From Candidatus Undinarchaeales archaeon (GTDB lineage Archaea > SpSt-1190 > JASMDC01), in the NCBI GenBank assembly GCA_030753015.1, contig JASMDC010000017.1, positions 8,662 to 72,661 of the forward strand: a stretch of 64,000 nucleotides of DNA, in the 5' to 3' direction. Below, one piece after another: positions 1-64,000 of the stretch. Numbering within the stretch: position 1 is the first letter of the stretch; each line of letters opens with the position of its first letter. The position numbers and the translations under genes are program-made. The notes under the pieces were generated by a model, which saw nothing but the letters and a program-made list of their open reading frames with translations, had not been told where the DNA came from and did no database searches.

Positions 1-418
1 CTTGGAGGAGGACGTTATCGTTCCGCGCCGCGCCCCTACCCGTCGGATTAAAGGAACAGGTCACGACCAGCTGGTCATCGATGATGCAGAACTTGTTGTG
101 CATCAGTGCGCGCTCAGCATGTCCCCATCGGACCGGGATCCCCGCCGGTCCGTCTCTCCCATGTACGACCACACGCGCGCTGGTTCGTCTGAGGGCGGCG
201 ACCACGGCTGGATGATCTACATCATAGAAAGCACAGCTCACCGAGCGATGTGCTGAGAGGATCGCAGCGGCCAGGATATCCCCACAAGGCTCGCGCGGAC
301 AGAAGTGCACTGTTGGTGTAGGGGCAGCCTCATATGGGATGCTGGGTTCCTGCCAATAAGCGGCCACAGCGACGCACACCACAAGGATGATAATCGGTAG
401 AAGAGGCCTTAGTCCCAT
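1..418 (-). CDS. PLD-like phosphodiesterase/nuclease, 3' end cut by window
   Basis: Reading the minus strand from the ATG at 418 gives an open frame of 139 residues that runs off the window without a stop. It begins with a hydrophobic anchor or signal (about residues 4-21), then a Pro-rich linker. Near the cut end it carries HNKFCIIDD and then SFNPTGRGAARNDN, the H-x-K-x4-D and trailing N of a phospholipase D (HKD) half-site, as in Nuc-type secreted nucleases. Only one HKD motif is visible; small Nuc-like members dimerise to complete the site, but the missing end could hold a second. Probably an exported or membrane-tethered phosphodiesterase; substrate unknown. It is divergent from the gene at 474. 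Confidence 0.75.
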   Translation of the reverse strand, partial: MGLRPLLPIIILVVCVAVAAYWQEPSIPYEAAPTPTVHFCPREPCGDILAAAILSAHRSVSCAFYDVDHPAVVAALRRTSARVVVHGRDGPAGIPVRWGHAERALMHNKFCIIDDQLVVTCSFNPTGRGAARNDNVLLQ

Positions 419-443
419 GAAAAGAAAGGCGGTCTGACAAACC

Positions 444-451
444 TTTTTAAA
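444..451 (+). promoter_or_regulatory. TATA-like box for the gene at 474
   Basis: TTTTTAAA centred about 26 bases before the ATG at 474, with no ribosome-binding site between, as expected for a leaderless archaeal transcript. Confidence 0.5.
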
Positions 452-473
452 CCTGCGACGGGAACGTTCCACT

Positions 474-2000
474 ATGTCGGAATCCCTGGCGTCCTATGTG
501 GCACAGCTGATGCGCCAGGGATACACGAACGACCAGGTGATAGAGACCCTGCGGGAGCAGGGATGGGATAAGAAGGCTATCACTGAGGCCCTTGAGCAGG
601 CAGCAGTGCTCGCAGATCAGCCGGATCCGCGGCTCGCATCCTTTCCCAAGCCCTTGATCCCGCCGGTGGTAGTAGCCGGAGCCCTGGGTCTCGTTGTCGT
701 GCTCGTGTTCGTATCCATGTTCATGGGCGGATCGGAGCCAGTACCGGTGGAACCGACACCCACACCGCGCCCTACTCCCGAACCTACCCCCGAAACAACG
801 GTGGTACCCACACCCACGCCGAAACCGGAACCGAAAGGCTTGGGTGTCGACCTGATCGGAGTGACCGTACGCTCCAAGGACGAGACACAGTTCGTCCACC
901 GGGACTTTACCGTTGACGCGATCAAGCTCGTGTACGATGTCCTCTCCGCACCTGGCGCCCAGGAGCGCTACGAGTCTATCCAGAAATTCGTGGGCTATTG
1001 TCAGAACAGGACCTTCCCTAATCCCGAGCTCGACCGTGAGCTCGAGGAAATGGATAAGGACATGGAGAACTACAAGTTCTACTTAGAGACGAACAACATC
1101 CCCAAGGCCACCGAGGTGCTGGAAAGCGATATCTTCGGAAGGTTCAGCGCTAAGAGTGTCGAGGGACCGCTGCCCGTCACCGTCTCGCTGAGCTACGGGA
1201 CCGGCCTTGTCCTCAACCTCACCTCCACGACCAATCTCATAGGCGTTAACACGCTCTGGGAGACGTCCCATCTGATCCAATCGAACATCCCTGACGACGT
1301 GTGGACCGGAGTATGGGACGAGGCGTGGAAGAACACGTTCCCCGCGGACGCCGACCGCTCGTCCTTCACTGTGGACATCCTCTACCTTGACCCGACCTCG
1401 CTCGAAGTGACCAGGCCGCGGGCGGCGGACTTCCGGTACTACGGGAAGAGCGGTCTGCGACCGCTCCAGGGGAACGGCTACACGATCCCAAGCTTCGAGG
1501 CCGTGCTCGTCTACCTGATCGGCGGCGAGGTGTGCACCCAGACCGAGCGAACATGGTCCGGCGCGAAGGTCGGACAGTGGTCGTGCTCCGAGAGGGTGAA
1601 GGAGGGCGAGTTCTTCGTCAAGAAGAACGTGACCTTCGCGTTCCTTGATCTATCTCCCGTGCAGGGGGACCTCACGGCGGTCTACCGTACCGAGCTCAAG
1701 GCGAGCATCGGCGGCAATCCCATCGACTTCACGTTCCTATTCCTTGAGGGGAAGGAGCCCTTCTCCGAATCATCGGTCACCGACCTCCTTGAGAAGCTCA
1801 AGCTCAAGATCTACGGTGAGCCGAAGACGGAAGGGACGGCAAAATGTCCCATCCATGTTGTTGACACCTTCACGGACGCACCGGTCAGGTACGTGGCCGC
1901 CGTTGCCGTCGGAGAGTACATGATGGTGATGTACGCCGACGACAAGCCCAATCCCGCCTACTTCCGCAGCATAGCCGACGCGCTGTGCGCCAAGGTCTAG
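474..2000 (+). CDS. One-pass surface protein with helical N-terminus and unknown ectodomain
   Basis: 508 residues. Residues 1-43 are two helix-turn units of the pattern L-x3-G-[YW]-x4-[VI], closely resembling the N-termini of the proteins at 8285-8998, 9050-12610 and 45278-46348. One membrane helix follows (about 64-84), then a Pro/Thr-rich linker of TPTP/PEPT repeats (87-125), then an ectodomain of about 380 residues with a few cysteines. The topology suggests a cytoplasmic N-terminal adaptor and an external C-terminal domain. I do not recognise the ectodomain. The stop codon overlaps that of the convergent gene in the palindrome CTAG (1997-2000). Coding status is strong from length and composition; function is unknown. 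Confidence 0.8.
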   Translation: MSESLASYVAQLMRQGYTNDQVIETLREQGWDKKAITEALEQAAVLADQPDPRLASFPKPLIPPVVVAGALGLVVVLVFVSMFMGGSEPVPVEPTPTPRPTPEPTPETTVVPTPTPKPEPKGLGVDLIGVTVRSKDETQFVHRDFTVDAIKLVYDVLSAPGAQERYESIQKFVGYCQNRTFPNPELDRELEEMDKDMENYKFYLETNNIPKATEVLESDIFGRFSAKSVEGPLPVTVSLSYGTGLVLNLTSTTNLIGVNTLWETSHLIQSNIPDDVWTGVWDEAWKNTFPADADRSSFTVDILYLDPTSLEVTRPRAADFRYYGKSGLRPLQGNGYTIPSFEAVLVYLIGGEVCTQTERTWSGAKVGQWSCSERVKEGEFFVKKNVTFAFLDLSPVQGDLTAVYRTELKASIGGNPIDFTFLFLEGKEPFSESSVTDLLEKLKLKIYGEPKTEGTAKCPIHVVDTFTDAPVRYVAAVAVGEYMMVMYADDKPNPAYFRSIADALCAKV

Positions 2001-2797
2001 ACCGGTACCTGAGGGGACTCGACCATTCGGTCGATGCCCATGTGCACAAGCTCATCCTCGCTGGGGAGGGCGTCGTTCTTGGCGAACACAGCACATCCCT
2101 TGAGATAGAGGGGCACACCCATGGTAGGATGGTCGAGACGGAAGAGCGAATCCTTGCAAGCCTGGGTGCAGGGGAACACGCCCCACTCGGGCCGTCCGGG
2201 GCGGGTAGAGGCGAGCCCTACCAGGCAGTACCTGCTGATGGTGACGAACACGTACGGGTGATGGAATGAGCCATGAAAGGGATTCTTTCCCTCACCCAGG
2301 CGAAGGGAGACGCCTTGGAAGGGATTCTCCACCTCAACCCGGCGGACGCCACGCGAAGCTAGCAGGCTGCGCACCACGGGGACGTCCATGTTGGTCGTGC
2401 GGAACCGCTCCCAGGCTTCGGTCGTTAGGGCCTCCTTTGCTAGCATGAGGCGCGGACCACGCTTCTGCTTATGGATGATGCCGCCTACCACGGGCTCGAG
2501 CCGGCCCTCCTCGGCGACAACGTCGATCACACCCCAGTCGTTGGCGACGATCTCGGTACCGTCGGGGAGTTCGGCAAGGAGGGGCTTCAGCCGTGCAATG
2601 CCATCCTGTGTGACGGGCGGTGTGACGAAGGTGACGGCCACACCCGCGTCATCAGCTCTCTTAAGGGCGCCTGTGAGCTCGGTGCGTGTGGGCATGAGGC
2701 GCTGGCAATAGCCGTTTCCCAGGTAGAGCCGGTCGTGCCCGGTCCAGTCGATTGTGTCCAACAACGCCACACGGGCGACGATGATCGCACGCTCCAT
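1997..2797 (-). CDS. Peptidase U32-family protein, UbiV-like second partner
   Basis: 266 residues from the ATG at 2797, which overlaps the stop of the upstream U32 gene by one base (TGATG), so translation is probably coupled. A longer reading starting at 3040 would overlap that gene by about 240 bases and begins with Arg/Pro-rich shadow sequence, so it was rejected. The protein has the barrel-like strand/helix alternation of U32 proteins (VTFVTPPV, IVANDWGVI) and C-terminal cysteines (FPCTQAC, LKGC) that could bind an Fe-S cluster as in the UbiU/UbiV pair. U32 pairs are known to act in tRNA/rRNA hydroxylation or O2-independent quinone hydroxylation; which applies here cannot be told. Confidence 0.7.
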   Translation of the reverse strand: MERAIIVARVALLDTIDWTGHDRLYLGNGYCQRLMPTRTELTGALKRADDAGVAVTFVTPPVTQDGIARLKPLLAELPDGTEIVANDWGVIDVVAEEGRLEPVVGGIIHKQKRGPRLMLAKEALTTEAWERFRTTNMDVPVVRSLLASRGVRRVEVENPFQGVSLRLGEGKNPFHGSFHHPYVFVTISRYCLVGLASTRPGRPEWGVFPCTQACKDSLFRLDHPTMGVPLYLKGCAVFAKNDALPSEDELVHMGIDRMVESPQVPV

Positions 2798-3894
2798 CAC
2801 CTCACCACCTCGGGCCAATAGCACTCGGCGGCCGAGCAGTTCCAGCCATAGAGCTCCATGTACAGGGCCCTGCATCGTTCCATGTATGCAGTACTGTCCT
2901 CCGATCCCTCGAGCTCCTCCAGCGCACGGCGCACGAGGATGACGTCGTCCACCTTCTTGCTCGTGGGATGGATCCTGCCCTGGATCTTCAAGACGCTGAT
3001 GCCCGCGTCGCGCATAGCGCCCAGGCCGCAGATACCGCATCCGCTACCGCCCCAGTTGGGCGACCATTGCAGGCCGAACCGTTCCTGAACGGCTGTGGCG
3101 AGCTCATCGCTCCCCTCCAGGGGTTCGACATGGACCGCCGAGGAATTGAGGCAGAGATGGGTGGATGCTATACGCGCCACCGGTCCGGAGTACTGGACGG
3201 TCTTTGGGATGTGCCGCATGGCGCGAACGAGGTGCGCCCTGCTGCGGCCCAGACGGGGATTGAGGAGAGCCCACATCCCCTTTGCAGTGTCCTTGTGCCT
3301 GATCTCGGTAAGACCGTGGAAATAGGTGCACAGCCCCTCCACATAGGGGCAACGGGCGTTGAGCACGAATCCCTCAAGGGTGATGTCGGGGGCCGCTTGG
3401 GCTATGTCGGCGATCTCCTTGATGGAGAGGTGATGGGGGAGGATCACACGTGAGGCGCCTAGACGTTGGTAGAACCGGGCGGCCTGGGCGTTGAACACCG
3501 CGTTGATGGTGCTGACGTGGATATCGATGCCCACGTCGTTGTCGTGGAGGTGGGACATGAGGCCAAGATCGGCAACGATGAGGGCGTCAGCTTCCGCAGC
3601 GATGGCCTCCTCGACCTCCTCGACGAGATGTGTGAACTGTGCAGCGGAGTAGAAGTCCTGGTTAAATGCGACGTTCACGCGTATACCGAGGTCATGAGCG
3701 ATGGTCAGGGCCTTGCGCAGTTCGTCATAGGACTGCATGGACGAGCGGGTGTACATCTCGCGGCTGACGCCTCCCATGTGAGTGTAGCGCTTGCGCCACC
3801 GCTCGGAGAGCACGGCGCAGTACAGTTCTGTGGCTCCCGCACGGGCGAGGGGTTCCACCTCCTCGGCCCGGTTGATGGGAGCAAGGATGTCCAT
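2797..3894 (-). CDS. Peptidase U32-family protein, UbiU-like
   Basis: 365 residues. It opens with MDILAPINRAEEVEPLARAG, a typical U32 start, followed by the ADALIVADLGL and STINAVFNAQAA segments of the family. Cysteines at NARCPYVEGLC (about 180), a further one near 255 and CGICG (about 290) fit the four-cysteine Fe-S site of UbiU-type proteins. The open frame extends to 3981, but the ATG at 3894 was chosen because the family N-terminus begins there and a TATA-like box lies about 27 bases upstream. First gene of a two-gene operon with the second U32 protein. Likely an RNA- or small-molecule-hydroxylating enzyme rather than a protease; the substrate is inference. Confidence 0.85.
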   Translation of the reverse strand: MDILAPINRAEEVEPLARAGATELYCAVLSERWRKRYTHMGGVSREMYTRSSMQSYDELRKALTIAHDLGIRVNVAFNQDFYSAAQFTHLVEEVEEAIAAEADALIVADLGLMSHLHDNDVGIDIHVSTINAVFNAQAARFYQRLGASRVILPHHLSIKEIADIAQAAPDITLEGFVLNARCPYVEGLCTYFHGLTEIRHKDTAKGMWALLNPRLGRSRAHLVRAMRHIPKTVQYSGPVARIASTHLCLNSSAVHVEPLEGSDELATAVQERFGLQWSPNWGGSGCGICGLGAMRDAGISVLKIQGRIHPTSKKVDDVILVRRALEELEGSEDSTAYMERCRALYMELYGWNCSAAECYWPEVVR

Positions 3895-3916
3895 CGCAAG
3901 CTTCCCCAACGGACAG

Positions 3917-3924
3917 GTATAAAT
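3917..3924 (-). promoter_or_regulatory. TATA-like box of the U32 operon
   Basis: Reads ATTTATAC on the minus strand, about 27 bases before the ATG at 3894. It decides that start over the longer frame to 3981. Confidence 0.6.
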
Positions 3925-3965
3925 GTGCTTCGACAGGGCTCCGCCGTGAGCACCCAATAAAAACG

Positions 3966-5780
3966 ATGAACGCGCATCCAATGCTTGTAATGGAGCCCGC
4001 GCTCTCGGTGGACGATCCTTTCGGTGTACTGGAACGACTGGAGTCCATGGCCTTCGAGCCCTCCGAGTGGCACGACCTCAACCTCGCTGCTCACGGGCTC
4101 TCCCTGACGGGACAGTTCGAGCGTGCAGCCATCGTCGAACGTGTCAAGCAGAAGATACGCATCCTCCCACACCAGATCGAGACGGCGCTGCGTGTGCTCA
4201 ATGACCTTGGTCATCGCGCATTATTGGCCGATGAGGTCGGGCTGGGCAAGACAGTGGAAGCGGGTATCGTGCTCAAGGAGTACCTCGTCCGTGGGCTTGT
4301 GGAACGCGTGCTCATCCTTACTCCCGCTCCTCTGGTCCGCCAGTGGCAGGGAGAGCTCGAAGAGAAGTTCGGTGAAGGGTTCATCACTCCTCTTGACGAG
4401 GGGTTCCGTGGGTTCGAGAAGGAGGACCGTCTCATCTGCTCAATGGACAGAGCCCGTCAGCCCAAGAACGCCCCCTTTGTCCAGGCCCGTCCCTGGGACC
4501 TACTCATCGTGGACGAGGCTCATCGTCTGCGCAACGTGGAGACCAAACTCCACCAGTTCGTGGCGGGGATCGACGCCCGTTACTTCCTAATGCTCACCGC
4601 GACACCCATCCAGAACAACCTCTTCGAGCTGTTCAACCTCATAGACCTCCTCAAACCGGGTCATCTGGGTACGCGGAACCAGTTCGCGGTCTATTTCGTG
4701 GGGGACCGTAAGGCACAGACGCTCGAGAACGAGGGGGAGCTGCGAGAGCTGCTGGGCCAGGTCATGGTGCGCAACCGCCGCGCCGAGGTCGGACTTCAGC
4801 TCCCCGACCGACACGTCCACGACATCATGCTTGATCCTTCTCCCCAGGAGGCCGAGCTGTACCGTCGGGTCATCGGATACATAGCGGACATGTACGACGA
4901 GGTGGACGAGGGCGCGGAGTTCGACGCTGAAGAGGCCCGTCGGACCACCCGTGGTATCGACCTGCTGCGGCTCATGACGCTCGAGCGTGAGCTCGTGTCG
5001 TCCAGCCAAGCCCTGGCCGCCACTCTGCGCAAGATAATCCCGCGCGAGCCCGATCCCGAGAAACGCGTGCTCTTGGACGAGCTGTACGAGCTGTGCCTGT
5101 CGGCCCGGGACAGCACCAAGGCTTGCCATCTCTTGGAGCTCGCTCGGCGCTTGGACACTCCCCTCATCGTGTTCACGCAGTTCATCTCCACCCAGGAGCA
5201 CCTGCGGGGACGTCTGGAGGCCGCAGGCTTGGCGCCCGTGGTGTTCAACGGCAGCATGTCACCATCCGACAAGGAGTCCGCTATCCAGCGTTTCAAGGAG
5301 CGGGGCGGTGTGCTCCTGTGCACTGACTCGGGGAGCGAGGGCCGGAACCTCCAGTTCGCCAACGTGCTGGTGAACTACGATCTTCCCTGGAATCCCATGC
5401 GTCTGGAGCAGCGTATCGGCCGGATCCACCGCATTGGCCAGGAACGGGACGTGCATGTGTTCAACCTCACGCTCGCGGGTACGATCGAGGACCACATCCT
5501 GACAACGCTCTATCGCAAGATCGACCTCGTCACCGCGGCCGTGGGCGACATGGACCTTATCCTTTCCAAGCTGCCCGATGGCGTGTCGTTCGAGCGCCGG
5601 TTGTTCGAGCTGTCGCTGCGCATCAAGGACAAGCGTTCCTTCGACGAGGGGATGAAGGGGCTCGCTGATGAGATGGCGGAGGCCAAGGAGCTGGCTGCAA
5701 AGGTGCACCAGTTGGATGCCCGGGTGCTCGAGCGCTTCGACCTATCGTCCCTGGAGGACGCGGGGGTGCGTATCAAGTGA
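3966..5780 (+). CDS. SNF2/RapA-like superfamily 2 helicase
   Basis: 604 residues from the first ATG; ATGs at 3981 and 3990 are alternatives. All SNF2 landmarks are present: motif I LADEVGLGKTVEAG (about 87-100), DEAH (about 182), TATPIQNN with the following ELFNLIDLL, the second RecA lobe with GVLLCTDSGSEGRNLQ, and motif VI QRIGRIHRIGQ (about 481). This is a DNA- or RNA polymerase-directed ATP-driven translocase of the RapA/HepA branch. The protein ends soon after the helicase core, and the next gene, starting in a GTGA overlap, appears to supply the accessory C-terminal part. Role in transcription recycling or chromatin remodelling is inference. Confidence 0.93.
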   Translation: MNAHPMLVMEPALSVDDPFGVLERLESMAFEPSEWHDLNLAAHGLSLTGQFERAAIVERVKQKIRILPHQIETALRVLNDLGHRALLADEVGLGKTVEAGIVLKEYLVRGLVERVLILTPAPLVRQWQGELEEKFGEGFITPLDEGFRGFEKEDRLICSMDRARQPKNAPFVQARPWDLLIVDEAHRLRNVETKLHQFVAGIDARYFLMLTATPIQNNLFELFNLIDLLKPGHLGTRNQFAVYFVGDRKAQTLENEGELRELLGQVMVRNRRAEVGLQLPDRHVHDIMLDPSPQEAELYRRVIGYIADMYDEVDEGAEFDAEEARRTTRGIDLLRLMTLERELVSSSQALAATLRKIIPREPDPEKRVLLDELYELCLSARDSTKACHLLELARRLDTPLIVFTQFISTQEHLRGRLEAAGLAPVVFNGSMSPSDKESAIQRFKERGGVLLCTDSGSEGRNLQFANVLVNYDLPWNPMRLEQRIGRIHRIGQERDVHVFNLTLAGTIEDHILTTLYRKIDLVTAAVGDMDLILSKLPDGVSFERRLFELSLRIKDKRSFDEGMKGLADEMAEAKELAAKVHQLDARVLERFDLSSLEDAGVRIK

Positions 5781-6859
5781 GCAACGACCTTGAGCGGTTC
5801 CTTGCGGCCTACAAGCGTGTGGCCGGACTATCTCCCAGGGAAGCAGAAACGGACGTGGGGGTGGCCGATGCCATCGCCGTGGCCAAGGGTAGAGGATTGG
5901 TGGCTGCAAAGCGGCTGGTCGAGCCTCCTGGTGTGAGTAAAGATCCTTTTAGCGGTGTACAGCTCACTCACTGCCGCACGGTCCATCGCTCGACCCGTAG
6001 AAGCAGCCGTAACTTCGCACTCTGCTTCTCTTTCCGGATAGGGGTCCGCACCGCCAGTCTTCGAGAAACGGTGTATCACGTGGCAGTGGACCTGGCCACA
6101 ATGGAGCCGCTGGACGGGTTCACGGGATTCGTCGAACTGCACTACGAGAACGTCGACTACCGTCCCCGTCTCTCACCCGAGCTCATCCAGCGTGCCTTCG
6201 CACGAGCGCAAGCGGAGCTCGGCCGCCGGATGGAGCCCATGCAGGAGGAAGAACTGGCGCGGTTAACGGTCCAGCACCGGACCGCGGCTACCAGGGTGAA
6301 GGCCTACTTCCATCAGCTCCAGAAGGAGGTGCTCGAGGCAGAGCGCCGTGTCCAGCAGCGCATCGATTCCACTCGTGCCATGATAGCTTCTGCCACAACG
6401 CTAGAACTGAAGGAGAAGCGTCAGAAACGGTTGGTCCAGCTCGAGGCCGAGCTGGAGAAGGTGCGGGACCAGAACGACTTCACACTCCTTGAATACCGGA
6501 AGCGCATGGAGGGCGAGCTCACGAAGGAGGAGGACCGATGCGGTCTGGAGACCGACGTGACCATGACCTCTGCTGTGGTTCTGGAGTACGACACGTCGGT
6601 AGAGACCTATCTTCTAGTGGGCCGACACGCACATGCCGAGCTGGAGCGAGCACACTCGCCCTTCGCACGGCCCGAGCCGCCACGGTGCGCCTGCTGTGGC
6701 CAAGAGGCGGAAACGCTGGCCCTCGATGCAGCCGGCAACCTGGTGTGTCCCTCCTGTGCCCGGGTCTGTACATTATGCGGTTCCGTGCGTAGCGAACGGT
6801 GCCCCCCTGGCCGTCCCTCGAAGCTCCTTGCCCAGCCCTGTCCCCAGTGCGGGCTGTGA
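5777..6859 (+). CDS. Coiled-coil zinc-ribbon partner of the SNF2 helicase
   Basis: 360 residues beginning at a GTG that overlaps the helicase stop (GTGA), so the two are translationally coupled. A mixed N-terminal domain (1-140) is followed by a Glu/Arg-rich coiled coil (about 150-240) and a C-terminal zinc cluster: CACCG (about 305), CPSCARVCTLCG and a final CPQCG. I do not recognise the N-terminal domain. The coupling suggests it is the accessory half of a split RapA-like machine, with the ribbons contacting nucleic acid or polymerase. Codon use looks normal throughout, so it is unlikely to be a decayed gene. Confidence 0.75.
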   Translation: MSNDLERFLAAYKRVAGLSPREAETDVGVADAIAVAKGRGLVAAKRLVEPPGVSKDPFSGVQLTHCRTVHRSTRRSSRNFALCFSFRIGVRTASLRETVYHVAVDLATMEPLDGFTGFVELHYENVDYRPRLSPELIQRAFARAQAELGRRMEPMQEEELARLTVQHRTAATRVKAYFHQLQKEVLEAERRVQQRIDSTRAMIASATTLELKEKRQKRLVQLEAELEKVRDQNDFTLLEYRKRMEGELTKEEDRCGLETDVTMTSAVVLEYDTSVETYLLVGRHAHAELERAHSPFARPEPPRCACCGQEAETLALDAAGNLVCPSCARVCTLCGSVRSERCPPGRPSKLLAQPCPQCGL

Positions 6860-6888
6860 GGGGACCCGGCCAATCCCCTGGGTGGCGG

Positions 6889-6898
6889 TTTTAAATAT
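6889..6898 (+). promoter_or_regulatory. TATA-like box for the GT2 gene at 6923
   Basis: TTTTAAATAT about 29 bases before the ATG at 6923, in a short AT-rich patch within GC-rich DNA; no ribosome-binding site follows, consistent with a leaderless message. Confidence 0.65.
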
Positions 6899-6922
6899 CA
6901 ACGGCCGTACCCTTGGCCGTCC

Positions 6923-7594
6923 ATGGCCGAGCTGCGCGTCACGTGCATCGTTCCTACCCGGAACGAAGAGCGGACCATCGGTGAGCTTTTGGAGCGCATC
7001 CGCCCGCACTGCGACGAGATCGTCGTCGTCGACTCGAGCACAGACAGCACCCCCGAACGTGCGGCCAAGCATGCTCGCGTCGTACGGGAGGATCGACCAG
7101 GGAAGGGGATCGCGCTCCGCACGGGGGCGCGGGAGGCCACGGGCGACATCCTCGTGTTCATCGACGCCGATGGCTCCCACATCCCCGAGGACATCCCCGA
7201 GCTGGTCCTGCCCATCAAGGAAGGCCGTGCCGACATGGTCCTCGCCTCACGCTCGCTCGGCGGGAGCGAGGAGCTATCAGGCACTCTCAACCAGTGGTTC
7301 AGAGCAACGGCCAGCGGTGTCATCACCCTCATAATCAATTACCGCTTCGGCTCGTGGATCACCGACAGCCAGAACGGCTTCCGCGCAATCAAACGGGATG
7401 TCTTCCTCAAGCTTGGGACCACCGCCCGCATCTTCGACATCGAGACGGAGATGCTCATGAAGGCCCTGAAGCAGGACTACACCGTGGACGAGGTGCCCAG
7501 TCGCGAGAAGAGACGACGGTACGGGAGTTCAGGCATCAACCTCTGGTGGATGTGGTACCGGTACACGTGGACCACCCTCCGTAACCTCGTGTAG
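6923..7594 (+). CDS. Family 2 glycosyltransferase, dolichol-phosphate mannosyltransferase-like
   Basis: 223 residues. The N-terminal CIVPTRNEERTI and VVVDSSTDST, the metal-binding DAD in FIDADGSHIPEDI (about 79) and the later TDSQNGFRAIKRDVF are standard for the GT2 group that loads a sugar from a nucleotide donor onto polyprenyl phosphate. There is no C-terminal membrane pair, so it resembles the soluble DPM1-type enzymes. It probably supplies a lipid-linked sugar for glycosylation of the many surface proteins in this window. A second GT2 gene lies at 42204. Sugar specificity cannot be read from the sequence. Confidence 0.9.
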   Translation: MAELRVTCIVPTRNEERTIGELLERIRPHCDEIVVVDSSTDSTPERAAKHARVVREDRPGKGIALRTGAREATGDILVFIDADGSHIPEDIPELVLPIKEGRADMVLASRSLGGSEELSGTLNQWFRATASGVITLIINYRFGSWITDSQNGFRAIKRDVFLKLGTTARIFDIETEMLMKALKQDYTVDEVPSREKRRRYGSSGINLWWMWYRYTWTTLRNLV

Positions 7595-7754
7595 ACGTGT
7601 CCCGTGTGCTATGCTGTGCCAAGGCAGATTAATAACCCTTAATAACTTATATTCGGCCGAATTAGGCCAAAAAACGCGATTTCCTTCCGATTTAGAGAAA
7701 TGTTTATATACGGCTTGTGTTGCGCAGGTTATACTAGTAGAAGAGGTGAAGATG
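7595..7754 (+). promoter_or_regulatory. AT-rich promoter region with TATA box and Shine-Dalgarno
   Basis: This spacer is conspicuously AT-rich, with TTAATAA repeats near 7628-7645. The TATA-like TTTATATA at 7703-7710 and a Shine-Dalgarno GAGGTGA at 7743-7749 point to a leadered transcript for the small acidic protein, unlike most genes here. The strong TATA, leader and SD suggest high expression. Confidence 0.6.
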
Positions 7755-8189
7755 ATGTTCATGACTGAGGCCATGTACGACGTTGCGGCTGTGGACCTTG
7801 CCGGTCACAACTCAGCGTACGATGGCCGTCTCGTTATTCAGGGCTATGACAGCACGGGCAACGACTTCGACTCGGGCCGCTACACGGTCGATTTCGACCT
7901 TTGTGAGCGCACCGATGGCGAGTTCGACCTGATCGTCCATGGTATAGCTCAGGTGAAGAAGGAATTCGCTCATCCCAGCTCGCCCGCCTACGGCGGCGCC
8001 TGGCTCAAGTACGCCGATCACGACGATGTCCATGTCACCGAGGACACCCAGGAAACCGTCATTGACATTCGATCGGACCGCACCTACACGATCCACCTCA
8101 TCGATGAGCCATCGGGCACAACCCAGGACTACCTCCTCACGAAGGAGGCCGGTGAACTGATCATCGAGCCCGTGCTCGGCGACCTCTAG
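7755..8189 (+). CDS. Small acidic soluble protein, unknown
   Basis: 144 residues from the ATG at 7755, five bases after GAGGTGA; ATGs at 7752 and 7761 are equally in frame. The open frame extends to 7611, but that part lies upstream of the TATA box. The protein is Asp/Glu-rich, mostly predicted beta strand, with GGAWLKYADHDDVHV and a C-terminal LIIEPVLGDL; no signal peptide, membrane segment or cysteine cluster. I do not recognise it. T-rich runs at 8208-8220 after the stop may end the transcript. The strong promoter suggests an abundant cytosolic protein. Confidence 0.7.
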   Translation: MFMTEAMYDVAAVDLAGHNSAYDGRLVIQGYDSTGNDFDSGRYTVDFDLCERTDGEFDLIVHGIAQVKKEFAHPSSPAYGGAWLKYADHDDVHVTEDTQETVIDIRSDRTYTIHLIDEPSGTTQDYLLTKEAGELIIEPVLGDL

Positions 8190-8284
8190 GGAGCCAGCGA
8201 TTTCACAGCGTACCTTTCTTTCTTTCCAGGCCCGAGTGCCCAGTCCTCGCTGACCTTAGAAACAGTGCTGCCGTGGCCGCGGGC

Positions 8285-8998
8285 TCATCCGACGGTCACT
8301 GTCAGCTCACTTTGCATGAGGTGACGGTAGTTACCGCCAGCGTCCGACGTGCACTGGGCCGGCTCGCAGAATGCGCAATCACCACTGGTGAAAAGGCACA
8401 AATCGACGGCGAACGTCCTAGTCCCCGCAGTGGTGTTGGCCGGGAGCGTGAGCATCAATTTGGCGAACCCGGACTTGTGGCCTTCCACCGCGATAGTGGG
8501 CTTACCCGAGAACCAGTCCTCTCCCGCGAAGGTCTCATCCTCCTTCGGATGCAGATTGACGCAGAAGCATCGCTGGTCCAGGTCGTCGTTCTTGACCGCC
8601 ACGTAAAGGGAGCGTGGAGTTGCATTGGAGGCGACTTCCATATTGGTGGCCTCTAATACTATCAGCTCGTTCGACTTCCGCAGTTCATCCTCAAGGCGTT
8701 CCCGACGCTCGGCATCTGCACGGGCCTCGGGATCGAGGTTATCATCGGTCTCGAACTGAGCACCTGTGATCCACTTCATGAACGGCGGGATGAGCACCGT
8801 GACCATGATGAGGACGATTATGGCGATGAGCGTCTTGATGATGCGTGGCGGCATCTCGGTATCATCGCCTGAGAGAGCCTGTGCCACCTCGGCGGAGCCG
8901 ACACCCTTCTTGATCAGCGCCTTGCGTATCTCGGCTTTGGAATGTCCACGCTCCTCGAGCGTACGGATCCAGTCACGGAGCTCTTCCTGGGACGGCAT
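8285..8998 (-). CDS. One-pass surface protein with Cys-rich CFCxN domain
   Basis: 237 residues. Residues 1-43 are the helical N-terminus shared with other proteins here (IRTLEERGHSKAEIRKAL). A membrane helix follows (about 52-75), then a charged stalk, then an external domain starting at SLYVAVKN with CFCVNLHP and ending CAFCEPAQC. The same domain occurs inside the 1186-residue protein immediately downstream ([10 protein letters not shown] ... CDTCEASNC), so the two probably arose by duplication and may work together. Both lie on the minus strand 51 bases apart. The order of the cysteines suggests disulfides outside the cell. Function unknown. Confidence 0.8.
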   Translation of the reverse strand: MPSQEELRDWIRTLEERGHSKAEIRKALIKKGVGSAEVAQALSGDDTEMPPRIIKTLIAIIVLIMVTVLIPPFMKWITGAQFETDDNLDPEARADAERRERLEDELRKSNELIVLEATNMEVASNATPRSLYVAVKNDDLDQRCFCVNLHPKEDETFAGEDWFSGKPTIAVEGHKSGFAKLMLTLPANTTAGTRTFAVDLCLFTSGDCAFCEPAQCTSDAGGNYRHLMQSELTVTVG

Positions 8999-9049
8999 CT
9001 ACCAGTTGATAAAGCCCTTAAGATTAAAAAACCGGCGTTCGGGGCACGT

Positions 9050-12000
9050 TCACCGCGTGCAGCAGCGGAACCCGAAGTTCGACTGGGAGTCGACCGGCTT
9101 GAGGTAAAGTCCCAAGCAGAAGCAACCCCTGCTGGGTGATCCGTCAGGGACTTCGCTGTGACCGCAGCCCCGGAAGAAGACGTTCCCCTCTCCACCGGAC
9201 GACGGCCGGTAGACGAGGTCGTCACCATAACGCCTCGGGTCCTTCCCGAGCAGCGTTCCAACGGTCTGGGTTGGGACGCCATCGTGCTGAAGCCACGCCT
9301 CACTGTGCACCTTGGCGTCCGTCCATTCACCGATGTTCCCGATCATATCGTGTACACCTGCGGCCGATGTGCAGTTCTCGTGAGAACCGGTCGGGCGGTT
9401 GTCGAATCCCTTGGTGTGGCACCCGTACTGTTCGTGGGACTCCTCGAAGATGAGGTCGTACCGCGTTCGGTTCAGGCCGCAGGACGCCACCCACTCGTAG
9501 TCCTTGCAAAGGTATTTCCCGGCCGCCTGGCACGCCATACGCGCCTCGTACCAGGTGACATCGGTCCACGGCAGGGCACCGGGCACCGAGGCGGCCATGC
9601 TCCCCGCCCCTCGCGATGCCTCGTACTTGTCGATGCAGAATCCACCGCACTGAGCGATGAACGCCATCCCCGACGGGCAGCTCCGAGGAGGTACGGGCTC
9701 CTCGGCGCAGATGGGATCAAGGGCCACCTCCAGGCTCGGGTAGACATCGAGCTGCGCCCGGGGAAGTGCCCCCTCAGGCGGCACCCAGGGCTCCGGCGTG
9801 GCGGCCGGTCCCGGTGTCGTTGTTGGCTCGGGAGTGGGCGTGCCCTCGCCCGGTGGCCCCTCTGTCGGCTCTGGGCTGGTGCCGGGAGGCGGGGCACGGG
9901 GATCGTGGCAGCAGCGGAATCCCGTCGCCCCTTCCGAGTACGTGGGACCGCTCACCAGGTGGAGGTAGAAGCAGCCGGCCCACGCCGACATCCCCTCGAT
10001 GGGTGACGAGCGGGAGCCGCCCCGCAGGAAAGGATTCCCCTCCTTGAGCCCCGATGGATTGTGGATGATCCAGTCGTCGCCGTACCTTGCCGCCTCATCG
10101 CCGAGGTACGCACCGACGCTCCCGTCGGTACCGGCCCACGTCTCGCTGGGCACCGTTGCGTTCGTCCACTCGCGCACGTTCCCTACCATGTCGTACACGC
10201 CCTCGGCTGATACGCAGTTGAGGCGGAAACCCGAAGCGACGTTGTTGCGTCCGTGGGTGTAGCACCCGAATCCTTCACCATGCTCCTCCTCGGTGAGTTG
10301 GTACCGTTCACCATCGAGGTTGCACGCCGCCATCCATTCGTAGTCCTTACACAGGTGCTTACCCGCGGCCTCGCAGGCGTGCGATGCCTCCTCCCAGGTG
10401 ATGCTGGCCCATGGCAGAGCGCCCTCCCGGGACGTTGCGGCCCCATCCTCGCCCCTGGACGCCTCGTACTTGTCGATGCAGAATCCACCGCACTGGTCGA
10501 TGAACGCCATCGCCTCGGGGCACGGCAGCACTTCGGATGACGGCTCAGAGCACACAGGGTCCAATGCGACCGTGAGATCCGCGTAGTTGTCGAGTTCTTC
10601 CCGTGGCCACGGTCCATGCCCCTCTGGGGGACCGGGCGTGGCCGTCGGTCCGCTGCCTGGTGGCTCGTCAACCGGTTTGGAGGAGGGATCGAGCGGATCG
10701 GTCCCAGCGTCCACCTCCTCGCCATCGGAGGCGCCATCGTCGTCGGTGTCCTCGTCGTTTGGATCGGTCCTGTGCTCCTTCTCGACATCGTTGGTCAGTC
10801 CGTCCTCGTCAGGGTCCTCGGTGCCCGCGTCCTCTGGCGTGCTGGAGGGATCGAGCGGATCGGTCCCGGCGTCCACCTCCTCGCCATCGGAAGCGCCGTC
10901 GTCGTCGGTGTCCTCGTCGTTTGGATCGGTCCCGTGCACCCGCTCGGTCGCGTTTGTTAGCCCGTCGCCATCAGGATCGTCACTGGCGCCACCGTCGACA
11001 GGGGGCTCGGCGACCTCCTCCTCGCAGTCCGCATCGGTGCCAACGTCACAGCCCAGGGGGCAGACCCCGTCCCCGCCACGGCATCCCGGACCAGTGGTCT
11101 GGTTCCCGAAGTCCAGCTCGTACCGCTCGGTTGCGTACAAGCTGTAGCCAGCCTCGTCCGTACCCGGGTGGCAATTAGACGCTTCGCACGTGTCGCAGTC
11201 CTCTGAGGTGAGGGTGCATACGTGGATCGTGAGATTCCACGAGCCAGCGGGCATCTCCTTCGGGAGCGTCAGGTCGATTCTTGGGAAGCCGATCCTGTCA
11301 CCCGCCACACGTGTGGTGGTCACACCCAGGAAGAACGGAACCCGGTCGGTGCGCCCGAGGTTGGGATTGATACAGAAGCATGTTTCTTTGCTCTCTTCGT
11401 TGGCGAGGGCCATGATGATCTGCCGCAAGGGGACCTCGCTGGAAATAGTATCCTTCGGTTCGATGTCCAATGCGATCAATGATCCCGTGACCGCCAGTTC
11501 CTGACTGATCCGCTCCTCCACCACCTTCGCGTCCACATCCTCGGGTGTGGGCGTGGGGGTCTCCGGTGCCTCATAGACGCACGAGGCCGACACCCAGTCG
11601 CCGATGGTCACGCATTCACCCGTCTTGGCGTCGACCGTACACGACACGGTGCCCACCGCAGTGCCGGCCTGGATCCGCTCCAGGAGACGTGTCAGTTCCC
11701 GGGTGCCCTCGAAGGTGCAGCTGACAACGACGTCCACGAGCCGGCCGGCCTGATCGACGACCCGACGTTGTTCCTTTACGAGGTCATCGGGTGTCACACC
11801 TGAAGCGAACAAGGATTCCACGGCGACGTCATCGTAATCGGCCTCGACCTTGCTGAGCACCTTGGTGAGCGTGCACCCGCCGGCGGGAGCCACTTCAATG
11901 GAATAAGAGACCGTGGTCGTCCGATGTAGGTGGGGCTGGACCTCGATGGTGACAGTGTGATCGATGGACGCCGTGCGGCAGGTCCTCGAGGCCTCTATGA

Positions 12001-12610
12001 AGCACGTGAAGTCCGTACCGCATCCGATGGGGGTCCGGTCCTCGATACGACAATCGGCGTCGTCGGAATCGGTGCAGCCCTCGGGACAGCGGCCGTCGCC
12101 GTCACGACATCGAGGGACGGGAGTGTGGACGCACTCCATGGGATGGCCCGTGCACTCGTCCCTTGTATCGGGATCACTGTCGTCGCAGTCGTCGTCAGAG
12201 CAGCACTCGGACTCTCTACATACGGTCCCGTCGACGTACTGGCACGGGGCGCACTGGGGGCCGGTGCACGCGTCATCGATGCAGGTCTGGTCGCCGGGAC
12301 AACCGGCATCACGGCAGCACGTCGTGGACATCTCACCGGGTTCACTGATGCCGTTGCCGCACTGTGGGCCTGTAAAGTGGCCGCCCAGGGCGACAGCACT
12401 GATGACGATGACGACGACGGCAATGGCGACGAGCTGACCGATGGTCACACTTGAGTGAGCGGGGACTTTTGGCGGGGGGCCGTACAGGGCGCGGGCCACG
12501 ACGTCCGGCGGGAATCCCTTGTACTGCACCAGGTAGTAGTTGATTTGCTGAGGATTGTACCCGTTGCTTCGGAGATATTCCACCCATGCCTCCACCTGAC
12601 CTTCGGGCAT
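9050..12610 (-). CDS. Giant surface protein with Cys-rich, TSP3-like and two FGE/SUMF1-like domains
   Basis: 1186 residues. In order: helical N-terminus (1-44, [14 protein letters not shown]), membrane helix (about 54-77), a Cys/Asp-rich segment (about 80-200), a beta-rich region (200-350), the CFCxN domain shared with the neighbouring gene (about 405-505), two thrombospondin type 3-like calcium-binding repeats of DPDGDGL and [12 protein letters not shown] (about 547-645), an FGE-sulfatase domain (about 680-905), a Thr/Pro linker and a second FGE-sulfatase domain (about 960-1186). Both FGE domains show [19 protein letters not shown] or CKDYEWVA, and a terminal GFRCC. Such domains in surface proteins often bind ligands rather than act as formylglycine enzymes. 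A weak TATA (12635-12642) supports the start. Confidence 0.88.
10682..10770 (-). repeat. Direct repeat copy 1 encoding TSP3-like unit
   Basis: About 89 bases nearly identical to 10844-10932, offset 162 bases (54 codons), encoding the acidic [18 protein letters not shown] unit. An internal coding duplication, not a mobile element. Confidence 0.85.
10844..10932 (-). repeat. Direct repeat copy 2 encoding TSP3-like unit
   Basis: Second copy of the 89-base unit at 10682-10770, differing at only a few positions and in the same reading frame. The low divergence implies recent duplication or gene conversion. Confidence 0.85.
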
Positions 12611-12678
12611 CGATCACCAGTATGGGTTGGAATGTTCTTAAGACTACCTCTCGTGCAAAGGCAGGTCCGGATCGTGGC

Positions 12679-13434
12679 CTACATCTTCGCGCCGCACCGG
12701 GCGCAGAAGGCGGTCCTTCGCTTGTTGACGAACCCACAGGTATTGCAGGGGAATCCCTCAGGGCCCTTGTCCTCTTCAAATTCCTCATCATCGGTCGGCT
12801 CGGGTGGTGGTCTCACGGCCTCGCCCACGGGGGAGATACGCTCAGCGATGCTGCCACCACTAGCTGCCGGGGGAGGCTCCGGTTGTGCCATGGCTCCCCC
12901 ATACTCGTATCCCTCGGATGTCGTGCTCGGCTCTTTCTGAGGTGCTGCGAGCTGTTCCTCAAGGGCATCGATCCGTGCTGCGAGCTCTTTGATGCGTTCG
13001 GCCGTTTCAGCAGCGCCAGCGCCAGCGGCGTCAAGGCCGTCGTGCGACTCGGTCCGCGCCGTCTCTAGCGCCCCGGTCAGTTCGTCCACGCGCTTCTTCA
13101 GGTCAAGCTCCTCGCTCTCCACACGGGAGAGCGTCTCCAGCTCCTCCTTGGAAAGGTGGGCCTCCACGGGGGCCGCTGGCTTCTCGGTTTTTGGAACCTC
13201 CGCTGGTGCATGGTGTACAACGACCTCCTCATCGTCAGAATCACCCGCGGTAGATGGGAGCATCAGGGCGCTTCCCAGACCTGCGAGGGCTAACAGTGCT
13301 CCGACACCTATGAGGAACGTGGCCTTGAAGTCCATGACCATCTTCTCCACGCCCAGCATGAGCATGACGATGCCCACGGCAAGGATGGCAGGGGGAAGGA
13401 TGGCGAGGATGCGCCGTGGATCCGGTGCTGACAT
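12679..13434 (-). CDS. Two-pass membrane protein with coiled coil and C-terminal zinc ribbon
   Basis: 251 residues starting at an ATG directly abutting the TAG stop of the upstream E2-like gene, so the two are co-transcribed and probably translationally coupled. Two membrane helices (about 10-30 and 38-59) are followed by an acidic linker, a coiled coil (about 90-165), a Pro-rich stretch and a terminal zinc ribbon CNTCG ... CARCG (about 230-250). The zinc ribbon and coil would face the cytoplasm. By position it is the best candidate membrane anchor or partner for the tandem E2-like protein. I do not recognise a named family. Confidence 0.78.
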   Translation of the reverse strand: MSAPDPRRILAILPPAILAVGIVMLMLGVEKMVMDFKATFLIGVGALLALAGLGSALMLPSTAGDSDDEEVVVHHAPAEVPKTEKPAAPVEAHLSKEELETLSRVESEELDLKKRVDELTGALETARTESHDGLDAAGAGAAETAERIKELAARIDALEEQLAAPQKEPSTTSEGYEYGGAMAQPEPPPAASGGSIAERISPVGEAVRPPPEPTDDEEFEEDKGPEGFPCNTCGFVNKRRTAFCARCGAKM

Positions 13435-15279
13435 CTAACGGAACACCCCCATGACCTTGTCAAGCAGCCCTTTCTTCGCTTCGGGGCGCAGGGTCTTCAC
13501 CAGCTTGGCCACGGTCTTGAGGTCCGTCCGCCTGAAGTGCTTCTGGGTTATGAACTCCTCCTTCACTCGACCGTCGGTCTCGACGTTGTCGTTGATGAAT
13601 GGTTTGGGATCAACGACTGACACCCTGGGGGGTGAGAGGGGGTAGTTCTGTGAGAGGCGGACCTCGTAGTGCACCTTCTTGAGCTGGGCGCCATATAGCG
13701 CCTTATACTCTCCGCTCCAGAGGTAGATGTTGTTCGCGAGCGGCTTGAACGTGGTGACCATATCGGAGACGAGGATGTTCCCGATCTCCTCGAAGAACTC
13801 CTCGGAGCTGGTGATCTCGAACTTACGTACCCTCAGACGCTCCTTCACGAGCTCCAATGCCTCGCACAGGCTCATATCACCCTCCCATTCCAGGCCAGAA
13901 CCGGGGTGGCCGAAGAGTACGAGCCCGGTAGGGGAATGGATGGCGCCGAAGAGGAGGATCCGCTCGGTGACATCGAGCCGGGAGTCGAACTTGATCATAG
14001 GAGGGGTCTGCGGGAAGTACGGATCCACCAGGACCACGGCCTCGTAGGTGCGGCTGGTCAACACTCCTTCACCTTTGATGGTCACCGTCCAGCCCCCCAG
14101 GACCTCCCTGTTCAGGTCCTGTGCGTACTGTCCCACCTCGTTGTCGGGGATCTGGGTGATGGAAGGCTCGTACTTCTCGAGGTAGCCCGCCTCGTAGGAG
14201 AGACGGGTCGTAGGGTCCATGGAGACAAGGTCTGTGCGCTTGAGGGCACGGATGTCCTCAAGGACCTCAACGATATGGGTCTCCTCGGTCCATGTTGACG
14301 TGAGCCGGGGGATTACTACCGAGCCCCCCACGTCGATATGATCATTGGGGAACACGTTACGAAGGGACACGCGCGGGGGAACCCGGGGGAATTCCTTGGG
14401 CACGTCCACGGCAAGGTCGAGCGTGATGCCCTGATGGGTCGTCACCGGCCCCTCCCATCGCTCCACGTTGCCCTTCACGGGGCGCAGCTGGCTCTGACGC
14501 AGGAGCTGATAGGTCTCCAGGTACAGCCGCGGTACCTCGCGGTGCACGCGCTCGATGCGACGGCGCAGGGCATCCAGCACACCGCTCAGATCGGGATCCT
14601 TGCTCCACTGGTACGTGGCCAGGTTCTCGAGCTTGGCATAGCCCTCCTCGTCAGTTAGACGGGGATGGACGATCCCTACACGCACTGAGGGGGGGCTCTT
14701 GGGATACCCCTGGGGGAGCTTCACGACCACTTTCTCGCTCTCCAGACGCCCCGTGAACGTGGCCTTGCCGGACTCCTGGAATCCCTGCTTGAGCAGCAGA
14801 CGCCGGTCCTTCCCGGCCTCGACACGTTCCCCGATATCGTCTAGGCGCGTGTAAATGAACTCGCCCGGAGGTATCTGCTCCTCGAACGAGTAACTGTCCA
14901 GGGTGAACCGCGCCGGTGAGCGTGGATAGCCAGGAGGTAGTAGCACCTCCATCCGCTTTCCCTTGTGCTTTCCTGTGAGCGTGACCCCGCTGGCATCCTC
15001 CTTGTGCGAGAATCCCTCCTCGTGCAGGAATGAGACCTCGAGCGTCTTCTTGATCTCGCCGTCAAGGAACTGGGCGAGCGGAAGGCCGTCGGGGATGGGG
15101 ACATTCCGGTTCACTCCCCCGCCGGAGATGCTCGCGCTCTTGGTGCCCTCCACCTGGAGCTTCACCTGGACCGTCTTGCCATGGAACTCACCACGGAGGT
15201 CGTAGATGGAGTCGCCGACGAACGAGAATCCGCTCCCACGGAGCTGATGGATCTCGCGGAGGATACGTGGATCGGGCAT
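13435..15279 (-). CDS. Tandem UBC/E2-like (UEV-like) repeat protein without catalytic cysteine
   Basis: 614 residues from the ATG at 15279. Five strand-turn motifs of the E2 type, [YF]P-x2-P-[PA], recur near residues 116, 191, 296, 420 and 546 (GYPRSPA, GYPKSPP, EFPRVPP, YFPQTPP, NYPLSPP). The third repeat is clearest: WEGPVTT before the motif, then VFPNDHIDVGGSVVIPRL, which aligns with the E2 HPN-x-G-x-ICL loop but with Val in place of the active cysteine, then W-x-EETHIVEVLEDI matching the E2 C-terminal helices. The only cysteine lies in a helix (MSLCEALEL). The protein is soluble. It looks like a scaffold of inactive ubiquitin-conjugase folds. The open frame extends to 15546, but the upstream part overlaps another gene; the TATA at 15301-15308 supports 15279. 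Confidence 0.8.
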   Translation of the reverse strand: MPDPRILREIHQLRGSGFSFVGDSIYDLRGEFHGKTVQVKLQVEGTKSASISGGGVNRNVPIPDGLPLAQFLDGEIKKTLEVSFLHEEGFSHKEDASGVTLTGKHKGKRMEVLLPPGYPRSPARFTLDSYSFEEQIPPGEFIYTRLDDIGERVEAGKDRRLLLKQGFQESGKATFTGRLESEKVVVKLPQGYPKSPPSVRVGIVHPRLTDEEGYAKLENLATYQWSKDPDLSGVLDALRRRIERVHREVPRLYLETYQLLRQSQLRPVKGNVERWEGPVTTHQGITLDLAVDVPKEFPRVPPRVSLRNVFPNDHIDVGGSVVIPRLTSTWTEETHIVEVLEDIRALKRTDLVSMDPTTRLSYEAGYLEKYEPSITQIPDNEVGQYAQDLNREVLGGWTVTIKGEGVLTSRTYEAVVLVDPYFPQTPPMIKFDSRLDVTERILLFGAIHSPTGLVLFGHPGSGLEWEGDMSLCEALELVKERLRVRKFEITSSEEFFEEIGNILVSDMVTTFKPLANNIYLWSGEYKALYGAQLKKVHYEVRLSQNYPLSPPRVSVVDPKPFINDNVETDGRVKEEFITQKHFRRTDLKTVAKLVKTLRPEAKKGLLDKVMGVFR

Positions 15280-15300
15280 GGGCAGGTGGATGTGCGCAAC

Positions 15301-15308
15301 ATTAATAA
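15301..15308 (-). promoter_or_regulatory. TATA-like box of the E2-like operon
   Basis: TTATTAAT on the minus strand, 22-29 bases before the ATG at 15279, in the 49-base gap after the exported-protein gene. It separates the E2-like operon from the pilin module. Confidence 0.6.
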
Positions 15309-15328
15309 CGGTAGCGTCGACGGCCGGA

Positions 15329-18199
15329 TCACGCCGGAATGCACTGTCGCGGTAGTATCCAGGATCCTGGATTGCGTGCGAAGTACACGGCCCGAGTGGC
15401 ATTGTGCTCGAACAGTACACCGCTACGCTCGGTGATGACAGAAACGGTGAGCTCTTCCCATCCCTCCAATGCCTTATCGCAGAATCGGAACGGTTCAAGG
15501 TGGACGAGGTAGCCGCCGGGTGCCGATGTGACGTACAGCGACTCACGAACGGATCCGCCCAGATATGCCCGCACCGTCCGGGCAGCAGGGACTATATCGC
15601 GACCCGCCACGGACACAAGCACGTCCATGTCGAAGCCCCACGCCTGGAGCACTTGGTAGATGGGCTCCTCACGCGAGCCCGGTCGTACCTCTTCGATGGT
15701 CAGACGCGTCTCCCCGGGGGCTACGAGAGTGATATGGTCATTTCCGCTTCCCGTGCGGCCCAGACGTGCCACGCTGACATCCACGGTGGCGCGGCCAGCG
15801 CTCAGGGAGCCGGAGACCACGAGCGTCAGCACCCACTGACGCAAAGCGGGCACGTAACGCATGGAGAACACCCGCGCCTCCGTACCGCGGACGGAGGCCC
15901 GCACGTCATCGCGTGTAAGGGTTGTGACGGGAGTCCCGTCCCGGGCGTCCACCACGGAGACGTAGGCATGAAGGAACGCACCCTGTTGTGCTTCCTTGAG
16001 TGGGACAGTCCTGGGTTCGAGGGACTGTACGATCACCTCGTAGCCGACGGTCATGGAACCGTACCAGAGGGGGATGGAGGACCGTGCCGCCCCCAGCTCG
16101 CCGTCGTGGACTAATTTGAGGAACAGTGGGACGGACCCTGGTGAGAGCGTCCCTGCAAGGTGGGGCGGGAGCCGGGCACGGACCCGCCAGACCTCGTCCC
16201 GCCACGCCACCTCCACGTTCTCTGGAGGGAGCGGGAGGTCGCCCACGACAAGTGTGATCGAATCGGCCGAGATCCCTCTGGAGATCGGACGACTCTGCAG
16301 GCGCACCGAGAGGTCGAGGCTGACGACCACCTCGCCAGTGGCCAGGGTGTCCATGTCCAACGCTTCGGGCCGGACGTCCTCCACATGGACCGAGAGACCT
16401 TCCGGTGAGCAGCCATCCTCGCGACATATCTCGCCCGGACCGCAGACGTGACCGAACGAGGTCTCTTCGTCCGTGCACAGGCAATGGGACGGGCACAGTT
16501 CCCACGGGAGAAGGGCCGGGATCCGTTGGAGTCCAACGCGCGCCACACGCTCGCCGTCCTCCATCGCTACGACGAAAGGTGGTTCGTCCCCGCCGCCGGC
16601 GCATCCGCTGGCCGTGCACTGCTGACCGTGCTCGCACACGTCCGCCAACCGACCGTCCTCGGTGAAGCACGCGCACACCGGGTGGCGGTCGGAGGCCGGT
16701 ACGCACCGCCCGCCGGGGCCCATGCAGCGAAGTGTGATGTCCCTCGTGCCCAGTATTCCGTCGCGGCACAGGCGATCGTAATCGGTACCCCTGAGGCCGG
16801 TGGGCACCCACGGCTCGACCTCGAGCGGAACTGTGTGAACGCCCGATTCGTCGCCACGGAACGCCGTGAGACGGAGCTGGTAATGGCCGGGCGGGACCGT
16901 CTCGGGGAGCGTGAAGGCGATCTTACCGCAGGGATAGGTACGGCGGACGAGGATGCGCTCCTCCGTCCCGGTGTAGTTGATCAGCGCCACCTCGCACCGC
17001 TCCCCGGGTGTGTCAACCCACATGCGGACATCCTCGCCCACCATGTACGAGGGCTGCTCGAGAGTTACCGGCAGAGGCACCGACCGCCCGGGCTTAAGGA
17101 AATGGACAATGGTGTTGGCCGTGGCCGGGAGCCCCATAGGATTGAACATGGTGACCCGCACCACGTACTCTCCATCCTCGGACATTGTCGAGAGGGTGAG
17201 GGGGACGTAGAGGCAGGATGGAAGCCCGTACTGAGCGTTCACGACATCGCCCTCATGCAGCAGTTCGACAGCACAGCTCGACATGCCAGCTCCGGCGAAG
17301 GCGCCCACGACCATTGTCTCGCCGAGGAGGAAGGTGTCCGTCACACGACCGGCGCCATCACCCACTACAAGTGTCACGGGGAAGAGGCGCGGCCTGACGA
17401 GAACCTCGGCAGTGGCGTTGATCAGTTCGTTCGAATCCTTGAGCTGGAACAGGGTGTGGATGATCACAGGTGTGGCGGGGCATTGGCCCCCTTCGTACTC
17501 CTCGCATCCCATCCCCGCGGGGTCGAACTCGAGAAGGAACGACTCACAGGAAAAGCACGTGCGGGCTTGTCCAAGGGACTGACCGTCGGTGGAGAACAAT
17601 CCCCACACAGCGAACTCGACCTCATTGCCGAAGAAGAACGTCGCGATATCTCCTGCATAGTACTGATCGAGGTCGGTGAGCAGCTGGCCATTGATGATAC
17701 AGTCCTCGGTCCCGTCCTGACACTGGAGGGGGAACTCCAGGCCCACCCGCTCCTTGCGCGTGAGATGGCTGGTCGCCAGTCCCGTGGTGGGGAGGGTATA
17801 GGTGACGGTGCGTTCACCGACGTCCTCTGCCTCGTCCACGAGCAGGAACCCGCGGGGAGTGTAGGAGAACTTGAGGGTGGGTCGCAGCTCCTGGAGCGAG
17901 TACGAACGCGCCACCGTGAGCAAGGGCTCGACTGTGGTGAACCGAAGCGTGATCCTGTCACCTGTCACGTCGTAGGTGCACGCGCGTGTGTGCGCTGGCG
18001 CGAGCTGGGCGCAAGCGCGGTCGAGCACACCTGGCTTGAGTAGCGTGTCAATCAGCTCATCGCCCACGCCGTCGAGGGTTACGGTGATATGGTTGAGTGG
18101 TGAGCGTGATACATCGACCTCCTCGAGGATGGTGTCCACTACTACCGCTGTCGCGGGAGCGATCACCAGGAGCAAGGCCAGAAGGATGGCGGTCCTCAT
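15329..18199 (-). CDS. Large exported Cys-containing multidomain protein, pilin-module copy A
   Basis: 956 residues from the ATG at 18199, which forms an ATGA overlap with the stop of the pilin-like gene upstream; a GTG at 18208 is also in frame. A signal peptide (about 1-20, AILLALLLVIAPATA) leads into a long series of beta-sandwich-like segments with a central Cys-rich region (about 480-610: CACF, CEHGQQC, CPSHCLC, CGPGEIC). It is a paralog of 51445-54192: both start with an IxEEV segment after the signal, share the Cys-rich block and end in a short NPG[SD]W motif plus a final cysteine. No C-terminal anchor is visible. Probably a secreted component delivered with, or bound to, the adjacent pilin-like protein. 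Confidence 0.85.
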   Translation of the reverse strand: MRTAILLALLLVIAPATAVVVDTILEEVDVSRSPLNHITVTLDGVGDELIDTLLKPGVLDRACAQLAPAHTRACTYDVTGDRITLRFTTVEPLLTVARSYSLQELRPTLKFSYTPRGFLLVDEAEDVGERTVTYTLPTTGLATSHLTRKERVGLEFPLQCQDGTEDCIINGQLLTDLDQYYAGDIATFFFGNEVEFAVWGLFSTDGQSLGQARTCFSCESFLLEFDPAGMGCEEYEGGQCPATPVIIHTLFQLKDSNELINATAEVLVRPRLFPVTLVVGDGAGRVTDTFLLGETMVVGAFAGAGMSSCAVELLHEGDVVNAQYGLPSCLYVPLTLSTMSEDGEYVVRVTMFNPMGLPATANTIVHFLKPGRSVPLPVTLEQPSYMVGEDVRMWVDTPGERCEVALINYTGTEERILVRRTYPCGKIAFTLPETVPPGHYQLRLTAFRGDESGVHTVPLEVEPWVPTGLRGTDYDRLCRDGILGTRDITLRCMGPGGRCVPASDRHPVCACFTEDGRLADVCEHGQQCTASGCAGGGDEPPFVVAMEDGERVARVGLQRIPALLPWELCPSHCLCTDEETSFGHVCGPGEICREDGCSPEGLSVHVEDVRPEALDMDTLATGEVVVSLDLSVRLQSRPISRGISADSITLVVGDLPLPPENVEVAWRDEVWRVRARLPPHLAGTLSPGSVPLFLKLVHDGELGAARSSIPLWYGSMTVGYEVIVQSLEPRTVPLKEAQQGAFLHAYVSVVDARDGTPVTTLTRDDVRASVRGTEARVFSMRYVPALRQWVLTLVVSGSLSAGRATVDVSVARLGRTGSGNDHITLVAPGETRLTIEEVRPGSREEPIYQVLQAWGFDMDVLVSVAGRDIVPAARTVRAYLGGSVRESLYVTSAPGGYLVHLEPFRFCDKALEGWEELTVSVITERSGVLFEHNATRAVYFARNPGSWILPRQCIPA

Positions 18200-20256
18200 G
18201 CAGCGCACCCCCGTACCCCTGCTACCGGTACGAAACCGTGGTCGGTCTTCGTCGTGAACAGTGGGTCCATCACCACATCGTGCTCGCTATCCCCCTCGAT
18301 GGTTAGGACGGTGGCGACGGTGCGCACCTTGTACACAGGGGTTCCGTCCTGGTCCGTTGGTGTGGCAACGAGGATGTACCGACCAGGGAGCACCCGGGGG
18401 ACGACATACCGTCCGTCGGCGTCGGTCCGTACTTCGAGCGTCTCCAGGTCGGGATCGACGGGAAGGAGCGTCAGTCGTACCGCTGCTGGTGGCGAGCCGG
18501 GGACGAATGATAGAGGCCGCATGCCGACGATATCATTACAGGGTCCATCAGTCACAGTATCTGACCGGTGGTCGAGGCACCCCAGTGTGAGCGTGTCCGC
18601 GCACAGTATGGTTGTGTTCTCGACCACGAGCCCTGACAGGGACGCATACTGTGGGAGCTCCACATCGATCGGTCCCTGAGCAGGGAGCGCGACGTTCACG
18701 GAAGTACCGCCTACGCCCTCAGTGTCGAGGGGGACCACCGTGAGCCTGCGGATACCGCAGGGGAGGCCTGAAAGAAGGGTCTCGCCCGTCACCTCGAAGG
18801 TCAGCGCTCCACCGCACGGCTCCACTATGACCAGTGCCCGTTCTGCACCTAAAGGTCTGATCGTTGCTTCGCAGGTCCCCGTGCAGGCGAGGTCCACCTC
18901 GCGAGGGGGTCCATCGGGGGCCCTAGGGAGGATCGTGGCTCCACCTGTGACCAACCAAGGAACTATCACGAACCGCAACCGGAGGGGGCGCATGAGGGAT
19001 CCGGAGGGAAGGCGTCCGGCAGGCGTGAGATCGGTGAGCTCCACCTCGAGAGGGAACTGGATGTCGTACACGGCCCGGTAGCTCTTGTACCATGGAGCGC
19101 GACCTGAGCACAGTTCGACCGCGCATGGTCGCTCATCTCTGGCGACTCCACGCACCGTGATGGTACGTTCGCCACCGTTGACAGAGAGATTGAGGAGGGG
19201 ATAGGCGCTCGCGGCGCCCTCGCCCTTGTCACCAAGGCGGAGCCGCGCCGACCACGAGAGGGAGCGCATGAGGGCCACTGGGTCGGCAGCGTCCTCGTCG
19301 ACACCGGCTAGCTCGGCGCCAAGGCGGCTGAACAGGCGTTCGGACCGCATACGTGCAGCGAAGAGGGTAGCGGCTACGCCAAGGTCCTCTCCGATAGCTC
19401 TTCGCAGGGCCTGTTCGTCCAGGGAGACTTCGCCCTCCTCTGTCATACAGAAGCCAGGATGGCGGCGTCCTCTGGCGTCCGGAAGGGAGAACGGATCGCA
19501 GGTGAGGTCCGCAGTGGGGCCGGGCACACGGGGATCCCGCTCCATAAGGAAGGCGGCCAGGCTCTCGACTCCGCGGTACCAGAGGTTATCGACCTCGCCG
19601 GATTCTGGGCCCGCCTCGGTGTACAGTCGTGCAACGGTACGCGCGATGCGTACAAGCCGTAGGAGACGTAGCGGTAGCTCAACGGCCACTTGCTCCTTGA
19701 TGGAGGAGCTGGCCCCGCCATGGGTGATGGTCAGGGGGATCTCTGCGGAGAGGCGAACGAAGGCGTTCCCGACCTCCACGTCATTGGCCCCGAGGGAGAT
19801 GCGGTTCCTCTCAAGCTCCAATCCGTCTATCCCGTCCACGCCCGTGGCAGCGAGCTCCCGGATGTTAGCCTCCAAGCGACGAGCGACCGCCTCGCGCACC
19901 ATGGCGCGGACCACATCATCAGTGGGAAGGTTCACCACACGACCCCCGAGCACGAACACAGGGACGCCGTCCATAGATGGCTCCGGTACCGCTGAGGGTG
20001 CGAATCCTCCGCTTTGGGCGACCTCGTCCACGGCCTGTGCCAGAGATTCCCGTACCACCCCTTCCAGGATCTCGTGGAGCCGTACCGACTCGTCACGCAC
20101 TTCAACCGCCTGTCGAGTGTCCTCCTTGATATCCTGCTCGACCTGGCGGGGTGCCCGCAGGGCCAGGAACATCACCGTGACCACTAGCGCGAGCGCAACA
20201 ATGGCAAGGATAACGGTCTGACCTCTGCTGTTGAAAAGGTCCTTCCCCCTGGACAC
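18196..20256 (-). CDS. Large type IV pilin-like protein, module copy A
   Basis: 686 residues from a GTG at 20256; a TTG at 20271 is possible but lies too close to the TATA-like TTTAAT (20279-20284). The N-terminus MSRGKDLFNSRG then QTVILAIVALALVV is a class III (archaeal prepilin) signal: a short basic leader, cleavage after Gly by a FlaK/PibD-type peptidase, then a hydrophobic assembly helix. The remaining roughly 640 residues form a very large ectodomain; the C-terminal part resembles a carboxypeptidase-regulatory-type beta sandwich (DADGRYVVPRVLPGRYILVA). It is a paralog of 54185-56029. Export and assembly probably depend on the ATPase/TadC pair at 47-51 kb, as none is encoded here. Confidence 0.82.
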   Translation of the reverse strand: MSRGKDLFNSRGQTVILAIVALALVVTVMFLALRAPRQVEQDIKEDTRQAVEVRDESVRLHEILEGVVRESLAQAVDEVAQSGGFAPSAVPEPSMDGVPVFVLGGRVVNLPTDDVVRAMVREAVARRLEANIRELAATGVDGIDGLELERNRISLGANDVEVGNAFVRLSAEIPLTITHGGASSSIKEQVAVELPLRLLRLVRIARTVARLYTEAGPESGEVDNLWYRGVESLAAFLMERDPRVPGPTADLTCDPFSLPDARGRRHPGFCMTEEGEVSLDEQALRRAIGEDLGVAATLFAARMRSERLFSRLGAELAGVDEDAADPVALMRSLSWSARLRLGDKGEGAASAYPLLNLSVNGGERTITVRGVARDERPCAVELCSGRAPWYKSYRAVYDIQFPLEVELTDLTPAGRLPSGSLMRPLRLRFVIVPWLVTGGATILPRAPDGPPREVDLACTGTCEATIRPLGAERALVIVEPCGGALTFEVTGETLLSGLPCGIRRLTVVPLDTEGVGGTSVNVALPAQGPIDVELPQYASLSGLVVENTTILCADTLTLGCLDHRSDTVTDGPCNDIVGMRPLSFVPGSPPAAVRLTLLPVDPDLETLEVRTDADGRYVVPRVLPGRYILVATPTDQDGTPVYKVRTVATVLTIEGDSEHDVVMDPLFTTKTDHGFVPVAGVRGCAA

Positions 20257-20304
20257 AAGGGGCTCCTCCAAGCTAAGGTTTAATTGTGTTTCTGGCAGGA
20301 GCCC

Positions 20305-20484
20305 TCAAACCTTTTCCTTTGGGGCTTCGGCGTTAGCGATAAGGGCACCCTCGTTCTCGTCTAGGGATTCGCCCCGTCGGAGCTTGTCCATGACGATCAT
20401 CGCCTGGTCGAAGTAACTGCTGTAGAGCATCAGGAGGGGTAGGCAGAAGAGGGTCGCTACCACCAGTGCAGCAGCGTGGAACAT
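20305..20484 (-). CDS. 59-residue membrane protein downstream of LonB
   Basis: Short frame starting at an ATG six bases after the LonB stop and ending at a TGA at 20305-20307. It has one hydrophobic helix (about 4-22, ALVVATLFCLPLLMLY) and a charged tail (MDKLRRGESLDENEG). The tight spacing implies co-transcription with lonB, and both products are membrane-bound, so it could be a modulator or merely a neighbour. No family recognised. Confidence rests on spacing and composition. Confidence 0.6.
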   Translation of the reverse strand: MFHAAALVVATLFCLPLLMLYSSYFDQAMIVMDKLRRGESLDENEGALIANAEAPKEKV

Positions 20485-20490
20485 GGGTGC

Positions 20491-22344
20491 TCACGCCGTG
20501 GGGACCGGACCGGACACCACGTCGGTGGTATGCCGTGCCAGTCGCTTGATCTTGTTGAGGACGTCCTTCTTCTCTTTCCAGACCAGGGCATGCTCGAGCA
20601 CATCGCTGATAGTGTCCACAGGGATAACCTCGATGAGCCCCTTCTTGTCATCGTCCAATAGCACGTCCTTGAGGTTGGCGGCAGGGATGAGCACCTTCTG
20701 GATGCCTGCCTCGATGGCCGCCTCGATCTTGGATGTGACACCTCCCACGGGGAGCACGTCGCCCCGCACGGACAGGGAGCCTGTCATGGCCACGCTCTGG
20801 CGGATGGCGACCTGCTCCAGAGCGGAAACCACGGCAGTGACGACCGAGATACTGGCCGAATCACCCTCCACTCCCTCGTAGGTCTGGAGGAACTGGATGT
20901 GGACATCGAAGTTGGCGATGTCCTTGCCGAAGTACTTCTTGATGGGGGCTGAGACGTTCTTGATGGCCTCCTTGGCGATCTCGCCCAGCTTGCCCGTGGC
21001 GATGATCCTCGATGATTCGCGGGCCATCGAGGGAGTGACGTTGGCGACGATGGGGAGCACGATGCCCGAGTCCCCGAACACCGCTAGGCCGTTGACCTTC
21101 CCCACGTGGGTGCCCGTGGAGCGGAATACCTTGTACTCCTTCTTCTCCTCGATGTACTTGTCGGCGATCTGCTGCTCAAGGGTGCGGGCGAACACCTTGG
21201 CCTTTGTGATGTGCGATGGGTCCACGAGGTCGGCGTCCTCGGACTTGGCGATGTCGCCCGCGGCGCGCACTAGGCCCCCGAGCTCACGGAGCCGGAGGGT
21301 GAGGTGGCCCTTGCGGTTGGCCCGCCGACGCGCCTCGTAGATCACCATCTCGATGGCCGCCTTGGAGAAGTGTGGGATCTTGGCGTCCTTGGTCACTTCC
21401 TGGGCCACGAACCGGGCGACCTTCTGCTGGTTCGCCTCGGTGTCGGGTATGGTGTCGTTCATGTACACCTCGTATCCGTATCCGCGGATGCGCGAGCGCA
21501 GGGCAGGGTTCATGGCCTCGATGGTCTTGACGTTGCCGGCCGCCACGAGCACGAAGTCGCATGGCACGGGCTTGGTGCGTACCATGGCCCCCGACGATCG
21601 CTCGCTGCGACCGGTGATGGAGTACTTCTTCTCCTGCATTGCAGAGAGCAGGTCGATCTGCATCTCCGGCTTGAGGGTGGCGATCTCGTCGATGAACAGC
21701 ACGCCCTTGTGTGCGCGGTGGATCGAACCCGGCTCCACGCGGTCGTGGGCCGGTGTCTCCAGTCCACCTGACTGGAAGGGGTCGTGCCGGACATCGCCCA
21801 GGAGCGAGCCCTCGTGTGCACCTGTGGCATCTAAAAAGGGAGCCTTCTCACCCCGTCTATGGGTGATGAGGAGCTTGGGTACCTTTGACTTGGTCTTGGA
21901 GCGCAGGTACTGGAAAGGCACGAACAGCAGGGCGGCGGCGATGATGCCCGTGAGCAGCTGTCCGGTGAAGAAACCGTACCAGATGAGGCAGAAGATGAGC
22001 ATGAGGGCGATGAGGTTGCGCAGGGACTCGGTCTTGTTCACCTCGTTCTTGTAGGACGAGACGATGAGCTTTCCCTGGCCGGCCTTTACGGTCTTTACGA
22101 GAGGCTCGTTGTCGTCCTCTGAGTTGGGGAACACGATGACTTCCTCGAGCTCTTCTCGGGAGAGGAGTTCGGCCATCCCCTGGGCCAGCATGGACTTACC
22201 GGTGCCGGGCTTACCGATGAGCATGACGTGACGTCGCTGGAGCGCGGCCTTCTTCATGACCTCCACCCCGCGCTCTTGGCCGATTACCTGCTCGATGATG
22301 CCCTCGGGGACCTTGACGTCCCGTGTGGACTCTGGAAGCTCCAC
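20491..22344 (-). CDS. lonB: Archaeal membrane-anchored ATP-dependent protease LonB
   Basis: 617 residues from a GTG. The AAA+ domain has Walker A GKPGTGKS (about 44-51) and Walker [10 protein letters not shown] (about 213). Two membrane helices are inserted between them (about 115-165), the hallmark of archaeal LonB. The C-terminal protease domain has the Ser-Lys dyad: Ser496 in EGDSAS and Lys539 in GGVTSKIEA, 43 residues apart as usual. It degrades unfolded or regulatory proteins at the inner face of the membrane. A TATA-like GTTATAAG (22367-22374) lies 23-30 bases before the start. It is preceded on the same strand by a PRC-barrel gene and followed by a 59-residue membrane protein. Confidence 0.97.
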
Positions 22345-22407
22345 AGGGGTAGAACTACCGTCACGACTTATAACACTTTTCGTTCGGTTCTCGATATGGG
22401 CGTGAGC

Positions 22408-22707
22408 CTACTCTTCTCCGGCCACATCGGTGGCCTCAGCGACCTCTTGGTCACGGGATGCGAACTCCATGGAGTGGCTGATGATCATGACGTCCCCGAC
22501 GGCCTTGACCGCCTTGTGGGGTACGATGACGGCACGTACGTTCTTGAGCGCCTTGCTCAGAAGGCTATCGGGAGTGGACTTTACCACCCATCCGTTGATC
22601 ATATACTTGCCGAGGACCGCATCCCCGATCTTACCGAAGTACATGCCTGCGTCGGTAAAAACGTCGATGTCATAGATATCGGACAGGCGCTTGATGGTGA
22701 CGACCAT
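22408..22707 (-). CDS. PRC-barrel domain protein
   Basis: 99 residues from the ATG at 22707 (the frame extends to 22737, too close to the TATA box). The segments VFTDAGMYFGKIGDAVL, YMINGWVV and VGDVMIIS are typical of the small archaeal PRC-barrel proteins, a beta-barrel fold found in RimM and in stand-alone archaeal proteins of unclear, possibly RNA- or cell-division-related, role. It lies upstream of lonB on the same strand and shares a promoter region with the divergent TraB gene. Confidence 0.85.
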   Translation of the reverse strand: MVVTIKRLSDIYDIDVFTDAGMYFGKIGDAVLGKYMINGWVVKSTPDSLLSKALKNVRAVIVPHKAVKAVGDVMIISHSMEFASRDQEVAEATDVAGEE

Positions 22708-22741
22708 ATTATGTAACCCCGCCTCCGCAACCGACACCTTT

Positions 22742-22751
22742 TTTTATAAAA
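22742..22751. promoter_or_regulatory. Bidirectional TATA-rich region between PRC-barrel and TraB genes
   Basis: TTTTATAAAA is palindromic. It sits about 23 bases before the plus-strand ATG at 22770 and about 39 bases before the minus-strand ATG at 22707, so it could serve both genes. Confidence 0.6.
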
Positions 22752-22769
22752 CTATCATTTTGAAGTCAC

Positions 22770-23666
22770 ATGGGTAGGGTTTACCTGGTCGGCAGCTCCC
22801 ACGTGTCCGCGTCGGGCGCCGACCAAGTGGCTGATACCATCCGCAGGGTTCGTCCGGACGTGGTCGCCGTCGAGCTGTGTTACAAGCGCTACCATGTACT
22901 GCGCGAGCATGGCGGTGCGCCACCTCTCCCGCCCTTCCGCGAAGGCATCCGTGATATAGGGGTGCGACGGTACCTGCTGGTGTGGTTCCTCTCCCGGCTC
23001 CAGGAGCATTATGCACGGTTGGCGGGCGCCCCCGTTGGGACCGACATGCTCCACGCTCTGGACGCAGCAGCGAAGGATGCCGTCCCCATCGCATTGGTGG
23101 ACGATGACATAGACGTCACTCTGGAGAGGCTCGTGAATGCCGTGGGGTTGCGTGACGTCTTCACACTGATATGGATGAGCGCAAAGGGCGATCCCTGGGT
23201 CCACAGGTTCGATATCACGAGCGTCCCTGATGATGACCTTGTCGAAGAGATGTTGGAAGAGCTCGAGCGCGCCTTCCCCGCCGTGTACGACGTGCTCGTT
23301 CGAAGGCGGAACCTCCGCATGGCCTCCAGGCTCATGACCGTGGCGGACGCCAGAGGTACGGTGTTGGCGGTACTGGGTGCAGGCCATAAACGAGGTATCG
23401 CTAAGCTGCTCAAAGAAGGCCCTCACACGGTCGTCGTTGTCGGGCCCGATACGACTCTCCCTGAACCGGATACACCCCGCCTTACAGTGAAGCTATCGCT
23501 TCCAGGGGAACCGCCTCTACCCAGCGAGGACCTATCTGCCGCGGATGCGGAAGTGGGCAGAGAGGTTGTTGAATCCCTCGCTAACGCCGACGTGGCTCCC
23601 GCGGTAGTAGCCGATGAGCCCGCCCGAGACGATGCCCAGCACGAGCACAAAAATGTAGAATCCTAA
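22770..23666 (+). CDS. TraB/PrgY-family protein
   Basis: 298 residues. VYLVGSSHVSASGADQV at the start, VAVELCYKRY, and the later VLGAGHKRGI give the paired GxxH/GxGH signature and conserved Glu of the TraB/GumN/Tiki-like fold, a group suspected of metal-dependent protease-like activity. Archaeal relatives often end in several membrane helices; this one ends in a charged tail without them, so it should be soluble. Leaderless start from the shared TATA region. Substrate unknown. Confidence 0.85.
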   Translation: MGRVYLVGSSHVSASGADQVADTIRRVRPDVVAVELCYKRYHVLREHGGAPPLPPFREGIRDIGVRRYLLVWFLSRLQEHYARLAGAPVGTDMLHALDAAAKDAVPIALVDDDIDVTLERLVNAVGLRDVFTLIWMSAKGDPWVHRFDITSVPDDDLVEEMLEELERAFPAVYDVLVRRRNLRMASRLMTVADARGTVLAVLGAGHKRGIAKLLKEGPHTVVVVGPDTTLPEPDTPRLTVKLSLPGEPPLPSEDLSAADAEVGREVVESLANADVAPAVVADEPARDDAQHEHKNVES

Positions 23667-23703
23667 TGCTCCGGCCATGGTACGCTATGTTGTACCACAA
23701 AAG

Positions 23704-23713
23704 GTATATAAAA
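23704..23713 (+). promoter_or_regulatory. TATA-like box for the winged-helix regulator
   Basis: TATATAAAAT. It rules out the in-frame ATG at 23715 and, with the GGAGG at 23744-23748, supports the ATG at 23754. Confidence 0.6.
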
Positions 23714-23753
23714 TATGCGGATTAGCTATCGCCCGACCCCGGAGGGAGGCATC

Positions 23754-24098
23754 ATGGTCGTACGAACCACACGCGGAATAACCAGAAGTTTGAAACAGGA
23801 GATAACCCTTCTTAGGCGACATGTGGAGATCCTTAGCGTTCTCCTTGAGACGAAAGAACCTTTAGGCATCCTGCGCCTCTCGGACCGCACGAACTATTCT
23901 CCCCACAAAGTGCGCTACACCCTCCGGACTCTCGAGCACGAGAAGCTCATCAAGCCCAGTACACGGGGGGCCGAGGTCACCGAGGAGCTCGGTATATTCG
24001 TCGAGGATCTCATCCGTGATCTTTCCATCATTCGCGACGAGCTCAATGAGGTGTACAAGACCGTCCAGCGCGTCCGCGAGGAGTACCCCCGACAATAG
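23754..24098 (+). CDS. Winged-helix transcriptional regulator-like protein
   Basis: 114 residues from the ATG at 23754, six bases after a ribosome-binding GGAGG. Residues 25-75 read as a winged helix: a helix LLRRHVEILSVLLETKEP, the recognition region NYSPHKVRYTLRTLEHEKLI and a wing ending in VTEEL. A C-terminal helix (85-110) could mediate dimerisation. It is probably a DNA-binding regulator of the MarR/PadR-like fold; target unknown. Both promoter and SD suggest a leadered message. Confidence 0.78.
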   Translation: MVVRTTRGITRSLKQEITLLRRHVEILSVLLETKEPLGILRLSDRTNYSPHKVRYTLRTLEHEKLIKPSTRGAEVTEELGIFVEDLIRDLSIIRDELNEVYKTVQRVREEYPRQ

Positions 24099-24160
24099 TG
24101 ATGGGCCCGGAGGGCCTCGTCGGTTAATCCCATACCCTTAGTAGTACTTACGGGGCTCCC

Positions 24161-24505
24161 ATGACCGTTCAGTTCGTTCTCATCGTTATCCTGCTCGTTC
24201 TGCTCCTTGTTTGGCTCCGCATGACCCTGCTGCCCGACCGAGTGGGCACGTTGGTCGCGATCAGGGGGACGGTGGCCTGTGCCGAAGGCGACAGCGCGAC
24301 CTGTGCTCGCCAGACGGTGGGCAGCTCTGCTGTCACAGTGAGCGTTGACCTTGGGGACGAGACCGTGGAGGCCGAGTGCTCAGCGTGCGTACTGTGCATG
24401 GGCGATCTTCGAGAGGGCTATCCCGTGGGCATCACTCGCATCGGCTCTCGCCTCATCGCCCAGCCTCTGCTGTTCCCCTCACTCCAGAAACGGTGGATGT
24501 CTTAG
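24161..24505 (+). CDS. Small one-pass membrane protein with Cys-containing domain
   Basis: 114 residues: an N-terminal membrane helix (about 4-25, FVLIVILLVLLLVWL) and a compact, probably external beta-rich domain with cysteines (TVACAE, ATCAR, ECSACVLC). Its TAG stop overlaps the GTG of the next gene (TAGTG). That neighbour is a DsbD/CcdA-like membrane protein with paired cysteines, so a shared role in thiol or metal handling is plausible but inferred. Confidence 0.65.
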   Translation: MTVQFVLIVILLVLLLVWLRMTLLPDRVGTLVAIRGTVACAEGDSATCARQTVGSSAVTVSVDLGDETVEAECSACVLCMGDLREGYPVGITRIGSRLIAQPLLFPSLQKRWMS

Positions 24506-25152
24506 TGGTGGAGGGGCTCGATCTCGTAGGTGCCTTCGTGCTGGGACTTGCCCAGGGTGCAGGACCCTGCCTGGCCATTTGTGCTCCGATCATCTTCCCT
24601 CTCACAGCTGCTACGGCGGGGAGCGCTCGGGAGGGGTTCATTGTTGCTGGCCTCGCCGCATTGGGACGGCTTCTGGCGTACGTCGTTCTGGGTGCAGGGG
24701 CCGGGCTCTTGGGCGGCGCGGTCCAAGCCATTGCTGAAGGAAGTAGTGCATGGTACGTGTATATGGCCTGCGGGTTCGCTTCCGGTGTTCTCGGTGGCTA
24801 CTATCTGGTAAAGGCCCACACCTGCGCCTGCATCGAGATGGGAGTGACCAATCCTTTCATCCTTGGCGTGCTCCTGGGATTGGCACCGTGCGCACCGCTC
24901 ACCCTTATCCTCGTACAGGCCTTCGCTACAGGATCTGCTTTCTACGGCATGATCCTTGTGACCGTGTTCGGCATCGCAAGCTCGCTCCCGCTCCTGCTTG
25001 GTGGGGGTTTCGTGGGCCATCTCGTGCGTCATATACAGACGGGGGGCGATTTCTCACGGAACGTACAGCGTGTCAGCGGTGTTCTCCTCATCATGGCCGG
25101 GGCCAAGTTCATGCTGATGGCCCGAGCCGTGGAACTGGTAGCGGGATCCTGA
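24505..25152 (+). CDS. CcdA/DsbD- or SafE-like membrane protein with paired cysteines
   Basis: 215 residues taking the GTG at 24505 (overlapping the previous stop by one base); GTG 24508 is equally possible. The longer frame from 24376 begins with Arg/His-rich shadow sequence. Six hydrophobic segments are visible. Two inverted-repeat motifs, GPCLAICAPI and LGLAPCAPLTL, place cysteines in the first and fourth helices as in the CcdA/DsbD electron-transfer domain, and HTCACIE sits in a loop. Likely carries reducing equivalents across the membrane for the many disulfide-rich exported proteins here; metal transport (SafE-like) is the alternative. Confidence 0.75.
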   Translation: MVEGLDLVGAFVLGLAQGAGPCLAICAPIIFPLTAATAGSAREGFIVAGLAALGRLLAYVVLGAGAGLLGGAVQAIAEGSSAWYVYMACGFASGVLGGYYLVKAHTCACIEMGVTNPFILGVLLGLAPCAPLTLILVQAFATGSAFYGMILVTVFGIASSLPLLLGGGFVGHLVRHIQTGGDFSRNVQRVSGVLLIMAGAKFMLMARAVELVAGS

Positions 25153-25155
25153 GGA

Positions 25156-26076
25156 TTATTCCTCGGGGCGCTCGACACGCACCTTCAGCACCTTGTGACC
25201 GAAGATAGGGAAGGTCCGTCCGCTCTCGACCTTCAGCTCGTACGCACCCTGTTCGTCCTTCCCACGGAAGGTGAGCCGGTCAGTGGCCTCGAGCCGCCAG
25301 CCGCCGACGTACCCGTTGTTGAACCGCTCCTCAGAATGTACAACCCATATCTCATCGAGCGCCTCTACGCTCTCGAGCACTTCGCCGATGGATGTTTTGT
25401 CCCAGTGGTCGATGGGGGGCAGGCCGTACCGGCTCCCGCCCTTACCGAATACCGGTCTCGGCCGGTCGAGCTTACGGGAGATGGGAGCATCGGTTATCGT
25501 AACGTCGTACGAGGACGTCCCCAGATTCCATCCCATGTGGGCGTCGATGACGGCGTACCGCTCCTCGTGCTCACGTGACTTCAGCACGAAGGAGCCCCAC
25601 TGTTGGAAGGATTGTCCCAGTACCGATCCGAGGACCGATGTGTAGTCGGGCAGGGACCCGAAGAAGGAGATATGGTCGACCGAGTCCATGGTCGCGACCT
25701 TGTCCGCTGCATCGGTGGCCGTCGTGTACTCCCAGTGGTCTACCGGTGGGACCTGGTAGGGACCGCCTCCGCCCTGCTTGAAGATCGGTCTGGGTGAGGA
25801 GAGCTCGATGGCCTCGTCCTTCCCCTCGATGCTTGCACGTTTTGAGATGTAGTACTCGTCGCCGAGGTCGTTCAGTGCGGTCTCGAGCGCACCCTTACGA
25901 TCACCCTGACAGCGATAGGTCGTCGTATGCGACTCTCCGGGTGGGCTCCTGAGGACGTGCTCCTTAGACAGATAGAGCCCGGGAGCGGCCTCCTGGAGGT
26001 CGGACAGTGCCGTGATGAGCGCCTCGCGGTACCCTCCTTCCATCGAATAGTTCAGTGTTAGGTCCTCGGCGAGCAT
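25156..26076 (-). CDS. Duplicated-module soluble protein, unknown
   Basis: 306 residues from the ATG at 26076, preferred over a GTG at 26085 because a TATA-like GGTTTATC lies about 28 bases upstream. Two copies of a module are evident: RPIFKQGGGGPYQVPPVDHW then YTTATDAADKV (about 98-130), and RPVFGKGGSRYGLPPIDHW then DKTSIGEVL (about 203-235), each followed by a segment on interaction or conjugation-like strands. The N-terminal 90 residues hold two related helices (REALITALSDL, GALETALNDL). No signal or membrane helix. I do not recognise the family; the conserved DHW and Gly-rich loop could form a binding site. Confidence 0.72.
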   Translation of the reverse strand: MLAEDLTLNYSMEGGYREALITALSDLQEAAPGLYLSKEHVLRSPPGESHTTTYRCQGDRKGALETALNDLGDEYYISKRASIEGKDEAIELSSPRPIFKQGGGGPYQVPPVDHWEYTTATDAADKVATMDSVDHISFFGSLPDYTSVLGSVLGQSFQQWGSFVLKSREHEERYAVIDAHMGWNLGTSSYDVTITDAPISRKLDRPRPVFGKGGSRYGLPPIDHWDKTSIGEVLESVEALDEIWVVHSEERFNNGYVGGWRLEATDRLTFRGKDEQGAYELKVESGRTFPIFGHKVLKVRVERPEE

Positions 26077-26124
26077 GGGGCGCACGGCGTGGTGGCCGAT
26101 TGATAAACCTTTCGATGGGTCGCG

Positions 26125-28230
26125 CTATCCCACCGATCCCCTTAGAGAATCCTTGTCCTGGAAGAACGGGTCGACGTCCCCTTCCTCCTCCATCTCCTCG
26201 TCAGCCTCCCTCTTCTTGCTCAGCGCCGTAAGCTTGGCGCTGATGATGTCCACGGGCTTGAGGAGCTTGCCCAGTAGATCGATCAGGACAGAGCTCACGG
26301 TCTTCCCCTTGGGCTTCGTTGCCTCGCCGCCTTCACCATAGCCTGCCACCTGGGCTGCCAGACGTTCCGCTTCGATCTCCTCGTCGCTCTTTCTCCGGAA
26401 GGTCTTATAGAGACCGTCGCGCAGCGGTACGAGCGATCGGGTCAGCGAACCGAAGACCCCCCTGACCTGGGCTACTAGGCCGCTCTCCTCCTCATCGGCC
26501 TCAACCATCTCCGCCTCGGCCTCTATCTCCTCCTTGGTCTTCTCCCGCTCCGGAGTGAGGACCTTGCGGATCTGTACGACGAGCTTGTCCACCGGTGCGA
26601 ACACCGAGCCCACGGTAAGTGCGATCCGTTTCAGGAGCGTGGGTCCCTGCTGGGTCTCATCGATCATCGACTCCATGCGATTCTCTTCGACCTTCATCCG
26701 CTCCATTTCCAGTTCTTCTTCGGTCTTGTCCCTATTCAGGCTGGCAAGCCCTTCGGTGATGGGGCGGAAGGTCTTGGCGATGGTGATGAAAATACGCCGG
26801 AAGTGGAGCTGGAGGGCCGACATCTCCTCCTCCTTGAGGACGTTCCCGTACTCGTCACGCTCGACCTCCTCTTCCTCAGTAAGCGCTTTATGAAGTGCCT
26901 TGAAGCTTCGGATGAGCCCCTCGAAGGGATGGGTTATCTTAAACGCCACTGCCATAATCTTGGCACCGATCACGCTGGTCTCATTCTCCTCGCTCAGTAC
27001 CTGATTGAGCTTCGCGGCCTGCTCACGCTCGGCCTCCAGCGCTGCCTGTTCATCGGGTGTCGGGAAGTACTTGTGTCGGGCCGCTGTTATCTGATTAGCC
27101 AGGGCGTTTGCCCGCGGCCTGATGGCGTGGGTCACTTTCAGAGCGACACCCTTGACTCGTCGTCCCACCTTCCTTTGCACGTTCTGGATAACTTGGATGC
27201 GGTAGAGGGCGTTGAGCACAAAGATGAGCCCGCCCAACGGCACGAGCGCAACACCGGCGACGATGTAGATGGACAGGTCGCTGATGAACGCGTACGCGAC
27301 CCCACCCGCTCCGAGGAGCATGACGGCGCTCGCCATCGCCATCCCGGTCCGCACCTGACCGCTGTACTCGACCCACAAAGCCTCGCCCGTGGCGTTGAGT
27401 GCGAACCGATAGGTGTTCTTTTCGTGGCACTCCTTGAGCGAGGAGTACGCACGTCCGCAGTTCATGCACGCGACGACACCCGCTGGGACGACATGGGTCT
27501 GGCAGGAGGGGCATGCCGAGTATCCCTCCTTCGATGGTACGGGGACATCGCACCCACAAGAGGGGCAGGTGTGTCGCTCCGACACCACACCATAACAATC
27601 GCAGAAATGCGATGTTGCCACCCGTGTCTTGGTGATGCGATCCTTCTCGATGAGGACCTTGAAGACGCTAAGTAGCGTACGTTGGGGGATGTCCCACGTG
27701 TCCATGGTGATGTACAGTTGGCCGACGAACTCGTCCACCAACACATCGTTCGACATGAGGAAGTGGAATATCTTCCGTTTCAGGTCAGTGCGGAACCACG
27801 GTTGGGCGATCTCGTCGTAGAGATTATAGGGCAGGAAGACGGGATCGAGCGTCGTGGCCTGCTTGTAACACGTGATCGTCTGCTTGATGGCGCCGTAATT
27901 GTAGTACGCTCTGCCGAGCAGGTACCATGCATCACCCGATTGGGGGTCCTGTTGGATGGCGTTGTTCAGCGCGTTGATGGCATCCAGAGGTTTCTTGGCC
28001 TCGATGAAAGCAGTGCCGAGTGCAATCCAAGCTTCAACGAAGTCAGGAGTCAGGTTGGCAGCCGCTTGGAAGGCTTCGATGGCCTTGGGATAGTCCTGCT
28101 TACTCAGGAAGTCCTGTCCGACGGAATACTTGGCCTTGGCATAAGTGGTGTCCTTTGTGGCCTCATCGCGATAGTACTTGTAGGCGCTCTTCTCGCCCTC
28201 GACCGGTGCCACTTGGTTCCCTTGGTCCAT
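26125..28230 (-). CDS. TPR, zinc-ribbon and helical-repeat membrane protein
   Basis: 701 residues. Residues 30-150 are three or more TPR units (AIEAFQAAANLTPDFVEAW, ALNNAIQQDPQSGDAW, CYKQATTLDPVF). A winged-helix-like segment leads to a zinc cluster of CxxC pairs (CDCYG, CPSCGC, CPSCQ, CMNCG, about 208-268), two membrane helices (about 300-350), then about six repeats of 45-50 residues in which a hydrophobic helix ending in P-[VIF] (FRPITEGL, FAPVDKLV, LVPLRDGL, LKPVDIIS) is followed by a Glu/Lys-rich acidic helix. The repeats look like amphipathic membrane-surface helices. A scaffold at the membrane is likely; function unknown. Confidence 0.82.
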   Translation of the reverse strand: MDQGNQVAPVEGEKSAYKYYRDEATKDTTYAKAKYSVGQDFLSKQDYPKAIEAFQAAANLTPDFVEAWIALGTAFIEAKKPLDAINALNNAIQQDPQSGDAWYLLGRAYYNYGAIKQTITCYKQATTLDPVFLPYNLYDEIAQPWFRTDLKRKIFHFLMSNDVLVDEFVGQLYITMDTWDIPQRTLLSVFKVLIEKDRITKTRVATSHFCDCYGVVSERHTCPSCGCDVPVPSKEGYSACPSCQTHVVPAGVVACMNCGRAYSSLKECHEKNTYRFALNATGEALWVEYSGQVRTGMAMASAVMLLGAGGVAYAFISDLSIYIVAGVALVPLGGLIFVLNALYRIQVIQNVQRKVGRRVKGVALKVTHAIRPRANALANQITAARHKYFPTPDEQAALEAEREQAAKLNQVLSEENETSVIGAKIMAVAFKITHPFEGLIRSFKALHKALTEEEEVERDEYGNVLKEEEMSALQLHFRRIFITIAKTFRPITEGLASLNRDKTEEELEMERMKVEENRMESMIDETQQGPTLLKRIALTVGSVFAPVDKLVVQIRKVLTPEREKTKEEIEAEAEMVEADEEESGLVAQVRGVFGSLTRSLVPLRDGLYKTFRRKSDEEIEAERLAAQVAGYGEGGEATKPKGKTVSSVLIDLLGKLLKPVDIISAKLTALSKKREADEEMEEEGDVDPFFQDKDSLRGSVG

Positions 28231-28294
28231 GTTCTCTCCCTGACTTTATTTGTTCGTACCTCTACCTATGCGTTGTGTATTGCCTTTGGTAACC

Positions 28295-28302
28295 TTTAAA
28301 AA
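28295..28302 (+). promoter_or_regulatory. TATA-like box for the aIF1 gene
   Basis: TTTAAAAA about 30 bases before the GTG at 28329, supporting a leaderless GTG start. Confidence 0.55.
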
Positions 28303-28328
28303 ACTACAATGGGGAATAACTACTGCAA

Positions 28329-28637
28329 GTGGCCGATATATGTAAGGTCTGTGGACTGCCTGAGGACCTTTGTGTCTGCGAGGCGATCGCGAAGGAGACC
28401 CAGAAGATCACCGTGAGAACGGTGACCCGGCGTTATGGGAAGAAGATTACGATAATAGAGGGCATTGAAGGCAAGCACATCGATACCAAGCAGCTTGCCA
28501 AGAAGCTGAAATCCTACCTTGCGTGTGGAGGCACTCTGAAGAAAGATTCTATCGAGCTCCAGGGTGCCCAGGCGCGCAAGGCCAAGGTGGCCCTCATCAA
28601 GTTCGGCTTCCCACCTGAGTCGGTAGTACTGACCTAG
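28329..28637 (+). CDS. Translation initiation factor aIF1 (SUI1)
   Basis: 102 residues from a GTG. The N-terminal zinc-binding-like CKVCGLPEDLCVC, the central TVRTVTRRYGKKITIIEGI and the C-terminal LACGGTLKKDSIELQG are the standard features of archaeal SUI1/aIF1, which binds the 30S subunit and checks start-codon selection. Length matches the family. The start is leaderless from the TATA at 28295-28302. Confidence 0.96.
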   Translation: MADICKVCGLPEDLCVCEAIAKETQKITVRTVTRRYGKKITIIEGIEGKHIDTKQLAKKLKSYLACGGTLKKDSIELQGAQARKAKVALIKFGFPPESVVLT

Positions 28638-28652
28638 ATGCCCTACGGGCAT
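28638..28652 (+). repeat. Short inverted repeat after aIF1
   Basis: ATGCCC-TAC-GGGCAT immediately after the stop, between convergent genes. It can form a six-base-pair hairpin, but no T-run follows, so a terminator role is uncertain. Confidence 0.3.
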
Positions 28653-28691
28653 ACTCGGCAGTAAGGTCCCCCTACGCCCTAGGAACGGCTA

Positions 28692-29765
28692 TCACTTGAA
28701 CAATTGAAAGAGCGACGCCGCCACTTCGAACGGATCAGTAGTGATTATGCTCGACCCGTACAGCTCCATCGCAGCTATATCCGAACTGGGATGGGCGGGA
28801 TCTCCCCGGTCCACCAACCGGACCACGACTGGGAATCCTTCCCAGCGCGGATCATCGGGCGGTGGGATGGCGATGGCGAGGTTGAAGGCCCTGGTGCCGA
28901 GCTTGTGGAGATGATGGTCGAGCACGCGGAACACCGCTTCCTTCAGGGCGTCGGTTACCGTCGGGGAAAATAGAATGACCTCCCGCTCCTTGATGGGTGT
29001 GAGGTTCACGAGCACCCGCACGTCCCGCCACTCACGGCCGAGGCCCAGAGCATGCTGGAGATCGGACAGGTCGTCGAAGTAGTCGGCACCGTGCGCCTCC
29101 AGATAGCGGGCAGCAGCGGCTCGTAGGTGTTCAACGTGGGCGTAGTGGAGCCCTTTGGAGCACACGACCTGGGCATGACCGTGGATGATGGACGCCCCGC
29201 CCTTCCAGAGGCAGTTCCAGATTATTAGCACGTTCTTGGCATCTGGATCGAGCTGCCTGCACCGGTCGGCCCAGGCGAGAGCGCAGTCGATGTAGTCGGC
29301 CACCCGCTCAGAAGAGATGTGCAGGGGGTCGTGCTCATCGAACACGATCAGACCATGTAAACCGTCGTACTTGGCGATGTTCGATGCTGTGACACAATGC
29401 TTACCCTTCACGCGCCCGAACGGATCCTCAGGCGTGAGGTCGAGGGGCGTGCAGAATGGGCCTCCGCTGCTTCTCTTCACCTCATCTGACACGTCCCCGA
29501 GCGGCTTGGCGTCAAGTGGGCGATGGGCACGCAGGGGATTGAACAACGAGCCCTCACCCACTACGGTGTTCATCACGTGGACTATTTGTTGTGACGTTAC
29601 GGCTTCGATGCTCCCGAACCGGTTTGCCACCCATCCCTCCATCGGGGGAGGTACGCTCAGAGCCCCCGTGGATGATCGCACATCAAAGATACGCTCCCAC
29701 CGCGCACGGTCGCCGGGGGACAACCGTTCGACGAGTCCTGGAAGGTCGAGGATGGTGGCAGCCAT
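28692..29765 (-). CDS. Galactose-1-phosphate uridylyltransferase-like nucleotidyltransferase (HIT fold)
   Basis: 357 residues. The HGHAQVV motif (about 196-202), preceded by NCLWKGGASI, is the histidine triad-type active site of GalT enzymes, where the second His forms the nucleotidyl intermediate. The upstream FDEHDPLHI matches the GalT core. Zinc-ligand cysteines of classic GalT are not obvious. It would move a UMP or similar group onto a sugar phosphate, feeding nucleotide-sugar supply for the GT2 enzymes; ADP-glucose-type relatives are an alternative. The minus-strand TATA around 29787-29797 supports the start. Confidence 0.82.
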   Translation of the reverse strand: MAATILDLPGLVERLSPGDRARWERIFDVRSSTGALSVPPPMEGWVANRFGSIEAVTSQQIVHVMNTVVGEGSLFNPLRAHRPLDAKPLGDVSDEVKRSSGGPFCTPLDLTPEDPFGRVKGKHCVTASNIAKYDGLHGLIVFDEHDPLHISSERVADYIDCALAWADRCRQLDPDAKNVLIIWNCLWKGGASIIHGHAQVVCSKGLHYAHVEHLRAAAARYLEAHGADYFDDLSDLQHALGLGREWRDVRVLVNLTPIKEREVILFSPTVTDALKEAVFRVLDHHLHKLGTRAFNLAIAIPPPDDPRWEGFPVVVRLVDRGDPAHPSSDIAAMELYGSSIITTDPFEVAASLFQLFK

Positions 29766-29854
29766 TCCCTCGATGAGGCCGACGTGACTTTTATGTGTTG
29801 GCGCCCCGGTCGCCGGTGAAACCCTTTAATTTCTTGGCATTGATGAGCAGGCCT

Positions 29855-30115
29855 ATGGATGAAATCCCGATCGCCGCCATCGGCGAGAAGGCCAAGGACA
29901 CCCTCAGGCAGGAGACAAGGCGCTTCTTGGAGATCGACCGAGAGATCAACCAGGCGTTCATGTTCGGCTTCATGGCCGGGGGCCTCCTGGGGATTGCCGT
30001 TGGCTACGCCCTGCACGAGCTTGAGATCCCGCAGGAAGTCGAGACCGCCAGTCAGTTCTCGTACGAGGACGTGGCGGAGGACATCAAGTCCCGGCTCCGC
30101 ACGGCTCTGCAGTAG
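29855..30115 (+). CDS. Small one-pass membrane protein, unknown
   Basis: 86 residues from the ATG at 29855; ATG 29843 and a start at 29795 are in frame, but a TATA-like CTTTAAT (29824-29830) fits 29855 best. A basic helical N-terminus (residues 1-30) is followed by a Gly-rich membrane helix (FMFGFMAGGLLGIAVGYAL) and an acidic tail. It is divergent from the GalT-like gene. No family recognised. Confidence 0.6.
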   Translation: MDEIPIAAIGEKAKDTLRQETRRFLEIDREINQAFMFGFMAGGLLGIAVGYALHELEIPQEVETASQFSYEDVAEDIKSRLRTALQ

Positions 30116-30247
30116 TGCCGAAGTCGGATGGGCATTCCCCTCGCTCGGCCGAAGCACCGCAGACCTTACTGTCATGCACTCCTATTTAGGATTGCCCTCT
30201 AGCGCCAAGGCTGCAAAATCGAGAATTGTTCGTGACGGACCTTTCGC

Positions 30248-30868
30248 TCACCAGCCGCCTTCGCTGTCGCTCCATCCCTCGCTGGATTCGTTACTCCAGC
30301 TCTGCTGCTGTTCGGCCGGTTGCTCCTGCGGAGCGCTCTCCTGCGGAGGCGGTGCGGGGGGCTGCCCCGTATCGGGGTAATCGGCTCTTGCGTCGTCTTG
30401 TTCCGCGCTTTCCTGGGCGGGCTGGCCCTTGTACTGGTCGAGCTTCTGTTCCTCGGCCTTTCGTTCCTCGGCCCGCTCCTGGATGGAGAGCACGACGAAG
30501 ATGACCATCCCGACGAGGGAGCCAAAGAAGGTGCCGATGCAAACGTAGAACATCTTGCCTGTTGTACCATCCCACTGGTTGCTAGCTTGGATGCAGGTCC
30601 GCTCGGTCAGCTGCGGAGTGGTATCGCCGTTGAGATCGGTACATGAACCCTCCCACAGCTGCGCCATGGTGTCGGTGAGGGTCCAGCAATCGGGATCGTT
30701 CTCCTTCGTGCACTCCTCCGGGCACTTCTTGTCGCTCTCTTTCTGGCACACAGCAGGGGCACCGCCGCCTTCACCACTTCCGCCCCACTCTTCCCACTCT
30801 TCCTCAGCTGCAACTCCTATCAGGAGAAGCGTTATTAGGACGAACGTAAGAGTATATCGGCGGTCCAT
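30248..30868 (-). CDS. Secreted-then-anchored Cys-rich protein with disordered Gln/Pro tail
   Basis: 206 residues from the ATG at 30868, 29 bases after a TATA-like TTATATAT region (30893-30900); an upstream in-frame ATG at 30892 lies inside that box. There is a signal peptide (about 4-21), a short Cys-rich external domain (CQKESDKKCPEEC, DCWTL, CTDLNG, CIQAS), a membrane helix (about 108-130) and a cytoplasmic tail rich in Gln, Pro, Glu and Ser. Topology resembles a small type I receptor-like protein. Function unknown. Confidence 0.72.
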   Translation of the reverse strand: MDRRYTLTFVLITLLLIGVAAEEEWEEWGGSGEGGGAPAVCQKESDKKCPEECTKENDPDCWTLTDTMAQLWEGSCTDLNGDTTPQLTERTCIQASNQWDGTTGKMFYVCIGTFFGSLVGMVIFVVLSIQERAEERKAEEQKLDQYKGQPAQESAEQDDARADYPDTGQPPAPPPQESAPQEQPAEQQQSWSNESSEGWSDSEGGW

Positions 30869-30915
30869 ATGTAGAAGGAAGGACGTCATCAATTATATAT
30901 GAGCGTGTTCCGGGG

Positions 30916-32070
30916 CTATGGTATACCCTTTACGGGCAGGGAGGTACATCGCTTCTCCAACGTGCTCCAATCGGTCGCTAGAGGGGCGATCGTGGGTGCC
31001 GGTCGTGAGGAAATAACGCTCCGGATCTCGGTTGCTCGGTCAGCGCTCACCGGATGGGTCGAGGCCACCTCCATGAAGTCCTCTAGTAGGGTGTCGTCCG
31101 CTGCCAAGCGGTCGAAGAATCGGGGGAGACCGTCAGGATCGAGCCTAGCGGCATAGAGGACCTCCAGGCCCACAGCGTCCGCATCCCGCTCCTGTTCCCT
31201 GCTGAACGCAAGGGCGGAGAGCTGGCCCGCGAGGGGTACCAAGTCCACGATGTCCGAGTCGGTCCCGCTCATGATGATCGCCACCATGATCCTGATACCA
31301 GCGTTAGCGACCACGTTCCGCAGACCATGGCGTTCGGTCACGTGGGCCATCTCGTGGCCGAGCACTCCTGCGACCTCGTGAGGGTCGTCGGTGACGTTAA
31401 GAAGGCCGTAGGTCACGAACATCCGTCCTCCTGGGAGGGCGAACGCGTTCACCATATTGGTATCGATGATGGTGAAGTTGAAGGTATATCGCTGGTCGCC
31501 CGATGCTGCCACGAGCCGATCGGTGACCTCCGCGAGGGCGGTATAAAGCTCTGTGTTCGTGCACTCGCCATAATTTCGAGTGATATCCCCGGCGGCAGCG
31601 GCCCCGAGCGATACCTCCCAGTCGACCGGGATCCTGTCAACCGCCATATCGAGGAGAATGGGGACACCGGCATAGATTCCTGCGAGGAAAACAACGATGA
31701 ATAGAACGAACAGGGCCAACGCCACCTTCTGCCCTGAAGAGTGCGCTTCCTTCGCCGATGCCAGCTTGTCGATCCGCTCGATAACAGATGGATGTGCGCC
31801 CGAGCTCCTGATGATGTCGGGGAGCGAGTCCTCGTTGATGTAGATAAGGAGGTCCTTACTCAAAGCATGGCCCTTGAACACCCAGAACTCGTCATCGGGC
31901 CCAAGCTCCATGGTGACGGATCCGTACGTGAGCCGGAGGGGGCCCTGGTCCTTCATGGTAATCTCGATGGCCGAGGGGAGGAACCGCACTCTCACTGGTG
32001 TCGACTCGCCCTTCTCCCCCAGGCCGAACAAGGTGGCCGGGAGCTCGCTTCGGGGCTCGGCCATTACCAT
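30916..32070 (-). CDS. M48-family zinc metalloprotease
   Basis: 384 residues (ATG at 32064 is also possible). A soluble N-terminal domain of about 110 residues with PH-like strands is followed by a membrane helix (about 118-138) and a BepA/M48-type protease domain: NAFALPGGRMFVTYGLL, the zinc site GHEMAHVTERHG (about 238-249), the third-ligand region EQERDADAVGLEVL and the STHPVSADRA motif. The active site is likely outside the membrane, suited to quality control or processing of exported proteins. The N-terminal cytoplasmic domain is unusual for this group. Confidence 0.9.
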   Translation of the reverse strand: MVMAEPRSELPATLFGLGEKGESTPVRVRFLPSAIEITMKDQGPLRLTYGSVTMELGPDDEFWVFKGHALSKDLLIYINEDSLPDIIRSSGAHPSVIERIDKLASAKEAHSSGQKVALALFVLFIVVFLAGIYAGVPILLDMAVDRIPVDWEVSLGAAAAGDITRNYGECTNTELYTALAEVTDRLVAASGDQRYTFNFTIIDTNMVNAFALPGGRMFVTYGLLNVTDDPHEVAGVLGHEMAHVTERHGLRNVVANAGIRIMVAIIMSGTDSDIVDLVPLAGQLSALAFSREQERDADAVGLEVLYAARLDPDGLPRFFDRLAADDTLLEDFMEVASTHPVSADRATEIRSVISSRPAPTIAPLATDWSTLEKRCTSLPVKGIP

Positions 32071-32106
32071 ACCGATGGGGTGCGGAACGTTAAGTATGTT
32101 GCGCCG

Positions 32107-33570
32107 CTATGAGCTTTCCAGCAACCCGGTCCGCCGGTTGAAGTCCTCGATGAGCTCGTCGTACCGCTCGGCCATGTGCCAGCGGTCCGGCCAGTAATTT
32201 GGATCGTTCCACTGGGCATTGAGCTCGGCAAGGTCCTTTCCCTGCTGCTCGATCCACGTGAAGTACTTGAGGTTGTGGATACGCTTGCGGTCGTAGTGTC
32301 CGAGCTCCTTCATGAAGTCCGTCTTGAGGCCGTGGATATCCCTGTGGAATGCCAAGATGGCGTCGTCGCGCGTGAATGGCCCGTTCTGGACATTCTGCTC
32401 CTCGAGACGTGAGCCGTACATCCCCATGGAGTCGGTGAAGATAGTGAAGAGGACATCGCTCTCGCCCAGCTCGAAGTACTTGGCAGCTTTGATGCACGTC
32501 ATCATGTTGCTGATCGAGGATATGCCCAGTAGAGGGAGTTTGTCGATGAGCTCTTGGGAGACGCCCTGGTCCACAAGGTATTTCTTGCCGGCCTCCTCGT
32601 TGAAAAGACGCATGGCGTTCATTACCGGAACGTCGTCCATAGCGACGATCATATCCGTGTTCTTCACATTGTGCACCCATGGGACGTGCTTGTCGCCGAT
32701 ACCCTCGATTCGGTGAGCGCCGAAGCCGTTCATGAGCAGTGTTGGGCACTGGAGGGCCTCGCTGGCTATGACCTTGGACGTGGGGTATCGCTCTTTGAGG
32801 TACTCGCCGGCACCGATTGTACCCGCGGACCCGGTCGCAACGCAGTAGCCGAAGTACCTGTCCCCGGTGCGCATTTCCTTTTTCAACACGTCCTCGATCG
32901 CGTGACCTGTGACCTCATAGTGCCAGAGGGGATTGCCGGGCTCATCGAACTGGTTGAAGATGGTCAGGGCATCCCCGCTACGCCTGAGCTCCCAGCATTT
33001 ATCATAGATCTCCTTGACGTTGGACTCGCACCCGGGCGTGGCGATGACCTCGCTTCCGATGGACTTGAGCCACTCGAACCGCTCCTTGCTCATCTCCTCA
33101 GGGAGGATGGCTACTGAGTGGCAGCCCATGAGGGAGGACACATAGGCACCACCCCGGCAGTAGTTCCCCGTGGAAGGCCACACGGCCTTCTCGTTGATCG
33201 GATCGAACTCCCCCGTGACCAAGCGGGGCGCCAGGCATCCATAGGCCGCTCCGACCTTGTGGGCGCCAGTGGGGAACCACTTGCCGACCAAGGCAATGAT
33301 CCTGGTGTCGACACCAGTGAGCTCAGGGGGCATCTCCAAATAATTGACGCCATTGAACCCACCGTTCGACATATCGTTCTTCCAGGAGATGCGGAAAAGA
33401 TTAGATGAGTCCACGTCCCAAAGCCCGATGTCCTTCAGCTTCTGTGAGATCTTGTCTGGTACGAGGTCGGGATTCTTCATCTGCTTGAATGTGGGAAGGA
33501 TTATGTTGCGCTCCCGGAATCTCTCGATGGTCTTTTGAACCCGCTTCTCGTTGATGGTGATGTCCAGCAT
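32107..33570 (-). CDS. PLP-dependent fold-type II enzyme (TrpB/cysteine synthase-like)
   Basis: 487 residues. FPTGAHKVGAAYG holds the Schiff-base lysine, PSTGNYCRGGAYVSSLMG the substrate loop and ATGSAGTIGAGEY the phosphate-binding Gly-rich loop of fold-type II PLP enzymes. The protein is longer than cysteine synthase and lacks the canonical TrpB landmarks, matching a group usually annotated only as PLP-dependent beta-subunit-like. Beta-elimination or beta-replacement on an amino acid is likely; the substrate is unknown. An inverted repeat and TATA box precede it. Confidence 0.85.
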   Translation of the reverse strand: MLDITINEKRVQKTIERFRERNIILPTFKQMKNPDLVPDKISQKLKDIGLWDVDSSNLFRISWKNDMSNGGFNGVNYLEMPPELTGVDTRIIALVGKWFPTGAHKVGAAYGCLAPRLVTGEFDPINEKAVWPSTGNYCRGGAYVSSLMGCHSVAILPEEMSKERFEWLKSIGSEVIATPGCESNVKEIYDKCWELRRSGDALTIFNQFDEPGNPLWHYEVTGHAIEDVLKKEMRTGDRYFGYCVATGSAGTIGAGEYLKERYPTSKVIASEALQCPTLLMNGFGAHRIEGIGDKHVPWVHNVKNTDMIVAMDDVPVMNAMRLFNEEAGKKYLVDQGVSQELIDKLPLLGISSISNMMTCIKAAKYFELGESDVLFTIFTDSMGMYGSRLEEQNVQNGPFTRDDAILAFHRDIHGLKTDFMKELGHYDRKRIHNLKYFTWIEQQGKDLAELNAQWNDPNYWPDRWHMAERYDELIEDFNRRTGLLESS

Positions 33571-33577
33571 GGGTGGT

Positions 33578-33610
33578 GTCCCCTACCCGCCAGAGCGGGT
33601 CGCAGGGGAC
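33578..33610 (-). promoter_or_regulatory. Inverted repeat at the start of the PLP-enzyme transcript
   Basis: A two-part dyad: GTCCCCT (33578-33584) pairs with AGGGGAC (33604-33610), and inside it ACCCGC (33585-33590) pairs with GCGGGT (33595-33600). It begins 8 bases from the ATG at 33570 and lies between it and the TATA box. It could be an RNA hairpin in the leader or a protein-binding operator over the start site. Confidence 0.55.
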
Positions 33611-33621
33611 AACAGTGTTAA

Positions 33622-33629
33622 CTATAAAT
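33622..33629 (-). promoter_or_regulatory. TATA-like box of the PLP-enzyme gene
   Basis: ATTTATAG on the minus strand; expected initiation near 33600 falls inside the inverted repeat. Confidence 0.6.
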
Positions 33630-34043
33630 GGGTTTTGCACGAGCAGGTCCGACGTGATCTCACTAGCCCTGTACCGGTCCTATTGCCGCCAGTCGATTCG
33701 GCGATCCATGCATATCGGGCCCCACGTGCGATCATATGGGGATGGATGATGATAATGCTGAGGATGTGAGGGGGGCGGTCCTAGATGAAGGCGGAATCAT
33801 ACGCAGAGCCACTCGTTTACTGTACTGTAGGATAAAATCAAATAATTCATTATGATTTGCATAATTATCACGTAATTTTACTAATAACGGACAATTTGTA
33901 GCTATAATCACGCATGGGGCGTTTTTATCCCGAATACAAGACTGGCTTCCGGTGTCACGATTAGCGTAAAAAACGGGATAAGGGATGCCAATAAAGCAAA
34001 TCAATTTAAAGGAAAACGCTATCGGGGAAGGCAGTGTGATATC
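33630..34043. other. Intergenic region, partly strongly AT-rich
   Basis: About 410 bases between divergent genes. From roughly 33825 to 34020 it is far richer in A/T than the rest of the window (runs such as AAATCAAATAATTCATTATG). A minus-strand frame at 33732-34004 has no recognisable protein and odd composition. The right end carries the MC1 promoter (TTTAAAGG near 34006-34013). No tRNA or known RNA was seen. Confidence 0.5.
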
Positions 34044-34316
34044 ATGGCTGGAAATGTCAAGTACTTTGTTCTACAGCAGAACGGTAAGGACAGCAACCAC
34101 GTCTTCTCCGGTAAGCAGCCCCGCGCCGCTGCCCTGAAGGCTGCCGCTCGCGGCTTCAAGAAGATCGAACTCCGAGAGCGCGGTGCCAAGCGCATCCATA
34201 TCTTCGAGGGCAATGTGAAGGTCGTTGACGCGCCTCCGAATGCCCCCTCCTGGATGCCGGCGAAGGTCAAGAAGGCCAACGTCAAGAAGCTCGGCATCAA
34301 GCGCCTCGACAAGTAA
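34044..34316 (+). CDS. Archaeal chromatin protein MC1
   Basis: 90 residues. VFSGKQPRAAALKAAARG, ELRERGAKRIHIFEG and VDAPPNAPSWMPAKV match the small basic MC1 protein of methanogens and haloarchaea almost end to end. MC1 is monomeric, binds double-stranded DNA and bends it sharply. The length is the family's usual length. It has an AT-rich upstream region and a strong terminator, suggesting a single-gene, highly expressed unit. Confidence 0.95.
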   Translation: MAGNVKYFVLQQNGKDSNHVFSGKQPRAAALKAAARGFKKIELRERGAKRIHIFEGNVKVVDAPPNAPSWMPAKVKKANVKKLGIKRLDK

Positions 34317-34338
34317 GTCCGAGACGCAAGGTTGCATT

Positions 34339-34377
34339 GGGGGTCGGGTCCATCCGGCCCCCTTCCTTGTTTTTTTT
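34339..34377 (+). terminator. Hairpin plus T-run after MC1
   Basis: GGGGGTCGG (34339-34347) pairs with CCGGCCCCC (34354-34362) with one G-T pair, and a run of eight T lies at 34370-34377. Archaeal termination needs mainly the T-run; the hairpin strengthens the call. Confidence 0.7.
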
Positions 34378-34420
34378 CTTATCCCCGCCCGGTCCTACTT
34401 GCAGTTATGAGAAAGTATTC

Positions 34421-35302
34421 TCAATGGCGTTTCCGCCACTTCTGTTCTCTGGAATAGTACCAGATGCCCACGGCGATAGCACCAACGAAGAACCCCGCCT
34501 CGAGGATGTCCACGATGTTATACAGAGGCTCTAGAATGGAAGCGGGCTCTTCCCATTCGTCATTCTCCTCAGGCACGCAATAATACCTTTCCTTGTCGCA
34601 TCGTTTGCCGCTTGAGCAGTGAACGTTGGATAGACAGCATATGTTGCCCGCGAGGCAGCAGACGAAAACGCAGTTGCCCGAGGCGCACCTGCTATCATCA
34701 GCACACCGCTCTCCGGCATCGAGTAGGCGTAGGTGTGGTGGTTCCGTTGCGGTAGCTACTGTCGGTACGGGGGACGGTGTACTTCCTGCGACCTCGCTCG
34801 GTACCGGGCTGACCGCGACCGAGGGTGCAGGGGTCGGCGTAGGCTCCCGTTGATACTGGACGAGGACAAAGGAGTTCCCGAAGATTGTGATATCCTCGCA
34901 ATAGCCGAGCCGCTGGGTGACACGGAGGGTGATGGTGTTCTCGCCCTTACCCAGATTATAATCGTGCGTACCGAGATCCCAGCGCATGTTGAAGTTAGAG
35001 CGTACGGTCCACCAGTCGGAATAGGTGCGCTCTCCAGGGACGGGGACGCCGTTGACGATGACGTGGAGTCGCGGTGCATAGGTGCTCGACGCATGGATGT
35101 TGAGGGTGGTCGACTCGGGTCTCTCGGGCACTGTGAAGGGGATGGAGATTTCCGTGACGAGCTCGCGGTCCTCGGAGGTGCATTTGAAGGTCTTTGTGGG
35201 GGATCCCAGGTCATCGAACGTCATCTCGTCTTGGAACCACTCCCCCGCAGCGTGGGTCATCATTACGAGGATGACGATGATCCAGACCGCGTTCCGGTGC
35301 AT
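34421..35302 (-). CDS. Exported protein with jelly-roll-like and Cys-rich domains and C-terminal anchor
   Basis: 293 residues: signal peptide (about 1-20), a beta-rich domain (25-150) with ITLRVTQRLG and IVNGVPV resembling galactose-binding-type jelly rolls, a Thr/Pro linker (TPTPAPS), a compact Cys-rich module (CADDSRCASGNCVFVCCLAGNIC split over about 200-240) and a C-terminal membrane helix (about 265-283) with a basic tail. Probably a surface-displayed carbohydrate- or protein-binding protein; the ligand is unknown. Confidence 0.75.
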   Translation of the reverse strand: MHRNAVWIIVILVMMTHAAGEWFQDEMTFDDLGSPTKTFKCTSEDRELVTEISIPFTVPERPESTTLNIHASSTYAPRLHVIVNGVPVPGERTYSDWWTVRSNFNMRWDLGTHDYNLGKGENTITLRVTQRLGYCEDITIFGNSFVLVQYQREPTPTPAPSVAVSPVPSEVAGSTPSPVPTVATATEPPHLRLLDAGERCADDSRCASGNCVFVCCLAGNICCLSNVHCSSGKRCDKERYYCVPEENDEWEEPASILEPLYNIVDILEAGFFVGAIAVGIWYYSREQKWRKRH

Positions 35303-35355
35303 GGCATTGACGTGTACGTTCTTCTTAATAAGACTGAGTCCCAGGGCATTCGCCC

Positions 35356-35868
35356 CTATCGTTCTTCTTCCTCATCCTCGTCAAGAAGGTAGTCGGGCGT
35401 TGGTGACCAGGTCCCAACGAGCACGGCCGCCATGAACACCAGTACAAGGAGCACACCGAGCCCTGTGGACCCGAACGCGAGCCCCACTGCTGCGAAAGCC
35501 AGGAAGGCACCGAGGAGCATCACGCCCCGTCGGAGCCCGCTCACCTCGTCCTCGCCCCCGAAAAGGTAGCTGAAGAGGTACGTGGCTGAAAGACCGACCA
35601 CTAGGAACACGGGGAACATGAGATTCTGGGCCTGGATCATTGTCGCAGCAAGTGCGGAGCTCGCCCTGCTCGCGCCCATGAAGAGCGTAAGGGCCCAGAA
35701 ACCTAGCAAAGTGGCAACGAATGTACGTTCACGGAACCCCCACCGGCCATCACCCTCTCGGTCGAGAGCGGCATGGAATACATAGGTGGCCGCCAGGGCG
35801 ACGACGGGGCCGGCAACCAGAAGGGAGACGAGGAGCTGTAGCTCCATGCCAGCAGTGGCCATGATCAC
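35356..35868 (-). CDS. Small polytopic membrane protein
   Basis: 170 residues from a GTG whose GTGA overlaps the stop of the giant helical-repeat gene; ATGs at 35862 and 35847 are alternatives. Four or five membrane helices are evident (LLVSLLVAGPVVALAATYVF, FVATLLGFWALTLFMG, LMFPVFLVVGLSATYLF, and a C-terminal pair), with an acidic tail EDEEEER. No family recognised. The coupling suggests it could recruit the upstream protein to the membrane. Confidence 0.7.
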   Translation of the reverse strand: MIMATAGMELQLLVSLLVAGPVVALAATYVFHAALDREGDGRWGFRERTFVATLLGFWALTLFMGASRASSALAATMIQAQNLMFPVFLVVGLSATYLFSYLFGGEDEVSGLRRGVMLLGAFLAFAAVGLAFGSTGLGVLLVLVFMAAVLVGTWSPTPDYLLDEDEEEER

Positions 35869-38800
35869 CGTCCTTCGCTGCTCGTCTCGTGCCCCAGGGT
35901 CTCAAGCTCGCGTTGGAGGAGCGTGAGCTCGCGCTCGCCAAGAGCGAACCTGCTCACCGTTACGATGAGTGAGGTATCACCCATGGACACACGGTCCCTG
36001 AGGGATTGGATGGCTCGGAACACGGAGTCGAAACCGTTGTGGCCCACCAGGTACTCCATCCCGTCCAGGAGCACGACCGACGATGGCGAGTCCTCGACGA
36101 AACGCTTGATAGCCTGGACCGTGTCGATATGCGATGGGCTTAGGGTCACGTTATCGATGGATTGTTCGTCAGTGAGCCAACGCACTGCGACATCCTCGGT
36201 CAGTCCGTAGCGACGGCGAAGGATTTCAGGATTGGTACGAGTGATACAGAGGGTGGGCTTTCCGAGAGTGTGGGCGTATGCAAGGAGGCGAAAGCTCGTT
36301 CCGGGTTTGCTCTCGATCACTAGGTAGGAGCATCCAGAGCGAACGGCATAATCCTCTTCGGCAACGAGAACGGGCTCGGGCACCTCCAAGGGTTGGGGTG
36401 TGTCGACAGGGGCCTGTGTGGGGCCCGTAGTGGTGGGGATGGGAGCTACCACCGCATTGGCCAGTGGCCTGGTGATGTCCAGAGATCCGAGCGCCTTCCT
36501 GCTACGTCCGATAGCTGCAAGTGCTGGGCCATCCAGTACTGCACCAAGGGCCTGGCGGCGTGGTACTGGTGGGAGGGGCGAGAGGGCGACCTGAGCGAGC
36601 GCTCGGTAGACGTCGGTCCGGCCTGCTTCCAGAGAGGCGATGAGCAGAGGCCGGGCCTCGGCGTCGAGCACCCTGCGTAGACAACGAACACGGGCGAGGG
36701 TCGTAGCGGCCCCAATGCCCACAGTTTCAAGGACACCCTCAAGAGCGTGAAGGTCCTCGGAGCCGGGTGCTCGGCGAGCCCAGGCAATCCCTTTGACACG
36801 GTCTTGGAGCGCCAAGGTCCGCCGTGCATCCGCTAGTACCCGGTCGGTCCCCGCTGTCGCGAGGACAACCTTCATCCTCCGCACACAGTCCGGTGGGAAC
36901 AGGAGGAGGTCGATCAAACGGATGAGCGCACCTTCCTGGGAAAGTTCTCTATTGGCATAGCGACCGATGGTATCGAGGGCTAAATGTACTGCAGGGATTG
37001 GATTATCGACCGATGCAAGCTCATTGGTAATGTCTATGAGGAGGTCGCGACGCTCGTCGGTGGGCGCCTCGCAGATAGCGGGGACTGACCTGAGGATGAG
37101 CCGGTATTCTTTGGTCTCGCATCCCTCTGCTGCCGGGCAGAACATGCACGGGGCAGGAGCGGACCGCCCCTCGAGCACCTCCAGGCTATGCTCCAGGTAG
37201 CCCATGAGCTTTGTGATGGACGAGCACTCCACCTCGGCACTGATCTTATGTACGGTTGCTAGTACGTCCGCCAGCGAGACGGCGCTCGTCCTAGCAAGGA
37301 GCGCGATGCCCGCTGCTTCGGGCACTAGGTGTGCAGAGGATGTCTCGCCTTCTACGAGGAGACGGGCTGCAAGGTCATCAGCGAAGCTGGTGGGAGGAAG
37401 AAGCTCACGCGCCACGGCACCGACGTCACCCGCGGGAGGCGGTGTGGAAAGACCGGCTGCAGTGAGCATGCTCCAAGGTCCTCCTGAACCGGGGTCCGGT
37501 GGAGGCCAGCCGGGGAGGGCAATGGGACTGATGCGAGGGCATTGGAGGTCGAACTCAGTAAGGACCTTTACTGTCGATTGGTGCCCGGCCGTGGCCTTGA
37601 GCAGGGATGCGAACGTGGGTCCTGCCAGTTCGGGAGGAGCGTCCCTTGGTGGGAGGAGCGTGGAAATCCGCTCGTTCAGGAGTCGCTCGGCCAGATGCTC
37701 CAGGATCGAACGTTCTCGCATCTTGGAGAGGGCCTTGGCACGTCTGGCAGGATCGGATACGGCGTCGAACGTGCGGACGATGGCCGCCTCTGTCTGATCG
37801 GAGGTGAGCACCTTGGTGAGAGCGAGGAGAGCATCCATGTGGAGCCAAGGGTCCTGGATGCTCTCGGTCATCTCCAAGAGGGCATCGGTCCGATCGGCGA
37901 GTTCAGCGCCCACGATCTCAGGTCCCACGAGGTCTCCCAGTATCCCGAGTGATGTGGCCCTTTCCCAAGGATCTGAGATGTCAGTGCACGTCCGTACTAG
38001 CTCTCTGAGGAGTGGCGTCAGGTGGTCGCGAACCGCTCCGGCGACGTACTGGCTTGAAGCAGCTAGGTCACGGAGCACTTCCAGTCTACGGGGGAGGGCC
38101 TTGATGTCAGCAGCGGGTACAAGCGCCTCGAGAGCCGTGCCGGCGACCGCCTCGAGGAGGTCGGGGCGTGGCGTACAATGTGCACGTGCACCCTTGATCA
38201 CGTGAGCGGTATGCTCGGGATCGGGCAGTTCTATCGCTGCAGCGAGCACCGTGCGGGCCGTATCCCTCGGGCATCCTGAGGAGAGCTTGAGGAGGCTGCG
38301 CACTGCCTCGGCACGGCTCCACGGGTCCTCCAGTTCGGCCAGCTCGTGGAGAACTCTTGGGACGAGGCCCTCCATGAGCCGGCAGAACGCGGCGTCCGAT
38401 AGAGGGGCTCGGGCGAGATGGGCAAGGAGCGTTACTGCCTCGTCCGGTCTCGAATCCTTCACGAGATCAATTGCCGCTTCCATGGCAGTTTGGGGTGCAC
38501 GGTCACCCAGACCTTCGACGAGGTGGAAGAGCGTGCGACAACGTTCCTTTCGGGGCAGGGATGTGGCATCGATGACAATGCTGTCGGCGAATCCGACCAT
38601 ACTATCCGGACCGAGCGCCTGACCCAGTGCGGCTGCCCATCGTGCTCGACTAGAGACGTCGGACTCGGCCATTTCTCGCATGAGCCAATCCCCCATCTCT
38701 GCTGCACTGGCAGATGGGAATGCTGCGAGGAAGGTGGCAGCGCGCCTGGGCGCGTCCTCAGCAACGATGGAAGAGAGGACTTCCTTGGCCTGGCGCGAGA

Positions 38801-39311
38801 GACGTGGGCGTGTCCTCTCATCGGCTGCTGTCATGAGGGGAGGGATGATGTCCAGGCGTACGGTATCGCTCGTACGCTTCAGCTCTCTGAGCACGGACGG
38901 TGCGAGCCGCTCCGCTGTAGGTGAATCGGCCAGGACCTCACCAAGGATACCAAGAACGATAGCGCGGTCAACGGGATTATCGAGGCGCTCTACGGCATCA
39001 AGTATGCCCCTGAGTGATCGTCCAAGCTCACGAAGCGCCCCCTCCAAGGCCTCCATCAGTGCTGGACCTCTTCGGTCTATGATAACGGAGACAACCGCGT
39101 CTGCGTCACGTGGCCCTAGCTCGCTGGCAGCGAGCCGTAGGAGGAGGGCGGACCGTCTGAGGCCGACCGCATCGCACCTTGCTGCCAGCTCCGAGAGCTC
39201 CCGGTCATTTCCCGGGACGGCCGTCAACTCTTCAACGGACTTAGCGACCTCGTCGAGGTACTGCCAGGGCTCGTTCCCATCGAGAAGAGAACGGAGGGAG
39301 ACGGCGCCCAT
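35865..39311 (-). CDS. Giant HEAT-like helical-repeat protein with C-terminal DUF835 domain
   Basis: 1148 residues from the ATG at 39311, 28 bases after a TATA-like box; the frame itself opens at 39332. Residues 1 to about 980 are regularly spaced antiparallel helix pairs (repeats such as DPWSRAEAVRSLLKL, DPWERATSLGILGDL, DPWLHMDALLALTKV), with a likely zinc site CMFCPAAEGC. After a Pro-rich linker the last 150 residues are a DUF835 domain: CSYLVIESKPGTSFRLL, LCITRTNPE and SVVLLDGMEYLVGHNGF, which resembles half of a RecA-like fold. It is divergent from a KaiC-like ATPase, a likely partner. Role probably signalling or scaffolding. Confidence 0.83.
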   Translation of the reverse strand: MGAVSLRSLLDGNEPWQYLDEVAKSVEELTAVPGNDRELSELAARCDAVGLRRSALLLRLAASELGPRDADAVVSVIIDRRGPALMEALEGALRELGRSLRGILDAVERLDNPVDRAIVLGILGEVLADSPTAERLAPSVLRELKRTSDTVRLDIIPPLMTAADERTRPRLSRQAKEVLSSIVAEDAPRRAATFLAAFPSASAAEMGDWLMREMAESDVSSRARWAAALGQALGPDSMVGFADSIVIDATSLPRKERCRTLFHLVEGLGDRAPQTAMEAAIDLVKDSRPDEAVTLLAHLARAPLSDAAFCRLMEGLVPRVLHELAELEDPWSRAEAVRSLLKLSSGCPRDTARTVLAAAIELPDPEHTAHVIKGARAHCTPRPDLLEAVAGTALEALVPAADIKALPRRLEVLRDLAASSQYVAGAVRDHLTPLLRELVRTCTDISDPWERATSLGILGDLVGPEIVGAELADRTDALLEMTESIQDPWLHMDALLALTKVLTSDQTEAAIVRTFDAVSDPARRAKALSKMRERSILEHLAERLLNERISTLLPPRDAPPELAGPTFASLLKATAGHQSTVKVLTEFDLQCPRISPIALPGWPPPDPGSGGPWSMLTAAGLSTPPPAGDVGAVARELLPPTSFADDLAARLLVEGETSSAHLVPEAAGIALLARTSAVSLADVLATVHKISAEVECSSITKLMGYLEHSLEVLEGRSAPAPCMFCPAAEGCETKEYRLILRSVPAICEAPTDERRDLLIDITNELASVDNPIPAVHLALDTIGRYANRELSQEGALIRLIDLLLFPPDCVRRMKVVLATAGTDRVLADARRTLALQDRVKGIAWARRAPGSEDLHALEGVLETVGIGAATTLARVRCLRRVLDAEARPLLIASLEAGRTDVYRALAQVALSPLPPVPRRQALGAVLDGPALAAIGRSRKALGSLDITRPLANAVVAPIPTTTGPTQAPVDTPQPLEVPEPVLVAEEDYAVRSGCSYLVIESKPGTSFRLLAYAHTLGKPTLCITRTNPEILRRRYGLTEDVAVRWLTDEQSIDNVTLSPSHIDTVQAIKRFVEDSPSSVVLLDGMEYLVGHNGFDSVFRAIQSLRDRVSMGDTSLIVTVSRFALGERELTLLQRELETLGHETSSEGR

Positions 39312-39332
39312 GTGTGGGGAGGTGGCCCTCAT

Positions 39333-39381
39333 CTATAAATCTTTGATGCCGGGCACCTCGCCCGCGGCATCCCTTTTTATG
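39333..39381. promoter_or_regulatory. Divergent promoter pair for DUF835 and KaiC-like genes
   Basis: Minus-strand TATA ATTTATAG at 39333-39340 (28 bases from 39311) and plus-strand TTTTTATG at 39373-39380 (about 28 bases from 39405). The arrangement suggests co-regulation. Confidence 0.55.
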
Positions 39382-39404
39382 TTTTGCATGCCCCATGAAC
39401 GGAC

Positions 39405-40160
39405 ATGTCCGTGTTCGGCGAGGACCCCAATCTTACAAGGATGGACGCGCCCGCGCGGCCCCAGAACATTGACGAGAAGGTTCTCACCCACGTTCCGGGC
39501 CTCGACAAGCTCATGGGGGGCGGGTTCGAGCGCAACGCAACGATCTGCCTCTTCGGCGGGCCCGGCACCGGCAAGACCACGCTCGCCCTCCAGATCCTTC
39601 ACAATGCCGCCGTGACCGATGGCGAACCGGGACTCTATATCTCATTCGAGCAGTCGCGTGACGAGGTGTACCGGTTCATGAAGCGCATGGGATACGACCT
39701 GGAGGCGCTGGAGAAGAAAGGACTGTTCACCTTCAAGAACTATTACCCGACGCATCTCCAGAGCTTCATCAAGGAGGACCGGGGCCCTATCGAGAAGACG
39801 ATCGAGACCATCGGCGCCACCCTACTGGGGATCGACTCCCTCACTGCCCTGGCGATGGTTAGCGAAGGTGAAATGGAACGCCGGCGCACCTTCCTCAAGC
39901 TATTCGAGACGGTCAAGATCCACAACACGACCAGCATCTTCACCGTTGAAGAACACCTAACTCCCGACAATATCAAGAGCGCCTACGGCACCGAGTTCCT
40001 GGCCGATGGCGTGGTCAACCTCTACAACCTTCGCCGGGAATGGACACGTCGATTGGGGCTGGAGATCATTAAGATGCGGGGGGTCGCCTTTCCCCGCAAG
40101 ATCGTACCCTATACGATCGAGTCCAACGGTATCAACGTGTTCCCTGATCTCAACCTTTAA
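39405..40160 (+). CDS. KaiC-like RecA-superfamily ATPase
   Basis: 251 residues, a single KaiC domain. HVPGLDKLMGGGFERN is the family entry motif, Walker A is GGPGTGKT (51-58), FEQS follows the second strand with the catalytic Glu, and Walker B is LLGIDSLTAL (about 140-149); the C-terminal EIIKMRGVAF closes the core. Single-domain archaeal KaiC homologs are thought to act in signalling by binding partners in an ATP-dependent way. Divergent from the DUF835 protein. Confidence 0.9.
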   Translation: MSVFGEDPNLTRMDAPARPQNIDEKVLTHVPGLDKLMGGGFERNATICLFGGPGTGKTTLALQILHNAAVTDGEPGLYISFEQSRDEVYRFMKRMGYDLEALEKKGLFTFKNYYPTHLQSFIKEDRGPIEKTIETIGATLLGIDSLTALAMVSEGEMERRRTFLKLFETVKIHNTTSIFTVEEHLTPDNIKSAYGTEFLADGVVNLYNLRREWTRRLGLEIIKMRGVAFPRKIVPYTIESNGINVFPDLNL

Positions 40161-40163
40161 TGC

Positions 40164-40622
40164 TCAGATCAGCCCGTCGGTGTCGCGTACGAGGCCTGCT
40201 AAGAGCTTAGATAGTTCATTCAGCTGGCCCCGACTCACTGACACTGATCCCTTCTCGGTCGAGATGATGAGACTGATGGAATTGGCATCCACGTCAATGT
40301 GCTTGTCCTCGATGGCATGATGAAGCTTGGTAACGGTACGGAACGCCGCGGGGTACTCCTCGTTGAATCCGTGCTCCTTCACAAGCACTTCCTCGAAGAC
40401 CTCCGACCTGTATCGGTCAATGGTCGGTACGTTGGGGATGTGCCCGCGCTTCCGGGCGATGATAAGGGCGGCGGTGATGGCGTTGTCCATACCTGTGTAG
40501 AGCTGTTTGATGGCTGAGATGAGGAGGTGTGGGTCCTTTGCCCGTGTCATCGCGACATCGATGAGGAACGTTGCGGTCTTACTGGCCTTCCGTGCCTCCT
40601 TCAGATGGGAGGACGGGTCCAT
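40164..40622 (-). CDS. Alpha-helical protein, unknown
   Basis: 152 residues. The first 80 are long helices (TATFLIDVAMTRAKDPHLLISAIKQL split by a short turn, DNAITAALIIARKRGHIPN) in a HEPN-like bundle pattern without a clear R-x4-6-H motif; the end is a short beta hairpin (NSISLIISTEKGSVSVSR) and a helix. Its stop lies 3 bases from that of the convergent KaiC-like gene. No family recognised. Confidence 0.7.
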   Translation of the reverse strand: MDPSSHLKEARKASKTATFLIDVAMTRAKDPHLLISAIKQLYTGMDNAITAALIIARKRGHIPNVPTIDRYRSEVFEEVLVKEHGFNEEYPAAFRTVTKLHHAIEDKHIDVDANSISLIISTEKGSVSVSRGQLNELSKLLAGLVRDTDGLI

Positions 40623-40675
40623 ATTGTCGGCGGGAATCTCTATCTATTAAAAGCTTGCGTGCGACCGAGCCTGCC

Positions 40676-41335
40676 ATGCCATCCGAGCAGGAGGAGGATG
40701 GACTGGGCGAGCCTGAGCCCAGTAGCTCGCTTCCTCTGGTGCGTGTGTGTATTGTCCTGGCAGTGCTCTGTCTGCTACTCTATACGGCCGCCCGCTTGAA
40801 AGCCCCCCATGGATGTGCGGTCATCAATATCAAGGGGGCATTGGCTGGTGGCAAAGAGTCCCGGATCACCTATGAAGGGGCAAGGGGGGTGATCACCGTC
40901 GAAGGAGGGGACTTCAACCAGTTGGTCCGGGCCGCTGACCGGCTGGCGCTCCTCTTCCTGGGCGTTTCAGGTGAAAAGTACAACCTCAACCTCTTGGGTG
41001 AGATGCGGACCTATGAGATCCCCTTCCCCGTCCAGACCATTGACGGGGGGATGACCGAGATAATGGTGGGAATGCGTTCCAATCCCTCCCGCCTGGGTGA
41101 CGTCCCCGTAGATGATCTGGAGGGGCTCAAGTGGTTAATAGAGAGCCGGCCGGCCCGGTTCGCCTTCGCCTTCCATCCCCGTGCTGGAGGCGAGGACGTG
41201 GTGGCCGCAACCGAAGTGTCCACAGCTCTGGCGCTCCGGTTCACCTACCTGAACACCACCGACGACATCATGACCTTCGATGAGGCGACCGGCGGTGTCC
41301 ACACACTTGAAACTGCACTGGAGGCGTGCACATGA
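40676..41335 (+). CDS. One-pass membrane protein, unknown, upstream of carS
   Basis: 219 residues from the ATG at 40676, about 28 bases after a TATA-like CTATTAAAAG; the frame from 40571 overlaps the divergent gene and was rejected. An acidic N-terminus (1-20), one membrane helix (about 22-38, VCIVLAVLCLLLYTA) and an external domain with VINIKGALAGGKES. The stop overlaps the next start (ATGA), so it heads an operon with carS and pth2. No family recognised. Confidence 0.7.
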   Translation: MPSEQEEDGLGEPEPSSSLPLVRVCIVLAVLCLLLYTAARLKAPHGCAVINIKGALAGGKESRITYEGARGVITVEGGDFNQLVRAADRLALLFLGVSGEKYNLNLLGEMRTYEIPFPVQTIDGGMTEIMVGMRSNPSRLGDVPVDDLEGLKWLIESRPARFAFAFHPRAGGEDVVAATEVSTALALRFTYLNTTDDIMTFDEATGGVHTLETALEACT

Positions 41336-41838
41336 GCCTTCCGATGGAGGTCCTGAACGCCTTCCTGTACTTCCTACCGGCATATATGGCGAATATGGCC
41401 CCCTGCTACATGGCGCATTTCTCTTTCTTCAAAGCCCTGGCCTACCCCCTGGATATGGGCCGGGAGTGGACGGATGGCCGACGCATCCTGGGTGATGGCA
41501 AGACGCTTGCCGGTATAGTGTACGCTGCAGTCATCGGTGCGGCAGTGTCTCTGGGTCAGGGCGAGACTTGGTTGCTCGGTTTCGTGATGGCTATCGGTGC
41601 GCTCGCGGGCGACCTCGTCGGATCCTTCCTGAAGCGTCGGATCGATGTGGGCCGTGGGGAACGAACGCTGCTGCTTGACCAGCTCGACTTCGTGGTCGGA
41701 GCGCTGGTCGTCCTGTACCTTGTCGGATGGGCGCCACCGGCGAGGACCATGATCATTCTCCTCCTCATAACTCCCCCGCTCCACCTGCTGATGAACTACG
41801 TCGGTTACGCCCTCAAATACAAGGGGGTGCCTTGGTGA
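41332..41838 (+). CDS. carS: CDP-archaeol synthase (CarS)
   Basis: 168 residues from the ATG at 41332, in a four-base ATGA overlap with the previous stop. WTDGRRILGDGKTLAG, GDLVGSFLKRRIDVGRG and LLDQLDFVVGAL are the conserved loops of the CarS/DUF46 family, a CDP-alcohol-forming integral membrane enzyme with about five helices. It activates unsaturated archaeol phosphate with CTP, a committed step to archaeal polar lipids. Strong support that the host is an archaeon making its own ether lipids. Confidence 0.95.
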   Translation: MSLPMEVLNAFLYFLPAYMANMAPCYMAHFSFFKALAYPLDMGREWTDGRRILGDGKTLAGIVYAAVIGAAVSLGQGETWLLGFVMAIGALAGDLVGSFLKRRIDVGRGERTLLLDQLDFVVGALVVLYLVGWAPPARTMIILLLITPPLHLLMNYVGYALKYKGVPW

Positions 41839-42194
41839 CGGATGAGCTGAAGCAGGTCATCGTGTTCCGTAGAGATCTCAAGCTCAGCCGCGGGAAGGTG
41901 GTCGTCCAAGGGGCCCACGCTGCCCTTGGCGCCTTTGAGCGTGCCCAGCGCTCACGCCGGGAGTGGGTGGACACGTGGAGTCGAGAGGGGCAACGCAAGA
42001 TCGCTGTCCAGGTGGACTCCCTCGACGACCTCCTGGATCTCCATAGCCGTGCCCAGCGCATACCGCTCCCCTGTTTCCTGGTCCGCGACGCTGGCTACAC
42101 CGAGATCCCGCCCGGCACTGTTACGGCCTTGGGCATTGGCCCGGCACCCGAGGACGCGATGGACCGCCTCACGGGCGACCTCAAGCTCATGTGA
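41835..42194 (+). CDS. pth2: Peptidyl-tRNA hydrolase, archaeal/eukaryal type Pth2
   Basis: 119 residues from a GTG at 41835 that overlaps the carS stop (GTGA). KQVIVFRRDLKLSRGKVVVQGAHA carries the conserved Lys/Gln/His-containing Pth2 signature, and the C-terminal ALGIGPAPEDAMDRLTG is typical. It releases tRNA from dropped-off peptidyl-tRNA. The longer frame from 41727 is only shadow sequence within carS. Confidence 0.93.
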   Translation: MTDELKQVIVFRRDLKLSRGKVVVQGAHAALGAFERAQRSRREWVDTWSREGQRKIAVQVDSLDDLLDLHSRAQRIPLPCFLVRDAGYTEIPPGTVTALGIGPAPEDAMDRLTGDLKLM

Positions 42195-42203
42195 GGGTGT
42201 CCG

Positions 42204-42857
42204 ATGCTCGCCGCGATCATCCCAGCCTTCCACGAGACCGATGCTATCGCCACTGTGGTCAAGAACACACTCCCTCACGTCGACCGCGTTGTAGTGGTGG
42301 ATGATGGATCGAAGGACGGGACCGACGCCGCTGCCCGCGAAGCCGGAGCTGAGGTCGTTGTCCATCCGGAGAACCGTGGGAAGGGCGCGGCCATGGAGAC
42401 GGGCGTTGCCGCCGTGGCCGCTGATATCTATGTGATGCTCGACGCTGACGGTCAGCATGACCCTTCCGATATCCCTCAACTGGTTAAGGGGCTGGAGGGA
42501 AGCACAATGTGTATCGGGAGCAGGTTCCTGGGGGATATTTCCCAGATGCCCTTCCAGCGACGGCTGTCCAACCGCCTCGTTAGTGGCATATGCACCCTCA
42601 CAACCGGTATTCACCTCACTGATGTCCAGTCAGGGTTCCGTGCGTTCCGCGGTGAGCACGCTGCAGAACTTGTGCGTGGTTTCGAGCGCTATACAGTGGA
42701 GGTCGGGATGGTGCTCCGTGCCGCCGACCTCAGTCTTGTCGTGACCGAGACGCCCATCATTGCAGTCTACGGCGACGAGCGCTCAAAGGTCAATCCGCTG
42801 GTCGACGGCCTGCGCGTGATCCGCCTCCTCGTAGGCCACCTCCTGGGTCGTCGGTGA
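42204..42857 (+). CDS. Family 2 glycosyltransferase
   Basis: 217 residues beginning nine bases after pth2. AIIPAFHETDAIATVV, VVVDDGSKDGTDAAAREAG, MLDADGQHDPSDIP (DAD metal site) and TDVQSGFRAFRGE are classic for DPM1-like GT2 enzymes; no membrane helices. Like the gene at 6923 it probably makes a polyprenyl-phosphate sugar donor, and operon linkage with carS fits work on isoprenoid lipids. Specificity unknown. Confidence 0.9.
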   Translation: MLAAIIPAFHETDAIATVVKNTLPHVDRVVVVDDGSKDGTDAAAREAGAEVVVHPENRGKGAAMETGVAAVAADIYVMLDADGQHDPSDIPQLVKGLEGSTMCIGSRFLGDISQMPFQRRLSNRLVSGICTLTTGIHLTDVQSGFRAFRGEHAAELVRGFERYTVEVGMVLRAADLSLVVTETPIIAVYGDERSKVNPLVDGLRVIRLLVGHLLGRR

Positions 42858-42860
42858 ACC

Positions 42861-42868
42861 TTTAAAAG
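42861..42868 (+). promoter_or_regulatory. TATA-like box for the Cys/His mini-gene and dphB
   Basis: TTTAAAAG, 26-33 bases before the GTG at 42894. Its spacing fits that GTG and not the ATG of dphB, supporting the mini-gene as a real first cistron. Confidence 0.6.
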
Positions 42869-42893
42869 CGATGATTGGACCATCCACCTTTTT

Positions 42894-43073
42894 GTGAGAA
42901 CAGACGAGGTCACAGAATGCTTCTTCTGCATGATCGTAGAGGACGATCCAGTGCAGACGCCCCTGGTGTGCGATGAGTGTGGCACGCCCGCCTGTTGCGC
43001 ACGGGGACATATGGAGCACGAGATAGAGGGCGACGCCATCCGGCACGTGTGTCAGGACTGCCTCGATGGCTAA
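42894..43073 (+). CDS. 59-residue Cys/His zinc-finger protein (cross-brace pattern)
   Basis: Short frame from a leaderless GTG to TAA at 43071-43073, overlapping the dphB start by eight bases. It has C9-x2-C12, C26-x2-C29, C34-C35-x3-H39, H42, H51 and C53-x2-C56. The four metal-ligand pairs, spaced 13, 5 and 13 residues apart, fit a RING/FYVE/AN1-like cross-brace zinc finger. Possible roles are nucleic-acid or protein binding. Coupling to diphthine synthase is real in the sequence; a functional link is not shown. Confidence 0.65.
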   Translation: MRTDEVTECFFCMIVEDDPVQTPLVCDECGTPACCARGHMEHEIEGDAIRHVCQDCLDG

Positions 43074-43899
43074 GGGTCAGCTCATCCTTATCGGCCTGGG
43101 GCTTTACGATGAGCGAAGCCCGTCCCTTGAAGCTCTAGAGACCATGCGCTCCTGCACGACACTGTTCGCTGAATTCTACACGGGTCTCATGGCTGGGCTC
43201 GATCCCACACGTCTTGAAGAGCTCGTGGGTGGACCTATCGAAGTGCTCAGCCGCGAGGAGGTAGAGTCACGGGCGGAGCGGATAATCGAGGCCTCCGCGA
43301 AGGGTGATGTGGGATTCCTGGTCCAAGGGGACCCCATGGTCGCCACGACACATCCTGACCTGAGATTGCGGGCCCATGCGGAGGGTGTCGCTACCCGTGT
43401 TGTGCACGGCGCCTCCATCTACTCGGCAGTTGGAGTGACGGGGCTTCAGCTCGTGCGGTTCGGCAAGGCGGGTTCCGTACCTTTTCCCCATCCCAGCTAC
43501 CTTCCCACTTCGCCGCTCGAGGTGGTCCACCAGAACCTTGAGCGGGACTGCCATACCCTGCTGGTCATGGACATAGTGGCGGACGAGGGACGCTACATGA
43601 CCGCTAACGAGGGCATGGACACTCTCATGACTATGGAACGTCGACTTGCGGAGCGGCGGAGTGGCCCGCTTCCGGACGGTGCTCCTCGGATCGATGGTGA
43701 CTCCCTGATGATAGCCCTGGCCCGGGCCGGATCCCCGGAGCCCGTGGTGCGGGCCGGCCCCCTCCGGACGCTGCAGAGGGAGGACATCGGCCCACCGCCT
43801 CATCTGCTCGTGGTCCCCGCCAAGCTCCATTACATGGAGGCGGCCTACCTCCACGCCTTCGCCGGACTGCCGGCGGAGCTCGTCCCCGATGAGGGGTGA
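43066..43899 (+). CDS. dphB: Diphthine synthase
   Basis: 277 residues. It starts LILIGLGLYDERSPSLEALE, then FLVQGDPMVATTHPDL, HGASIYSAVGVTGLQLVRFGK and LVVPAKLHYMEAAYL, matching DphB/Dph5 along its whole length. It trimethylates the histidine-derived intermediate on elongation factor 2 using S-adenosylmethionine during diphthamide synthesis. Overlaps the upstream zinc-finger mini-gene by eight bases. Confidence 0.96.
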   Translation: MAKGQLILIGLGLYDERSPSLEALETMRSCTTLFAEFYTGLMAGLDPTRLEELVGGPIEVLSREEVESRAERIIEASAKGDVGFLVQGDPMVATTHPDLRLRAHAEGVATRVVHGASIYSAVGVTGLQLVRFGKAGSVPFPHPSYLPTSPLEVVHQNLERDCHTLLVMDIVADEGRYMTANEGMDTLMTMERRLAERRSGPLPDGAPRIDGDSLMIALARAGSPEPVVRAGPLRTLQREDIGPPPHLLVVPAKLHYMEAAYLHAFAGLPAELVPDEG

Positions 43900-43961
43900 G
43901 CCGACGCTCCCGGGCGTTCGATAGATAAAGTATAGTATCCATCCAGTCCAACGGCGGGACC

Positions 43962-44210
43962 ATGGCCCAGGGACAGACGATGAACATGACGTTCTTGCTC
44001 TATCTCGCTGCCTTCCTGCTGTTGCTAAGGGGTGGGTTCTATGATATCGTGGCCGGTTCCCTAGGTATCTTTCATGTCCGTAGTGCTCATCCTCGCAATG
44101 GATCTGTACAGCGTGGTGTTCCTGATCCTACGACAGCGAAGGTCGGATGCACAGGGCCCTACGAAAGAAGGACCACCCGGCTGGCCTCCTGCTCGTCCTT
44201 GATCTCGTAG
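43962..44210 (+). CDS. Small membrane protein, possibly frameshifted
   Basis: A TATA-like AGTATAGTA (about 43928-43936) precedes the ATG. The frame gives one membrane helix (MTFLLYLAAFLLLLRGG) and then, after about residue 37, poor protein-like sequence running into the convergent Taw1 gene. A second frame one base over (44074-44202) starts ATG SVVLILAMDLYSVVFLILRQRR, a further membrane helix. Read together they look like a two-helix protein joined by a frameshift near 44070. Either a sequencing or real frameshift, or two overlapping small genes. Confidence 0.4.
   Translation: MAQGQTMNMTFLLYLAAFLLLLRGGFYDIVAGSLGIFHVRSAHPRNGSVQRGVPDPTTAKVGCTGPYERRTTRLASCSSLIS
44074..44202 (+). CDS. Short hydrophobic frame, likely second half of the preceding gene
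   Basis: 42 residues: one membrane helix followed by a basic stretch (LRQRRSDAQG) as expected for a cytoplasmic stop-transfer. It is in a different frame from 43962, and its tail overlaps the 3' end of the convergent Taw1 gene by about 44 bases, which makes independent coding uncertain. Confidence 0.35.
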   Translation: MSVVLILAMDLYSVVFLILRQRRSDAQGPTKEGPPGWPPARP

Positions 44211-45070
44211 CCGGTCGCTTTCGCGATCCGCTTGGCGAAGTCCTTTACCTCTTGATGGGACGGCATGGCCTCGCGGGGAAGACGTTTGCGGGAAAAACCC
44301 ACATGCATGTATGACTTACACTCGATATAGGTCGGTTCGGCCTTCTTGATGAGCTGGGCGTAGCCCTCGGGATTGGTCATGTTATGTCCCTTGACCAAGG
44401 TGAGCCTGATGACCGTCCTGCAGCGGAACGACGGGAGCTTCTCGAGGCTCTCGTTCAGCCGGTCCCAGGAAGAAGCGTCCATGGGCCTGTCCATGGCAAG
44501 GTACCGTTCACGGTCAGGGGCGTCGAGGGATATGTAGAGCTGGGTCGGTTCCGTGAACGTGGGGAGCCGGTCCGGCCGAGTGCCGTTCGTGACCAGAAAT
44601 GTAGTGATCCCGCGGTTGTGGAACTCGAATATGAGGTCGTCGATCCGGCTGTAGAGTGTGGGCTCGCCCGCAAGTGAGATGGCGGCGTTGCGGGGGCTGA
44701 ACGACTCCTCCAAACGGTCCTTATCGACTTCGTCAAGTCCTTTGAACCCTATGAGCAGCTTGCGCTGGGCGGCTATCGCTCCGTCCACGATGTCCTTGGG
44801 CTCGTCCACATCCTCGTCCATCTCACCCCCCAGTGTGTTCTCCACGGGGCGCCAGCAGAGGAGACATTGGTGGTTGCACCACCCGACCGCAGGGGTCATC
44901 TGGAGGCAGCGGTGGCTCTCGATCCCGTAGAATTTCTGCTTGTAGCACACTCGACCTTCTCGAATCGAGCGTTTCGTCCAGTGGCAGGTCTTGACCGCTG
45001 AGTGCTTGCCGATCACCGCGTAATGGTGCTTGATGAGCAGTTCACGAAGCTCGGGGGTGAGCTCGGGCAT
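44159..45070 (-). CDS. taw1: 4-demethylwyosine synthase (radical SAM, TYW1/Taw1)
   Basis: 303 residues from the ATG at 45070, about 26 bases after a weak TATA; the frame opens at 45202 but its extra Pro/Arg-rich start is unlike the family. The radical SAM cluster motif is WCNHQCLLCW (C-x3-C-x2-C), preceded by the cysteines near KTCHWT and GRVCYKQ that hold the second cluster. ISLAGEPTLYSRI and the YIECKSYMHVGFSR segment are typical. It forms the tricyclic base of wyosine at position 37 of tRNA-Phe from N1-methylguanosine and pyruvate. Confidence 0.95.
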   Translation of the reverse strand: MPELTPELRELLIKHHYAVIGKHSAVKTCHWTKRSIREGRVCYKQKFYGIESHRCLQMTPAVGWCNHQCLLCWRPVENTLGGEMDEDVDEPKDIVDGAIAAQRKLLIGFKGLDEVDKDRLEESFSPRNAAISLAGEPTLYSRIDDLIFEFHNRGITTFLVTNGTRPDRLPTFTEPTQLYISLDAPDRERYLAMDRPMDASSWDRLNESLEKLPSFRCRTVIRLTLVKGHNMTNPEGYAQLIKKAEPTYIECKSYMHVGFSRKRLPREAMPSHQEVKDFAKRIAKATGYEIKDEQEASRVVLLS

Positions 45071-45099
45071 GATATCTTGGGGTGGAGGGCACACTTTTG

Positions 45100-45270
45100 A
45101 ATGTTTGGAAAACTGGGCAGAACAAGGCAGCGGCGAGCGCGTGACCGGCGCCCGCCGCCGCGGGTTGGGAGGGGGAGGGAGCAAAGCTCCCGGACGGACC
45201 ATCGTCGCCTTCCCCTACGGGCGACTCCCCTTCAGCGCGGACTGCCAGCACGCTTTCGGGGGTCCTTGAC
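45100..45270. other. GC-rich, inverted-repeat-rich spacer
   Basis: About 170 bases between taw1 and the GPPGM gene. It holds GGGAGC-AAA-GCTCCC (45177-45191), GTCGCC (45204-45209) pairing with GGCGAC (45220-45225), and GGAC (45239-45242) that could pair with GTCC further on. No recognisable SRP, RNase P or tRNA signature. It could be a structured 3' untranslated region or a small RNA; nothing decides. Confidence 0.3.
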
Positions 45271-45277
45271 ACCTTTT

Positions 45278-46348
45278 TCACTCGTGGATCTTCTGGACCT
45301 GCTCCTTGGCACGGAGGCGTTTCATGTCGCGAACGACATCGGACAGTTCACGCACGTTCTCCGCGATCGTTGGGAAGATCCGCTGGAGCACACGCTGGAG
45401 CGCATTGATCTGGGCGCCCACGCCCTCAAGCTCCTTGCTGTACTCCTCCAAGCGCACGGTGGAGTGCTCCTGCAGTTCCACATAGCGCGACTTGAGCTCG
45501 GCCAGTTCCTCACGGATCTCGGCCATGCTCTCGTGCAGGTCGGTGCGGAAGGACTCGAGATCCTCGATGCGGACTTCAGCTTCCTTCCATTTCTCGTCCA
45601 CGATCTTCTCTACCAAGGCCTCGATATTTCGTCCACCGGGAGCTCCGGGGCCTCCCATGTCGGGTCCCATTCCCGGTGGTCCCATTCCTGGCGGTCCGCC
45701 CATTCCTGGCGGTCCGCCCATTCCTGGTGGCCCCATTCCCGGTGGCCCCATTCCCGGTGGTCCCATTCCTGGTGGTCCCATTCCTGGTGGTCCCATTCCT
45801 GGTGGCCCCATCCCAGGTGGTCCCATTCCTGGTGGCCCCATCCCAGGTGGTCCCATTCCTGGTGGTCCCATGTCCATCCCTGGTGGTCCCATCCCTGGTG
45901 GTCCCATTCCTGGTGGTCCCATGTCCATCCCCGGTGGTCCCATTCCTGGTGGTCCCATCCCTGGTGGCCCCATACCGGGGGGTCCCATTCCTGGCGGACC
46001 CATACCGGGCGGTCCCATATCCATTCCTGGCGGTCCCATCCCCGGCGGTCCCATCCCTGGTGGACCCATACCGGGCGGCCCCATTCCTGGTGGTCCTCCC
46101 GGGGGTCCCATTCCTGGGGGCCCCATCCCTGGTTGCCCCATACCTGGCGGTCCCATTCCTGGTGCTCCTCCCATACCCATTTTCATGTCTGCTTGCTGCA
46201 TTGCAGCTTGGATATCATCAGGTGTGAATCCCTCTTGAGAGAGGTTCTGAAAGATCACGTTGTCGGGCATTCCCTGCGAGCGCATGTTAACGACCTCGTT
46301 GACAGGAGGTCCCTTTTTCCCGAGGAATTTACCCAGAAGCGAGTCCAT
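45278..46348 (-). CDS. Coiled-coil protein with long GPPGM repeat and helical N-terminus
   Basis: 356 residues, starting two bases after the upstream gene. Residues 1-52 include the helical N-terminal motif seen in other proteins here (NMRSQGMPDNVIFQNL, EGFTPDDIQAAM). Residues about 56-230 are roughly thirty GPPGM pentapeptides with a few MDM and QPGM variants; the five-residue period is not collagen's Gly-x-y triplet. The C-terminal 120 residues are a coiled coil (KWKEAEVRIEDLESF, EEYSKELEGVGAQI, VVRDMKRLRAKEQV). Soluble. It is divergent from the pilus ATPase and could be a cytoplasmic accessory protein of that machine, like FlaC/D/E-type coiled-coil proteins, but homology was not shown. Confidence 0.8.
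   Translation of the reverse strand: MDSLLGKFLGKKGPPVNEVVNMRSQGMPDNVIFQNLSQEGFTPDDIQAAMQQADMKMGMGGAPGMGPPGMGQPGMGPPGMGPPGGPPGMGPPGMGPPGMGPPGMGPPGMDMGPPGMGPPGMGPPGMGPPGMGPPGMGPPGMDMGPPGMGPPGMGPPGMDMGPPGMGPPGMGPPGMGPPGMGPPGMGPPGMGPPGMGPPGMGPPGMGPPGMGGPPGMGGPPGMGPPGMGPDMGGPGAPGGRNIEALVEKIVDEKWKEAEVRIEDLESFRTDLHESMAEIREELAELKSRYVELQEHSTVRLEEYSKELEGVGAQINALQRVLQRIFPTIAENVRELSDVVRDMKRLRAKEQVQKIHE
45650..46180 (-). repeat. 15-base tandem repeat region encoding GPPGM
   Basis: Imperfect 15-base units of the type CATTCCTGGTGGTCC repeated about thirty times inside the coding frame, with synonymous variation (CCCGGC, CCTGGT) showing selection on the peptide rather than recent slippage only. Confidence 0.85.
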
Positions 46349-46350
46349 GG

Positions 46351-46764
46351 TTACTTGCGCTCCTCCACGATATTTCTGGCGATTCGCTCAACATCGGCCG
46401 AGGTGAGGATGTTGGCGGGGTTGACGAGGTCGATGAAGCTCTCGAGCTCAAGAAGTTTCCCGCGAGGGGCGAACTTCTGCATCTCGACGCGCATGAGCTT
46501 GAGCTCCTTGATGATGCGACCGATCTGGTCGCGCAATTCTTCAGTGGCGATTGTGACGTTCTTGAGGTGACTGGCCGTCTTTTTGGACTCTTCCATGTAG
46601 TTGTTGTTGAGCATCTCAAGGTCGCCGGAAACCTTCTTGATCCGGTCCTCGAGCATACGGATGCGGCGGCTGTTGGAGATAGCTGTCTTGGACGCCTCGT
46701 TGATGGCGTTCATCAGCTGGGGGTCGGCTCCGCCCCCCATGAACCGGCCCATGTCTAATGGCAC
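46351..46764 (-). CDS. Coiled-coil accessory protein of the pilus-type locus
   Basis: 137 residues from a GTG with a strong ribosome-binding GGAGGT (46774-46779) nine bases upstream; the AT-rich region 46790-46812 holds the TATA. Almost entirely helical: RRIRMLEDRIKKVSGDLEML, EELRDQIGRIIKELKLMRV, then a short C-terminal region (LTSADVERIARNIVEERK). It forms an operon with the GPPGM gene and lies divergent to the secretion ATPase, so an accessory role in pilus assembly is plausible. Confidence 0.75.
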   Translation of the reverse strand: MPLDMGRFMGGGADPQLMNAINEASKTAISNSRRIRMLEDRIKKVSGDLEMLNNNYMEESKKTASHLKNVTIATEELRDQIGRIIKELKLMRVEMQKFAPRGKLLELESFIDLVNPANILTSADVERIARNIVEERK

Positions 46765-46860
46765 TGTGGCTATACCTCCTGCTACTCTTTTACTTTACAT
46801 TACTAATAAAGGTTAGCAGTTTCGATTCCTGGTGCCCGTTCCCGGTGCTTGTAGCCATCC

Positions 46861-46899
46861 TTTATAATACAGGAAGAACACTACTTCTACTAGAGGAGA
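46861..46899 (+). promoter_or_regulatory. TATA box and Shine-Dalgarno of the pilus ATPase gene
   Basis: TTTATAAT at 46861-46868 and GAGGAGA at 46893-46899, five bases or so before the ATG at 46904. A leadered transcript, unlike most neighbours. Confidence 0.65.
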
Positions 46900-46903
46900 G
46901 ACC

Positions 46904-49207
46904 ATGGTTCGTCCGGCGGTGGCCTGCTGCGAGTTCGAGCTCGTGGGCGAGGAGAGCGGTGAGGACACGATCCGCGTGAACTGTGTGGGGTGTCCCTACG
47001 GTTCATCCCTCGAGGACAGCGAGGTCTGCATGCTCAGGACCATGAACAAGCTCTCCCAGGTGCGGACCGCGAGCCGGGTGATCCTGGCCGAGCGTCGGCT
47101 CTATGAGTACGGTCAGAACCAGACCGCCATGCTCAAGGAGATCATTCGTGTTATCGAGCAGATCCGCGCCACGCCCCAGCTCTTCAGCCCGGCGATGATG
47201 GGCACCAACAACATCCGCTGCACTCGGTGCTTCCCGGCGCGCTTCCGCTACATGCAGACCATGGTCACCGACACCCTACGCCGGGACCCGGTCTCCGCCT
47301 ACGTGGACATGCGCAGGACCATCCGACACGAGGAGATGTACGTCAAGAAGGAGGTGGGCGAGTGCCAGGCATGCACGGCCTACTACGTCTCTCGGGTGCT
47401 CAAGGTGGTACTCAACCTGTTTGAGGGCCTTCACCTCATCCGGGGATTGAAGCCCTATCTCGAGGGCCACCGCGAGGGCGACCGGAGCATCTATCAGAAG
47501 GTGCTCAAGCCGGCCATCCGCCCCAACTTCATGCTCACGCGCATGATGGCGGACTTCCCTCAGGATGCAGAGGAGGTGGATAGTTACAAGGTACCGGGCG
47601 ACATCAAGGTCACCATCCTGAAGGTCCCCGGCGCGGTCCGCTTTATTTATCATACAATGCCTCCCGAGCTCAGGCTCTCCGAGGACGAGTTCAGTGTCCT
47701 CGATATGGCCCGGCAGGTATTGGCCGCCCACAATCCCGAGAGCGCCGAGCTGCTGGACCCGGAGCGCATGCGCACCACCTTCCTCGACATATCCAAGGAC
47801 CTCATCAGCGAGTTCGCGCTGCGCGAGCAGATCCAGTTCGACAGGGATCGGTTGGACGTGCTCTCCGAGGTGCTCACCCGCGAGACAACCGGGTACGGTA
47901 TCCTAGAGGTCATGCTCGCCGACGAACGGGCACAGGACCTGTCGGTGAACGCGCCGCCCGGGGAGCTGCCGGTGTTCATCTTTCACGCTGACTTCGAGGA
48001 CATGGAGTCCAACATCATCCCCACACGCGAGGAGGTGGAGAGCTGGGCCGCCCGCATGCGTCTATCGTCCGGCCGCCCCCTGGACCAGGCCAATCCCATT
48101 CTCGACACGTCCATCGAGCTGCCCTTCGCCCGCGCACGTGTGTGCGCAGTCACCCGCTCGTTGTCAGCCTATGGGCTGGCCTTCTCCATTCGGCGTCACC
48201 GGGACAATCCCTGGACCCATCCCCTGTTCATGAAGGTGAAGATGATCAACGCCCTCGGGTGTGGGCTGATGTCCTTCTTCATCGACGGCGCCCGCACCAT
48301 GCTCATATGCGGTACCCGCGGCTCGGGGAAGTCGGCGTTCCTCGGCTCGAACCTAATTGAGATCATGCGGCGTTATCGCATCATCACCATTGAGGACACC
48401 CTGGAGCTGCCTACGGTGTTCATGCGCAAGTTGGGGTTCAACATCCTCTCCATGAAGGTGGGCTCGGCGGTGGGCGGGGCATCCAGCTCCGAGCTGACGC
48501 CCGCTGACGGCATCCGGTCGTCCCTGCGTCTTGGCGACTCGGCCCTCATCCTGGGCGAGGTGCGCTCACTTGAGACGCTCGCACTTTACGAGGCCATGCG
48601 GGTCGGCGCGGCGGCCAACGTGGTGGCGGGGACCATCCACGGCGACAGCCCCTTCGGTGTGTTCGACCGTGTGGTCAACGACCTGGGGGTTCCCAAGACA
48701 TCTTTCAAGGCGACCGACATAATCGTGTTCGTACGCCCCATCCGCTCAGCGGACGGGCTGCACAAGCTTCGGCGCGTCACCGAGATCGTGGAGGTTGGCA
48801 AGGAATGGGTGGACGATCCCGAGCGGGAGAACGCCTTTCATACCCTCATGGAGTACGACACCAAGAAGGATGAGATGATTCCCACCTCCACCCTCATCGA
48901 CGGCGAGTCGGAGGCCATCTCGGCCATATCCGGAACGGTCAAGGAGTGGGTGGGCAACTTCGATGCCGTATGGGCTAACATCGAGATGCGCGCCGAGTAC
49001 AAGCGACGTATTCTCGACTACGTGACCAGGGCGAAGCTGCCACAGCTTCTCGAGGCGCCTTTCGTGGTGAGATGCAACGACATGTTCCACATCCTAGTGG
49101 GCGAGGTGACCGACGAGCTGGGGAGCGCTGTCCCGGACGAGGTGCTCGGACGCTGGACCCTGTGGCTCCGCAAGGCGATCAAGGAGGAGCGGACCCGAAA
49201 GAAGTGA
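46904..49207 (+). CDS. Type II/IV secretion (TadA/VirB11-like) ATPase
   Basis: 767 residues. The C-terminal motor has Walker A CGTRGSGKS (about 468-476), an Asp/His-box region TIEDTLELP, Walker B-like LILGEVRS and the TIHGDSPFGVFDRVV switch seen in archaeal pilus/archaellum ATPases. The N-terminal 200 residues carry CVGC (27-30), CTRC (about 105-108) and CQAC (about 153-156) pairs that could bind zinc or an Fe-S cluster. It powers assembly of type IV pilin-like fibres at the cytoplasmic face. Followed four bases later by the TadC-type gene. Confidence 0.93.
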   Translation: MVRPAVACCEFELVGEESGEDTIRVNCVGCPYGSSLEDSEVCMLRTMNKLSQVRTASRVILAERRLYEYGQNQTAMLKEIIRVIEQIRATPQLFSPAMMGTNNIRCTRCFPARFRYMQTMVTDTLRRDPVSAYVDMRRTIRHEEMYVKKEVGECQACTAYYVSRVLKVVLNLFEGLHLIRGLKPYLEGHREGDRSIYQKVLKPAIRPNFMLTRMMADFPQDAEEVDSYKVPGDIKVTILKVPGAVRFIYHTMPPELRLSEDEFSVLDMARQVLAAHNPESAELLDPERMRTTFLDISKDLISEFALREQIQFDRDRLDVLSEVLTRETTGYGILEVMLADERAQDLSVNAPPGELPVFIFHADFEDMESNIIPTREEVESWAARMRLSSGRPLDQANPILDTSIELPFARARVCAVTRSLSAYGLAFSIRRHRDNPWTHPLFMKVKMINALGCGLMSFFIDGARTMLICGTRGSGKSAFLGSNLIEIMRRYRIITIEDTLELPTVFMRKLGFNILSMKVGSAVGGASSSELTPADGIRSSLRLGDSALILGEVRSLETLALYEAMRVGAAANVVAGTIHGDSPFGVFDRVVNDLGVPKTSFKATDIIVFVRPIRSADGLHKLRRVTEIVEVGKEWVDDPERENAFHTLMEYDTKKDEMIPTSTLIDGESEAISAISGTVKEWVGNFDAVWANIEMRAEYKRRILDYVTRAKLPQLLEAPFVVRCNDMFHILVGEVTDELGSAVPDEVLGRWTLWLRKAIKEERTRKK

Positions 49208-49211
49208 TGCC

Positions 49212-51392
49212 ATGGCGGACCCACCGAAGCCTGAAGGAAGGACCATCGGGGCGGGTTCGTACTCCATCAACATGAACGAGCTCGATCAGGTCTACAACAA
49301 GTACAAGCAAGGTCCCCAGGTCCCTTTGGGCTGGGGCGCTGGTCAGCAGCAGAACACGGGGTTCGAGCGGTCTCGCTCCTTCCAGATCTTCAAGGAGGAG
49401 GAGTCCGTGCACATGGACAATCCCATCGAGAACGCCTACCGGATGGCCGGGCAGTACATCCCCATCGAGGCGCCGCCCGAGATCGCTACCTTCCTCAACA
49501 ACAGCCTGAAGATGTCCGGATTGCGGATCACGGCCAACGACGTCATGGCCCTGGCCATCGGGATCCTTATGGTAACGTTCGTCATCGGGTTCGCCATCAT
49601 CGCCGTGCCCTTCATGTGCAAGGACACGGGCATAGGCACGAAGTGCTACTCTTTGGGCGACCAGTCGGGGCTTGCAGGCATCACCGCGATCATGGCCCCC
49701 ATCGTTTTTGCTATAGCCATCATCCTCTACCCCATGTTCCGCACCACGGTGGCCAAGGTGCATATCGCAGGTACAGCGCCGCTGGCCGTGCTGTATATAG
49801 TCATCTACCTGCGCTCCTCGCCGAGCCTCGAGTCGGCGGTGGCGTTCTCCGCAAAGAACGTGACCGGTCCGCTGGGCGACGAGCTCAAGCATCTCCAGTG
49901 GGGGGTGGCGACGCGCGAGTTCCCTGACACCCAGCAGGCCCTGGTGCAGTTCAGCGAGAAGGTGCAGGACTGGGCGCCGGGCATCTCCGATGCCTTCTAT
50001 CTCATAGCCGGTTCGACCCAGCAGCCTACGCCTGAGAAGCGGGTAGAGATGCTCGATAAAGCGGTCAATGGCGCCCTCACGTCCACCCGCCACACCATGC
50101 AGCAGTTCGGTCGCTCGCTCCAGATGCCCGCCATCGTGGTGAACGCCCTGGGTATCCTGCTACCGGTCATGGGGCTCGTGATGGCCCCCATCGTCACGAT
50201 CATGCTCTCTGACGGCGGAGGTGTGGATATAACCCTCGCTGTGCTCTATAATGTCATCCTACCGGCGATCATCCTGATGATCATCTACGTCCTGGGGAGC
50301 CGTCGTCCGGGCTCGTTCTCCAGTGTCGACGTGTCAAAGCATCCCGACGCCCCCAAGCCGGGCTGCTACAGGCTCTCGATGGGTAGCTCGACCTATGACA
50401 TCCCACTGCTCCCCATCTCACTGCTGATATTTGTCCTGGGCGCGGCCTACAGCGGTGCCTTCCTTATCAACGAGTACGTGCTCGGATCCGGCGCTGACGC
50501 GACCGCGCTCCAGGATGCGACCCGGGCCTTCCAGACCATGCCCATCATCGTATGCTCAGGTTTGGCCATCGGTATCTACGGGATCGGCATGTCCTCGCAG
50601 CGCATGTCCATCCGCAACCACATCAAGGACACTGAGAAGGAGTTCTCCTCGGCCCTATACCAACTTGGGAACATCATGAACCAGGGCCAACCCTTCGAGA
50701 TCGCCGTCACTCGTGCGGGGGAGATCATGTCCACGTCGGTCATGCGGCCGTTCCTGTTGTCCATCGCCCGCAACATCCAGCAGCTGGGCATGCCCTTGCA
50801 CCAGGCCGTGTACGATCCTGAGTACGGCGCCCTGCGATACTGCCCTTCAGACCTGGTGGCCAACGTGCTGGAGATCGTCTTGGATTCCACCAAGCGGGGA
50901 GTGCGCATTGCGGCCACGACCACCATGAACATCGCCACCTACCTGGACAACATCGAGGAGGTGTCCACCGAGATCGAGGGCCTGCTCTCCGAGTCCATGT
51001 CCAGCATGAAGTTCCAGGCCTACCTCCTCGCCCCCGTGGTGTGCGGAATCATCGTCGGGCTCTCGCAGATGATCACGGGTATCCTTGCAGGTGTTGGGCA
51101 GAAGGTGGACGAAGGCGGCCTGGGAGGTCAGATGTCGGGCGGCGGGATGGGTGGTGCCTTCAGCGCCGAGAACGCAGTGCCCCCCGACCGGCTTCAGCTC
51201 ATCGTCGGCATCTACATCGTCCAGCTACTGTCCATCCTCGGCTACTTCTGTGCCCTCCTAGAGAGCGGGCCCAATGACACGGTGGCCATGTACCAGAGCA
51301 TAGGGCAGACGGTGCTCATAGGTACTATTGTGTACAGCTCCGTCTGCATCGTCACCACACTGGTGTTCGCCGGGATGGCCACGTTCGTTTAG
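49212..51392 (+). CDS. TadC-type type II secretion system F membrane platform
   Basis: 726 residues. Several membrane helices fall into two halves: the first around 110-200 with an early cytoplasmic segment (YRMAGQYIPIEAPPEIA), the second after 380, each with a T2SSF-type helical domain; the C-terminal one shows FSSALYQLGNIMNQGQPFE, LGMPLHQAVYD and a helix-rich SESMSSMKFQAYLLAPVVCG. This is the membrane core of archaeal pilus/archaellum machines and partners the ATPase encoded just upstream in the same operon. Confidence 0.9.
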   Translation: MADPPKPEGRTIGAGSYSINMNELDQVYNKYKQGPQVPLGWGAGQQQNTGFERSRSFQIFKEEESVHMDNPIENAYRMAGQYIPIEAPPEIATFLNNSLKMSGLRITANDVMALAIGILMVTFVIGFAIIAVPFMCKDTGIGTKCYSLGDQSGLAGITAIMAPIVFAIAIILYPMFRTTVAKVHIAGTAPLAVLYIVIYLRSSPSLESAVAFSAKNVTGPLGDELKHLQWGVATREFPDTQQALVQFSEKVQDWAPGISDAFYLIAGSTQQPTPEKRVEMLDKAVNGALTSTRHTMQQFGRSLQMPAIVVNALGILLPVMGLVMAPIVTIMLSDGGGVDITLAVLYNVILPAIILMIIYVLGSRRPGSFSSVDVSKHPDAPKPGCYRLSMGSSTYDIPLLPISLLIFVLGAAYSGAFLINEYVLGSGADATALQDATRAFQTMPIIVCSGLAIGIYGIGMSSQRMSIRNHIKDTEKEFSSALYQLGNIMNQGQPFEIAVTRAGEIMSTSVMRPFLLSIARNIQQLGMPLHQAVYDPEYGALRYCPSDLVANVLEIVLDSTKRGVRIAATTTMNIATYLDNIEEVSTEIEGLLSESMSSMKFQAYLLAPVVCGIIVGLSQMITGILAGVGQKVDEGGLGGQMSGGGMGGAFSAENAVPPDRLQLIVGIYIVQLLSILGYFCALLESGPNDTVAMYQSIGQTVLIGTIVYSSVCIVTTLVFAGMATFV

Positions 51393-51410
51393 GGCGGCCT
51401 CGGCGCAGGA

Positions 51411-51418
51411 TTTATATA
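51411..51418 (+). promoter_or_regulatory. TATA-like box of pilin module copy B
   Basis: TTTATATA about 30 bases before the ATG at 51445; it gives the exported protein/pilin pair its own promoter after the ATPase-TadC operon and rules out the longer start at 51328. Confidence 0.65.
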
Positions 51419-51444
51419 TTGCACGCGCCTCCTCTTCTATCGAG

Positions 51445-54192
51445 ATGGTGGACTATCGGGGGAGGCTCGCGGCATTGCTCCTTGCCCTCATACTCCTGCT
51501 CGTACCGAGCCTGGGCGCTCAGGCGGAGCGCATCATCGAGGAGGTGGAAATGCGCCACCTGGACATGATGTCCATCCGGGCACGCTACGTCCTTCCCGCC
51601 GAGGCCATGGAGCGGCTCACCGCCACGGCCCTGGCTGATATCTGTCGCCGTCTACCGTTCGATGACTGCACCTATACGGTGGAGGAGGGTGCTCGTACCG
51701 TCATCTTCGAGGCGACTGGCGTCCCCGATATTGACCTCATTGACGCTACCAAGGTGGGCGCTGAGACTATACTCACCTTCCGTCACCGGTACATTCCCCT
51801 CCAATCGCGGTTGGGCTCCATCGGCGGGCAGGAGCAGCGGCTCACTATCCGCTATCCCACCCACGCCCTGGCTTATGAGGATGTACCGAGTCGGGAGATG
51901 GAGAACACATTCGTAATATCAGGAGTGGCTCGACCAGTGGAGTGGTTCGCCCGGGAGGACCGGGTCCCCGTGGGTGAACCCATCGAGGTCGACATGGGTG
52001 CGGGCGAGTTCTGCTTCGTAGGCCTCTATATCGAGGGCCGGATGGTCGGCCGTGCCATGGCGCTGGGATGCGGCCCGATCATGCTCCCCACCGACTCCGC
52101 ACTGGTGGGCAAGGATGCCGATGTCCGGCTCGTGAACTACGCAATGGGTGCCCTGCGGTACTCCGAGCTCCCGCCCGGTAGTCTTGGCGTGCTACCCCCG
52201 GAGTTCCCCATCAGGCTCCAGGTCACCCCGTACGAGGTCCCATCCGGAGCACCGTTCTACCTGCAGATCTTCACCGATGAACCCTTGACCGGGTGCCACA
52301 TCTCCCTGAACGACAGGGGCGGCCATACCCTCATGACAAGCGAGTTCGAGGAGTGCGAGAACATCCTCCTGGGCACGAGCACCGCGTGGCGCGCCGGTGA
52401 GCATTATATCAAGGTCAAGGCCTACGCGGGGGCCCGGACGGGTGAGGCCGCCACCAACTTCAACCTCGTGGACAAGGTAGGGTTCCGCAAGGGACCCGAG
52501 CTCAACCTTGAGCAGAACGTGTACACCGCCGGTGAGCAGGTGCGATTGTGGGGCGAGGACCTGGGCGGCTCGGCCTACTGCAGCGCACGCCTGGAGACAG
52601 CCGATGGCATCCTCGTGGAGGAGACCAACTCCCTGGGGTGCGAGAAACTCCATATGACCCTGGACGAGGAGCTGCCGGCGGGCAACTACGTGGTCCGCAC
52701 CGACCTCATCGAGCGTGGACGGCTCACGGGCCGAGCCAGCTTCCCGGTCCAGGTGCGCGCATGGAATCCTGAGCCAGGATCCCCTGTCGCCCGACTGTGC
52801 CCAGGCGGCGCCTTCCGTCTCCGCGAGGAGCGACTGCCTTGTCTCCGCTCCGGTAACGCCTGCACACCGACCTCCCTGGAAGTGCCCCTCTGCCTGTGCT
52901 TCGGTTCCGGCGGGAAGATCGCTGATGTGTGCCACTTCGGCGAGACCTGCGGTCGTGTCAAGTGCGAGGAGCGGGCCGTCAGTCCCTACATGATCGTGTA
53001 TCACGAGGGCCAGTGTCTGGCCCGCCGGGGGACCCATGCCCTTGCCTGCGCCCGCCAGGGCGAGATGTGCACCGAGGCGTGCGTGTGCCTCTCCGATGAC
53101 GGCAATCCCATCGCTCGCTGCGTGGGCGGGGAGCTGTGCACCGAGCGCGGGTGCGAGGAGCCGCGGCTGTTGTTACGCGTGGATTCCGTCGAACCGGACA
53201 TCGTGCGCGAGAACGAGGTGCGCGACGGCATCATGATCAAGGTAACAGGTGTCCTGAAGTACGACGGCAAGGTCATCAGGTCGGCGGACGTCCAGGTCAA
53301 AGCCTACCTGGCGGGGGAGGAGCACGTCGGGATGATCGAGGATACCGTGGACGGGGCGCGTGTGATAATCACCGTGCCAGTGACGGGCGAGATGCTACCG
53401 GGAGAGTATCAGCTCACTCTGCAGTTCAGCCGCGGGGACGACCGTGTGATGGTCCAGAAGCCGTTCACCGTATGGTATGCCGACGATGTCCTCACCATCC
53501 AGCAGGTCCAGTTCCAGAAGAGCATCGCCCGGGAGGACCTGGCAGCCGGCAGCACGTCCAAGATGCGCGTCAAGCTCCTCGACCAGGGCGGTCGGGAGAT
53601 GCTCGGCGTGCCCGTGGATTCCATGGACCTGGACATCAACGACGTGACCATCAACTCACTGGCCGCCAAGTACGAGTCAGGTTCCTACATAGTCGTGGGG
53701 AGCCTCGAGGCCGACCTACCCGCAGGTCCCAGACACGTGAAGTTCGCCGTCAACCACCTGGGGCGCCAGGGCGAGCTCACCGGTACTCTGAACGTTCTTA
53801 ATGAGCCACCGCTGTCCATGTCCGTCCTCGACGTGGAGCCCGGGAAGAAAGAGAAGCCCATCCTGTTCATCCTCCTCTCCGGGCTCGGATTCGACCTGGA
53901 CCTGTACCTTAACATCGGTGGTGTCGAGCAGATCAACAAAGAGAACACGAAGGTGACGATCAACGGGCAGGACATCACCCGTCTCATGTCGTATGCCGTG
54001 AACACGAACAAAGGCGTCCGCATGCACATGACGTCGGTGAGCCTCTGCCCCGAGGTACCGCCCCAGGGCGCCAAGCTGCTGCTCGAGGTGACCCTCTCAC
54101 GGGACAGTGAGAGCGTGTCCGACCGGATCGTGCTCCACACCAGGGGCAATCCCGGTGACTGGTCCAACATGGGGGTGGCCGGCTGTGCATAG
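51445..54192 (+). CDS. Large exported Cys-containing multidomain protein, pilin-module copy B
   Basis: 915 residues from the ATG at 51445. Signal peptide (about 7-26, LAALLLALILLLVPSLGAQA), then IIEEVEMRHLD, a string of beta-sandwich-like domains and a Cys-rich block (about 450-575: CPGG, CLCFGS, CHFGETCG, CVCLSDD). It is a full-length paralog of 15329-18199 with similar domain order, an equivalent Cys-rich block and a terminal NPGDW plus final Cys. Its stop overlaps the pilin-like gene by eight bases. Likely secreted or fibre-associated; no anchor seen. Confidence 0.87.
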   Translation: MVDYRGRLAALLLALILLLVPSLGAQAERIIEEVEMRHLDMMSIRARYVLPAEAMERLTATALADICRRLPFDDCTYTVEEGARTVIFEATGVPDIDLIDATKVGAETILTFRHRYIPLQSRLGSIGGQEQRLTIRYPTHALAYEDVPSREMENTFVISGVARPVEWFAREDRVPVGEPIEVDMGAGEFCFVGLYIEGRMVGRAMALGCGPIMLPTDSALVGKDADVRLVNYAMGALRYSELPPGSLGVLPPEFPIRLQVTPYEVPSGAPFYLQIFTDEPLTGCHISLNDRGGHTLMTSEFEECENILLGTSTAWRAGEHYIKVKAYAGARTGEAATNFNLVDKVGFRKGPELNLEQNVYTAGEQVRLWGEDLGGSAYCSARLETADGILVEETNSLGCEKLHMTLDEELPAGNYVVRTDLIERGRLTGRASFPVQVRAWNPEPGSPVARLCPGGAFRLREERLPCLRSGNACTPTSLEVPLCLCFGSGGKIADVCHFGETCGRVKCEERAVSPYMIVYHEGQCLARRGTHALACARQGEMCTEACVCLSDDGNPIARCVGGELCTERGCEEPRLLLRVDSVEPDIVRENEVRDGIMIKVTGVLKYDGKVIRSADVQVKAYLAGEEHVGMIEDTVDGARVIITVPVTGEMLPGEYQLTLQFSRGDDRVMVQKPFTVWYADDVLTIQQVQFQKSIAREDLAAGSTSKMRVKLLDQGGREMLGVPVDSMDLDINDVTINSLAAKYESGSYIVVGSLEADLPAGPRHVKFAVNHLGRQGELTGTLNVLNEPPLSMSVLDVEPGKKEKPILFILLSGLGFDLDLYLNIGGVEQINKENTKVTINGQDITRLMSYAVNTNKGVRMHMTSVSLCPEVPPQGAKLLLEVTLSRDSESVSDRIVLHTRGNPGDWSNMGVAGCA

Positions 54193-56029
54193 ACGACGGG
54201 GCCAGATGGCGCTGATCGGCCTGGCCGCCGTAGCACTGGTCGTGCTCGTGGTGACCTACATCATGCTCTCAGGCCGCTCTGTCGAGCACAGGGCCGCTAT
54301 CAAGGAGGGAGAGTTGGAGGACCTTGTTTCCGAGTTCGATAACGAGCAGCGGTACATGGAGAAGGTGCTATCGGAGGCGATCAACGGCGCGATCTCCGAG
54401 ATGGTCTCCCATGGCGGGTACACTGAAGAGTCGCTTCCCAAGCTCAACCGTCATGGTGTCCCCTTCTTCTTTTACAAGGGGAACATTGTCAACATCCCGA
54501 CGCTCAACCTCATGAACCAGATGCTCGCCCAGGAGGTCGAGCGCCGGGTCAACAGCCAGCTCGACAGGCACCGGGAGGAGGTCAAGGGTCGTCGGGACCA
54601 GTACGAGATAGGTTACCCTTCCATAAAGGCCAACCTCTCGGAGGAGTTCGCTATCGCAGGCATGACGATCCCTGTCTCGGTGATGCGTGAAGGTGACAAG
54701 GTACGATCCACGATGAATTTCGAGAAGATTCTCCCCTCAAAGCTGGGTAACTTCCGCAAGCTCGCAGAGGCCTACATAGTTGAGTACGAGCAGATCCGCA
54801 TCGTGGAGGAAAGCCTCATCTCGGGTATGATCCAGGACGATCGGGTTTGGGAGCCGCCGGGCCGGATGATGCACTCCGTGTCCTGTGACGATCCCCCCCA
54901 CAAGACCTGGTACGATCTCTACAGCCCTATCCAGGAGAACGCCGAGGTAGCGGTTGCGCTGGAGCAGGTGCGACTGCGCGCAGTGTACGGGCGCTCGAAC
55001 CTCCAGTGGGGTCTGGGCTTCAACGTCGCCGACGTGGAGATGGCTATCGTCGCGAATATCGGTAACCTTGACTGGTCGGGACGGGACTGGTCAACGGACT
55101 CGTACCCCGATAAGGTCTTCCTGGTCCCCCAGAAGTTCCCGCCCATGAGCGCCTCGACCGATATCTGCTACTCGGTCTACACTTGTGCGTACGATATCAC
55201 CTTCCCAATCCTGGTCACTGCCATGGACCTCACACCGACCGGCCGGCTGGTGAGCAGCGAGGGTCAGGACGTTTCCCAGACGCCGGAATTCCGGTTCTAC
55301 ATCCAGCCCTATCTGGGCCATTACGATGACGGGCGGCCCAACAAGTTCGCTGTGGACGAGTCCGTGGGCGAGTTCCAGTTCCGGGACAACCAGTGCATGG
55401 GCTCATGCTCCATCGGGCTCAAGCTCGACGGTACCAAGGAGGGCCAGATCTGGCTCGACGACTGTAACTATAACTATCCCATGGGCCAGGTGTCCGACCT
55501 GGACTTCGTCAAGGACGGCATAGCTTGTGGTCTGCGCACTCTGGTCATAGAGAGCAACGATCCGGTGAAGGCCCGTGTCGTGGAACGCATCAACATCCAC
55601 GAGGGTTTCAAGGCCACCTATGTGATCCCCGACTTCGCCACGGTCGCCGGAACTGTGAAGGAGAACTACAGGGTTCACTGCACCGGCACGAGCCGTACCA
55701 AGGACGAGGTCCGGCCCCTGAAGGAGACCGGGGGCGGGCTCTTCGTCGACCTCGTACCGCTGGAGCCCAGGCTGGGCAGTGTTGTCACACAACCCGTGGA
55801 CGACGACGGCACCTACCGATTCGAGAACGTCAATCCCGGTAACTACATCATCATCGCCCGACCATTGGTCGATAAGAGCGGTAGCCCAGCGTACGCCCTT
55901 GAGCCAGAGGCGGTGGTCCAGAAGGTGAACGAGCTGGACAACGAGGGTATCGACGTTACCATGGAGCCGCTGAACATCGTCCGTGTGGGAACGGCCTGGC
56001 GCCGCGTGTCCGACGTCCAGGAGTGCTAG
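54185..56029 (+). CDS. Large type IV pilin-like protein, module copy B
   Basis: 614 residues from a GTG at 54185 inside the end of the previous gene. The N-terminus MHRRRG then QMALIGLAAVALVVLVV is a six-residue basic prepilin leader with predicted cleavage between Gly and Gln, followed by the assembly helix. The large ectodomain (about 590 residues) ends in a beta-sandwich (DDDGTYRFENVNPGNYIII) shared with copy A. Paralog of 18196-20256. Adjacent to the ATPase and TadC, so it is the likely substrate of that machine; the size is far above normal pilins, suggesting a tip adhesin or minor pilin. Confidence 0.85.
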   Translation: MHRRRGQMALIGLAAVALVVLVVTYIMLSGRSVEHRAAIKEGELEDLVSEFDNEQRYMEKVLSEAINGAISEMVSHGGYTEESLPKLNRHGVPFFFYKGNIVNIPTLNLMNQMLAQEVERRVNSQLDRHREEVKGRRDQYEIGYPSIKANLSEEFAIAGMTIPVSVMREGDKVRSTMNFEKILPSKLGNFRKLAEAYIVEYEQIRIVEESLISGMIQDDRVWEPPGRMMHSVSCDDPPHKTWYDLYSPIQENAEVAVALEQVRLRAVYGRSNLQWGLGFNVADVEMAIVANIGNLDWSGRDWSTDSYPDKVFLVPQKFPPMSASTDICYSVYTCAYDITFPILVTAMDLTPTGRLVSSEGQDVSQTPEFRFYIQPYLGHYDDGRPNKFAVDESVGEFQFRDNQCMGSCSIGLKLDGTKEGQIWLDDCNYNYPMGQVSDLDFVKDGIACGLRTLVIESNDPVKARVVERINIHEGFKATYVIPDFATVAGTVKENYRVHCTGTSRTKDEVRPLKETGGGLFVDLVPLEPRLGSVVTQPVDDDGTYRFENVNPGNYIIIARPLVDKSGSPAYALEPEAVVQKVNELDNEGIDVTMEPLNIVRVGTAWRRVSDVQEC

Positions 56030-56037
56030 ATTACACG

Positions 56038-56502
56038 TCAGGACTGATCGGGGCCACGACCCTCTTTTCGCCGTCCCCAGTCCGTCATGAGACGGCCGTG
56101 GAGGTGGTCGATCTCGTGCTGGAGCACAACGGCATCGAAGCCCTTGTAGGTGTCCTCGTGCTCCTCGCCGAACCGGTCCTGGTAGTTGACGGTGACCGAG
56201 TAGCGCCGGAGCTTGAACCCCATGCGGCCGGGGATGCTCAGGCAACCCTCGATGGACGGCTGGTACCCCCGGGATTCCACGACCTCGGGATTGATGTATT
56301 CACGAACCACGCCCCCGGTCTGGGCCAGCATCACTTTGCGGTCGTCGCCGACCTGGGGTGCTGCAATGCCCACGCCACCGTGGGCCGACATGATGTCGTG
56401 CATGGAGTAGAGCAGTTCGTTCAGCTGACCATAATCCTCCACTTCGCGGCATTCCTGCCGGAGGATGGGATTCGGTACGGTGGTCAGCTCATAGCCGTAC
56501 AC
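56038..56502 (-). CDS. def: Peptide deformylase
   Basis: 154 residues. All three signature motifs are intact: GVGIAAPQ, EGCLS (metal Cys) and HEIDHLHG (two His ligands and catalytic Glu). The protein has normal deformylase length and a TATA-like TATTTATT 24-31 bases before the ATG. Deformylase removes formyl groups from nascent proteins in bacteria; archaeal initiator Met is not formylated, so here it may act on another formyl or acyl peptide, or be horizontally acquired. The gene is convergent with the pilin gene. Confidence 0.95.
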   Translation of the reverse strand: MYGYELTTVPNPILRQECREVEDYGQLNELLYSMHDIMSAHGGVGIAAPQVGDDRKVMLAQTGGVVREYINPEVVESRGYQPSIEGCLSIPGRMGFKLRRYSVTVNYQDRFGEEHEDTYKGFDAVVLQHEIDHLHGRLMTDWGRRKEGRGPDQS

Positions 56503-56525
56503 GACAAGGAGCGCTGGCCAAGGTG

Positions 56526-56533
56526 AATAAATA
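56526..56533 (-). promoter_or_regulatory. TATA-like box of the deformylase gene
   Basis: TATTTATT on the minus strand, 24-31 bases before the ATG at 56502. It shows the deformylase gene carries a native archaeal promoter. Confidence 0.6.
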
Positions 56534-56565
56534 GGTTTCCTTTAAGCACCGATCCTGCTGACCGC

Positions 56566-57978
56566 TCACGCCCGCCTGAACAGGCCGTGTTCATCACGCA
56601 CCTGTCGGCATTGCTGCTGGAAGGCGACCGATGGTGCATAGAGCGGATCGGGTCGCCGGAACTCGAGGATACGAGGTTCGTATGAGCTCGTCAGGATCCC
56701 GATGTTGTCCTGTCCTGTGTCGGCTCCCACGAGAGACTCCTTGATCCGGGACACCAACCCGCCCACGGTCCCTGCCACAACGAGCACGATCATTGGTCCG
56801 AGCAGCGTGAGGCCCACGACCACCAGTATACCCTTCTTGATGATGCCTGCGTTGCGGAAGCTCTCCTTGAGCGCCTCCTCAATCCGGTGGGCGAGCATCA
56901 ACCCCGTTCCCGATATCAGAACGACCCCGAACACCGCGATTGAGATCAGACCAATGAACACGGACATGGCAGGACCGATGACCTTGATGAACCCGGGATG
57001 CTCGTCCAGGATGATGCCCTCGGGCAGCTTCCCGATGGAGATGAGGAAGATGATGCCCACGACCGCAAGTGGTAGCAGATGCCACCGGCGTCGCGCAGCG
57101 AAGGTGCGCGAGATGGCCAGGTACAGGATGTCGTTGGACCGCCCACCGAAGAGCAACGCCATGGGCACGTACATGGTCAGAACCGGTAGGGCGAACCACA
57201 TGGCGAAGGCGAGCTTGGGGAAGAGGTTCTGGAAGCAGAGGGCGATGAGCACCAGATAGGCACAGGACACCCGTCCGACCTTCTCACTGTAGAGCGACCA
57301 GTAACGACGCATGGGGAATGCCCCGCGCTTGGTATGATGGGCCAGGATGTTGGAGAGGTAGATTGTGGACAGGAGGAACACCATGTAGATGAAGAACAGA
57401 GAGAAAATCATCTTGAACGCGAAGATGACGCCTTTGTTCACGAGCGATACCTGGTCGTAGAACCGGCCCTCCACTGCCTGCGTTGCCTTGTAGATGGCCG
57501 TTATTTTTTCCAGTGCGTCACTCCGTACATCCTTGGGGTTGTTCTCGTCCTGGTACTTTTGGAAGTTCTCTATCACCGGGCCGAGTTCAAGCTTGTACTG
57601 CTCCCCCGTCTCAACGAGCTGGTTGACGGTGTACTCCTGGAGCTTGTAGTCGTAGAACGACACCATGGGGATGAATATGAGGATGGACAGGGACACCGAG
57701 GCCCATACCGCTACGGGTCGTGTACCCGCGAGACGATAGAACAGCGAGAGCAGCCCGAGCGTGACGAGGATGAACAAGGAGGGCATGACGAAGTACGTAT
57801 CCGCGTTCGAGAGGATGACCATCACGAACGAGTAGACCGTGAAGATTGCTCCAAGGATGCGCACGTCCACCAGGGAGAGGATGAGGTACTCGCTGAGGAC
57901 GTCCTCGAACCGGTCCTCGAGGCTGTCGACGAGCTTGTCGTCGAGCACCTCTCCCAGTAGCATATCAGCAAGGCTCAT
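56566..57978 (-). CDS. Polytopic membrane protein, unknown
   Basis: 470 residues from the ATG at 57978, overlapping the upstream stop by 14 bases; ATG 57963, two bases after that stop, is an alternative. A helical cytoplasmic start (EVLDDKLVDSLEDRFEDVL) leads to about three helices, a long loop (about 120-185) and six or more further helices. Near the end is a soluble tail (EPRILEFRRPDPLYAP). Transporter-like hydrophobicity but no recognised motif. In an operon with the PRC-barrel/membrane protein upstream. Confidence 0.72.
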   Translation of the reverse strand: MSLADMLLGEVLDDKLVDSLEDRFEDVLSEYLILSLVDVRILGAIFTVYSFVMVILSNADTYFVMPSLFILVTLGLLSLFYRLAGTRPVAVWASVSLSILIFIPMVSFYDYKLQEYTVNQLVETGEQYKLELGPVIENFQKYQDENNPKDVRSDALEKITAIYKATQAVEGRFYDQVSLVNKGVIFAFKMIFSLFFIYMVFLLSTIYLSNILAHHTKRGAFPMRRYWSLYSEKVGRVSCAYLVLIALCFQNLFPKLAFAMWFALPVLTMYVPMALLFGGRSNDILYLAISRTFAARRRWHLLPLAVVGIIFLISIGKLPEGIILDEHPGFIKVIGPAMSVFIGLISIAVFGVVLISGTGLMLAHRIEEALKESFRNAGIIKKGILVVVGLTLLGPMIVLVVAGTVGGLVSRIKESLVGADTGQDNIGILTSSYEPRILEFRRPDPLYAPSVAFQQQCRQVRDEHGLFRRA

Positions 57979-59998
57979 AGGCGAATCCCATCCCGTGGCC
58001 GACATACAGGTGTGGCCGCGCCAGGTTCAGGCACGGCGGTATGAGGACGGCCCGCTTCTTGCGGTCACGTATCTCCATGGCGGCGACACGGCCGTTGGAA
58101 AGGTCGAGGTGAAGGTCTCTGACAAGGCCGATGAACGTAGCGTCGAACGTAACGATACGCTCGTTGAGGTATCGTGGTGAGATGAACGGTTGAGAGATCA
58201 CGGACCGGGCCACGAACCGGTTCTTGCGCAGGTATTTTAGGAGGAATCCCGGGATGATGCTGTAGTTCTCAAGGAATGACGGACCGATGAAGGACCACCG
58301 CGCTCGCATTGTCCGGTCGGTACGGTCGATGGGCGTTGCTCTGGACACGGTGACCTCCGTCTCGGTGATCCCTAGCACGTCGGCCGGCTCGACAAAGAAC
58401 TCTGCGCGCACCTTCCGGATGAGGAAGTCAGTGATGATGTCGAACTTGAGCAGCACGTCTAGCACGAGCTCGGTACGGTCGTCGATGACGTAGAACGAGA
58501 ACGCGCCCTCCCGGTCCATGACGACGTTGATGACCTTGCCCAGCCGCTTCCCCTCACAGGAGACGGTCCTCCCAAGAAGGTTCTTTGCCGATGCCAGGTC
58601 TTGAGAGTTGAACACTCCCCAAGGATTCGCGGTGAAACCGTGCCGCTGGGCGAACTCACCTAGGAACCGGCGGACCGGTGGCAGGGTCGCCCGGAATAGC
58701 TCCTCCCGCTCAGCGTCGGACGCTTTTCCCATCCCAAGGTAGGAGACGAGCGAGCCTAGCTCGATGAGCATGCACGAGGTCTCCTCGGTGGAGAGGGCCC
58801 CGCGCTCCCGGACCAGCGCCGCGAACCGCTCGTCGTCCACGTAGCTAGCGACGGACTCGTGCCATCCCTCGTCCATGAGGTGCTGGGAGAGGTTGCGTGC
58901 ATATTCCCGCTTCTCACGCTCACGCTCGTCCTTGGCGGTGAGGATGGAGGTCAGGACATCGGCGAGGCCAGGGCCGGGAGCACGCAGAGGGTATGTGTGG
59001 ACCTCCTCCGTCTCGGTGGTCAGCACGAGATTGTGCCGGGCGATCCCATTTTGCACCTCGGTACGGCGTACGTAGAAGAGGGGAAGGCGCTCATAGGCCA
59101 CGATCGTTGGCCGGAAGATACGCATGCGGAAAATGGCGAGGACGAGGGACACGACCGGCAACCGCTCTATAATGGCACGCGAGCGTTCCTCGCCGACATA
59201 GATGCCCTTGTTCGTAATAACAACTTTCCAGAGGGCCGTACGGGGGATCAGGCGATGGACCATGCGCCATGTGGCTAGGAGGACTAGCAGACCGACGACG
59301 GGGTTGGTCACCAAGGCGGGAAGAGTGAGGAAGAACAGCACAATGGTACCGATGAGGTTAACAGCCAGTGGTCCCGTGTCCACAAACCGCACCCATTCCC
59401 GCGAGACATGCCGCAGCAGGTCCTTGGAAGAGACCGCTTCGACGCGCGGGGATATCCGTCCGCTCTTCACGGCCTCGTTGTATGTGGCCAGCCGTGTTGC
59501 CGTCCGCTCAGTACTGTAGGACAGGTCCGCCCCGCGCCGTTCCTGGACCGTCTCGAGCATCCGTAGCGCTAGCTCAAGTTCATCCTCGCGGAGCGCGATC
59601 CGCATCTCACCCTCCGCAGTCCCCAGCACGAGCTCTACGTCCCGGTCGCCCTTTGGAGAGACGGTGGCGGACGTAACGCTCTCGTAAGGCACGGTGCGCA
59701 GGATAGGGAGTGTCCTCAGCTCCTCGACGTTCGAAGGGGACGCGCGCCATGCCACGCCCTGATCGTCAAGGCCTATGAGAGTGTAGCCCCGGGTTACCCT
59801 GACCTTGCCGCGGTACTCCCGCACCGCCAGCGCCACAAAGACAAGGATCCCCAGACCCTTGAGCACAGCGAAAAGGATGAAGAGGCCGAGCGGCATCGCA
59901 AGGACCCGCCAGTACCAGCGCCCCCAGTCATGGAATGTCGACTCGCGAGCAGCTCGTACGAGCCACCGGTCGACATCCTCCCCCCCGGTCTCCGGCAT
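57965..59998 (-). CDS. Membrane protein with PH-like and PRC-barrel-like domains
   Basis: 677 residues; a TATA-like TTTTTATT lies 23-30 bases before the ATG. A pair of N-terminal membrane helices (about 30-60), a PH-like domain (70-150), a second helix pair (about 205-245), another PH-like domain (250-350), a helical region, and a C-terminal segment with GRTVSCEGKRLGKVINVVM, typical of a PRC barrel, ending in a further barrel-like copy (GLVRDLHLDLSNGRVAAMEI). Probably a membrane-associated scaffold; no known family fits throughout. Confidence 0.75.
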   Translation of the reverse strand: MPETGGEDVDRWLVRAARESTFHDWGRWYWRVLAMPLGLFILFAVLKGLGILVFVALAVREYRGKVRVTRGYTLIGLDDQGVAWRASPSNVEELRTLPILRTVPYESVTSATVSPKGDRDVELVLGTAEGEMRIALREDELELALRMLETVQERRGADLSYSTERTATRLATYNEAVKSGRISPRVEAVSSKDLLRHVSREWVRFVDTGPLAVNLIGTIVLFFLTLPALVTNPVVGLLVLLATWRMVHRLIPRTALWKVVITNKGIYVGEERSRAIIERLPVVSLVLAIFRMRIFRPTIVAYERLPLFYVRRTEVQNGIARHNLVLTTETEEVHTYPLRAPGPGLADVLTSILTAKDEREREKREYARNLSQHLMDEGWHESVASYVDDERFAALVRERGALSTEETSCMLIELGSLVSYLGMGKASDAEREELFRATLPPVRRFLGEFAQRHGFTANPWGVFNSQDLASAKNLLGRTVSCEGKRLGKVINVVMDREGAFSFYVIDDRTELVLDVLLKFDIITDFLIRKVRAEFFVEPADVLGITETEVTVSRATPIDRTDRTMRARWSFIGPSFLENYSIIPGFLLKYLRKNRFVARSVISQPFISPRYLNERIVTFDATFIGLVRDLHLDLSNGRVAAMEIRDRKKRAVLIPPCLNLARPHLYVGHGMGFAYEPC

Positions 59999-60050
59999 AC
60001 CTCTATGATCGCGGGCTACGAATAAAAAGGCTGCGGTCAGGGATCGCCTA

Positions 60051-63000
60051 CTAGCCCGAGGGTAACGTCAGGTCCCCGATCTGGATCTTCAAGGACCGAC
60101 CGTCCTCCTTGGTGCTCACGGTGAGGAGCTTCGTGGTTGACACCTCGTAGTCCGGTAGCACGATCTCGAGGAAGTACTGCCCGACGTTGAAGCATGCCTT
60201 CTCGAGCTCGCCTGCCTTCTCGAACTTGGTCTCGAACGTCCCGTCACCGTACACCCTCGGCGATGTCTCGGCGAACTTGACGTGCTCGGGGAAGGTGTAC
60301 ACGATCATGTCCATGCTCGTGTTCGAGATGATGACCGGCGGCGGCTCACGGAACATCTCGATGTAGAACGTACCCCACAGGTTGCCCGAGATGGTGATCT
60401 GGTTGCAGCAGAGCCCTCTGTACTCGCCGGTGGCTGGATCGGAGTTGGGGTTGAGCGGGTCCCACTTCTGGTACCACTTGGCATTATCGATCGGCCTGCA
60501 GGAGAAGCCACAGATGCCCTTGTTCGGGTCCTCGTCTCCCTCGACGCAGATGGACCTGCCGATCTCTCCGCCGGCGCAATGCTTGGCCTTTGTGCAGAAG
60601 TCCGTGCACTTGTGGCTGTCCACGTCGCACACGAACGGATCGCACGTGAAGTTGGTAAGTGTCGCGGGCAGCCGCTCCTGGTCCCAGCAGAAGCCGCGTC
60701 CCTTCTCGTTGAGCTTGCACTGGTAATTGATGCCGAAGGCGTTGTATAAGTTGATGTTGCCGTTATAGGTGTCGTTATCCTCGGCGATGAGCTCGGTGGC
60801 GCACTTGTTGTACTCGTGGCCCTCGCAGTCCACCCAGTGGCCGATGCAGGTGGCGCCGGAGCGCAGGTACTCGAACATCCACGTGCCGCCCTCGTCGCGG
60901 CAGGTGTCGCGATAGATACGCTTGGCGCACACGTTATCGCTGCAGCCGAGGTAGTCGATGCACACACCGGGTGCCTTGGAATCATCGCCACGGTCCGCGC
61001 CGGATAAGGACTTGCACGAGCCGTCCGCGTTCTGCTCGTCTTCGGGGCAATCGACCGCATCGGTGCGGCACTGGACGGTCTCGCTCTCTTTGATTGTGTA
61101 CTCGCACTTGGCCGAACCCTTGGGCGAGGAGTCGACGCAGTTTCCGTCGAGGTAGAGCAGGCGGTTGGTACCGCCCTCCTCGCACCGGTGACCGTCGGCG
61201 CACGTCTGGATTGTCTTCCACACGTTGTTCTCGCACTTCCGGACGTCCTGCTGCTGGCCCTCGGCGATGCAGATGGAGGCGCCGTGCGGGTAGCACTGGT
61301 TGTTCCATACGCAGTCGGTGGCCTTGTCGCAGCACGCGTCGTATGTGTTCATTGCTCCCGGTTCGAGGTCGGCCACCTCTTGGTCCACATCGTTCTGCGT
61401 GTACGGACCGTCTATGTCCGTGGTGAAGAACTTGAGGTAGAACTCGTTGTTATCGTCGCCGCAGCAGGTAGTCTTGCCGTCGGGCGCGTCACCGCCCAGG
61501 TTCCATGCGATGCCGAAGTCGCCCTGCGTCGTGGTCTTGTCGTTGAAGCAGTCGAGGCGGCAGTAGACGGACGGCGAGGCCACTCGGGTGACCGGATCCT
61601 TGTTCGTGCCCTTCTTGTCGTCCCAGTCGACCGAGTAGAGCAGAAGATCGGTCACGCGGTGACCGGGGTGCGAGAGACCGGCGCCGTTGGTGAGGAGATC
61701 ATTGTCACTGATGGGCGCATCGCTGAACCTGCGGTCCTTGCGATCATCGCTCCATGCGCCCTTCCGGTCCTTCTCGCCATGATAGGCGAAGGTCACGGTG
61801 GTCTTGTAATCGCCCTCCCATCGGCAGTACCAGTTCTTCCAGGTCCAGGTGACGTCCGCGCTGGCATAGCCGGTCGTCTTTGCAGTCAGGTCGAGCGGGG
61901 TGATACCGACGCTCGAGTCGGTGACCGTCTTGGTGCACTTGCCCAGACCGAACGTGTTCGAGCCGGACCGCGAGGTCAAGCCGCACGACATGCCCTGGTC
62001 GGTGAACACGGTCGCGCCTGGCCGCTTGAAGGTGAGGGCCGAGGTGGTCTCGTAACCGCAGAAGTAATAGTACTGCTGGTTGGTCTCGGCAGCGTTGGTA
62101 TAGGAGGAGTCGATGGCAAGGTCACGGGTTCCGTCGAAGCCCTCGAGCACGAAGTCGGTCTTGCCGTCGTAAGTGCCACCGGTCTTGCATTCCTTGTAGG
62201 TGTGCGTACAGGTGGCCTTGCAGTGGAGGCCAAGGAAGTCGGTGGAGTAGTAGGTGCAGGTCGCCTTGTTACTGTTGTACGGGTAGGAGCAGCTGGTGAT
62301 GCCCGAGGCCACGCCGCAGTCCATGGTGGTGCAGGAGTAGTCCCTAGCCGCGGAGTTCCCGTCGAAGTAGGTACCGTCCTGCCGGTCCTTGGGGCTCTGG
62401 AGGGAGAGCTTGGCGGTCACCTTGGGCAGGCTCTTCCACACGCCCTGGTAGCAGTACTCGTTGAGACCGTCGCTGTCCACGTCGCCCTCCCACTTGTCGT
62501 TGAAGCACTTGTTGTTGGCGATGCAGTCCGTGTATTCGTTGCAGCAGGCCCGGTTGTTGTCCGTGCTGGACTCGCACGCCTTCTTGGTGCCCGGCTTCTC
62601 CTCGGAGCGGCAGTCGAGCATCCACTCGTCATCGTCATCACCGCAGCACTTACCTATATCGCCACCCTGCTCCCAGCCGATGCCCTGGTCTAACGGCTTG
62701 GTGGCCGGAGGTGTGCGGTCGGCGAAGCAGCGCAGGTCGCAGTACCGTGCCGGCTCGCGCCTGCCATCGGGATCGAGGTTGACGTCGCCATCGTCGTCCC
62801 AGCTGACCTTGTACATCACGACCTCTTGGTGCTGCTTGGTGATGCCGAGGGCTGGATCGTCGGCGTTGGGCGTGTTGTCGAACCGGCGGTCGCGGTCAAG
62901 GCCGTGGCGGTTGTTCTCGCCGTGATAGGAGTAGTCCACGGTGAGCTTGTAATCACCCTCCTCGCGACAGTAGTGCTCGCGGTAGGTGCGCGCCCAGTTC

Positions 63001-64000
63001 CAGGTGGTGAGGGATGTCGAGTAGGCATCGATGTCGAAGTAGTTCGTACTGTCCGGTTTGAAGATATAGCTGCAGTGCGAGGTGCCCTGGTCGGAGTTAC
63101 CGTTGCGGAAGGTGAGGCCGCAGGTCACGCTCGTGTGGTCGATCACCCGGCTCGTGGGCTTGTCGATTGTGAGGAGGGCCTCGGTCTCGTAGCCGCAGAA
63201 GTAGTAGTACTGGTCATGCTCGACGACGTTGTCGTACTGGGTCTTGAGGTTGAATGATTCGGTGGGCGAGTTCCATCCCTGGTAGGTGAACTCGACATGG
63301 CCCTTGTACGGCCCGCCGACCTTGCACTCGTTGATCTTGTAGGTGCACGTACCGATGCAGGACATGCCGGTGAAAGTGGAGTGGAAGGTGCAGATGACCT
63401 GATCATCGGTGTCCGGGTAGGTGCACGACGTTGTGCCGCCAGCCTCACCGCAGTTGAGGGAGGAGCACGTGATGTCGGTGCCCGTTCGGATGGCCTGGTC
63501 GGGCGCGTCAACCCAGATCTTGGCGGTCACCTTGGGCAGGTCCTTCCAGCTGCTCTGGTGGCAGTACTCATTGGCACCGTCGCCGTCCACATCGCCCTCC
63601 CACTTGTCGTCGTAGCACTTGTTGTTGGCCACGCAGTCGGTGGTCTTGTCGCAGCAGGCCACGTCCTGGACCTGGTCGCCCTTGCATGCCTTGGCGCTGT
63701 GTTCCAGGCTCTTGCAGTAGTGGATGAACTCGTTGGCATCGTCACCGCAGCACTTGTTGCGCGTACCGCCGTCGTCGCCACCGATGGCCCATGCGATACC
63801 GTCCTTGGAGCCGTCAAGCAGGTTGTTCTGCTCATCGTTGGGCGTGGTGTCGCTCACGCACTTGGGACCGCAGTACCGGTCCGGATCGCTGCTGCCGTCC
63901 GGTGCCTTGTTGGTGCTGAGCTCGTCGTCCCAGTTGACGTTGTAGAGGAACTTGTGGATGGTCTGCTGTGTGGAGGTGAGTCCGTTGCGGTTGAACATCC
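60051..64000 (-). CDS. Giant secreted Cys-rich repeat protein, 5' end beyond window
   Basis: At least 1315 residues. The apparent Met at 63998 falls inside a repeat, so the protein continues upstream. A unit of about 390 residues recurs near 63950, 62810 and 61640: a WDD segment, [YC]CxxxCxxD, GIAW-x-GGD, CCGDD-x-[ND]E, TDCV-x-NN-[KQ]CY and DGxNEYC, with beta-rich sections between (YYYFCGYET, DRRF). The last 300 residues differ: short Cys pairs, then a conserved C-terminal domain (FPEHVKFAE, FLEIVLPDYE). The cysteine density implies extensive disulfides outside the cell. No known family; likely a surface or S-layer-associated adhesin. Confidence 0.85.
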   Translation of the reverse strand, partial: MFNRNGLTSTQQTIHKFLYNVNWDDELSTNKAPDGSSDPDRYCGPKCVSDTTPNDEQNNLLDGSKDGIAWAIGGDDGGTRNKCCGDDANEFIHYCKSLEHSAKACKGDQVQDVACCDKTTDCVANNKCYDDKWEGDVDGDGANEYCHQSSWKDLPKVTAKIWVDAPDQAIRTGTDITCSSLNCGEAGGTTSCTYPDTDDQVICTFHSTFTGMSCIGTCTYKINECKVGGPYKGHVEFTYQGWNSPTESFNLKTQYDNVVEHDQYYYFCGYETEALLTIDKPTSRVIDHTSVTCGLTFRNGNSDQGTSHCSYIFKPDSTNYFDIDAYSTSLTTWNWARTYREHYCREEGDYKLTVDYSYHGENNRHGLDRDRRFDNTPNADDPALGITKQHQEVVMYKVSWDDDGDVNLDPDGRREPARYCDLRCFADRTPPATKPLDQGIGWEQGGDIGKCCGDDDDEWMLDCRSEEKPGTKKACESSTDNNRACCNEYTDCIANNKCFNDKWEGDVDSDGLNEYCYQGVWKSLPKVTAKLSLQSPKDRQDGTYFDGNSAARDYSCTTMDCGVASGITSCSYPYNSNKATCTYYSTDFLGLHCKATCTHTYKECKTGGTYDGKTDFVLEGFDGTRDLAIDSSYTNAAETNQQYYYFCGYETTSALTFKRPGATVFTDQGMSCGLTSRSGSNTFGLGKCTKTVTDSSVGITPLDLTAKTTGYASADVTWTWKNWYCRWEGDYKTTVTFAYHGEKDRKGAWSDDRKDRRFSDAPISDNDLLTNGAGLSHPGHRVTDLLLYSVDWDDKKGTNKDPVTRVASPSVYCRLDCFNDKTTTQGDFGIAWNLGGDAPDGKTTCCGDDNNEFYLKFFTTDIDGPYTQNDVDQEVADLEPGAMNTYDACCDKATDCVWNNQCYPHGASICIAEGQQQDVRKCENNVWKTIQTCADGHRCEEGGTNRLLYLDGNCVDSSPKGSAKCEYTIKESETVQCRTDAVDCPEDEQNADGSCKSLSGADRGDDSKAPGVCIDYLGCSDNVCAKRIYRDTCRDEGGTWMFEYLRSGATCIGHWVDCEGHEYNKCATELIAEDNDTYNGNINLYNAFGINYQCKLNEKGRGFCWDQERLPATLTNFTCDPFVCDVDSHKCTDFCTKAKHCAGGEIGRSICVEGDEDPNKGICGFSCRPIDNAKWYQKWDPLNPNSDPATGEYRGLCCNQITISGNLWGTFYIEMFREPPPVIISNTSMDMIVYTFPEHVKFAETSPRVYGDGTFETKFEKAGELEKACFNVGQYFLEIVLPDYEVSTTKLLTVSTKEDGRSLKIQIGDLTLPSG

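What the first reader, a model, noticed from the sequence alone, without database searches (positions are those of the whole stretch)
13435..15279. Archaeal protein built of about five tandem catalytically dead E2/UBC-like folds
Five [YF]P-x2-P-[PA] motifs at intervals of about 75-126 residues, each at the end of beta-rich segments, match the E2 core. The third repeat aligns with W-x-GP-x-T, HPN-x-G and the C-terminal helices, but the active cysteine is Val. UEV-type E2 variants are single-domain; a string of five in one archaeal chain would be a new architecture, perhaps a scaffold or remnant of a ubiquitin-like pathway.
Basis: partly seen in the sequence, partly recalled or inferred. Interest (0 to 1): 0.9.

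Follow-up and report, generated by a model that had tools for sequence, protein, structure and literature searches.

The report
Archaeal chain of inactive E2-like folds
An archaeon that also carries genes for a ubiquitin-like tagging system encodes one protein made of at least four, probably five, copies of the fold of ubiquitin-conjugating enzymes, none able to do the chemistry, so it most likely holds partner proteins together rather than acting as an enzyme.

Summary
Window 13435-15279 (-) encodes an intact 614-residue protein with [YF]PxxP motifs at residues 118, 192, 297, 422 and 546. Pfam UQ_con matches at E 3e-23 in four stretches, with RWD and UEV also over cut-off. An archaeal UBC/UEV profile built without this protein scores repeats 2-5 at 22.8, 54.0, 12.6 and 15.2 bits; the best of 1000 shuffles scores 4.6. 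Repeat 1 is supported by its similarity to repeat 2. An N-terminal sixth unit is unproven. The only cysteine (C472) lies in a helix, so no repeat is catalytic. Repeat 3 is closest to Asgard ESCRT-I UEV domains. An AlphaFold model of repeats 4-5 gives repeat 5 a UBC fold; repeat 4 stays low-confidence. The same genome encodes an E1, a cysteine-bearing E2 and a JAB protease together on another contig, and a tandem ubiquitin-like protein, but no ESCRT-III. The claim that UEV variants are single-domain is wrong: eukaryotic BRE and FANCL are multi-UBC proteins. I also found an Asgard family of tandem UBC repeats plus a RING-like finger (39 of 227 genomes), not orthologous to this protein. Verdict: a real new variant of a known kind (multi-UEV/RWD scaffold); function inferred only.

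The parts
13435..15279 (-). 614-aa tandem UBC/UEV-RWD-like protein (P0001), no catalytic Cys
   Evidence: coding-like third-position GC
15028..15279 (-). N-terminal region (residues 1-84), possible degenerate sixth UBC unit; unproven
   Evidence: Only 1.6 bits to the UBC profile over residues 5-38; z 2.95 to repeat 1
14845..15027 (-). Repeat 1 (residues about 85-145), motif YPRSPA at 118; short, without an obvious C-terminal half
   Evidence: 2.1 bits to the UBC profile but z 9.3 to repeat 2
14539..14844 (-). Repeat 2 (residues about 146-247), motif YPKSPP at 192, HP retained, Lys216 at the active-Cys position
   Evidence: UQ_con stretch; 22.8 bits
14230..14538 (-). Repeat 3 (residues about 248-350), best conserved, UEV-like; Val322 at the active-Cys position
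   Evidence: 54.0 bits; 37% identity to the UEV of L085, E 1.3e-10; matches UbcH5 E2s in PDB
13825..14220 (-). Repeat 4 (residues about 354-485), motif FPQTPP at 422, longer loop; holds the only Cys (C472) in a predicted helix
   Evidence: 12.6 bits; AlphaFold pLDDT low
13480..13824 (-). Repeat 5 (residues about 486-600), motif YPLSPP at 546
   Evidence: 15.2 bits; z 11.1 to repeat 3; model matches E2/UEV structures at Z up to 10.5
12679..13434 (-). Downstream gene, start codon directly after the stop of P0001 (TAG-ATG): two N-terminal hydrophobic segments, coiled coil, C-terminal CxxC...CxxC zinc ribbon; likely co-translated partner
15329..18208 (-). Upstream gene, 959-aa predicted secreted protein, paralogous to 51328-54192
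   Evidence: blastp E 2e-43 between the two; signal-like N-terminus
18196..20271 (-). Upstream gene, 691-aa pilin-like N-terminus, paralogous to 54107-56029
   Evidence: blastp E 1e-28

Best explanation
The protein is a non-catalytic scaffold built by repeated duplication of a UEV/RWD-like domain (the E2 fold without its active cysteine). Shown: at least four UBC-family repeats, no usable catalytic cysteine, repeat 3 close to archaeal UEV domains, and an E1-E2-JAB gene set in the same genome. Inferred: one or more repeats bind the genome's ubiquitin-like modifier, its charged E2, or modified substrates, while the other repeats bind partner subunits, as the UEV/RWD domains of BRE do around the JAMM protease BRCC36 and as Asgard UEVs bind ubiquitin. 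The adjoining membrane-anchored zinc-ribbon protein, translated from an ATG directly after the stop, would tether the assembly to the inner face of the membrane next to an envelope (type IV pilus-like) system.
For: Pfam UQ_con/RWD/UEV over cut-off; profile scores against shuffles; internal repeat similarity; repeat 3 like ESCRT-I UEVs; only one Cys, not at an active site; UBC fold for repeat 5; E1, Cys-E2 and JAB together on contig C68 and a tandem ubiquitin-like protein on C23; coupled downstream membrane/zinc-ribbon gene. Precedents: Asgard UEVs bind ubiquitin (PMC9192718); BRE is a UEV-RWD-UEV scaffold that binds ubiquitin (PMC7692841); FANCL's E2-like fold binds ubiquitin (PMC5264512).
Against: No genetic link between P0001 and the C68 conjugation genes, which are on another contig. 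The genome estimate has 5% contamination, and GC is 0.61 for the window and 0.65 for C68. No ubiquitin-binding surface could be tested at this divergence. No orthologue was found, so selection on the repeats cannot be measured. RWD folds often scaffold complexes that have nothing to do with ubiquitin. The full-length model failed (pLDDT 31), and the alignment used for the repeat 4-5 model contains UEV sequences, which favours that fold.
Confidence: 0.55

Rival explanations
1. A purely structural RWD-type scaffold of the envelope/pilus-like locus, with no role in ubiquitin-like signalling; the repeats bind the membrane zinc-ribbon protein and other local subunits, as double-RWD proteins do in kinetochores.
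For: Gene order with paralogues of the secreted and pilin-like genes found beside a T2SSE ATPase and a coupled membrane-protein gene; RWD match 3 stretches, E 3e-9; double RWDs build kinetochore complexes (PMC5264512).
Against: Repeat 3 is closer to ubiquitin-binding UEVs and E2s than expected of a drifted RWD; the genome keeps conjugation genes.
Confidence: 0.3
2. A ligase platform like FANCL with its RING supplied by a separate protein.
For: Asgard archaea carry proteins with tandem UBC repeats fused to a RING-like finger, so the combination occurs in archaea.
Against: No RING in P0001, no RING over cut-off in the genome, and no repeat-by-repeat correspondence with the Asgard family.
Confidence: 0.08
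3. A decaying duplication array without function.
For: Repeats are very divergent and no orthologue was found.
Against: Intact 614-codon frame with coding-like base composition, conserved motifs in five repeats, tight coupling to the next gene.
Confidence: 0.04

Closest known systems
BRE/BABAM2 (BRCC45) of BRISC and BRCA1-A
   Same: Single chain of several non-catalytic UBC-fold domains (UEV-RWD-UEV), a scaffold that binds ubiquitin and accompanies a JAMM/JAB protease (PMC7692841)
   Different: Three domains instead of four to six; no sequence orthology shown; P0001 has no proven JAB partner
FANCL (E2-like fold, double RWD, RING)
   Same: Tandem UBC-fold domains without catalysis in one chain (PMC5264512)
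   Different: P0001 lacks a RING and has more repeats
Asgard ESCRT-I UEV proteins (Vps23/TSG101-like)
   Same: Nearest sequence relatives of repeat 3, no active Cys (PMC9192718)
   Different: Those are single UEV domains with coiled coil, core or Vps28 parts; P0001 has none of these and its genome has no Snf7 match
Asgard tandem UBC + RING-like family (found here)
   Same: Archaeal, 550-625 aa, several cysteine-less UBC/RWD repeats in one chain
   Different: Four repeats then an RBX1-like RING finger; no orthology to P0001 repeats
Caldiarchaeum-type archaeal ubiquitin operon (PMC5654768, listed; not read in full)
   Same: The host genome clusters E1, E2 and JAB genes on C68
   Different: No RING gene found; the putative modifier was recognised by eye only

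Membership tests
Ubiquitin-conjugating enzyme E2 (catalytic) | UBC fold by sequence profile | tested here: met
   UQ_con E 3e-23, four stretches
Ubiquitin-conjugating enzyme E2 (catalytic) | Catalytic cysteine after the HPN motif | tested here: not met
   Single Cys, C472, in the C-terminal helix of repeat 4; Val or Lys at the active position of repeats 3 and 2
UEV (E2 variant) | UBC fold lacking the catalytic Cys | tested here: met
   PF05743 UEV 35.4 bits, cut-off 27; repeat 3 closest to archaeal UEVs
UEV (E2 variant) | Non-covalent ubiquitin or peptide binding | not testable with these tools
   Needs a binding assay
RWD domain | RWD profile match with YPxxxP motif | tested here: met
   PF05773 37.4 bits, cut-off 22.8, three stretches
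FANCL-like multi-UBC E3 | C-terminal RING | tested here: not met
   No RING in P0001 (only one Cys)
BRE-like multi-UEV scaffold | Several UEV/RWD domains in one chain | tested here: met
BRE-like multi-UEV scaffold | Complex with a JAMM/JAB protease | not testable with these tools
   JAB genes exist in the genome (C25, C68), no link to P0001 shown
ESCRT-I Vps23 | Coiled coil and steadiness box after the UEV, ESCRT partners in the genome | tested here: not met
   No Vps23_core match; no Snf7 match in own genome
Asgard tandem UBC + RING family | Repeat-by-repeat orthology to that array | tested here: not met
   No diagonal of matches between their four repeats and ours; whole-chain hhalign probability 4.9%

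The most novel reading that the evidence does not exclude
A dedicated polyvalent reader or assembly hub of a complete archaeal ubiquitin-like system outside the Asgard group, with a poly-UEV chain as counterpart to the tandem ubiquitin-like protein on contig C23; multi-UEV scaffolds such as BRE and FANCL would then have independent archaeal counterparts.
Probability: 0.25. Interest if true: 0.8.

Novelty: new variant of a known kind. Interest (0 to 1): 0.58.

Why it matters
Arrays of catalytically dead E2 folds are known as eukaryotic scaffolds (BRE, FANCL, kinetochore RWDs). Finding longer arrays in archaea, here in a genome with its own E1-E2-JAB genes and separately as UBC-RING chains in Asgard archaea, suggests that E2-fold scaffolding arose before or in parallel with eukaryotes, and gives small recombinant systems in which to test it.

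Tried and rejected
Full-length AlphaFold without an alignment: useless (pLDDT 31). Searches for orthologues: none in 60 sampled relatives, the GTDB collection or viral contigs; the peptide-pattern scans find close relatives only. Orthology to the Asgard tandem UBC-RING family: MAFFT seemed colinear, but hhalign and the repeat-versus-repeat matrix do not support it. In one search the rows labelled UBC failed for lack of an input file and are ignored. Domain tree: repeats 3 and 5 group together (0.83) and the rest is unresolved (the first attempt, crashed). Catalytic E2: rejected for lack of Cys. ESCRT role: disfavoured, no Snf7 match. A family or PDB sequence match for the putative C68 modifier: none convincing.

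Full report
Observation. The minus-strand frame 13435-15279 is an intact 614-codon gene. The five [YF]PxxP motifs are exact, at residues 118, 192, 297, 422 and 546. Pfam assigns UQ_con at E 3e-23 with four stretches, RWD at 3e-9 and UEV at 1e-8, all over cut-off. The genome search places the UQ_con stretches in repeats 2, 3, 4 and 5. Against a profile of archaeal UBC domains built without this protein, repeats 2-5 score 22.8, 54.0, 12.6 and 15.2 bits, whereas the best score in 1000 shuffles is 4.6; residues 5-38 and 106-136 score 1.6 and 2.1 and prove nothing alone. Internal comparison supports repeat 1 through repeat 2 (z 9.3) and links repeats 2-3, 2-5 and 3-5 (z 6.9, 8.2, 11.1); repeat 4 is weaker (z 0.3-3.2 to the others). 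I therefore count four proven repeats, a well-supported fifth, and a possible sixth at the N-terminus.

Catalysis. The only cysteine, C472, lies in the helix that ends repeat 4. In the profile alignment the active position is Val322 in repeat 3 and Lys216 in repeat 2. None of the repeats can form the thioester that defines an E2.

Nearest relatives. Single-sequence search hits UbcH5-type E2s in PDB over repeat 3 (E 6e-4). Among 227 Asgard genomes the best matches to repeat 3 are UEV proteins of the ESCRT-I type, 37% identical over about 105 residues; a scan of named genomes returned such UEVs from Borrarchaeum, Sifarchaeum and Baldrarchaeum, and catalytic-type E2s from Heimdallarchaeota. That the 227 genomes are Asgard rests on this: one of them (G120) carries the Baldrarchaeum yapensis contig (same length, same UEV). 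No orthologue of the whole chain was found.

Structure. Without an alignment AlphaFold failed. With repeats 1-3 and nine Asgard UEV/E2 rows as alignment, the repeat 4-5 segment gave repeat 5 pLDDT mostly 57-80 and repeat 4 lower values. All of the 50 best structural matches are E2 or UEV chains or complexes containing them, Z up to 10.5 over 107 residues, essentially on repeat 5. The UEV rows favour this outcome, so it is supporting and not independent evidence.

Surroundings. The gene follows a 691-aa pilin-like and a 959-aa secreted-protein gene that are paralogues of two genes downstream of a T2SSE ATPase elsewhere in the window. It is followed, with no intervening base (TAG-ATG), by a gene for a membrane protein with coiled coil and zinc ribbon.

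Pathway elsewhere in the genome. Contig C68 carries, in one run, a gene ending in LTAGGSR that I read as the modifier (inference by eye; searches give no family match), a 306-aa E2 with HPN and cysteine (GDVCLG; UQ_con 6e-12; Ubc13-like in PDB), a JAB protease, a 947-aa protein and an E1-type ThiF protein. Contig C23 has a 620-aa protein with several ubiquitin-like domains beside a tubulin/FtsZ-family gene. No Snf7 match and no RING over cut-off were found. C68 could be contamination: estimated contamination is 5% and GC is 0.65 against 0.61 in the window.

Comparison with the known. I found a further family in Asgard archaea: several cysteine-less UBC/RWD repeats plus a C-terminal finger like the RBX1 RING (E 0.003), with long matches (E below 1e-90) in 39 of 227 genomes. 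It is not orthologous to our protein, so such arrays probably arose more than once. I found no description of either in the open literature searched, which excludes most subscription journals.

Mechanism. The most likely reading is a scaffold in which one or more UEV-like repeats recognise the modifier or its charged E2 and others hold partners, perhaps at the membrane through the neighbouring protein. Fold and lack of catalysis are shown; binding, partners and location are inferred. The main rival is a structural RWD scaffold of the envelope locus.

Noticed in passing
L053:475-2226 (-), L054:6431-8092 (+), L055:5956-7611 (-): Asgard family of 550-625 aa with about four tandem cysteine-less UBC/RWD repeats and a C-terminal RBX1-like RING finger, a FANCL-like architecture; long matches in 39 of 227 Asgard genomes.
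   Followed up: partly
L008:1951-9613 (own genome, contig C68): Putative ubiquitin-like conjugation operon: candidate modifier ending LTAGGSR, E2 with active Cys, JAB, 947-aa protein, E1; the 947-aa protein and the N-terminal part of the E1 are homologous (blastp E 6e-12).
   Followed up: partly
L023:9723-11585 (+) and 8363-9646 (-): A 620-aa protein with several ubiquitin-like domains and a zinc ribbon, beside a divergent tubulin/FtsZ-family protein.
   Followed up: partly
window 46904-56029 and 15329-20271: Two paralogous sets of large secreted and pilin-like proteins, one next to a T2SSE ATPase: possible type IV pilus-like systems.
   Followed up: partly
window 9050-12610 (-): 1186-aa secreted protein with two FGE-sulfatase stretches and TSP3 repeats.
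   Followed up: no
whole genome G000: A 3.85 Mb archaeal genome whose nine held relatives of the same class are only 0.6-1.1 Mb: an unusually large member of its class, or partly contaminated.
   Followed up: no
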